Source: Fidelibacterota bacterium (GTDB lineage: Bacteria; Fidelibacterota; Marinisomatia; SCGC-AAA003-L08; TS1B11). From it: a DNA stretch of 35,746 nt. The translations under genes and the position numbers were made by a program. A model generated the notes under the pieces. The model was given only the letters and a program-made list of their open reading frames with translations. It did no database searches and was not told where the DNA came from. Positions 1 to 35,746 of this stretch are shown one piece after another. The stretch covers positions 1,885,557 through 1,921,302 of the forward strand of contig CP070638.1 of NCBI GenBank assembly GCA_020354025.1. Direction: 5' to 3'. Numbering within the stretch: position 1 is the first letter of the stretch; each line of letters starts with the position of its first letter.

Positions 1-1670
1 GCCAGGGGCTTCATCCCGGCCTTCAGGATGGACGGATCATCAACCCGCAGGGCCTGCACCTGCCAGAGGTACGGCAGGGTCCAGCCGGTGTCGTCGTAGG
101 GCGGTTGGGCGTCCTCGGGGACGTTCTGCTCCTCCAGCAGGTTGAGCACCAGGGCCCGGTAAGGCTGGTCCAGGCGCACCACATAAGAGCCTTTTGGCGC
201 CGTGTGGGTGATTTTCCGCTTTTCCGGCTTGCCCTGCTTGTCGCCCCGGTCTTTATTAGCTTTAACCGGTTTCTCCTCGGTCCATTTCAGGTCCCGGGTG
301 GCCTGATGAACCTCCACGCCTTCGTCCAGCAGCAGGTTGATCAGTTGGGCGGCGGTGTGGCTGCGGGGCTGATCGTGAGGAATGACCCAGGCATGGGGCG
401 GTTCCTCCCGACCCTTGTTCACGGAGTTGCGGGACTTGATGTAGAAATTATCCACCAGGTCGGTACCGTTATCCGCCACATATTTGAGGGCGATGAGCAG
501 ACCGCTCTGTGAGTAGTTGGTATTGTTGCGCAGGGACCACATGGTCTTTTTCAGGGGCGGGCTGGGCCGGTACCACTCCCGCGAGGTCTGGTTTTTCTCC
601 AGCTTCCGTTCCCTGGTATCGGCGATGGCGTTGCCGAAGGTCTCGTAGAAGCGGCCGACGGCGTTGCGCAGGTTGGGTATCCACAGGAGGTAGTTGGAGG
701 CCCAGCCGGTGTAAAAGCCGTGGGTCCAGACACCGGGCATGCCCCGCTTGGTAAGCTGGGTCACCTCCTCATGAGCCAGGTTGTGCCATTCGTCGATGGT
801 GATGGGATCGATGTACTCGTTATAGGGACCTGTGCCGGTGGAGACGTACAGGTAGGGCACCGACTCGTGCAGGTCGTGGCCGACGATGGGTTTCCAGTAG
901 AGGAAGGACTTCAGGATGTTTCGAGTCAGGGCCAGGCTCAGACCGTAGCCGTCCCGGTTGTTGTCGTGGGCCACGTAGTGTCCCCAATAGATCAGGTCGG
1001 GTCCCACGTCATTGTGCGCCTTGCGGTAGTTATAGATATCCACCATGCGGTCGCGGCCGTCAGGTTCGGCCACCGGCACGAGGATCACGATCAGATTATT
1101 ACGGATGGTCCGGATGAGGGGCGACTCTTCCACAGCCAGGCGATAGGCCAGCTCCATGAACATCTCGGGGCCACCGGTCTCGGTAGAGTGCAGTCCGGTG
1201 ATGGCGTAGTAGATGGGTTTGGCCCTGGCGATGATGTCTTTGGCTTCAGCTGTACTCAGTTTGCGGGGATCGGCCAGGCGATTGAGGTAGCTTCGATAGG
1301 TGTCTAGGTCGGCCAGGTTCTGTTCGTCGGCTATGATCACCTCGATCATCTCCCGTCCCTCCTCGGTCTGGCCGATGGGGCGGACCGTTACGCGGGGCGA
1401 GTGCTCCGCCAGCAGGCGGAGGTAAGCGTAAATCTCATCGGTATGGTGCAGGATGTCCGGTGCGCCGATGATGTCACCGAAGTGCTCCAGCGGTGAGGGC
1501 ACCGTTTCCGAGACAGGCAGGTGATCCACCAGGTCGCAGAGGAAGCGTTCGTCGGTGGTGTAGGTCTTGATTTTCTCGGCGTAGGCGGCGTCTTGCTGCT
1601 GGGCCTGGCCGAACACGCTCTGCGTGGCGAAGGCAGTAATGAGGATGAGTCCCGATATGGAGAAACGCAC
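1..1670 (-). CDS. Secreted M14-family zinc carboxypeptidase (3' end beyond the window)
   Basis: Predicted exported metallopeptidase that trims residues from peptides outside the cytoplasm. I read 556 codons from a GTG start at 1670; the C-terminus lies beyond base 1. Residues 1-22 form a type I signal peptide (hydrophobic stretch SGLILITAFATQSVFG followed by QAQQ). The M14 zinc motif HxxE is present as H161-S-T-E164, and HDLHE at 265-269 supplies the third zinc ligand (probably H268). NNRD at 237-240 matches the substrate-carboxylate Asn-Arg pair of the family. The family usually has a further C-terminal domain, not visible here. The start is fixed by AAGGAG six bases upstream of the GTG. It lies 28 bases after the P1 peptidase gene and is probably cotranscribed with it and the OPT transporter. 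Family assignment is firm; substrate is unknown. Confidence 0.88.
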   Translation of the reverse strand, partial: MRFSISGLILITAFATQSVFGQAQQQDAAYAEKIKTYTTDERFLCDLVDHLPVSETVPSPLEHFGDIIGAPDILHHTDEIYAYLRLLAEHSPRVTVRPIGQTEEGREMIEVIIADEQNLADLDTYRSYLNRLADPRKLSTAEAKDIIARAKPIYYAITGLHSTETGGPEMFMELAYRLAVEESPLIRTIRNNLIVILVPVAEPDGRDRMVDIYNYRKAHNDVGPDLIYWGHYVAHDNNRDGYGLSLALTRNILKSFLYWKPIVGHDLHESVPYLYVSTGTGPYNEYIDPITIDEWHNLAHEEVTQLTKRGMPGVWTHGFYTGWASNYLLWIPNLRNAVGRFYETFGNAIADTRERKLEKNQTSREWYRPSPPLKKTMWSLRNNTNYSQSGLLIALKYVADNGTDLVDNFYIKSRNSVNKGREEPPHAWVIPHDQPRSHTAAQLINLLLDEGVEVHQATRDLKWTEEKPVKANKDRGDKQGKPEKRKITHTAPKGSYVVRLDQPYRALVLNLLEEQNVPEDAQPPYDDTGWTLPYLWQVQALRVDDPSILKAGMKPL

Positions 1671-1676
1671 GGTATA

Positions 1677-1682
1677 CTCCTT
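1677..1682 (-). promoter_or_regulatory. Shine-Dalgarno site of the M14 peptidase gene
   Basis: AAGGAG read on the minus strand, six bases before a GTG codon at 1670. It supports a GTG start that directly precedes a good signal peptide; there is no ATG at this position. Confidence 0.7.
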
Positions 1683-1698
1683 GTGCCGTTTTATGGTG

Positions 1699-2895
1699 TT
1701 AGTCGTTTCTTTTACTGGTGATAATCTTTTTCAGCGGTTCAATCGGCAGGGCCTCAGCTGTATGGCCGTCCCTGCCCGTAACAGTGGTAGCTTTCAGCAG
1801 GGAGTTGTAGAGGGCCTCTTCCACGGCCTCTACAACGGCGAGGAAGAGCGGGCTGAGGGCGTCATTGCGCAGGTACTCGCCAGCCTGGGTACGATCAGTC
1901 GGGCTGTGGGGTACGCGATTCCGGGTGGAGAAGGCGATGACGAAGTCGCCGGAGCCGTTGCTCATGAACGAGCCGGTGCGGGCCAGGCCGAGGACAGCCC
2001 TTTTCGCCAGGCGCTCCAGGTTCCGTGACTCAAGGGGCGCGTCGGTGGCCAGGACGATCATGCAGGAGCCGTAATCTTCCCGCCCCCCGGGTATGCCGGT
2101 GCCGGCATCTGATGAAGAACCCTCCAGGTATTCCCTGAAGCTGTATCGGCCCAACTTCTCGCCAACTGGGTAGCCGTCCATGGTGAGGATGCCGCCGTAG
2201 TTGCTCTGCACCAGGGCACCGACCGTATAGCCGCCCAGTTCTTCAGGCAGCACCCGGGAAGCGGTGCCGATGCCTCCCTTCCAGGCGAAGGCGGTGGTGC
2301 CGGTGCCCGCACCAACAGAACCCTCCTCAACCGGTCCTCCTCCGGCTGCATCAATAGCCGCCAGCACGTCCTTGCGGGTTACGTGCATGCCCCGGATGTC
2401 GTTCAGGTAGCCATCGTTAGTTTCGCCCACGACGGCGTTGACGGAGCTGACCTTCTCGTTTCCCGGCCGGGCGAGGGTCCAGGCCACCACCGCTTCGACG
2501 GCCGTGCCCACGCTCAGGGTATTGGTCAGGACGACGGGGGTTTCGATGAGGCCCAGCTCCTGCACCTGGAGGAACCCGGCGGCCTTGCCGTGACCGTTGC
2601 CCACATAGACAGCGGCGGGGACTTTCTCCTGGAACAGGTTGCCGCCATGGGGCAGGACAGCAGTTACGCCGGTGCGTACGGACCCACCCTTGATCAGGGT
2701 GCGGTGTCCCACCTGCACGCTGGCCACGTCGGTGATGGCGTTCAGGGGACCGGGTGTCATCACGCCAGGTGAAAGACCTAGCTCTCTAGCCCTGGGGCGC
2801 TGAGGACCGGCGGTCGCGGCTACCAGGCTCATAGCGGCCAGCGGCAGGCATACCTCAAAGCAATACTTCAGTAAGGAAAAATCGAATTTCATCAT
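1699..2895 (-). CDS. P1-family (DmpA/BapA-type) self-processing aminopeptidase
   Basis: N-terminal-nucleophile hydrolase resembling L-aminopeptidase D-amidase/esterase DmpA and the beta-aminopeptidases. Such proteins cut themselves between Gly and Ser to free the catalytic Ser, then release N-terminal residues from small peptides. The sequence has the early block SPGVMTPGPLNAITDV with VGH, a VLTNT..VGTAVEA stretch, and the diagnostic YGS-C-M-I-V-L-A-T-D-A-P-L block, with Ser about residue 281 from the GTG start (277 from the ATG). A hydrophobic N-terminus ending in VAATAG suggests export to the periplasm. Length (about 400 aa) is usual. I used the ATG at 2895; an in-frame GTG at 2907 would add four residues, and neither has a strong ribosome site. 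It begins only 22 bases after the OPT gene (10 if the GTG is used), which fits joint use of peptides. Confidence 0.88.
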   Translation of the reverse strand: MMKFDFSLLKYCFEVCLPLAAMSLVAATAGPQRPRARELGLSPGVMTPGPLNAITDVASVQVGHRTLIKGGSVRTGVTAVLPHGGNLFQEKVPAAVYVGNGHGKAAGFLQVQELGLIETPVVLTNTLSVGTAVEAVVAWTLARPGNEKVSSVNAVVGETNDGYLNDIRGMHVTRKDVLAAIDAAGGGPVEEGSVGAGTGTTAFAWKGGIGTASRVLPEELGGYTVGALVQSNYGGILTMDGYPVGEKLGRYSFREYLEGSSSDAGTGIPGGREDYGSCMIVLATDAPLESRNLERLAKRAVLGLARTGSFMSNGSGDFVIAFSTRNRVPHSPTDRTQAGEYLRNDALSPLFLAVVEAVEEALYNSLLKATTVTGRDGHTAEALPIEPLKKIITSKRND

Positions 2896-2917
2896 TATGT
2901 CACTCACAAGTTTTGGA

Positions 2918-4867
<1,950 letters not shown>

Positions 4868-5019
4868 AAGCTGACTCTCCGAATATTGTTTCGGTTTCGG
4901 GTCTTATTTTGATAACCCTTCCTTATTCAACCCACAAACCTAATGGTACTCCAAACGGGAAGGCAAGCGGTGAAAAGACCGAGACTGCAGGCCAGATACC
5001 CTTTCAATTGGGGAATACC

Positions 5020-5049
5020 TTGACTTGAATTTTGGGAACGAGGTAATTT
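5020..5049 (+). promoter_or_regulatory. Possible sigma-70-type promoter for the complex I block
   Basis: TTGACT (5020-5025) followed after 18 bases by TAATTT (5044-5049). The -35 element is close to consensus and the -10 element is weak. It would give a short leader before the nuoA1 start at 5080. The organism's promoter rules are unknown, so this is a candidate only. Confidence 0.3.
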
Positions 5050-5065
5050 AGCAGCCTTAAATCCT

Positions 5066-5071
5066 AGGGAG
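5066..5071 (+). promoter_or_regulatory. Shine-Dalgarno site that decides a CTG start for nuoA1
   Basis: AGGGAG eight bases before CTG at 5080. The overlapping in-frame TAG at 5065-5067 prevents any further upstream start, and the next in-frame GTG at 5140 would remove most of the first membrane helix. Confidence 0.6.
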
Positions 5072-5079
5072 ATCACAGC

Positions 5080-5493
5080 CTGTATAGCGATTTTGCACCG
5101 ATTCCGATATTCGCCCTCCTTTCCGCCGTTATTATCGTTGTGGCGCTCATCCTTCAGAGACTCGTCGCACCGGCGAGACGAGGCGCGCTGAAGCACTCCA
5201 CCTATGAATGCGGCGAAGAGGTTGAAGGCAGCGCCTGGACCCAGTTTAACATCCGCTTTTACGTCATCGCGCTGGTATTCCTTATTTTCGATGTGGAGGT
5301 AGTGATCCTGTTTCCCTGGGCGGTCGTATTCAAGGACATCGGCCTGGTGGCTTTTGTGGAGATGCTCATCTTCCTCTGTGTTCTAACGATCGGTCTGGTT
5401 GCCGTTTGGCGGCGGCGGGACCTTGATTGGGTGAAGATGGTCCTTCCCTATGCCCGAGGCCGCTACGCTCGTCTGACCAGGGACCCAGATTAA
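5080..5493 (+). CDS. nuoA: NADH-quinone oxidoreductase subunit A (11-subunit complex)
   Basis: Small membrane subunit at the junction of the quinone site and the pump arm. The translation from CTG at 5080 gives 137 residues starting with (M)YSDFAPIPIFALL, which fits the usual NuoA N-terminus (a short polar stretch with DFAP, then helix 1). The family loop HSTYECGEE and helix NIRFYVIALVFLIFDVEVV are clear. A start at GTG 5140 (117 residues) would delete helix 1, so I prefer the CTG with its AGGGAG site. It is the first gene of the rightward block, 68 bases before nuoB1. Confidence 0.93.
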   Translation: MYSDFAPIPIFALLSAVIIVVALILQRLVAPARRGALKHSTYECGEEVEGSAWTQFNIRFYVIALVFLIFDVEVVILFPWAVVFKDIGLVAFVEMLIFLCVLTIGLVAVWRRRDLDWVKMVLPYARGRYARLTRDPD

Positions 5494-5496
5494 GGG

Positions 5497-5511
5497 CAGG
5501 GCAAGTCCCTG
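5497..5511 (+). other. Small hairpin just after nuoA1
   Basis: CAGGG-CAAGT-CCCTG, five base pairs with a five-base loop, three bases past the nuoA1 stop and in the longest gap of the 28-gene block. No T-run follows, so it is not a standard terminator; it might be an mRNA processing or stability element, or chance. Confidence 0.25.
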
Positions 5512-5561
5512 ATCCGCGCTGAAGCCTCCCTGGTGGCACCGAGGAATAATAAGGTATAGTA

Positions 5562-6056
5562 ATGGACTTTTCCCTGGTAAACAGATATGACCAGGATAAC
5601 GTTGTAGTAGGCAAGCTGGACCAGCTAATCAACTGGGCCCGCTCGGGTTCGCCATGGTTTTTCCAGTTCGGTCTGGCCTGCTGCGCCATCGAGATGATAG
5701 CTGCCGCCCAACCCCGCTACGACCTGGAGCGGTTCGGCATTATGCCACGGGCCACTCCCCGCATGGCCGATGTCATGATCGTATCCGGCACGGTCACCCT
5801 GAAGATGGCCACCCGTCTCAAGCGGCTCTACGAGCAGATGGCCAATCCCAAATACGTGGTTTCCATGGGCAGCTGTGCCAACAGTGGAGGACCCTACTGG
5901 CAGCACGGTTACCATGTTGTAAAAGGCGTGGATCTGGTGGTACCGGTGGACGTCTATATTCCCGGCTGTCCCCCCCGACCGGAAGCGCTGCTCGAGGGAT
6001 TGCTGCACCTCAAGAAGAAGATCAGGGAAGAAACGCCCCTGCGAAAAGCAGCGTAA
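5562..6056 (+). CDS. nuoB: NADH-quinone oxidoreductase subunit B (11-subunit complex)
   Basis: Carries iron-sulphur cluster N2, which hands electrons to quinone. All four ligands are present: tandem Cys40-Cys41, Cys105 in GSCANSGG and Cys136 in GCPPRPEAL. The length (164 aa) is normal. It is of a different type from the second NuoB in this window: [18 protein letters not shown] here against [16 protein letters not shown] there. AAGG lies seven bases before the ATG. It is followed by nuoC1 after 21 bases, so the order is that of a classical nuo operon. Confidence 0.97.
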
Positions 6057-6077
6057 CACCTGAACCGTTACACCACC

Positions 6078-6569
6078 ATGGAATTTCCAGAGATCGTAAA
6101 ACAGATAGAGGCTGCATTCCCGGAGGCAGCTGTCTCAGTTGATGATACCGCTGGTTGTATATTGATAGCGTCTGAGAACTGGCTGGCGGTTGCAGAGTAT
6201 CTCAAGACCGATCCCGGGACCGCCTTTGATGCCCTGATGTGCCTGACGGGTTATGATCGTGGGCCAGAGGGTGTGTTAGGAGCAGCCTACAATCTGTATT
6301 CCATGGAACACGCACACAAGCTGGAGGTGCGCATCGAAACACCACGGGATGATAGTACAATACCTTCGGTAGCTCATATATGGCGTACGGCAGACTGGCA
6401 CGAACGGGAAGTCTATGATATGTTCGGCATCACCTTTGACGGACATCCTGATTTACGGCGCATGCTGCTGCCGGATGATTGGGAAGGGCATCCGTTGAGG
6501 AAGGATTACCAGATTCCCGATTTCTTCCATGGGATACCCGTCCCCAAGGATAAGCGAGGCTGGGAGTGA
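6078..6569 (+). CDS. nuoC: NADH-quinone oxidoreductase subunit C (11-subunit complex)
   Basis: 30-kDa hydrophilic subunit of the quinone module. The family signature is at residues 109-128 (EREVYDMFGI then FDGHPDLRR), followed by LLPDDWEGHPLRKDY. It is 163 residues and separate from NuoD, not a NuoCD fusion. Its TGA overlaps the GTG of nuoD1 (GTGA), which suggests coupled translation. Confidence 0.96.
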   Translation: MEFPEIVKQIEAAFPEAAVSVDDTAGCILIASENWLAVAEYLKTDPGTAFDALMCLTGYDRGPEGVLGAAYNLYSMEHAHKLEVRIETPRDDSTIPSVAHIWRTADWHEREVYDMFGITFDGHPDLRRMLLPDDWEGHPLRKDYQIPDFFHGIPVPKDKRGWE

Positions 6570-7717
6570 CCACTTCGGAAGCGATCCGGAAGAACTTCGG
6601 GGTAGTGGAAGCGGAGGAGATGGTCCTCAACATGGGGCCGCAGCATCCCAGCACCCACGGCGTACTGCGCCTGAAAATCCGGACCGATGGTGAGATTATC
6701 TCCCATATCGAGCCGCACATCGGTTACCTGCACCGCTGTTTTGAGAAGCATTGCGAGAACCTGACCTACCCGCAGGTAATCCCTTATACCGACCGCTGCG
6801 ATTACCTGGCTTCCATGAACAACAATCACATCTATGTTTTGGCGGTGGAAAAGCTCATGGGGCTCGAGGTCCCCGAAAGGGTGGAATACATTCGGGTGAT
6901 CATGGCCGAGCTCCAGCGTATCGCCAGCCACCTCATGGCGGTGGGGGCTCATGGGCTGGATACCGGTGGCATTACTCCTATCACCTACACCTTCCGCGAC
7001 CGGGAACGCATCCTGGACCTGTTCGAGTACACCTGCGGTGCACGGCTGCTGTATAACTATATCTGGATTGGAGGGGTGTCCCACGACCTGCCACCCGATT
7101 TTGTGCAGTACGCCACCGAATTCCTAGATTACTTCGAGCCTAAAATAGTCGAGTACAACCGCCTTCTAACATATAACAAGATTTTCATCGAGCGTTCGGC
7201 AGATGTAGGCGTATTGCCCGCAGATGTGGCCGTTAACTACGGCGCTTCCGGCCCTGTCCTCAGGGGCTCGGGCATTGACTGGGACCTGCGCCGGAATGAT
7301 CCCTATTCGATCTACGACCGTTTCGAATTTGACATTCCCATCGGAACGGGTGAGATGGGCACGGTGGGTGACAGCTGGGACCGCTATTTTGTACGTGTCA
7401 GGGAGATGGAGGAGAGCGTAAAAATTCTGCGTCAGGCGCTAGCCCGGCTGCCTAAAGACGGGGATGTTCATGCTGCGATACCCAAGAAAGTCCGGCCGCC
7501 GGAGGGAGCCATTTATTTTCGTGGTGAAAATCCACGGGGAGAGCTGGGCTTCTACATAATCAGTGACGGATCACCCAAGCCCTACCGGCTGAAGATGCGG
7601 TCACCCGCTTTCGTCAACCTATCCGTTTTCAGTGAAATCGCCACCGGCTGGATGCTCGCCGATATCATATCCATCCTTGGCAGCCTTGATATCGTGCTGG
7701 GGGAGATTGACCGGTGA
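6566..7717 (+). CDS. nuoD: NADH-quinone oxidoreductase subunit D (11-subunit complex)
   Basis: 49-kDa subunit that forms the quinone headgroup pocket with NuoB. The pocket residues match: His31 in GPQHPSTHG (equivalent to Thermus Nqo4 His38) and Tyr80 in RCDYLASMNNN (equivalent to Tyr87). The protein is 383 residues. Between the DRYFVRVREMEESVKI helix and the GELGFYIISDG block it lacks about 20 residues that NuoD2 has (the segment with EGLIHHF). The GTG start overlaps the nuoC1 stop, and its own stop overlaps the GTG of nuoH1. Confidence 0.97.
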   Translation: MTTSEAIRKNFGVVEAEEMVLNMGPQHPSTHGVLRLKIRTDGEIISHIEPHIGYLHRCFEKHCENLTYPQVIPYTDRCDYLASMNNNHIYVLAVEKLMGLEVPERVEYIRVIMAELQRIASHLMAVGAHGLDTGGITPITYTFRDRERILDLFEYTCGARLLYNYIWIGGVSHDLPPDFVQYATEFLDYFEPKIVEYNRLLTYNKIFIERSADVGVLPADVAVNYGASGPVLRGSGIDWDLRRNDPYSIYDRFEFDIPIGTGEMGTVGDSWDRYFVRVREMEESVKILRQALARLPKDGDVHAAIPKKVRPPEGAIYFRGENPRGELGFYIISDGSPKPYRLKMRSPAFVNLSVFSEIATGWMLADIISILGSLDIVLGEIDR

Positions 7718-8838
7718 GTTCCTTTATCGATACCATAGTGGATTTTTTAGTCCGACTGCTGGGAATACCACAGGGAGCGGCCGGATTCATGCTCATTCTC
7801 GTGGCCGTGGTCTTAGGGGTAGTGGTATTTCTTTTCACGGCGGTAAACGCGCTGGTGGCGGTCTATATGGAGCGCAAAGTATCGGCCTTCATGCAGGACC
7901 GACTAGGGCCGATGGAAGTTGGCTTCTGGGGCTTCCGGGGCGGGAAGCGCTTCTGGGGCGGCATTGCACAGACTCTGGCGGACACCTTCAAACTGCTCCT
8001 GAAGGAAGACATCATCCCCGACAAGTCCGACCGCAAATTATTTATCCTCGGACCGTTCATTCTTTACGGTGCCGTCTTCTGCGCTTTCATCGGAATTCCC
8101 CTCGGTTACGGAATGGCGATCTCTGATTTCAATATCGGCATTTTCTATGTGATCGCCATCAGCTCGGTCGGCGTGATCGGGATCATTCTATCAGGGTGGG
8201 GCTCGAATAACAAGTGGTCGCTGTATGGTGCCGTTCGCTCAGCCGCGCAGATAATCAGCTATGAACTGCCGGTGGGTATGTCGCTGCTGCTGGTGGTGAT
8301 GGTAGTTGGCAGCCTCCAGTTCCATGATATCGTAGCCTGGCAGGAGCAGCACCGGTGGTTCCTGTTCCACAGTCCCTTTACCATCGTGGCCTTCGTGATT
8401 TTCTTTCTATCCGGTGTGGCCGAAGCAAACCGGACACCATTCGATATCCCCGAGGCCGAATCGGAGCTGGTGGCGGGCTACATGACCGAGTATTCCGGCT
8501 TCCGGTGGGCCATCTTTTTCCTTTCGGAATACGCTAACATGGCCGTCATTTCACTCATGACCGCCATTGTTTTCCTGGGGGGATGGTTGTCGCCTGTCGG
8601 CGGACTCCTGCGCCTATTCGGTGTGCCGGAAGGGTGGTACTACCTGGACGGTTCTCTGTGGGGCGTCTTCTGGATTTCGGCCAAGGCGATCCTCTTCATT
8701 TTCATCATGATGTGGTTCCGATGGACCTGGCCCCGGCTGCGGGTGGATCAGCTGATGTACACTGCCTGGAAGGTGTTTCTGCCTATCGCCCTGCTGAACA
8801 TATTTTTCGTAGGTATCTGGGAACTGATCTTTGCTTAG
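7714..8838 (+). CDS. nuoH: NADH-quinone oxidoreductase subunit H (11-subunit complex)
   Basis: Membrane subunit that closes the quinone chamber and links it to the proton channels. Family blocks are AVYMERKVSAFMQDRLGP, the KEDIIP loop, and EANRTPFDIPEAESELVAGY with MTEYSGFRWAIFFLSEYANM. The protein is 374 residues, 34 longer than NuoH2. Part of the extra length is a Gly/Phe/Trp-rich insertion after DRLGP (EVGFWGFRGGKRFWGG). GTG start in a GTGA overlap with nuoD1. NuoEFG genes, normally between D and H, are absent. Confidence 0.97.
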   Translation: MSSFIDTIVDFLVRLLGIPQGAAGFMLILVAVVLGVVVFLFTAVNALVAVYMERKVSAFMQDRLGPMEVGFWGFRGGKRFWGGIAQTLADTFKLLLKEDIIPDKSDRKLFILGPFILYGAVFCAFIGIPLGYGMAISDFNIGIFYVIAISSVGVIGIILSGWGSNNKWSLYGAVRSAAQIISYELPVGMSLLLVVMVVGSLQFHDIVAWQEQHRWFLFHSPFTIVAFVIFFLSGVAEANRTPFDIPEAESELVAGYMTEYSGFRWAIFFLSEYANMAVISLMTAIVFLGGWLSPVGGLLRLFGVPEGWYYLDGSLWGVFWISAKAILFIFIMMWFRWTWPRLRVDQLMYTAWKVFLPIALLNIFFVGIWELIFA

Positions 8839-8841
8839 GGT

Positions 8842-9708
8842 ATGACAATGGCAGGCGAGGTGGGACAATACTTTCAGAACATAGGCGCGGCGGTCAGTAC
8901 CCTCTGGGATGGTATGCGGGTGACCATGGGCCATTTCATCAGAAAGAAGAAGCTCAACGCCACCCTCCAGTATCCGCGCGAACGGTGGCCCATCCCGGAG
9001 CGGCATATCGGCTTTGAGGAAGCCAAGTACAACGTCATCCGCTGCCGCCTGCACGTGGATATTGACGACTGTATCGGCTGTATGCAGTGCGTGCGGGCTT
9101 GCCCGGTGGACTGCATCAAGATCGAGACCATTAAGCTACCCAAGGACACCGAGCTGGGTTCGCTGCCGGGTAGCACCCAGACCAGCACTACTTCCAACGG
9201 CTCCGCCAAACGTCTGCTGGTATCCCGATTCGACATCGATCTGGCCGAGTGCATGTACTGCAACCTCTGCACCTTCCCCTGTCCGGAAGAGTGCATATAC
9301 ATGGTGGGTGGTCCCAACGGCCATCGGCACCCCATAGATTATGAATTTTCCGAGCGCGACCGGAACCGGCTGGTCTACCAGTTCGCCACGGCCACGGATG
9401 AAGAAGTGGAGCAGGTGTCAAAGCTGCTGGAAGCAGCGGCAGCAGTAAAAAAGCCGGCACCCGTCGCGACTGAGACCGCTGAGAAAGCTCCTGAGAAAAA
9501 AGATGCGGGAGAGAAAGAAATCGACCTGTCGATCCTGAACACTATCGAGGATCGCATTGCCCGCAGCAAGGCCAAGGTAATCCTTAACCAGACCCTGCGC
9601 CAGGGGAAGCCCCCTGGGGAGGCGGTCCAGGAGATCCGCAACACACTTACGGAGCTGGGCAAACTTGACGATCAAGTGGAAGCTGTACTAGCTCAGCTGG
9701 GGAAGTAG
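8842..9708 (+). CDS. nuoI: NADH-quinone oxidoreductase subunit I with long C-terminal extension
   Basis: Two-[4Fe-4S] subunit (clusters N6a and N6b) that feeds electrons to NuoB. Ligands are C77/C80/C83/C87 and C137/C140/C143/C147. The protein has 288 residues, against 176 for NuoI2. The gap between the two cysteine motifs is 18 residues longer, with a Ser/Thr/Gly-rich stretch around 107-122. After the second motif it continues for 141 residues instead of 56. That tail has an Ala/Pro/Lys/Glu-rich linker (about 198-226) and a predicted helical region (about 227-287). As this operon has no NuoEFG, NuoI is the outermost electron entry point and the tail may contact the donor. Starts at ATG 8842 or 8848. 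Confidence 0.95.
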   Translation: MTMAGEVGQYFQNIGAAVSTLWDGMRVTMGHFIRKKKLNATLQYPRERWPIPERHIGFEEAKYNVIRCRLHVDIDDCIGCMQCVRACPVDCIKIETIKLPKDTELGSLPGSTQTSTTSNGSAKRLLVSRFDIDLAECMYCNLCTFPCPEECIYMVGGPNGHRHPIDYEFSERDRNRLVYQFATATDEEVEQVSKLLEAAAAVKKPAPVATETAEKAPEKKDAGEKEIDLSILNTIEDRIARSKAKVILNQTLRQGKPPGEAVQEIRNTLTELGKLDDQVEAVLAQLGK

Positions 9709-9715
9709 GACGTTC

Positions 9716-10210
9716 GTGGGTAACGTAGTATTTATCGGAGTTGCAGTGCTGGTAGTGGTCTCCGCCTTTTTCGTGGTGACGGCCAGGAATCTGGTTTATT
9801 CAGCGGTAGCGCTGATGGGTACGCTCTTTGGTGTAGCGGGGCTGTACGTATTTCTATACGCTGATTTCATGGCGGCGGTGCAGATAGTGATTTACGTGGG
9901 CGGTATCCTGGTGCTGATAATCTTCGGCGTAATGCTGACGAACAAGATAGCCACTCCGGTACTGATCCAGACCAGTATGCCCAACCGCGCCCTGGCTGCT
10001 GTGGTGGTTTTCCTTATTTTCCTGGGTTTGACAACCCTCCTGTTCCGCACACCCTGGCACGAGGGCGCGACTGTCGCACCGGAAGGCACCGTGGCTACTA
10101 TCGGCCAGGCATTGCTGACCAAATACCTAATCCACTTTGAAGTGGCTGGAGTGCTATTGCTGCTGGCCCTTCTGGGTGCGGCCTACCTATCGAGGCGCGA
10201 AAATGGATAG
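9716..10210 (+). CDS. nuoJ: NADH-quinone oxidoreductase subunit J (11-subunit complex)
   Basis: Five-helix membrane subunit between NuoH and the antiporter-like subunits. The conserved helix 3 region reads LYADFMAAVQIVIYVGGILVL. The length is 164 aa. GTG start at 9716. Its last eight bases overlap the start of nuoK1, so the two are probably translated together. Confidence 0.93.
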   Translation: MGNVVFIGVAVLVVVSAFFVVTARNLVYSAVALMGTLFGVAGLYVFLYADFMAAVQIVIYVGGILVLIIFGVMLTNKIATPVLIQTSMPNRALAAVVVFLIFLGLTTLLFRTPWHEGATVAPEGTVATIGQALLTKYLIHFEVAGVLLLLALLGAAYLSRRENG

Positions 10211-10514
10211 CCTTCAATCTTATCTATTCCTCAGTATCATCCTGTTCTGTTTCGGGCTATACGGGGTCATGACCCGGCGCAACGGCGTGGCGATCCTCAT
10301 GGGGATCGAGCTTATCCTGAATTCGGCCAACCTAAACCTGGTGGCCTTTAACCGCTTCGGCGGCTTGTCGGAGCTTTTGCCAGGACATGTTTTCGCCCTG
10401 TTCGTGATCATTATGGCCGCTTCGGAAGCCGCGGTAGCCCTGGCGATCATCATCAATCTGTACAAGACCTTCCACACCGTGAACGTGGATGAGGCTCACG
10501 AGATGAGAGGCTAG
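10203..10514 (+). CDS. nuoK: NADH-quinone oxidoreductase subunit K (11-subunit complex)
   Basis: Three-helix, MrpC-like membrane subunit. The two membrane glutamates of the proton path are present at E36 (LMGIELILNSANLN) and E75 (MAASEAAVALAI). I use the ATG at 10203, giving 103 residues starting MDSLQSYLFLS, as in the family. A longer frame from 10137 only reads through nuoJ1 out of frame. Confidence 0.95.
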   Translation: MDSLQSYLFLSIILFCFGLYGVMTRRNGVAILMGIELILNSANLNLVAFNRFGGLSELLPGHVFALFVIIMAASEAAVALAIIINLYKTFHTVNVDEAHEMRG

Positions 10515-10516
10515 CC

Positions 10517-12589
10517 GTGGACGTCCGGACACAATTTGCCCTGATCATCCTATTCCTGCCACTGGCGTCCTGCGTACTGCAGATTTTCTTCGGACGGCGT
10601 CTGGGACCGAGGGGAGTATGGATTTCGGTGGCAGCCGAATTTGTCACACTCGTGCTGGCCTTCAGCATGCTGGCAACGGTAGTGCTGGGCACGCCCATGC
10701 AGCACTACCCGGAAGTAGAGTGGTTCTCTCTGGGCACATTCACCCTCACCCTGGGCTTCCAGCTCGACAACCTAGCAGTGGCCATGCTCATGGTTGTGGC
10801 GATCATTTCCTCCCTGGTACACCTTTATTCGGTCGAATACATGCGAGGGGATGTGCGCTATACCCGCTATTTCGGCTACCTAGGCCTGTTCACCTTTTCC
10901 ATGAACGGTATCGTCCTGGCCCACAGCCTGGTGATGATGTTCATATTCTGGGAGCTGGTGGGTCTGAGTTCCTACCTGCTCATCGGTCATTGGTTCGAGA
11001 AGGATTCCGCCGCCAGCGCCGGCAGGAAGGCTTTCCTCACCAACCGGGTGGGGGATATCGGGATGTTCATCGGCATCATGCTTTTCTGGGCGGCCGCAGG
11101 AACGTTCACTTTCCACGGCCTGTTCGAGGCGGTGGACGTGGAAGGAGCCAACCTCTTTGCGGGGCAGACCACCCTTTTAACGGTCGCCGGGATCATGGTG
11201 TTCATGGGAGCGGTGGGCAAATCGGCCCAGTTCCCCCTGCACATCTGGCTACCCGACGCCATGGAAGGCCCCACGCCCGTCTCGTGTCTCATTCACGCAG
11301 CGACCATGGTAGCCGCCGGCGTCTACATGATGGTGCGCATGTTCCCCATCCTGACGCCGGACGCCCTGTTGGTGGTAGGTGCTGTCGGTGCTATTACCGC
11401 GGTGCTCGGCGCGCTGATCGCCATCACCCAGTTCGACATAAAGCGGGTCCTGGCCTATTCCACTGTGAGCCAGCTGGGCTACATGATAATGGCGGTGGGC
11501 ATGGGGGCCCAGCAGGCGGCCTTCTTCCACCTGGCCACTCATGCCATGTTCAAGGGGCTGCTGTTCCTCTGTTCCGGCTCTGTCATCCACGCCATGCACC
11601 ACGCTCTGCACGAGAAGGGGGATCACAACACCGATCCTCAGGACATGCGCAATATGGGCGGGCTGCGTAAAAAGATGCCCATCACCTATATCACCATGTT
11701 AATCGGTGCTCTGGCGATTTCGGGTGTGCCCCTGTTCAGCGGTTTTCTGAGCAAGGATGCTATCCTGGCGGGCACTCTGGCCTTTGCCAGCGAGCATCAC
11801 CAGTGGTGGGCTGTGCTGTTTCCCATTGCCGGATTCGGGGCGGCGGCCGTGACCGCCTTCTACATGTTCCGCCTTATCTTCATGACCTTCCATGGGAAGC
11901 CGTCTGATGAGAAGGCCTACGAGCACATGGCCGAAACCCCGGCGGTGATGACGATGCCTCTGGTAATCCTGGCGGTGCTCTGCTTACCCCTATTCTTTAC
12001 TCTGCCGGGCCTGAATCCCTTCCAAGCCGAGGGGTGGTTCACCAACGTGATTCCCCAGGCGGAGAACCTCACCGGTTTTACCGAGTTGGGGGCAGAACAC
12101 CTGGAACACGGCTTCCACGAGGCCCACGGCATGGCCGTGCCCATTTCGATGAGTGTGGCGGGTTTGGGGATCGCTCTGTCCATAATTTTCTATCTACTAG
12201 GCTGGCTGAATCCCAAGACCTGGGCCGAGCGGCTGTGGCGTATTGGACTTTACCAGCTGTCGTTCTACAAATTTTACTTTGATGAGATCTACGATGCTCT
12301 CATCTACCGGCCCTTCCTGTGGCTGACCGATAAGGTCGCCTGGATCGATTGGGACCTGTGGGACCAGCGGTTTATTGACGGCTGGGGGCGGAACACGGTC
12401 CGGGCGGGCAACGCCTCGGGGTGGCTTGACTATCATTGGCTGGACCAGATCGTGATCGACGGTTTCGGCCGCATCACCAACGGACTGGGCGCAATCGGGC
12501 GCAGGCTTCAGACCGGCCGGGTGCAGAATTACCTCATGTGGGCCCTGGCCGGGGCAATTATCGTCTTTCTGGTGGCGGCGAGTATCTGA
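10517..12589 (+). CDS. nuoL: NADH-quinone oxidoreductase subunit L (11-subunit complex)
   Basis: Distal antiporter-like pump subunit of 690 residues, with the long lateral helix and last membrane segment at the C-terminus. The key blocks are present: FWELVGLSSYLLIGHWFE with its channel glutamate, and GKSAQFPLHIWLPDAMEGP with its lysine. Compared with NuoL2 it has an extra His/Asp-rich loop (HALHEKGDHNTDPQ) and a longer loop before the lateral helix (HLEHGFHEAHG). GTG start two bases after nuoK1. Confidence 0.97.
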   Translation: MDVRTQFALIILFLPLASCVLQIFFGRRLGPRGVWISVAAEFVTLVLAFSMLATVVLGTPMQHYPEVEWFSLGTFTLTLGFQLDNLAVAMLMVVAIISSLVHLYSVEYMRGDVRYTRYFGYLGLFTFSMNGIVLAHSLVMMFIFWELVGLSSYLLIGHWFEKDSAASAGRKAFLTNRVGDIGMFIGIMLFWAAAGTFTFHGLFEAVDVEGANLFAGQTTLLTVAGIMVFMGAVGKSAQFPLHIWLPDAMEGPTPVSCLIHAATMVAAGVYMMVRMFPILTPDALLVVGAVGAITAVLGALIAITQFDIKRVLAYSTVSQLGYMIMAVGMGAQQAAFFHLATHAMFKGLLFLCSGSVIHAMHHALHEKGDHNTDPQDMRNMGGLRKKMPITYITMLIGALAISGVPLFSGFLSKDAILAGTLAFASEHHQWWAVLFPIAGFGAAAVTAFYMFRLIFMTFHGKPSDEKAYEHMAETPAVMTMPLVILAVLCLPLFFTLPGLNPFQAEGWFTNVIPQAENLTGFTELGAEHLEHGFHEAHGMAVPISMSVAGLGIALSIIFYLLGWLNPKTWAERLWRIGLYQLSFYKFYFDEIYDALIYRPFLWLTDKVAWIDWDLWDQRFIDGWGRNTVRAGNASGWLDYHWLDQIVIDGFGRITNGLGAIGRRLQTGRVQNYLMWALAGAIIVFLVAASI

Positions 12590-12637
12590 GGCCGGGCCGT
12601 TATCATGTACGCCGAACCAAGAAGAAAGCTTGATTAA

Positions 12638-14206
12638 ATGGATGCTTACTTTTTAACCCTACTCGTTTTTCTGCCGGTACTTGGAGGCGGGATAATATTG
12701 CTGGTTCCGAGGGAGCGAGCAGACTTGATCAAATGGATTGCGGCTGGATTTACCGGCCTGCAGGTCCTGCTGGCCTTCTGGCTCTTCGCAGCTTTCGACC
12801 GTTCCAGCGACGTTATCCAATTCGCCGTGAAAGCGGCCTGGATTCCGGCCTTTAACATCAATTACCATGTGGGAGTGGACGGCCTCTCCATGCCCATGGT
12901 CTTCCTGACGGCGCTGCTGTCGTTTGTTTCCATCATCGCCAGTTGGAACATTACCAAGGCCCCCCGAGGCTACTTCAGCCTCTTCCTGCTGCTGGACGCC
13001 GGCATGATGGGAGTGTTCGTGGCCCTGGACTTCTTCCTGTTCTACGTGTTCTGGGAGGTAATGCTGCTGCCTATGTACTTCCTAATCGGGATGTGGGGCG
13101 GCCCCCAGCGGCAGTACGCGGCCATCAAGTTCTTTATTTATACCCTTTTCGGGTCAGTACTCATACTCCTGTCCATGCTGGCCTTCTATTTCTATACCGA
13201 GCCGCACACCTTCAGCCTGATCGCCCTGATCCAGGAGGCTCCCAAGATTAACGTGCAGCTGTGGGGCATGAATATAAAGTGGCTCATCTGGGTGGCGCTG
13301 TTCATCGGTTTTGCCATCAAAGTACCAATTTTCCCCTTCCATACCTGGCTGCCACTGGCCCACGTGGAAGCGCCCACGGCAGTGTCGGTGATCCTGGCCG
13401 GTGTGCTGTTAAAGATGGGGACCTACGGGTTGCTACGAATCAGCTATCCCCTGCTTCCGGATGAGACCATCGGATTCGCCACTTTCCTGGCGGTACTGGC
13501 GGTAATCAATATCATCTGGGGCGCGGCCAACGCCATTGCTCAGACAGACCTGAAACGTATGGTGGCCTACTCGTCGATTAGCCACATGGGCATGGTGCTG
13601 CTGGGTATGGCGGCGGTGGTGAGCAGCAGCCGTAGCGGTGCCCAGGCTGGTATGAACGGGGCGGTCCTGCAGATGTTCAACCACGGCACGATCACGGCTA
13701 TGCTCTTCCTATTGGTGGGTGTCATCTACGACCGGGCACACCACCGATACATTATCTACCCCAAGGATTACGAGGACGAAGCCCTCAGGGGTAAGCCGGG
13801 CTTCGGCGGCCTAGCGACGAATCTGCCGGTCTATTCAGGTTTCGTAGCCCTGGCCTTTTTTGCCGGCCTGGGACTGCCAGCTCTGTCGGCCTTCATCAGC
13901 GAGGCCATGTGTTTCATCGGCGGCTTCACCGCCTTCCGAACACTTACCATCATCGGTACGGTGGGGATTCTGCTGAACGCCACCTATTTCCTGCGGGCTT
14001 TCCAACGCATGTTCCTAGGACAGCCCAGCGAGAAATGGGCGGGTCTGACCGACATGTCAATCCGCGAGATCGGATTCATGGCACCCCTGGCCGTGATCGT
14101 TATTTTCCTGGGTGTCTTTCCCCGGCCAGCCCTGGATATCATGTCCGCCACCATGGACCGCCTCATTGACTTGGTTACGCTGGTTTCGCAGGTGGCAGTG
14201 CAGTAG
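12638..14206 (+). CDS. nuoM: NADH-quinone oxidoreductase subunit M (11-subunit complex)
   Basis: Antiporter-like pump subunit (522 aa). FYVFWEVMLLPMYFLIG holds the channel glutamate, and IKVPIFPFHTWLPLAHVEAP the central lysine region. In the latter the common WLPDAH is WLPLAH, whereas NuoM2 keeps the Asp. About 13 extra residues (SSSRSGAQAGMNGA) follow the YSSISHMGM block. The gene starts 48 bases after nuoL1; a 10-codon frame in that gap ends in TAAATG but is too short to call. Confidence 0.96.
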   Translation: MDAYFLTLLVFLPVLGGGIILLVPRERADLIKWIAAGFTGLQVLLAFWLFAAFDRSSDVIQFAVKAAWIPAFNINYHVGVDGLSMPMVFLTALLSFVSIIASWNITKAPRGYFSLFLLLDAGMMGVFVALDFFLFYVFWEVMLLPMYFLIGMWGGPQRQYAAIKFFIYTLFGSVLILLSMLAFYFYTEPHTFSLIALIQEAPKINVQLWGMNIKWLIWVALFIGFAIKVPIFPFHTWLPLAHVEAPTAVSVILAGVLLKMGTYGLLRISYPLLPDETIGFATFLAVLAVINIIWGAANAIAQTDLKRMVAYSSISHMGMVLLGMAAVVSSSRSGAQAGMNGAVLQMFNHGTITAMLFLLVGVIYDRAHHRYIIYPKDYEDEALRGKPGFGGLATNLPVYSGFVALAFFAGLGLPALSAFISEAMCFIGGFTAFRTLTIIGTVGILLNATYFLRAFQRMFLGQPSEKWAGLTDMSIREIGFMAPLAVIVIFLGVFPRPALDIMSATMDRLIDLVTLVSQVAVQ

Positions 14207-14237
14207 GCAGTGGCACTAAGAGGATTACTCTGAGAGC

Positions 14238-15728
14238 ATGTCTAACATCCAAAGTCTGACCTACTTCCTACCGGAGCTGATCCTAACGAGCTCTGCGATG
14301 GTGATCATCCTGACGGACGTGTTTTTCAGGGGCCGGAATCGCAACCGGCTCATCTGGCTGCTGAGCCTGGTGGCGCTAGGGATCGCGGCGATATTCCTGC
14401 TCCTCCAGACAACCCCCCCGGATGCCATTTTCTACGGCGCGTTGGCAGTTGATCCCTACAGCCGGTTCTTCAAGTGGATTTTCCTGCTGGCCACAGTAGT
14501 TATCTACGTAGTTTCGCCCTATTCCAGAGAGCTTGATAACAATCCGCGACACGAATACTACCTCTTCATGCTGCTGGTGGTATTCGGCCTGTTTCTGATG
14601 GCCTCGGCCCTTGACCTGATCATTGTCTATCTGTCCATCGAGATAGTGAGCATCGGTTCGTTTGTCCTGGCCGGTTTCCTCAAACAGGAACGGCTTTCAA
14701 ATGAATCCTCGCTGAAGTACGTCATATACGGAGCCCTCTCATCAGGAGTTATGCTATACGGCCTGAGCCTGCTGTTCGGGATTGCCGGATCCACCAATGT
14801 ATTCGATATCCAGGCGGCTCTTTCCGGGGTACCGGATAAAGCGCACCTCACGCTGGCAGTGGCTCTGCTGCTGGTCCTGACCGGTTTCGGCTACAAGATC
14901 GCCATGGTGCCTTTCCACTTCTGGACCCCGGACGTTTACCAGGGGGCACCCACCACCATAACGGCATACCTGTCGGTGGCACCCAAGGCCGCGGGATTTG
15001 CCCTGGCGCTGCGGATACTGGGCATCACCTTCGGGTCCAGTCCCGATATGAACCTAGGCGAATGGCTACCGGTAGAGGGGCTGCCCTTCGGTACACTAAT
15101 CGCTATCTTTTCCGCCGCCACAATGACGGTGGGCAACATCATCGCCATTCAGCAGAGCAGCGTCAAGCGACTGCTAGCCTACTCCAGCATCGCCCATGCC
15201 GGGTATATGCTCATGGCTGCCGCCATCCTCAACGCCCAAGCCGTCAGCGCCATCATGTTCTACCTAGCGGTCTACCTGTTCATGAACCTGGGGGCTTTCC
15301 TGGTTGCCATCTTTATCCACAACCGGTACGGCTACGATGAGATCGAGGAATGGAAGGGATTGGGTTTCCAGGCCCCGGCGGTTGCTGTCGCCATGGGTAT
15401 TTTTCTTTTCAGCCTTACCGGTCTGCCGCCTACCGCCGGATTCGTGGGTAAGGTTTACCTCTTTTCGGTTCTGATCGAAGCCCAGCAATTCTGGTGGCTC
15501 GCAGTGCTGGGAGTGTTGAATTCGGTGGTGTCTCTGTATTATTATATGCGTATTCTAAAGGCGATGTTCTTGGATAGTGAACCCACCGGTGAAAGGATCT
15601 CGGGCCATCCGGCGTTGTCCGGCACTATCCTCTTGCTGATGATACCGGTGCTGCTTTTCGGAGTATACTGGAGTCCACTGATGAACCTAGTGCGCTCTTC
15701 CCTAGAATTTTTCAGCCCGGGGATGTAA
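14238..15728 (+). CDS. nuoN: NADH-quinone oxidoreductase subunit N (11-subunit complex)
   Basis: Third antiporter-like pump subunit (496 aa). Family blocks: SLKYVIYGALSSGVMLYGLS, FKW helices, KIAMVPFHFWTPDVYQGAP, and KRLLAYSSIAHAGYMLMA. It ends the first cluster, giving the order A-B-C-D-H-I-J-K-L-M-N. The downstream gap to the thioesterase gene is only 21 bases and has no terminator-like hairpin. Confidence 0.96.
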   Translation: MSNIQSLTYFLPELILTSSAMVIILTDVFFRGRNRNRLIWLLSLVALGIAAIFLLLQTTPPDAIFYGALAVDPYSRFFKWIFLLATVVIYVVSPYSRELDNNPRHEYYLFMLLVVFGLFLMASALDLIIVYLSIEIVSIGSFVLAGFLKQERLSNESSLKYVIYGALSSGVMLYGLSLLFGIAGSTNVFDIQAALSGVPDKAHLTLAVALLLVLTGFGYKIAMVPFHFWTPDVYQGAPTTITAYLSVAPKAAGFALALRILGITFGSSPDMNLGEWLPVEGLPFGTLIAIFSAATMTVGNIIAIQQSSVKRLLAYSSIAHAGYMLMAAAILNAQAVSAIMFYLAVYLFMNLGAFLVAIFIHNRYGYDEIEEWKGLGFQAPAVAVAMGIFLFSLTGLPPTAGFVGKVYLFSVLIEAQQFWWLAVLGVLNSVVSLYYYMRILKAMFLDSEPTGERISGHPALSGTILLLMIPVLLFGVYWSPLMNLVRSSLEFFSPGM

Positions 15729-15749
15729 TCCGCTGCCCCCGTTGTTTGG

Positions 15750-16274
15750 GTGGGTATGACTTCCTCTGGTGCGTCTTTGAAAACTCCTGTTCCTCCCGAG
15801 CGGCCTGTCTCTGAATCTCAGACGGTGATGAACGAGATGGTGCTGCCTAATGACGCTAATGTTCTGGGGAACGTACTGGGTGGTCACGTGATGCACCTAA
15901 TGGACATGTGCGCGGCCATGGCTGCGACGCGTCACTGCCGTAAGGTTGTTGTTACGGCTTCGGTGGACCATTTGAGTTTTCATCACCCCGTCAAGGTGGG
16001 AGAGCTGATGACCCTGAAGGCCTCGGTGAACTATACTGACCGTACTTCAATGGAGGTGGGTGTGCGGATCGAGGCCGAGCATCCCCTGACGGGGGGAAGG
16101 CGGCACACCAGTTCGGCCTATCTCACGTTCGTAGCCCTAGATGCAGAGGGCCAGCCGACGCCGGTGCCGAAGGTAGTACCCGCGACGGCGGAGGAGAAGC
16201 GTCGTTACGAGGCTGCTCGTAAACGCAGGAAAGAACGTCTCAGGCGTATCAGGGCTGGAGGCTCTCAGCAGTGA
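15750..16274 (+). CDS. Acyl-CoA thioesterase, hotdog fold (YciA/BACH-like)
   Basis: Hydrolyses acyl-CoA thioesters to free acid and CoA. The hotdog N-terminal motif is visible as MVLPNDANVLGNVLGGHVMHLMD, read here as MVLPNDANVLG then NVLGGHVMHLMD, followed by TASVDHLSFHHPVKVGE and TSMEVGVRIEAE. The family's conserved Asp on the central helix is in HLMDM. The C-terminus is basic (RKRRKERLRRIR). 174 residues from GTG 15750; an ATG at 15756 would shorten it by two. Its physiological acyl-CoA is unknown. It sits on the same strand between two complex I clusters, 21 and 22 bases from its neighbours, so it is probably cotranscribed, but no functional link to complex I is established. Confidence 0.88.
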   Translation: MGMTSSGASLKTPVPPERPVSESQTVMNEMVLPNDANVLGNVLGGHVMHLMDMCAAMAATRHCRKVVVTASVDHLSFHHPVKVGELMTLKASVNYTDRTSMEVGVRIEAEHPLTGGRRHTSSAYLTFVALDAEGQPTPVPKVVPATAEEKRRYEAARKRRKERLRRIRAGGSQQ

Positions 16275-16296
16275 TATCATTGAATCTGATTGAATT

Positions 16297-16662
16297 ATGA
16301 TCGGCGACTACTTACCAGTACTATTCGTATTTATCATGGCGGCGGGGCTGGCTGTGCTTTTGCTGGTGCTCACCCATCTCGTTGGGCCGCGGGTGAAGGA
16401 TAAGGTAAAACTCTCGCCCTACGAGTCGGGTGTGGATCCGGTAGCCCCGGCCCATACCCGCCTCAACATCCGCTACTTCATCGTGGGGCTGGTGTTTATC
16501 ATATTTGATATCGAGATAATTTTCCTCTATCCCTGGGCGGTTATTTTCAGCGACTTCATCAAACGGAGTCCCTTTATCCTCTATGAAATGTTGTTTTTCA
16601 TAGCCGTGCTACTCTTCGGTTATATATATGTCTGGCGAAAGAGGGTGTTTGAATGGGAGTAG
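16297..16662 (+). CDS. nuoA: NADH-quinone oxidoreductase subunit A (14-subunit complex)
   Basis: First subunit gene of the second complex I cluster (121 aa). It has three membrane helices, the loop [10 protein letters not shown] and helix [20 protein letters not shown]. It differs clearly from NuoA1 in loop and termini, so it is not a recent copy. No strong Shine-Dalgarno site is seen, which may reflect coupling to the thioesterase gene 22 bases upstream. Its end overlaps nuoB2 by ten bases. Confidence 0.96.
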
Positions 16663-17156
16663 AGCGAAGCGGAGGAATCGGATGGTTGAGCACCACGGTC
16701 GACGCATTTGCCAACTGGGCACGGAAGAATTCACTTTGGCCGATGCCTTTCGGTACCGCCTGCTGTGGTATTGAGTTCATGTCGGTTCTGGCGTCGCGCC
16801 ACGATATGGCACGGTTCGGGGCGGAAGCCATACGGTTTTCACCCCGGCAGTCAGACCTGCTGCTGGTAGCCGGACGGATTCCAATCAAGATGATGCCGGT
16901 CCTGACCCGGATTTACGAGCAGATGCCCGAGCCCAAGTGGATTATCGCTATGGGGGCTTGTGCCTCCAGCGGCGGGGTGTTCGATACCTACAGTGTGGTC
17001 CAGGGGATCGATAACTTCCTCCCGGTAGATGTATATATCCCCGGCTGCCCGCCGCGGCCTGAGGCCATCCTCGATGCACTTATAAAGATCCAGAAACTGA
17101 TCAAGCGGGATTCTCTAGGCCACTACAAGCCGCCCGTGGAAGAAACCGCTACCTAG
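16653..17156 (+). CDS. nuoB: NADH-quinone oxidoreductase subunit B (14-subunit complex)
   Basis: N2-cluster subunit (167 aa). The ligands are Cys37-Cys38, Cys103 (GACASSGG) and Cys132 (GCPPRPEAI). The [16 protein letters not shown] and [10 protein letters not shown] blocks put it in a different NuoB subgroup from the first cluster's protein. The ATG overlaps the nuoA2 end by ten bases. Confidence 0.97.
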
Positions 17157-17160
17157 CGTT

Positions 17161-17700
17161 ATGCTGCCCAAGGACCAGCTGACCGTTGTTATAAAGGAAA
17201 AGTTTCCCGATTCCTTCCTCGAGATAACCGATTTCCGGGATATGCTGACTATTCACATCCGCGGTGAACAGGTGCTGGACCTGCTGAGGACGTTGAAGAC
17301 CGATCCCCGGTTCGCCTTCAACTTTCTGGCAGACATCACAGCAGTAGATCATCTGGAGATGGATGCTCCTGCGCGCTTTGCGGTGGTCTATCACCTGCTC
17401 AACCAGCACGAAGTCAGGCGGATAGTGGTCCGTGCGTGGGTGGATGAGGAACATCCCTCGCTGCCATCCGTCTACCCCCTGTGGAAGACGGCCGACTGGC
17501 AGGAGCGGGAGGTCTATGACCTGTTCGGTATCGAATTCACCGGACATCCTGACCTGAGGCGTATCATGACCCCAGATGACTTTCAGCACCACCCCCTACG
17601 GAAGGACTACCCGCTCCAAGGACGCGGTGAGCGCAGCAACTTCCCGGTTGTAAAGCGCCGGATCGGCAGCAAATGGCAGGAAGATAAAAGCGTCCAATGA
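17161..17700 (+). CDS. nuoC: NADH-quinone oxidoreductase subunit C (14-subunit complex)
   Basis: 30-kDa quinone-module subunit (179 aa). The signature at 115-134 reads EREVYDLFGI then EFTGHPDLRR, followed by MTPDDFQHHPLRKDYPLQGRGE. The gene starts four bases after nuoB2 and ends in an ATGA overlap with nuoD2. Confidence 0.97.
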   Translation: MLPKDQLTVVIKEKFPDSFLEITDFRDMLTIHIRGEQVLDLLRTLKTDPRFAFNFLADITAVDHLEMDAPARFAVVYHLLNQHEVRRIVVRAWVDEEHPSLPSVYPLWKTADWQEREVYDLFGIEFTGHPDLRRIMTPDDFQHHPLRKDYPLQGRGERSNFPVVKRRIGSKWQEDKSVQ

Positions 17701-18896
17701 CCCTCGAAGCGAAAGATCTGAGCACTGAGAAGCTGGTCCTGAATTTCGGGCCATCTCACCCGGCGACCCACGGAACCCTCCGAGTGATTATGGAGATTGA
17801 TGGTGAAAGAGTGACTAAGGTGACTCCTGAAATCGGCTTTCTCCATTGTGGATTTGAAAAGCTGGGTGAGCACCTGGACTACAACCAGTACATCACGGTT
17901 ACCGACCGCATGAACTACCTGTCGCCTATGTGCAACAACTTTGCATTTGTTCTGGCGGCAGAGAAGCTGCTGGATCTGGAGGTGCCAAAGCGGGCCCAGT
18001 ATATACGGGTGCTGATGTGCGAGCTGTCCCGCATCGCCGATCACCTGCTGCAGATCGGGATGCAGGCGGTGGATATCGGGGCCTTCACCGTATTTCTTTA
18101 CGGCTTCCGATTACGTGAGCGGATCTATGATCTATTTGAGCTAGCCTACGGAGCCCGCCTTACCACCAGTTATGCCCGGGTGGGGGGTCTTATGCGGGAC
18201 CTGCCCGATTCCTTCATGCCGGCAGCGCTTGATCTGCTGGATATGGCGCCTGGTACCTTCAAGGAAATAGACGGTCTGCTTACTCATAACCGCATCTGGC
18301 TGGACAGGACCAGGGGCATCGGTCCCGTCGGCCCCGAAGACGCCATCTCCTACGGCCTCACCGGGCCGATTGCGCGGGCATCCGGAGTGGACTACGACCT
18401 GCGGACAAAGGAACCCTACTCTTCCTACGAGGATTTCGACTTCGATGTCATTATAGGCAGTAACGGAGACGTCTATGACCGCTACCTCGTGCGGCTATAC
18501 GAGATGCGGGAGAGTCTGAAAATCTGCCGCCAAGTTCTGGAAAAAATGCCTGGCGGCCCGGTTAATGTGGATGCCGATTCCAAGTATATCCTTCCCCCCC
18601 GGGAGGAGATGTTTGGCTCCATTGAGGGGCTAATTCACCATTTTATGATCACCATGGAGAACCAGGGATTGACACCTCCGGTGGGCGAGGCATATGTCCC
18701 AACCGAAAGTCCCAATGGCGAGTTAGGTTTCTTTATCGTCAGCGACGGCGGCCGGGAGCCTTACCGGGTTCGAACCCGTCCCCCATCATTGATCAACTAC
18801 TCGGCGTTTCCCGTAATGATGGAAAATATGATGGTGTCGGATACGGTGGCGATTCTAGGCAGCCTGAACGTGATCGCCGGGGAGCTGGACCGGTGA
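17697..18896 (+). CDS. nuoD: NADH-quinone oxidoreductase subunit D (14-subunit complex)
   Basis: 49-kDa quinone-site subunit (399 aa). His25 in GPSHPATHG and Tyr74 in RMNYLSPMCNN correspond to the quinone-binding His and Tyr. It has the full segment EGLIHHFMITMENQG before VPTESPNGELGFFIVSDGG, unlike NuoD1. The ATG overlaps the nuoC2 stop, and its TGA overlaps the GTG of nuoE. Confidence 0.98.
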   Translation: MTLEAKDLSTEKLVLNFGPSHPATHGTLRVIMEIDGERVTKVTPEIGFLHCGFEKLGEHLDYNQYITVTDRMNYLSPMCNNFAFVLAAEKLLDLEVPKRAQYIRVLMCELSRIADHLLQIGMQAVDIGAFTVFLYGFRLRERIYDLFELAYGARLTTSYARVGGLMRDLPDSFMPAALDLLDMAPGTFKEIDGLLTHNRIWLDRTRGIGPVGPEDAISYGLTGPIARASGVDYDLRTKEPYSSYEDFDFDVIIGSNGDVYDRYLVRLYEMRESLKICRQVLEKMPGGPVNVDADSKYILPPREEMFGSIEGLIHHFMITMENQGLTPPVGEAYVPTESPNGELGFFIVSDGGREPYRVRTRPPSLINYSAFPVMMENMMVSDTVAILGSLNVIAGELDR

Positions 18897-19366
18897 GTTT
18901 TGCGTTCACCGCTGACCGTAAGAAGCGCTTCAACGCCCTGCTGAAGCAGTATCCGGATAAGCGGTCAGCCGCCTTACCCGCCCTGCATCTGGCCCAGGAT
19001 CAAGAGGGCTACCTGACAACGGAGACCATTGAAACCCTGGCGCAGATGCTGGACATCACACCCGCGAGCCTGATGGATACGATCTCTTTCCATACCCTTT
19101 TCCATACCAAGCCGCGAGGGAAGTATCTGCTCCAGGTGTGTCAGACACTTTCCTGCAGCCTGGCCGGGGCTGATGAGATCGTAGACCACCTTTCACACAA
19201 GTACCAGGTCAAGGCGGGGGAGACGACGCCGGACGGGAAGTATACCCTTCTCAAGGTGGAGTGCCTGGGGGCCTGCGATACGGCACCCGTCGTACAGATC
19301 AACGACGATTATTACGAGAAAGTGTCCAAAGACAAGCTGAATCGAATCTTGGATAAGCTGCCGTGA
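18893..19366 (+). CDS. nuoE: NADH-quinone oxidoreductase subunit E
   Basis: [2Fe-2S] (N1a) subunit of the NADH-oxidising module, 157 aa. The thioredoxin-like fold ligands are Cys83 and Cys88 (CQTLSC), and Cys124 and Cys128 (CLGAC). GTG start in a GTGA overlap with nuoD2; the end overlaps nuoF in the same way. The first cluster has no counterpart. Confidence 0.97.
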   Translation: MSFAFTADRKKRFNALLKQYPDKRSAALPALHLAQDQEGYLTTETIETLAQMLDITPASLMDTISFHTLFHTKPRGKYLLQVCQTLSCSLAGADEIVDHLSHKYQVKAGETTPDGKYTLLKVECLGACDTAPVVQINDDYYEKVSKDKLNRILDKLP

Positions 19367-20664
19367 GCGATTACCAGCCAATCCTGACCATGCATGCCGG
19401 CCAGCCGGGTTCGGCCACGAGGGACTATTATCTGGCAAACGGAGGCTACCGGGCAGCCCGCAGGGCGGTCCTGGATATGAACAGTGACGATATTATCCAG
19501 ATGGTGAAGTACTCGAACCTTCAGGGTCGCGGAGGTGCGGGTTTTCCGGCGGGTGTGAAATGGAGTTTCGTTCCCAGAGATGACAAGCGCGCTAAATACC
19601 TGATCTGCAACGCTGATGAGGGTGAGCCGGGAACTTTTAAGGATCGGATGCTGATCAACCACAATCCACACCAGTTGATCGAGGGGATGATTATTGCCAG
19701 CAGGGCTATCGACTGTCACCTGGCCTTCATCTATATCCGAGGGGAGTTTGCCAAGGAGGCCCGGTTGCTGGAAGCGGCCGTGGAGGAGTGCCGGGCTAGC
19801 AATATCCTGGGCAAGAAAATTTTCGGTGGAAAGTATGACCTTGATATCCTGGTCTATCGGGGTGGTGGAGCCTATATCTGCGGAGAGGAAATGGCCCTCA
19901 TCGAGTCTCTGGAAGGTAAGCGCGGCTGGCCCCGGATCAAGCCGCCCTTCCCGGCCATCGAAGGCTATCTGCGCTGCCCTACTATTGTGAACAATGTGGA
20001 GACGCTGTCCAACCTGCCCCATATTGTCAACAACGGTGCCGAGTGGTTCCGCGGCATCGGCGCCAGCCCCGACAGTCCGGGGCCGAAGCTCTACTGTCTC
20101 AGTGGTCACGTAAGAAAGCCCGGTGTTTACGAAGCACCCATGGGCACCAAACTAACTACCCTCATTTTTACACATGCCGGCGGGACTACTGAGGGCAAGA
20201 AGCTGAAAGCGGCTATTCCCGGTGGCAGCTCTGCTCCGGTCCTCACCGCCGACGAGATTGAAGATTTGAAAATGGATTTTCCATCGCTGACGGCAGCCGG
20301 CAGTATGCTAGGGTCGGGAGGAATCATTGTAATGGATGAAACCACCGACATGGTACAGGCTTGTTACAACCTCGCCCGCTTTTATGCTCATGAATCATGC
20401 GGCCAGTGCACTCCTTGCCGGGAGGGGACCACCTGGCTGACGAAGGTCCTCCGCCGCTTCACTCAGGGTCGGGGGAGAATGGAGGATATAGATCTGATTG
20501 GGGATATTACCGACAACATTGGCGGCCTCTGCGATTTTTCTAAAGGGAGTTTCGGTAAGACCATCTGTCCCTTCGGGGAAGCGGTGTCCTGGCCGATCAG
20601 AGCCTTTATGGACAAGTTCAGGGATGAATTTGAAGCCTACCTGCCAAAGGAGGAGGCAGCCTAG
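19363..20664 (+). CDS. nuoF: NADH-quinone oxidoreductase subunit F (NADH/FMN-binding)
   Basis: Oxidises NADH with FMN and passes electrons to cluster N3. The Gly-rich nucleotide motif GRGGAGFPAG is at 55-64, the FMN region NADEGEPGTFKDR begins at 83, and GGGAYICGEE lies at 167-176. N3 ligands are C346, C349, C352 (ESCGQCTPCREG) and C402 (TICPFGE). At 433 residues it is a normal stand-alone NuoF, not fused to a NuoE-like domain. GTG start overlaps nuoE by four bases. Confidence 0.98.
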   Translation: MSDYQPILTMHAGQPGSATRDYYLANGGYRAARRAVLDMNSDDIIQMVKYSNLQGRGGAGFPAGVKWSFVPRDDKRAKYLICNADEGEPGTFKDRMLINHNPHQLIEGMIIASRAIDCHLAFIYIRGEFAKEARLLEAAVEECRASNILGKKIFGGKYDLDILVYRGGGAYICGEEMALIESLEGKRGWPRIKPPFPAIEGYLRCPTIVNNVETLSNLPHIVNNGAEWFRGIGASPDSPGPKLYCLSGHVRKPGVYEAPMGTKLTTLIFTHAGGTTEGKKLKAAIPGGSSAPVLTADEIEDLKMDFPSLTAAGSMLGSGGIIVMDETTDMVQACYNLARFYAHESCGQCTPCREGTTWLTKVLRRFTQGRGRMEDIDLIGDITDNIGGLCDFSKGSFGKTICPFGEAVSWPIRAFMDKFRDEFEAYLPKEEAA

Positions 20665-22262
20665 TGCCCCTGCTCAAGCTAGATGATCACGAGCTGGAAG
20701 TTCCCAAGGGTACCAAGATTCTCGATGCGGCCCTGAAAGTCGGCATTGAGATCCCCCATTACTGCTACCATCCGGCTCTATCCATAGCGGGCAGCTGCCG
20801 CATGTGCCTGGTAGAGGTGGAGGGTATGCCCAAGCTCCAGACCGCCTGTTCCACGCCGGTCAGGGAGCTGCCGCCCGAGAAAAAAATTGACGGCAGGTAT
20901 GATATGGTGGTCCATACGACGACCGGGAAAGTGACTGCCGCTCGTAAGCTGGTGCTGGAGTTTCTGCTTCTAAACCATCCTCTTGACTGCCCGGTGTGCG
21001 ATCAGGCCGGGGAGTGCCTGCTGCAGGATTATTCGTTCAAGTACGGGGAGGCTCACAGCCGGTTCGTCGAGGACAAACGGGTCCAGCCCGGGGAGGAATT
21101 GGGATCGGGAGTGGTTATCAATCTCAACCGCTGTATCCTGTGTACCAGGTGCGTTCGTTTCAACCGAGAGATTACGGGAACCGGTGAATTATTCGTTGAG
21201 AATCGCGGGTATCACAATAAAATCGCTGTATTTGATGGGAAGCCCCTGGATAATCCATTGGCGGGCAACGTAGCGGACATTTGTCCAGTGGGAGCGCTAC
21301 TACTGAAAGACTATATCCATTCCACGCGAGTCTGGCACCTATCCCATACGCCTTCAGTCTGCACGGAGTGCAGCGCCGGCTGCAGCATAACCGTGGATGC
21401 GGCCAACGACCGGATATATCGGATCGTTAGCCGCGAAAACGAACAGGCCAACGGTCACTTCATCTGCGATACCGGCCGCTATGCCTTCCATACCTATGCG
21501 GAAGGTGTCCTCACCGAACCTCTCATGCGAGCCAAGCGGGGTTGGAAGGCACTCAGCTGGGACCTGGCGTACCGGACCGTAGCGGATCAGATAGACAGGC
21601 ACGGAGGTAAAGGGGCGGTGCGCGCCCTGGCTTCACCCACTTTCCCCAACGAGAGCAGCTTCCTCCTGGGCCAGTTGATGCAGCGCCTCTCGGACAAGAG
21701 AAACGTAGCTCTCATCCCGGTGAAACGGGAAGCCGACCAGACCTTCCCAGCCGGCTTCAAGATCAGTGGCGACAAGGGCGGCAACCGCCGGGGAGCTGAG
21801 GACATGATCGGTAAGCTGGCAGCGGGCTTCAAGTCCTTTTTTAAGGACGAGGAGGGTGTCCTTCTGGTCATGGATGCCGACGGGCGGGCCGAGGTTACGG
21901 CTGATTTGAAAGGGCTTTTCGAGAGTTCCTCATTCAAAGTGGTGCTAGCCAGCAACGAGTCAAATATCACGGCTATGGCGGACCTAGTACTGCCGGTAGC
22001 AGGTCCCTTTGAGCGGGAAGGTACTGTAACCAATGACCAAGGTCTGGTGCAGTGGCTGCAGCTAGCTCTGGAGCGTAAAGGACAGGCTCGTCCTGCCTGG
22101 CTGGTGCTGGCCGAACTGGATCGACTGCTGACTGGCGAAGCGAGTCTATATACCTGTGCCGGTGATGTCACCTGGAAAATCAACCGGGCTATCTCCGCCT
22201 ACAGTCAGGCCACTAGATTCAAGCTAGGCCTTAAGGGGCAGCTTCTAACGGGTACTGGATAA
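20664..22262 (+). CDS. nuoG: NADH-quinone oxidoreductase subunit G (short form)
   Basis: Iron-sulphur wire of the N-module. [2Fe-2S] N1b: C34, C45, C48, C62. N5: H105, C109, C112, C118. N4: C157, C160, C163, C207. N7 is complete: C233, C236, C240, C268. The molybdopterin-oxidoreductase-like part after residue 270 is compact. It still ends with the family block ADLVLPVAGPFEREGTVTN, but the total of 532 residues is well below the roughly 690-900 often seen. The shortening therefore looks internal rather than a truncated end. GTG start overlaps the nuoF stop by one base. Confidence 0.96.
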   Translation: MPLLKLDDHELEVPKGTKILDAALKVGIEIPHYCYHPALSIAGSCRMCLVEVEGMPKLQTACSTPVRELPPEKKIDGRYDMVVHTTTGKVTAARKLVLEFLLLNHPLDCPVCDQAGECLLQDYSFKYGEAHSRFVEDKRVQPGEELGSGVVINLNRCILCTRCVRFNREITGTGELFVENRGYHNKIAVFDGKPLDNPLAGNVADICPVGALLLKDYIHSTRVWHLSHTPSVCTECSAGCSITVDAANDRIYRIVSRENEQANGHFICDTGRYAFHTYAEGVLTEPLMRAKRGWKALSWDLAYRTVADQIDRHGGKGAVRALASPTFPNESSFLLGQLMQRLSDKRNVALIPVKREADQTFPAGFKISGDKGGNRRGAEDMIGKLAAGFKSFFKDEEGVLLVMDADGRAEVTADLKGLFESSSFKVVLASNESNITAMADLVLPVAGPFEREGTVTNDQGLVQWLQLALERKGQARPAWLVLAELDRLLTGEASLYTCAGDVTWKINRAISAYSQATRFKLGLKGQLLTGTG

Positions 22263-23284
22263 TGGATACCTTTGACCTACTGGCAACCATAATCAAAGTA
22301 GTGATAGTATTCGTTACCATCCTGGTGACTATTATTATCTTGGGCCTTGCTGAGCGACGCGTTTCCGGCTTCATGCAGTATCGCCTGGGACCCAATCGGG
22401 TAGGTCCCTGGGGACTGCTACAGACGGTAGCCGATGGCATCAAGTTTCTGTTCAAGGAGGACATCATCCCGGATAATGTGAACAGGCCGATCTACCTCCT
22501 AGCGCCGGTGATTACCATGATTCCCGCCTTTATGACCTTCGCGGTGATTCCATTCGGGGTGCCCTTGGAGATAGCCGGGCATACAGTGAAGCTGCAGGTG
22601 GCGGATATAAACATCGGTTTACTATATATTCTGGCTCTCACGTCGGTGGGAGTGTACGGACTGGTCCTGGCCGGTTGGAGCGCGGGGAGTAAATACCCAC
22701 TGTTAGGCGGCTTGCGTTCTTCGGCCCAGCTGATCAGCTACGAGCTGGCCATGGGCCTAGCCATTGTTGGCGTCATAATGGTCAGTGGCGGCCTTACCTT
22801 CAACGAGATTATCACCCACCAACAGGCTACCAGCTGGAACTTCTGGAAACAGCCCCTGGCGGCGCTGGTGTTCCTGGTGGCCATGTTTGCCGAGACCAAC
22901 CGTCTCCCCTTCGACCTCACCGAGGCCGAACAGGAGCTGGTGGGGGGATACCATACCGAGTATTCCAGTTTCAAGTTCCTCATGTTCTACATGTCTGAGT
23001 ACGCCAATGTGATCACCGCTTCCGGCTTTATGGTGTGCCTCTTTTTTGGCGGCTGGGATATGCCCTTCATCGACGAGAAAGCCCTAGGCCACTGGGGAGT
23101 GGTCCTCTCGGTCCTGGCCTTCGTTTCCAAGGTGGGATTTTTCCTATTCCTGTACATCTGGGTGCGATGGACTTTCCCTCGATTCCGGTATGACCAGCTG
23201 ATGCGCCTGGGGTGGAAAGTCCTACTGCCGCTGGGGCTAGTGAACATATTCGCCGTGGGTTTATGGATGGCGTTAAGGGCTTGA
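22262..23284 (+). CDS. nuoH: NADH-quinone oxidoreductase subunit H (14-subunit complex)
   Basis: Quinone-chamber membrane subunit (340 aa). Blocks: GLAERRVSGFMQYRLGPNRVG, KEDIIPDNVNRPIY, FAETNRLPFDLTEAEQELVG and YHTEYSSFKFLMFYMSEYAN. It lacks the insertion after RLGP seen in NuoH1. TAATG overlap with nuoG. Confidence 0.97.
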   Translation: MDTFDLLATIIKVVIVFVTILVTIIILGLAERRVSGFMQYRLGPNRVGPWGLLQTVADGIKFLFKEDIIPDNVNRPIYLLAPVITMIPAFMTFAVIPFGVPLEIAGHTVKLQVADINIGLLYILALTSVGVYGLVLAGWSAGSKYPLLGGLRSSAQLISYELAMGLAIVGVIMVSGGLTFNEIITHQQATSWNFWKQPLAALVFLVAMFAETNRLPFDLTEAEQELVGGYHTEYSSFKFLMFYMSEYANVITASGFMVCLFFGGWDMPFIDEKALGHWGVVLSVLAFVSKVGFFLFLYIWVRWTFPRFRYDQLMRLGWKVLLPLGLVNIFAVGLWMALRA

Positions 23285-23311
23285 TGGCATGGGAAATGAT
23301 GAGGTAATGTA

Positions 23312-23842
23312 ATGGCCACCGTTCTACGGACCTATGAACCGAGATTCTGGGATCGTTTCTATATCCCGGCGCTTCTACAGGGGCTGTTTATCACTCTTGG
23401 TCGAATTTTCAAGCGAAAGGATACTATCCAGTATCCCGAGAGCAAGCACGTTCCCCCGGAGGGCTACCGTGGGCTGCACCGGCTGAACAGACATGAGGAT
23501 GGGCGGATCAAATGTGTGGCCTGCGAGATGTGTGCCACCGCCTGCCCGGCCCAATGCATAAGTATCGAATCCTCGCCGGCTCCCTGGGAGGAGGGAGAAG
23601 AACGGTATCCCGTCAAGTTTGAGATCGACTTGCTGAGGTGCATCTACTGCGGTTTCTGCGAGATCGCCTGCCCCAAGGATGCCATCGATCTCACAGAGAT
23701 CTATGACTTCAGCGATTATACCCGCGACAGCCTGGTGATCGATGAGGACGGGCTGCTGAAAGTGGGTGACATCACGCAAACCGGTAATGTATATCAGCGA
23801 CACAACCGGGGCGAGAAAGTGGAGTTGCCACTGGCAAGATGA
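23312..23842 (+). CDS. nuoI: NADH-quinone oxidoreductase subunit I (14-subunit complex)
   Basis: Two-[4Fe-4S] subunit of ordinary length (176 aa). Ligands C68/C71/C74/C78 and C110/C113/C116/C120. The inter-motif distance is 32 residues, against 50 in NuoI1, and there is no helical tail. GAGG seven bases before the ATG. ATGA overlap with nuoJ2. Confidence 0.97.
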   Translation: MATVLRTYEPRFWDRFYIPALLQGLFITLGRIFKRKDTIQYPESKHVPPEGYRGLHRLNRHEDGRIKCVACEMCATACPAQCISIESSPAPWEEGEERYPVKFEIDLLRCIYCGFCEIACPKDAIDLTEIYDFSDYTRDSLVIDEDGLLKVGDITQTGNVYQRHNRGEKVELPLAR

Positions 23843-24342
23843 CGACGATCCTGTTTTATTTATTCTCTGCTCTCTTGCTGGGTGCTGCTCTTTTTGTGGT
23901 GTTAAACCGCAATCCCATCTACAGCGTTGTAGGGCTGGTTTTCGCCTTCATGAACCTAGCGGCGATGTATTTTTTACTGGAGGCCTATTTTATTGGGGTG
24001 CTGCAGGTGTTGGTCTATGCCGGGGCCATCATGGTCCTGTTCCTGTTCGTGGTCATGCTGCTGAATGTTCAGCCGGACCGGCCCCACCCCGGTCTGATCC
24101 ATCCAGACCGCTGGTGGTTCGGCATAATGGCGCTGATTTTCGTCAGCCTGTTCCTGCTGCTGATCGGGCAGGGAGTCCGGGCACTACTGACCTCCCCGGC
24201 AGAAGATGCGGCCGGGATGGGCAGCGTAGCCGATGTGGGTGAGGCCTTGTTTACCAGCTTCCTCCTGCCTTTCGAGATTGCCTCCCTGCTGCTGACAGTA
24301 GCCCTGATAGGCACGGTATTCCTGGCAAAGAAGAAAGTCTAA
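23839..24342 (+). CDS. nuoJ: NADH-quinone oxidoreductase subunit J (14-subunit complex)
   Basis: Membrane subunit (167 aa) with the conserved helix LEAYFIGVLQVLVYAGAIMV. ATG overlaps the nuoI2 stop by four bases; nuoK2 follows directly. Confidence 0.95.
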   Translation: MTTILFYLFSALLLGAALFVVLNRNPIYSVVGLVFAFMNLAAMYFLLEAYFIGVLQVLVYAGAIMVLFLFVVMLLNVQPDRPHPGLIHPDRWWFGIMALIFVSLFLLLIGQGVRALLTSPAEDAAGMGSVADVGEALFTSFLLPFEIASLLLTVALIGTVFLAKKKV

Positions 24343-24345
24343 GTG

Positions 24346-24651
24346 ATGGTTGTTCCCTTATACCATATCCTTGCCTTTGCCGGGCTCCTGTTCACCATCG
24401 GTGTAGTCGGCGTCCTCTTCCGGCGCAACGCTATCATAGTCTTTATGAGCGTGGAGATAATGCTCAATGCAGTGAACCTGGCCTTTGTCGCCTTTTCCCG
24501 CTACCACGGCAACGTTAACGGCCAGGTATTCGTTTTCTTCATCATGACCCTGGCGGCGGCGGAAGTAGCGGTCGGCCTGGCCATTATCGTCTCTCTCTTC
24601 CGCAACCTGCGCACCTCTGACATATCCGAAATCCGATTGATGAAACACTGA
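24346..24651 (+). CDS. nuoK: NADH-quinone oxidoreductase subunit K (14-subunit complex)
   Basis: Three-helix subunit with the two proton-path glutamates at E37 ([13 protein letters not shown]) and E72 ([12 protein letters not shown]). I use the ATG at 24346; an in-frame GTG at 24343 adds one residue. Ends in a TGATG overlap with nuoL2. Confidence 0.96.
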
Positions 24652-26573
24652 TGGCCGAGACCCTATACCTTATCACCCTTTTCCCGCTGCTGGGATTCCT
24701 GATCAATGGCCTGGCGGGACGGTGGCTGTCAGAAAAGCAGAGTGGCTATATTGCCTCCCTCGCTGTTCTGGGCTCCTTTCTGGTCAGCGCCCAGCTTCTG
24801 CTTGCTTTTCTGGCGCTTCCTGCTGAAGAACGGCTCTTAACTCAGACCCTTTTCTCCTGGATTCCCGTCGGTGATCTAAACATCCAGGTGGGCTACCGAT
24901 TCGATCCTTTGTCGGCAGTCATGGCCTTGGTGGTCAGCGGTGTAGGGCTGCTAATCCATATTTATTCTATAGGCTATATGCAAGGCGACCCGGGCGTCAG
25001 GCGCTACTTCTCGTTCCTGAACCTATTCACTTTCATGATGCTGAACCTGGTCCTGGCCGATAACCTGGTCCTCATGTTCCTTGGTTGGGAAGGGGTCGGC
25101 CTGTGCTCCTATCTGCTGATCGGTTTCTGGTTCGAGGATGAGGCCAAGGCCCGGGCGGGGATGAAGGCCTTTATTGTGAACCGCATCGGGGACGCGGGCT
25201 TTATCGTCGCCCTCATTCTGCTGTACCACCAGTTCGGTACACTGAGCATCAGCGAGATCGCCCAGGCGGCTCCGGGTGCTCAGATCGGGCGGGGCTTCTT
25301 TACCGCCACTACTTTGCTAATGTTCCTGGGGGCAGTAGGGAAATCAGCCCAGATACCGCTTTATGTCTGGCTGCCGGATGCCATGGCCGGTCCCACGCCT
25401 GTGTCGGCCCTGATCCACGCCGCAACCATGGTCACCGCCGGCGTATATTTGATTGCCCGCAACAGTGTACTCTTCAGCCTAGCACCGGCCACTATGTCCA
25501 TAGTGGCAGTCATCGGCATAATCACGGCCTTTTTCGCCGCCACTATTGCCATCACCCAGAACGATATCAAGAAGGTTCTGGCCTACTCGACCATCAGCCA
25601 GTTGGGTTACATGTTCACCGCGGTGGGAGTAGGTGCCTTTTCCGCCGGGATCTTTCACCTGATGACCCATGCCTTTTTCAAGGGTCTCCTCTTCCTGGGA
25701 GCAGGCAGTGTAATCCACGGTCTCAAGGGTGAGCAGGACCTGAGAAGTATGGGTGGCCTGAAGGAGCAGCTACCCACAACCCACTGGACCATGCTGGTGG
25801 GGGTGATGGCAATAGCCGGCATTCCGGGGCTGTCGGGCTTTTTCAGCAAGGATGAGATTCTCTGGGCGGCTTTCAGCCGGCACGAGGGTTTCAGCTGGCT
25901 CTGGCTGGCTGGGATTGTCACTGCCGGCATCACAGCTTTCTACATGTTCCGGTTGTTCTTCCGTACATTCTACGGGAAGGCTGCGTGGCAGGAGGCGGGC
26001 TACCAGCCCCACGAGTCTCCATCCGTAATGACCATCCCCCTGGTCCTCCTGGCATTCCTCTCCATATTAGGGGGCTACGTAGGTATCCCCGCGGCGCTGG
26101 GAGGAGTCAACCAATTCCACCATTTCCTTGAGCCGGTGCTAGCCGTTTATCCCGGAGTTGGAGCAGCAGCGGTCCAGCATCCCTCGCAGGGGCTTGAATT
26201 ACTACTGATGGGAGTGAGCACGGTTGTGGTTCTGGGAGGGATTTATTATGCTTACCGGGTATATGTCCAGCAGCCAACCCTAGCGGATGACCTGGCGCAG
26301 CGTATGGGGCTCCTCCATCGCCTTTCCTTCAATAAGTACTTCGTCGATGAGGCCTACCACCTGCTGATAGTACGGCCTTTCCAGGCACTGGCAGAGGGCT
26401 TGTGGAAATGGTTTGACATTCAGGTGGTGGACGGCGCCGTCAATGGCAGTGGTCACGCTATTGCCAGGATCAGCGGTGCCATCCGCCGGATTCAAAGCGG
26501 CTTGATCCAGCACTACGCTTCCATCATCCTGCTGGGTGTTATCTTCATTCTGATTTATCTATATATCGACTAA
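24651..26573 (+). CDS. nuoL: NADH-quinone oxidoreductase subunit L (14-subunit complex)
   Basis: Distal pump subunit (640 aa). GWEGVGLCSYLLIGFWFE holds the channel glutamate, and GKSAQIPLYVWLPDAMAGP the lysine. The C-terminal part (HRLSFNKYFVDEAYHLLIVR and beyond) matches the lateral helix and final membrane segment. TAATG overlap with nuoM2. Confidence 0.97.
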   Translation: MAETLYLITLFPLLGFLINGLAGRWLSEKQSGYIASLAVLGSFLVSAQLLLAFLALPAEERLLTQTLFSWIPVGDLNIQVGYRFDPLSAVMALVVSGVGLLIHIYSIGYMQGDPGVRRYFSFLNLFTFMMLNLVLADNLVLMFLGWEGVGLCSYLLIGFWFEDEAKARAGMKAFIVNRIGDAGFIVALILLYHQFGTLSISEIAQAAPGAQIGRGFFTATTLLMFLGAVGKSAQIPLYVWLPDAMAGPTPVSALIHAATMVTAGVYLIARNSVLFSLAPATMSIVAVIGIITAFFAATIAITQNDIKKVLAYSTISQLGYMFTAVGVGAFSAGIFHLMTHAFFKGLLFLGAGSVIHGLKGEQDLRSMGGLKEQLPTTHWTMLVGVMAIAGIPGLSGFFSKDEILWAAFSRHEGFSWLWLAGIVTAGITAFYMFRLFFRTFYGKAAWQEAGYQPHESPSVMTIPLVLLAFLSILGGYVGIPAALGGVNQFHHFLEPVLAVYPGVGAAAVQHPSQGLELLLMGVSTVVVLGGIYYAYRVYVQQPTLADDLAQRMGLLHRLSFNKYFVDEAYHLLIVRPFQALAEGLWKWFDIQVVDGAVNGSGHAIARISGAIRRIQSGLIQHYASIILLGVIFILIYLYID

Positions 26574-28150
26574 TGGACTGGCTTGCGCAACATCTCCTGA
26601 CCCTGATCATCTTCCTCCCCACAGTCGGAGCTGGTGTTATCCTTCTATTACGGGAAGCCCAACGGGGTCTTATCCGGCGTGTTGCCTTAGGAACGTCGCT
26701 GGTCACTTTCGTCCTCTCATATTTCATATTCAAGGGATTCGAGGCCGGTGACGCTTTCCAGTATGTTGAGCAGGTACCATGGATTCCCAATTTCGGGATC
26801 AGCTATCAGGTTGGCATCGACGGCATCAGCCTGCTGCTGGTGATGCTTACCACCTTCATTACGCCGATAACCATCCTATCGGCCTTCAATGCGGTGCGCC
26901 AGCGGGTAAAAGGATTCATGGTAGCCTTACTGGTGATGGAGACGGCGATGCTAGGGGTGTTCGCCGCCTTGGATATTTTCCTTTTCTACATTTTCTGGGA
27001 AGCCATGCTGATCCCCATGTACTTTATTATCGGGGTCTGGGGTGGGGAGAACCGGCTGTACGCCTCGATCAAGTTTGTGCTGTTCACCATGCTGGGCAGC
27101 CTCCTCATGTTAGTGGCCATTTTTGCCCTTTACAGCCAGGGCAACGCCCAGTTAGAATACTATACCACCAGCTACTTGGAGCTGACCACTCTGAAACTAT
27201 CTCCTATGACCCAGACCTGGATGTTCCTGGCCTTCGCCCTGAGTTTTGCCATTAAGGTGCCCCTCTTCCCCTTCCACACCTGGCTGCCGGATGCCCATGT
27301 GGAAGCACCCACGCCCGGATCGGTCATTCTGGCCGCCATCCTACTGAAGATGGGGGGGTACGGCTTCCTGCGCTACTGCCTGCCGCTGTTCCCGGAGGCG
27401 GCCGTCCGGTTCACGCCGCTCATAGTTGTCCTTGCGGTAGTGGGGATTATTTACGGTGCCCTGATGGCTATGGTCCAGCCGGATATGAAGAAGCTGGTAG
27501 CCTATTCCAGCGTGAGCCACCTGGGATTCGTGGTGCTGGGCATTTTCGCCCTCAGCCTACAATCGGTATCCGGTGGTATCATCCAGATGGTGAACCACGG
27601 CCTCTCCACCGGTGCCTTGTTCCTACTGGTGGGTATGATCTACGAGCGGACCCACACCCGCCAGATTGCCGACTACGGCGGCCTGGCCGGCCTTATGCCC
27701 CGTTATGCAGCGGTATTCCTCATCGTGACCCTGGCCAGCATCGGCTTACCGGGATTGAACGGCTTCGTGGGTGAATTCCTGATTATCGTGGGGAGTTTCA
27801 ACACCCAACCCGTCGCCGCCATTGTGGCGGTAGTGGGCGTCATCCTGTCGGCGATATACCTGTTGTGGCTGGTGCATCGCGTTTTCTTCGGTCAACCTGC
27901 TGTGGCCTTGAGTGGAATCGGGGAGACCGGCAAGGGACCGAAGCTACCGGACCTCACCAGCCGCGAGTGGGCGGTGATGCTGCCGGTTCTGGGCATGGTT
28001 ATTATTCTAGGTGTATACCCGCAACCGTTTCTCAAGCGTATCGAACCATCTGTAACAACCTTAGTTAACACATACTGGCAGGCGACTGCCCCGGCAGGGA
28101 TCGATCAGGCTGACGTGGAAATAATTGATGAAAATAAGGGGAATAAGTGA
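26573..28150 (+). CDS. nuoM: NADH-quinone oxidoreductase subunit M (14-subunit complex)
   Basis: Antiporter-like pump subunit (525 aa). FYIFWEAMLIPMYFIIG carries the channel glutamate and FPFHTWLPDAHVEAPTPGS follows the central lysine region. Its TGA overlaps the GTG of the next gene, which is the antiporter gene rather than nuoN, so translation of the two is probably coupled. Confidence 0.97.
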   Translation: MDWLAQHLLTLIIFLPTVGAGVILLLREAQRGLIRRVALGTSLVTFVLSYFIFKGFEAGDAFQYVEQVPWIPNFGISYQVGIDGISLLLVMLTTFITPITILSAFNAVRQRVKGFMVALLVMETAMLGVFAALDIFLFYIFWEAMLIPMYFIIGVWGGENRLYASIKFVLFTMLGSLLMLVAIFALYSQGNAQLEYYTTSYLELTTLKLSPMTQTWMFLAFALSFAIKVPLFPFHTWLPDAHVEAPTPGSVILAAILLKMGGYGFLRYCLPLFPEAAVRFTPLIVVLAVVGIIYGALMAMVQPDMKKLVAYSSVSHLGFVVLGIFALSLQSVSGGIIQMVNHGLSTGALFLLVGMIYERTHTRQIADYGGLAGLMPRYAAVFLIVTLASIGLPGLNGFVGEFLIIVGSFNTQPVAAIVAVVGVILSAIYLLWLVHRVFFGQPAVALSGIGETGKGPKLPDLTSREWAVMLPVLGMVIILGVYPQPFLKRIEPSVTTLVNTYWQATAPAGIDQADVEIIDENKGNK

Positions 28151-29637
28151 GCCAGATTAAACGACAGGCGGATCATCGCACGCTGAAAAGATGGGTAGGT
28201 GTGCTGCTGACAGTCTTGCTGGTACCGATCCTTGCTCTGGCTTCCAGCGAGGCGGATGGGGGAGGTGATCATTTAGGACGCATCCTGCCCCTGTGGAGCG
28301 TTATTCCGTTCATCGGCATCCTGCTCTCCATCGCTATTTTCCCCCTAGTAGCCCCCAGCTTCTGGCACCATCATTTCCCGAAGGTCTCAGCGGCATGGGC
28401 TATTATCTTCGCAGTGCCGTTTCTTATTGCATATCGGGGAGAGGCCTTCTATGAAATAGTCCATATCATCGTGGTAGACTATATCCCCTTCATTGTGGTG
28501 CTGTGGGGCCTGTTCACCGTTGGGGGCGGGATTGTGCTCCGCGGCAAGCTCGTGGGGACTCCGGCGGTGAACACTGTCCTGCTGCTAATTGGAACCCTGC
28601 TGGCCAGCTGGACGGGTACCACCGGTGCCGCCATGCTCATGATTCGGCCGGTTCTCCGGGCCAACGCCTGGCGTAAGAACAAGAAACATATCGTTATTTT
28701 CTTTATATTCCTGGTGGCAAATATCGGGGGCTCCCTCACTCCCCTGGGTGACCCGCCCCTCCTACTGGGTTTCTTCCACGGTGTGCCCTTCTTTTGGACG
28801 TTGAGACTATTCGTACCTATGGGCTTTATGGTGGTCATTCTCCTGACATTCTTTTTCCTGCTGGACAGCTATTTCCTTAAGAAAGATGGCATTGCTCCGC
28901 CTGAGACGGGCGAGCGTGAACCAATCCGGTTGGAGGGGATTCATAATTTTATCTTCCTGGGTGGCATCCTCTTCTTTGTGCTTTTAAGCGGTATGCTGGA
29001 TCTTCCAGAAGTGAATATCCTGGGAGTCCATGTCCCCTGGCAGGACATCATCCGGATCTTGGGCATTATCGTCATGCTGTGGTTATCCCTCAAGACCACT
29101 CGATGGGAGCTCCGGAAAGCTAATGAATTCACCTGGTTCCCGATCCAGGAGGTGGCCTACCTGTTTGCCGGCATCTTCATTACCATCGTCCCGGCGCTGG
29201 CGATGCTGCGAGCCGGATCAGACGGTGCGCTGGCCTTCATCATCGACAGCGTTGAAGAGCGGTGGCACTACTTCTGGGTAACGGGTATCCTGAGCAGTTT
29301 CCTTGACAACGCCCCCACCTACCTTACCTTTTTCAATACCGCCCTGGGCAAGCTCCATCTAACGGAGGGGGAGGTGGGCGCTTTTCTGGCAGGCGCCACC
29401 ATGGAAGGCGACCTGCTGGTTCGTCTCAAGACGTTCGAGACCTTTCTGGTGGCTATTTCCATCGGCGCCGTCTTCATGGGGGCCAATACCTACATCGGCA
29501 ACGCCCCTAACTTCATGGTGCGCTCCATCGCCGAGGAGAATAAGATCCGCATGCCCAGTTTCTTCGGCTATATGTTCTGGTCGGTAGTCATCCTGGTTCC
29601 GATCTTTGTTCTTGTCACCTTTGTATTTCTGAGGTAA
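28147..29637 (+). CDS. NhaD-like sodium/proton antiporter (ion transporter superfamily)
   Basis: Polytopic membrane protein (496 aa) of the ion-transporter superfamily that includes NhaD and citrate carriers. It should exchange Na+ for H+, though the substrate is inferred. After a signal-like first hydrophobic segment (about 15-32) it has some 11-12 further helices. The paired re-entrant motifs are GGSLTPLGDPPLLLGF (194-209) with SWTGTTGAAMLMIRP (154-168), and SFLDNAPTYLTFFN (384-397) with GANTYIGNAPNFMV (445-458). It lies between nuoM2 and uspA, starting in a GTGA overlap with nuoM2. It is closer to the group annotated as 'sodium:proton antiporter' than to Vibrio NhaD, whose motif differs. 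A divalent or organic anion substrate cannot be excluded. Confidence 0.82.
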   Translation: MSQIKRQADHRTLKRWVGVLLTVLLVPILALASSEADGGGDHLGRILPLWSVIPFIGILLSIAIFPLVAPSFWHHHFPKVSAAWAIIFAVPFLIAYRGEAFYEIVHIIVVDYIPFIVVLWGLFTVGGGIVLRGKLVGTPAVNTVLLLIGTLLASWTGTTGAAMLMIRPVLRANAWRKNKKHIVIFFIFLVANIGGSLTPLGDPPLLLGFFHGVPFFWTLRLFVPMGFMVVILLTFFFLLDSYFLKKDGIAPPETGEREPIRLEGIHNFIFLGGILFFVLLSGMLDLPEVNILGVHVPWQDIIRILGIIVMLWLSLKTTRWELRKANEFTWFPIQEVAYLFAGIFITIVPALAMLRAGSDGALAFIIDSVEERWHYFWVTGILSSFLDNAPTYLTFFNTALGKLHLTEGEVGAFLAGATMEGDLLVRLKTFETFLVAISIGAVFMGANTYIGNAPNFMVRSIAEENKIRMPSFFGYMFWSVVILVPIFVLVTFVFLR

Positions 29638-29642
29638 CCGCT

Positions 29643-30116
29643 ATGTTCAGTCATATTCTATGCGCGACAGACCTAAGTCCCCGCTCCGATGAAGCCCTGC
29701 GAGTGGCTGTCCACATGGCGGCCAAGTACGCTGCCCGGCTGACGATCCTAAACGTCCATGAGGAATTCATGGACAAGGAGGAAATGGTGATGTTGCGGGT
29801 CAGTGTTGAAAAGATGCAGGAGCGGTTCCGGGAGATTGCGCTCAAGTGTAAGCAGCAGATGGAGGAACTGGTCACAACCGTCGGAGTTGAGGACATAGAG
29901 GTGGAATACTTCATTCGGGAAGGCAAGCCTGGTGAGGTGATCCTCAAGATTGCCCAGGACATGACCGCAGAGCTACAGGAGCCCAGCTCTCCGCTTATTG
30001 TTATCGGTGCCAACGCCAAGGAGAGTCTTATGGAGCGTATCCTGGGCACGGTGGCCGAGCACGTGGTACGGCACGCCCCCTGTCCTGTACTGGTTATTCC
30101 CTATTTTATCGAGTAG
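29643..30116 (+). CDS. Universal stress protein, UspA family
   Basis: Cytoplasmic Rossmann-like single Usp domain (157 aa). N-terminus HILCATDLSPRSDEALR is typical. The C-terminal nucleotide motif, normally G-2x-G-9x-G-(S/T), is G122-A-N-A125 then G135-T136, so the second Gly is Ala and ATP binding is uncertain. It is five bases after the antiporter gene and six before nuoN2. Usp proteins often regulate or bind transporters; here it could sense stress or nucleotide state for the antiporter or complex I, but this is inference. Confidence 0.88.
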   Translation: MFSHILCATDLSPRSDEALRVAVHMAAKYAARLTILNVHEEFMDKEEMVMLRVSVEKMQERFREIALKCKQQMEELVTTVGVEDIEVEYFIREGKPGEVILKIAQDMTAELQEPSSPLIVIGANAKESLMERILGTVAEHVVRHAPCPVLVIPYFIE

Positions 30117-30122
30117 ACAGTC

Positions 30123-31565
30123 GTGAGTTGGAGCGATTTAAACAGCACCCTACCCGAACTGGCACTGGCAGTTACGGCGCTGATCCTTCTGATCCTGGAG
30201 GTCGTGAAAGAGCCGCCGCGGGCCCAGTTTGCCTGGACGGCGCTAGGAGGCATCGCTTTGGCACTGGTCCTGGAGTTTGCCCTTCCCATTGAGGGTCAGT
30301 TCTACAACGGGATGATCGCCTTGGATCACTTCTCCCGATTCCTCAACGTGATTTTCATGATTACGGCGGCAGGGGCCGTACTCATCGCCGTTCCCTACCT
30401 GCGAAAGAGCCTGGAAGAGCGAGGGGAGTATTACGCCTTGCTCCTATTCGCTACCATCGGCATGATGTTCATGGCCAAGGCTCACGACCTGACGATCCTT
30501 TTCCTGGGGTTGGAGCTGCTCTCAATCCCGTTGTACATCCTGGTGGGATTTTATCGTCACCGGGTGCGGTCTAATGAAGCAAGTCTCAAGTACCTGCTTC
30601 TGGGGGCCTTTTCCACCGGATTCTTCCTGTTCGGCATTGCTCTGCTCTACGGTAGTACCGGGGCTACCCATTATGATGCCATCAGACAGGCTATAGTTTC
30701 AGATGGTCAGCTCTCTCCGGCTATGACCCTGGCGGGTTTCGGCCTGTTGCTAGTGGGATTTGCCTTCAAGGTAGCCCTGGTGCCATTCCACATGTACGCA
30801 CCTGATGTTTATGAAGGAGCCCCCACCGCCATCACCGCCTTTTTAAGCACCGGCCCCAAGGTGGCGGGATTTGCCGCCTTCCTTAAGGTTATAATCACCT
30901 CCTTTGCCGTTACTACCCAGCACTGGTGGGGGATAGTATGGGTATTGGCCGCCCTCACCATGACCGTTGGAAACGTAACCGCGATCAGGCAGGATAACCT
31001 GAAACGCATGCTAGCTTTTTCCAGCGTGGCCCACGCCGGGTACCTAGCGGTGGCGGTTTTGGTAGGTACTTATGACAGCGCTTTCGGCATGATGTTCTAC
31101 CTAGCGGTTTATGCTGTTACTACCTTAGGTGCCTTCGGCGTAGTAGCGCTGATTGAGGGGGAGGAAGAAACGAGCCTGGAGATTGATGGTTACCGGGGTC
31201 TGGCGCGGCGGAGCCCTTTCCTAGCAGCCATCTTTACCCTGGCCATGGTATCACTGGCGGGATTTCCGCCCACTGCCGGTTTCCTCGGGAAGTACTTTGT
31301 CTTCAGCGCCGCGGTTGATACAGGGAATACCTGGAATATCTGGTTGGTGGTGATTGCCATCCTTAACAGCCTCATCTCGGTATACTACTATCTCCGTCCG
31401 GTGGTTGCTATGTACATGCAGGAACCCGCCGATGAAACGCCACTCCCCATGTCCCGGGTGGCCGTTCCGGTATTCCTAGTCCTGGTACTGATTGTTCTGG
31501 GCTTTGGCATCTTTCCCATGATGCTGGTAAAAAGCGGTGTCGCTGCCGCCGGGAGTTTGTTCTAA
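30123..31565 (+). CDS. nuoN: NADH-quinone oxidoreductase subunit N (14-subunit complex)
   Basis: Antiporter-like subunit (480 aa). Blocks: ASLKYLLLGAFSTGFFLFGI, KVALVPFHMYAPDVYEGAP and KRMLAFSSVAHAGYLAVA. It completes the 14-subunit set although separated from nuoM2 by two genes. GTG start at 30123. It ends the long rightward block; the next gene is 141 bases away. Confidence 0.96.
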   Translation: MSWSDLNSTLPELALAVTALILLILEVVKEPPRAQFAWTALGGIALALVLEFALPIEGQFYNGMIALDHFSRFLNVIFMITAAGAVLIAVPYLRKSLEERGEYYALLLFATIGMMFMAKAHDLTILFLGLELLSIPLYILVGFYRHRVRSNEASLKYLLLGAFSTGFFLFGIALLYGSTGATHYDAIRQAIVSDGQLSPAMTLAGFGLLLVGFAFKVALVPFHMYAPDVYEGAPTAITAFLSTGPKVAGFAAFLKVIITSFAVTTQHWWGIVWVLAALTMTVGNVTAIRQDNLKRMLAFSSVAHAGYLAVAVLVGTYDSAFGMMFYLAVYAVTTLGAFGVVALIEGEEETSLEIDGYRGLARRSPFLAAIFTLAMVSLAGFPPTAGFLGKYFVFSAAVDTGNTWNIWLVVIAILNSLISVYYYLRPVVAMYMQEPADETPLPMSRVAVPVFLVLVLIVLGFGIFPMMLVKSGVAAAGSLF

Positions 31566-31706
31566 CCGCAGGAACGCGGGGCACGCAGGGATGGGACTAG
31601 ATTGTAAAACTCCCCCCGGGAACTATTACAAGCCACATAAACGATTCTATTGTCGGGATGAAAAAGTTCTCTGCACTCCCAGAGTTCTCGGCAGTGAGTA
31701 CCGGCC
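31566..31706. other. Intergenic region after the complex I block
   Basis: 141 bases between nuoN2 and cobO. I see no stem followed by a T-run and no match to a cobalamin-riboswitch B12 box. A small five-pair hairpin CTCTG...CAGAG (about 31670-31685) lies before the cobO start. A frame from 31658 reads into cobO out of frame and is not a gene. Confidence 0.5.
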
Positions 31707-32249
31707 ATGACAAACCCAAGGCGCCGGGGACTGCTAATTGTCTACACCGGAGATGGCAAGGGCAAAACTACCGCCGCTCTGGGCACCGCCCTCCGGGCCC
31801 TGGGCTACGGCTGGAAGGTCTGCATGGTACAGTTCATTAAGGGTACCTGGAAATACGGCGAGATCAAGAGCATAGCAGAACTGGGTGATCAATTTGAGCT
31901 GCACCGTATGGGAGCCGGATTTTACAAAATACTCAATGACGACCAGCCTGAAGAGGTGCACCGCCAGGCGGCCGAGGAAGCCGTGAAACTGATTATCGAA
32001 AAGCTGCAAAGTGAAGCCTACGACCTGGTGATCGCCGATGAACTCAACGTGGCCCTGGATACGGGTCTTATAGATAAAGCGGCTTTTCGACGTATCCTTG
32101 ATGCCCGGCCGGGACAGATCAACCTCATCATCACCGGACGGGGAGCTCCCGACTTTCTCATTGAAGAAGCCGATCTGGTGACGGATATGCGGCAAATCAA
32201 ACACCCGCACCAGCGGGGAAACAAAGCCCAGCCCGGCATCGATTATTAA
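31707..32249 (+). CDS. cobO: Cob(I)yrinic acid a,c-diamide adenosyltransferase
   Basis: Transfers the adenosyl group of ATP to cob(I)alamin or its corrinoid precursors, making the coenzyme form of B12. The P-loop GDGKGKTTAA is at 15-24. IADELNVALDTGLI and the C-terminal KHPHQRGNKAQPGIDY are typical of the CobA/CobO/BtuR family. At 180 residues it is on the short side, lacking the longer N-terminal helix of the enterobacterial enzyme. No other cobalamin gene is near, so it may serve salvage as well as synthesis. The ATG at 31707 has only a weak ribosome site. Confidence 0.93.
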   Translation: MTNPRRRGLLIVYTGDGKGKTTAALGTALRALGYGWKVCMVQFIKGTWKYGEIKSIAELGDQFELHRMGAGFYKILNDDQPEEVHRQAAEEAVKLIIEKLQSEAYDLVIADELNVALDTGLIDKAAFRRILDARPGQINLIITGRGAPDFLIEEADLVTDMRQIKHPHQRGNKAQPGIDY

Positions 32250-32495
32250 GGACGGTACCGCCGCGACCGACGATCGTCAGGCCTTCAGTTCACTTATAGA
32301 CTCTTCCCAACGGCTGGAATTATTGGCTTCCGCTATGGTGGTCAAGCCTGGCATATCTTTATATGTAATATTAAATTGCACCCTATTTCTCGAACCAGGA
32401 CAGATGGCAAGGAGCATTAAGATCAATTTCACTTGTATTTTCCAGGCGACGCCCTGGGATGGAACTCTCCACAGGGTTGAGGATATCTACTCAGT
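32250..32495. other. Intergenic region before the DHH phosphoesterase gene
   Basis: 246 bases without a convincing gene. The centre (about 32350-32380) is AT-rich, with CATAT-CTTT-ATATG and TAATATT, and could hold the promoter of the following operon. A perfect 10-base palindrome GACGATCGTC lies at 32269-32278. No terminator with a T-run is visible. Confidence 0.45.
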
Positions 32496-33608
32496 ATGAC
32501 AAGAACCTCCAACGATCCAATAATAGCTACCAGGGATCATGTGGTTGGGGAAACTGCCGACATGGAAGCGGCATGGCAGGAATTGGACCAAGCCATCCGG
32601 GCAGCCAACCGAATTCTGTTATCCACCCACGAAAATCCAGATGGTGACGGTATTGGGTCACAACTGGCTTTTTATGAACATCTTGAATCCCTGGGGAAGG
32701 AGTGTCGAATCCTTAATTATACTGAGGTGCCCACGATCTATGAATTCCTGGATCCCAATGGCTGGATTGAGGTGTATGATCCAGAGCGTGATGAGCTATG
32801 GCTGGCGGCCTGTGATCTGGCAATAGTATTCGATCTGGGCAATTTCCGCCGGCTGGAGACAGTGGGACGGGACCTGATCCGCCATAACGTGGCCACGGCT
32901 GCTATCGACCACCATCCCCAGGACAGCTTCGAGGGTCTGGAGAATGAACCGCTGTACCGATACTTAATACTGGATTATTCAGCACCATCAACAGGTACAC
33001 TGGTGTGGCAATACCTACAAACCTACCGGTCCGAACCGCTTACTAATACCATGGCTGAGGCGCTCTATACCGCGTTGGTCACTGATACGGGCTCCTTCAA
33101 ATATGACAATACCGACGAGCGAGCCCACCTGATGGCTATTGACCTGCTCAAAGCTGGTGTCAAGCCCTATAATATTCACCGGCAGGTGTATGAGCAGAGG
33201 GAGCATTCCCAGGTCAATCTCTTGGGAGTTCTTACAAATAATCTCCAGTATTCCGGGGATGGGCGCATAGGCTGGTGTGCTCTGACGCAGGACATGTTGG
33301 CGGGAGCCGGGGCAACCCGGAAGGATGTGGATGGTTTTTCAGATTTTATCCGAACCATAAAGGGCGTAGAAGTAGCGGTGTTATTGACAGAGGCGGACGG
33401 AGGCAAGACCAAAGTGAACCTGCGCAGCAAGGGAAACCTGGCCATAAATGATGTGGCTCAGAAGTTGGGCGGCGGCGGCCATCCTTTTGCCTCAGGTGCG
33501 TTCATTGAACAGCCTTGGGGGGAAGTGATCGAGATCCTCCTGCCATTGCTGGAAGAGAAAGTAAAAACCTTGGATAATGTCGAGGAGGGATCAATCGGTG
33601 GGAGTTAA
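32496..33608 (+). CDS. DHH/DHHA1 phosphoesterase, NrnA-like
   Basis: Two-metal phosphoesterase of the NrnA group, which degrades short oligoribonucleotides or pAp (3'-phosphoadenosine 5'-phosphate). DHH-domain motifs: [11 protein letters not shown] (45-55), FDLGN (112-116), the DHH triad AIDHHP (D138-H139-H140), and VTDTGSFKY. The DHHA1 substrate motif [11 protein letters not shown] is at 325-335. The start is uncertain: ATG 32496 gives 370 residues, while ATG 32562 gives [12 protein letters not shown], closer to the usual family N-terminus; neither has a good ribosome site. Its 3' end overlaps dcd by 11 bases. Which of the two substrates it prefers cannot be told. Confidence 0.88.
33583..33590 (+). 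promoter_or_regulatory. Shine-Dalgarno site that decides the dcd start
   Basis: AGGAGGGA seven bases before GTG 33598, lying inside the end of the DHH gene. It favours the GTG over the upstream in-frame ATG at 33577, which lies before this site. Confidence 0.75.
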
Positions 33609-34152
33609 GCCGGATATCTGGATCGAAGAGATGGCCTTGAAACATGGCATGATCGAACCTTTCGAGGCTGGCCAGGTTAGCCAAGCGACCATCTCCTACG
33701 GAGTGTCATCATACGGCTACGACCTGCGCGTAGCGGATGAATATAAAATATTTACTAACGTTAATAGCAGCATCGTCGATCCCAAACACGTTGATCCCAA
33801 ATCCTTCATTGACTACAGGGGTCCCGTGTGTATCATCCCGCCCAACAGTTTTGCCCTTGCCCGCAGTGTGGAGTATTTCCGTATACCGCGTGATGTGATC
33901 ACTCTTTGCGTAGGCAAATCTACTTACGCCCGCTGTGGTATTATTGTGAATGTGACCCCATTTGAACCCGAATGGGAGGGCAACGTCACCCTGGAGATTT
34001 CCAATACGACTCCACTGCCTGCCAAGATCTATTCGTTTGAGGGAATCTGCCAGGTACTCTTTTTCGAAGGTAGCGGACCCTGCCGGATTTCGTATAAAGA
34101 CAAGAACGGCAAGTATCAGAAACAGATCGGCATCGCACCGGCAAGGATATGA
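33598..34152 (+). CDS. dcd: dCTP deaminase
   Basis: Deaminates dCTP to dUTP (or dUMP in bifunctional forms), supplying dTMP synthesis. From the GTG the protein is 184 aa and begins [13 protein letters not shown], like homologues. [10 protein letters not shown] (106-115) carries the Ser and Arg of the active site (S108, R112), and the catalytic Glu is E133 in NVTLEISN. The trimer-type C-terminus [12 protein letters not shown] is intact. An ATG at 33577 would add seven residues but precedes the strong ribosome site. Whether it also hydrolyses dUTP is not decided by what I can see. Confidence 0.94.
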
Positions 34153-34171
34153 CGGAGGCAGGGTGCGGGAG

Positions 34172-35029
34172 ATGGAAATCGTGATGGCAGAGGATACAGG
34201 GTATTGTTTCGGTGTGCGGGATGCGGTCAATATGGCGTACGAAGCAGGACGGGACTATGGTTCGGTATATATGTTAGGCGATATTGTCCACAACGAACAG
34301 GTAGTTGGTGATTTGGCAGAAGCAGGTGCCAAAGTTGTTAATTCTCTAGATGAAATTCCAGATGGCGCCCCAGTGCTATTCCGCGCTCACGGCACGCCGC
34401 TGGAGGTGTGGGAACAGGTGAAGACCAAGGGGATCAAGGTTATTGACGCCACCTGCCCCCTGGTCAGGGAGATTCATGAGGAAGTGCGGAAGATTTCCGC
34501 TGACGGCCGGCAGGTCATAATCATCGGTGATCACGGGCACGACGAGGTTATCGGCATTGCCAGTCAGGTTCCCAATCCGATCATTGTGGCAACGCCTGAG
34601 GAAGCGCAGGCTTTGCGTAAGATGAAGCGGGCAGCGGTAGTGTGCCAGTCTACGCAGATGATTGAGAATGTTCAGAACATCGTCAATATACTCATGACCA
34701 AAGTTTTTGATCTGCACTTTGTCAATACCATCTGCTTCCCCACCAAACGGAATCACGAGCAGATCAAGCATCTGGCGGTGGAATCGGACGTGATGATCAT
34801 CATCGGTTCATTCACTTCCGCCAACTCAAAGCGTCTGACACAGTTGGCCATGGAGCGCAATCCTCGCTCATATCAGGTGACCTGTGCCGCTGACATCAAC
34901 GAGGCATGGTTCGAGGACGCCAGAAAGGTAGGCATCTCAGCTGGTGCTTCAACGCCGGATTACCTCATCGAAGAGGCAAAGTCAAGGATAGAGGCCATTG
35001 CCGCATCGGTCCTGGCCAGGAGAGCCTGA
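34172..35029 (+). CDS. ispH: 4-hydroxy-3-methylbut-2-enyl diphosphate reductase
   Basis: Last enzyme of the MEP pathway; reduces HMBPP to IPP and DMAPP with a [4Fe-4S] cluster. The three cluster cysteines are C12 (GYCFGVRDAV), C95 (DATCPLV) and C188 (NTICFPT). The active-site Glu lies in GHDEVIGIAS (E125), and SFTSANSKRL matches the diphosphate-binding S-x-N loop. 285 residues from ATG 34172. An in-frame GTG at 34163 is four bases after GGAGG and is also possible; a longer frame from 33962 only overlaps dcd. About 20 bases separate it from dcd, suggesting cotranscription. Confidence 0.94.
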   Translation: MEIVMAEDTGYCFGVRDAVNMAYEAGRDYGSVYMLGDIVHNEQVVGDLAEAGAKVVNSLDEIPDGAPVLFRAHGTPLEVWEQVKTKGIKVIDATCPLVREIHEEVRKISADGRQVIIIGDHGHDEVIGIASQVPNPIIVATPEEAQALRKMKRAAVVCQSTQMIENVQNIVNILMTKVFDLHFVNTICFPTKRNHEQIKHLAVESDVMIIIGSFTSANSKRLTQLAMERNPRSYQVTCAADINEAWFEDARKVGISAGASTPDYLIEEAKSRIEAIAASVLARRA

Positions 35030-35259
35030 GGCAAAAGGCAGGTGATCTCCGGTGTGGCAAGCCCGGTGGCGAAAAGTAACATGAGTGGGCATACCAGGCG
35101 GGCGGTCGGGAACGTAAATCCTGTTTCCAAGTAAAACTGGTTGTTCCCAGGCAGCATGGCCCGGGCAGGGGAGTGAAAGAATTACTACTAAGAAGTATGT
35201 GTCGTTTGTAGCTTAGTGGCAAGTCGGTAGCGACAACAATCAAGGGTAATAAGAGAATC
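35030..35259. other. Intergenic region before pdxS with two inverted repeats
   Basis: 230 bases without a gene. GGGAAC (35108-35113) pairs with GTTCCC (35143-35148), and TGTCGTT (35200-35206) pairs with AGCGACA (35229-35235, one G-U). The second loop, GTAGCTTAGTGG, looks like a tRNA D-arm, but no anticodon or T-arm follows. The region should hold the pdxS promoter and leader; neither structure matches a riboswitch I know. Confidence 0.35.
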
Positions 35260-35746
35260 ATGGAAGAAGGATCATTCGAAGTTAAAGTAGGTCTTGCCGA
35301 GATGCTCAAGGGCGGAGTGATCATGGATGTAACCACCGCCGAGGCAGCCAAGATCGCCGAGGACGCAGGGGCGGTGGCGGTGATGGCTCTGGAGCGCATC
35401 CCCGCCGACATCCGCAAGGATGGTGGCATTGCCCGTATGTCCAATCCCGCAGTAATCCAGGCTATCCAGAAGACGGTATCCGTCCCCGTGATGGCAAAGT
35501 GCCGCATCGGGCATTTCGCTGAGGCTCAGATCCTGGAGGCGCTGGAGGTGGACTTCATCGATGAGAGTGAGGTTCTGACGCCAGCCGATGAGGAGAACCA
35601 CGTTTACAAGCACGATTTCAAGGTACCCTTTGTCTGTGGTGCCCGGGACCTGGGCGAGGCTCTGCGGCGGATCGGCGAGGGTGCCGCCCTGATCCGGACT
35701 AAAGGGGAGGCAGGCTCGGGCAACATCGTAGAGGCGGTACGCCACA
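35260..35746 (+). CDS. pdxS: Pyridoxal 5'-phosphate synthase subunit PdxS (3' end beyond the window)
   Basis: Synthase subunit of the DXP-independent vitamin B6 pathway; makes PLP from ribose 5-phosphate, glyceraldehyde 3-phosphate and ammonia from the PdxT glutaminase. 162 codons are visible. Catalytic residues are in place: D23 (VIMDV), K80 (VMAKCRIGH, Schiff-base lysine) and K148 (IRTKGE). The normal length is about 290, so roughly 130 residues lie outside. The ATG is preceded by AAGGG at a long spacing. pdxT is expected downstream but cannot be checked here. Confidence 0.96.

Follow-up and report, generated by a model that had tools for sequence, protein, structure and literature searches.

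We report that an 11-subunit complex I of Marinimicrobia (Neomarinimicrobiota), largely uncultivated bacteria that abound in the ocean, carries a previously undescribed family of appended domains. The tail unit found at the C-terminus of its NuoI is a repeated, mobile module whose hosts are NuoI, NuoC and START-domain proteins. Our tentative interpretation is that the tail acts as a docking arm tethered at the site, exposed in this enzyme, where electrons enter, and that it most likely recruits an electron donor (ferredoxin or flavodoxin); we give this interpretation somewhat less than an even chance. A common donor for 11-subunit complex I has been sought without success, and outside photosynthesis the donor is an open question (PMC11238625). 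The sequences indicate a likely donor site and offer handles on it: a defined unit, an invariant arginine/lysine pair and a fusion of NuoI with flavodoxin, the latter being a natural clue to how the 11-subunit enzyme may be fed. A literature search, in which subscription journals were thinly covered, found no description of such a NuoI/NuoC module or of a NuoI-flavodoxin fusion.

Architecture of NuoI1 and its C-terminal unit

The window (the whole stretch of 35,746 nucleotides that was analysed, from a genome whose named close relatives, Candidatus Neomarinimicrobiota, mark it as a Marinimicrobia) contains two nuo operons on the forward strand, recognised from the order of their open reading frames. 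The first (5140-15728) holds nuoA, nuoB, nuoC, nuoD and nuoH to nuoN and lacks nuoE, nuoF and nuoG, which is the gene set of an 11-subunit complex I; the second (16297-31565) is a complete 14-subunit operon. Between nuoM2 and nuoN2 of the latter, at 28147-30116, two genes were recognised by eye, one for a putative Na+/H+ antiporter-type transporter and the other for a putative protein of the universal-stress type.

The nuoI1 gene of the 11-subunit operon (8842-9708, forward strand, 288 residues) lies between nuoH1 and nuoJ1. Its product has 4Fe-4S matches in Pfam and two CxxCxxCxxxCP motifs, with cluster cysteines C77/C80/C83/C87 and C137/C140/C143/C147 that are invariant in an alignment of 30 relatives (A2); the second motif, CMYCNLCTFPCP, begins at residue 137, and its last cysteine is C147. 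NuoI1 scores below the NCBIfam naming cut-offs (TIGR01971, 62.5 bits versus 113; NF004537, 66.1 versus 163), probably because of an insertion between the clusters. These cut-offs govern naming only, and the two motifs together with the nuoH/nuoJ context identify the protein as NuoI. The inter-cluster hairpin (residues 97-126; 9130-9219, forward strand) exceeds that of solved complex I homologues by about 20 residues: in PDB alignments the step from query residue 96 to 127 spans about 9-10 target residues. Hairpin residues T117, S118, T121 and K123 are conserved in A2, and the insertion may also bear on the donor, by analogy with the NdhI hairpin that binds ferredoxin in NDH-1.

The initial annotation had counted 141 residues after the second cysteine motif of NuoI1 against 56 in NuoI2, and had described an extra tail of about 85 residues made of an Ala/Pro/Lys/Glu linker and a helical region. 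Both counts, taken from the last cluster cysteine, are correct (position 9283 opens the codon of residue 148), and linker and helices follow each other as described. The length had to be revised: the conserved NuoI core (residues 1-195, 8842-9426, with both 4Fe-4S motifs in A2) still includes residues 148-195, which leaves about 93 residues as the actual extension. This extension consists of the Ala/Pro/Lys/Glu-rich linker (residues 196-225, 9427-9516), whose sequence is not conserved and which is predicted to be disordered over residues 210-223, and of the tail unit, a compact four-helix module (residues 226-288, 9517-9705), all on the forward strand.

AlphaFold2, run on the unit with 38 related units, predicted four helices, with a mean pLDDT of 89.7 and a pTM of 0.75. 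In a prediction of full-length NuoI1, which the initial annotation had proposed, the unit reached pLDDT values of 94-98 and linker residues 210-223 about 43; the alignment behind this model was shallow and its core only moderate. The helices occupy residues 229-234, 238-253, 258-271 and 277-287. A Foldseek comparison of the unit with the PDB gave no match at E ≤ 0.001, Pfam gave nothing above chance across the 38 unit members, and neither NCBIfam (for the tail) nor a defence-system search returned a match. A PDB sequence search with the unit retrieved just designed helical proteins and chance matches; the weak similarity to designed helical repeats and to one hemolysin domain, at E of about 0.02, we likewise attribute to chance.

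The 38 long-type units (alignment A1) share the consensus xxDxKxLNxIxDRMxRGxAKKAFxAAxRAGK...ALxxAGKLxxExxxILxxL, in which R17, A20, K21, L45 and K50 are invariant. The R-x-x-x-K pair R17/K21, corresponding to R242/K246 in NuoI1, is invariant in all 38 aligned long units and also in 25 short units, where it is R26/K30. The long units have a mean net charge of only +0.8, which gives no support to the idea of a strongly basic unit acting as a simple ferredoxin magnet. Pairwise dN/dS is about 0.05-0.32 for the units (where dS was measurable and the units correspond), 0.17-0.59 for the linker (again where measurable) and 0.02-0.18 for the core, several dS values being near saturation. These values indicate purifying selection on the units and free drift of the linker in sequence and length. 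The tail has a confidently predicted fold and is conserved, the two properties on which the initial annotation had made its reading depend.

Distribution of the unit among complex I subunits and START-domain proteins

A unit profile search of the window's genome returned NuoI1 as its single match. NuoI2 (23312-23842) and NuoC2 (17161-17700) of the 14-subunit operon are unit-free, and so is the product of nuoC1 (6078-6569, forward strand), whose homologue in the operons of other families has an N-terminal unit. GlmS of the window's genome (E = 0.05) and GatB of one relative were considered as further unit carriers; both matches were weak and taken as chance, and Foldseek retrieved no GatB structure. 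In the order to which this genome belongs, the unit forms a repeat of 1-5 copies at the NuoI C-terminus. Of the 14 good genomes, 13 have it; the exception (G013) has a NuoI frame of 210 residues. In other families of the class it stands at the N-terminus of the 11-subunit enzyme's NuoC, in one or two shorter copies (LIxxxVxKALxGDMDxINxIEDRVTRxKAKAALVKAKR; alignment A3). Long and short units share a homologous core according to hhalign (probability 98.4, E = 5.8e-15, 29 columns), a comparison that is not fully independent, the A3 members having been recruited with the A1 profile.

The gene order of the window's 11-subunit operon recurs in 70 related loci, some of which end at contig ends; nuoE, nuoF and nuoG occur in 0 of the 70, and none has nuoEFG between nuoD and nuoH. 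The unit is found on NuoI in 26 of these operons, on NuoC in 19 and on both in none; among complex I subunits its carriers are exclusively NuoI or NuoC (45/70). Several families have the 11-subunit enzyme without any unit. This search of other 11-subunit operons had been suggested in the initial annotation, which tied the tail to an enzyme without NuoEFG; in keeping with that, the searches of the relatives' genomes turned up no tail unit on their 14-subunit NuoI.

In a tree of NuoI cores, NuoI-tailed rows form one well-supported set of 28, with the long-branched L162 outside, and NuoC-tailed rows form another; the tail labels require 8 changes on this tree versus 29.9 when shuffled. Within the phylum, 105 of 244 genomes match the short-unit profile, as against none of 336 genomes from two sister phyla (0/296 and 0/40 in the phyla of Melioribacter and Calditrichaceae). 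Two assemblies stood out. A locus labelled Flavobacteriaceae (L138, PACY01000057.1) has a NuoI core identical to that of a Neomarinimicrobiota locus (L139), and bin SRR3965592_bin.3 (L113 and L153) holds NuoI-tailed and NuoC-tailed operons together; both are probably cases of mis-binning.

START/polyketide-cyclase-like proteins are the third host of the unit, usually with 2-4 copies. In families f13 and f14 a conserved gene row runs START-units, HEAT membrane protein, Rieske, cytochrome b N-part and cytochrome b C-part, the unit-bearing START gene being first in the bc operon (L184:3945-9229, L183 and L185-L188). At the f13 loci this gene adjoins a divergent ctaA, which was not seen at the f14 locus L184; in families f7-f8 it lies outside any bc operon. 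Among the matches listed, families f7 and f9 have units on START proteins only. The window's order has them on NuoI only, barring single exceptions such as L096 (2037-2735, reverse strand), a 233-residue protein of an unidentified family with several cysteines and one long-type unit at its C-terminus. This mismatch indicates that the START and complex I hosts are independent of each other, and a homotypic tether between complex I and the bc complex through units on both sides does not fit it.

A NuoI-flavodoxin fusion and the possible roles of the tail

In isolate NAT62 (L116/L017, NZVQ01000035.1), the NuoI frame of 683 residues comprises the core, a linker start that is the same as in its sister L119, and two long-chain flavodoxin domains; it has no unit. 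The flavodoxin model TIGR01752 matches the fusion at E = 7e-113, and its score, summed over two stretches, is 373.9 bits against a cut-off of 146.75; Pfam Flavodoxin_1 matches at 1.3e-43, also over two stretches. Both flavodoxins are complete and, in this single lineage, occupy the position of the relatives' units. The fused protein is nested within the tailed clade of the NuoI-core tree. The fusion is known from one metagenome-assembled genome, which encodes a free-standing flavodoxin besides it. Flavodoxin matches at E ≤ 1e-15 occur in 40 of 244 genomes of the phylum, and the window's genome has none at this threshold. If the carrier has indeed been fused to NuoI in place of docking, the fusion would identify the donor directly.

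In the E. coli enzyme, the C-terminal extension of NuoI lies against NuoG, NuoB, NuoF and NuoE; both this end of NuoI and NuoC adjoin NuoG, and a NuoG loop occupies the crevice between NuoCD and NuoI (PMC8357420). Judging by this packing, NuoI and NuoC would frame the face that is exposed in the 11-subunit enzyme. A docking arm on this face would start with the disordered linker, leaving the end of NuoI near clusters N6a/N6b, on what is the NuoG face of the 14-subunit enzyme, and would carry the four-helix unit as an adaptor at its tip. The unit would bind a donor, be it reduced ferredoxin, a 2-oxoacid:ferredoxin oxidoreductase (OFOR) that produces it, or flavodoxin, and would thereby enrich the donor locally where electrons enter the complex. 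The invariant R242/K246 pair of NuoI1 is the prime candidate for making this contact. We infer the docking and the identity of the partner, and take the face of the complex from the E. coli structures.

Donor recruitment is favoured by the conserved fold carried on a flexible arm, by its position on NuoI or NuoC in operons that all lack nuoEFG, by its absence from 14-subunit NuoI, by the flavodoxins that replace it in one lineage and by the four OFOR gamma domains encoded in the window's genome. It is also favoured by the docking of ferredoxin on NdhI in NDH-1, where basic patches attract acidic ferredoxins (PMC6992706), and by an earlier proposal of flavodoxin as donor for the Marinimicrobia enzyme (PMC6143742). 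The suggestion in the initial annotation that the tail could dock a donor gains partial support from the two flavodoxins at the unit position in one lineage. Several observations weigh against it. START proteins, which have no known ferredoxin electron uptake, bear the unit too, and its ligand may be no carrier; the mean net charge of the long units is low; unit-less 11-subunit enzymes in some families imply that the unit is not essential; and the fusion comes from a single metagenome-assembled genome, with no flavodoxin found in that of the window at the above threshold.

In two single-cell genomes labelled Patescibacteria AH-259-L05/L07 (L129:3575-6561 and L121:3597-6579), Marinimicrobia-like NuoB and NuoI directly follow an OFOR beta subunit and a PorD-like 2[4Fe-4S] ferredoxin, the remaining complex I being absent from the stretch examined. 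The arrangement suggests a link from OFOR through ferredoxin to NuoI; contamination and transfer are both candidate explanations for its occurrence there.

More broadly, Marinimicrobia might have evolved a portable, dedicated family of docking domains for attaching electron carriers or partners in respiration to the face of the 11-subunit enzyme that lacks NuoEFG. The family would have moved between NuoC and NuoI and once been replaced by a fused carrier, the two flavodoxins, that would directly identify the donor. We regard this wider picture as a real possibility, though less likely than not. The readings were ordered as donor recruitment, respiratory-chain tether, self-association or localisation, cover of the NuoG site, and no function.

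The second of these supposes that the unit binds a partner common to complex I and the START-domain (quinone/lipid-binding-like) proteins; the unit would then link the enzyme with a quinone chaperone or with the bc complex and would not serve to catch a soluble donor. The unit core shared between NuoC/NuoI and the multi-copy START proteins, and the START gene at the head of the HEAT-Rieske-cytochrome b operon in two families, speak for such a tether. We nevertheless consider it rather unlikely: among the matches listed, f7 and f9 have unit-bearing START proteins without a complex I unit, the window's order has the unit on NuoI, and the START gene of f7-f8 is not in a bc operon.

A module for localisation or self-association, clustering complex I without regard to the donor, would suit the tandem copies, the invariant arginine and lysine positions and the low-complexity linkers. 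It seems improbable to us, as NuoI and NuoC, both near the electron entry, are the sole complex I hosts, and the replacement by flavodoxins would be left unexplained. Slightly less probable still is a tail that covers or staples the surface of the NuoG site, stabilising the exposed Q-module or aiding assembly; the initial annotation had offered covering of that site as an alternative. The packing of the E. coli NuoI extension and the flanking of the NuoG site by NuoC and NuoI fit such a cover; a largely disordered linker of about 30 residues, 1-5 tandem copies, the swap between NuoI and NuoC and the absence of the unit from several families do not. A neutral, functionless low-complexity extension, to which the free drift of the linker would conform, is already largely refuted and most improbable, because all but one of the order's 14 good genomes keep the unit, with low dN/dS and a confident predicted fold next to a drifting linker.

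Comparison with known systems

A close likeness is to the 11-subunit 'nNDH' of Marinimicrobia (PMC6143742), which agrees in gene set and order, in NuoI as the candidate electron entry and in having no NADH module. The enzymes described here differ from it in that a flexible arm with a hitherto undescribed four-helix module extends from NuoI or NuoC, or flavodoxins take the module's place. Photosynthetic NDH-1 (PMC6992706) offers an analogy in that electrons enter at NdhI/NuoI from a carrier and not from NADH; there, however, docking is achieved by the NdhI hairpin and NdhH with the help of the separate subunits NdhS and NdhV, whereas here the module is appended to NuoI or NuoC.

The complex I of Campylobacter, which includes NuoX and NuoY (Weerakoon and Olson 2008), is, according to the account in PMC6682613, alike in probably using a flavodoxin or ferredoxin donor without NuoEF. 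In that account separate subunits replace NuoEF, whereas here units or, in one lineage, flavodoxin are fused to NuoI. Finally, the C-terminal extension of E. coli NuoI (PMC8357420) is likewise lineage-specific; it too springs from this end of NuoI and lies at the interface with the N-module. It is an extended segment of about 42 residues that packs on NuoG, NuoE and NuoF in a 14-subunit enzyme, in contrast to the folded unit on a disordered linker found here in an enzyme without NuoG.
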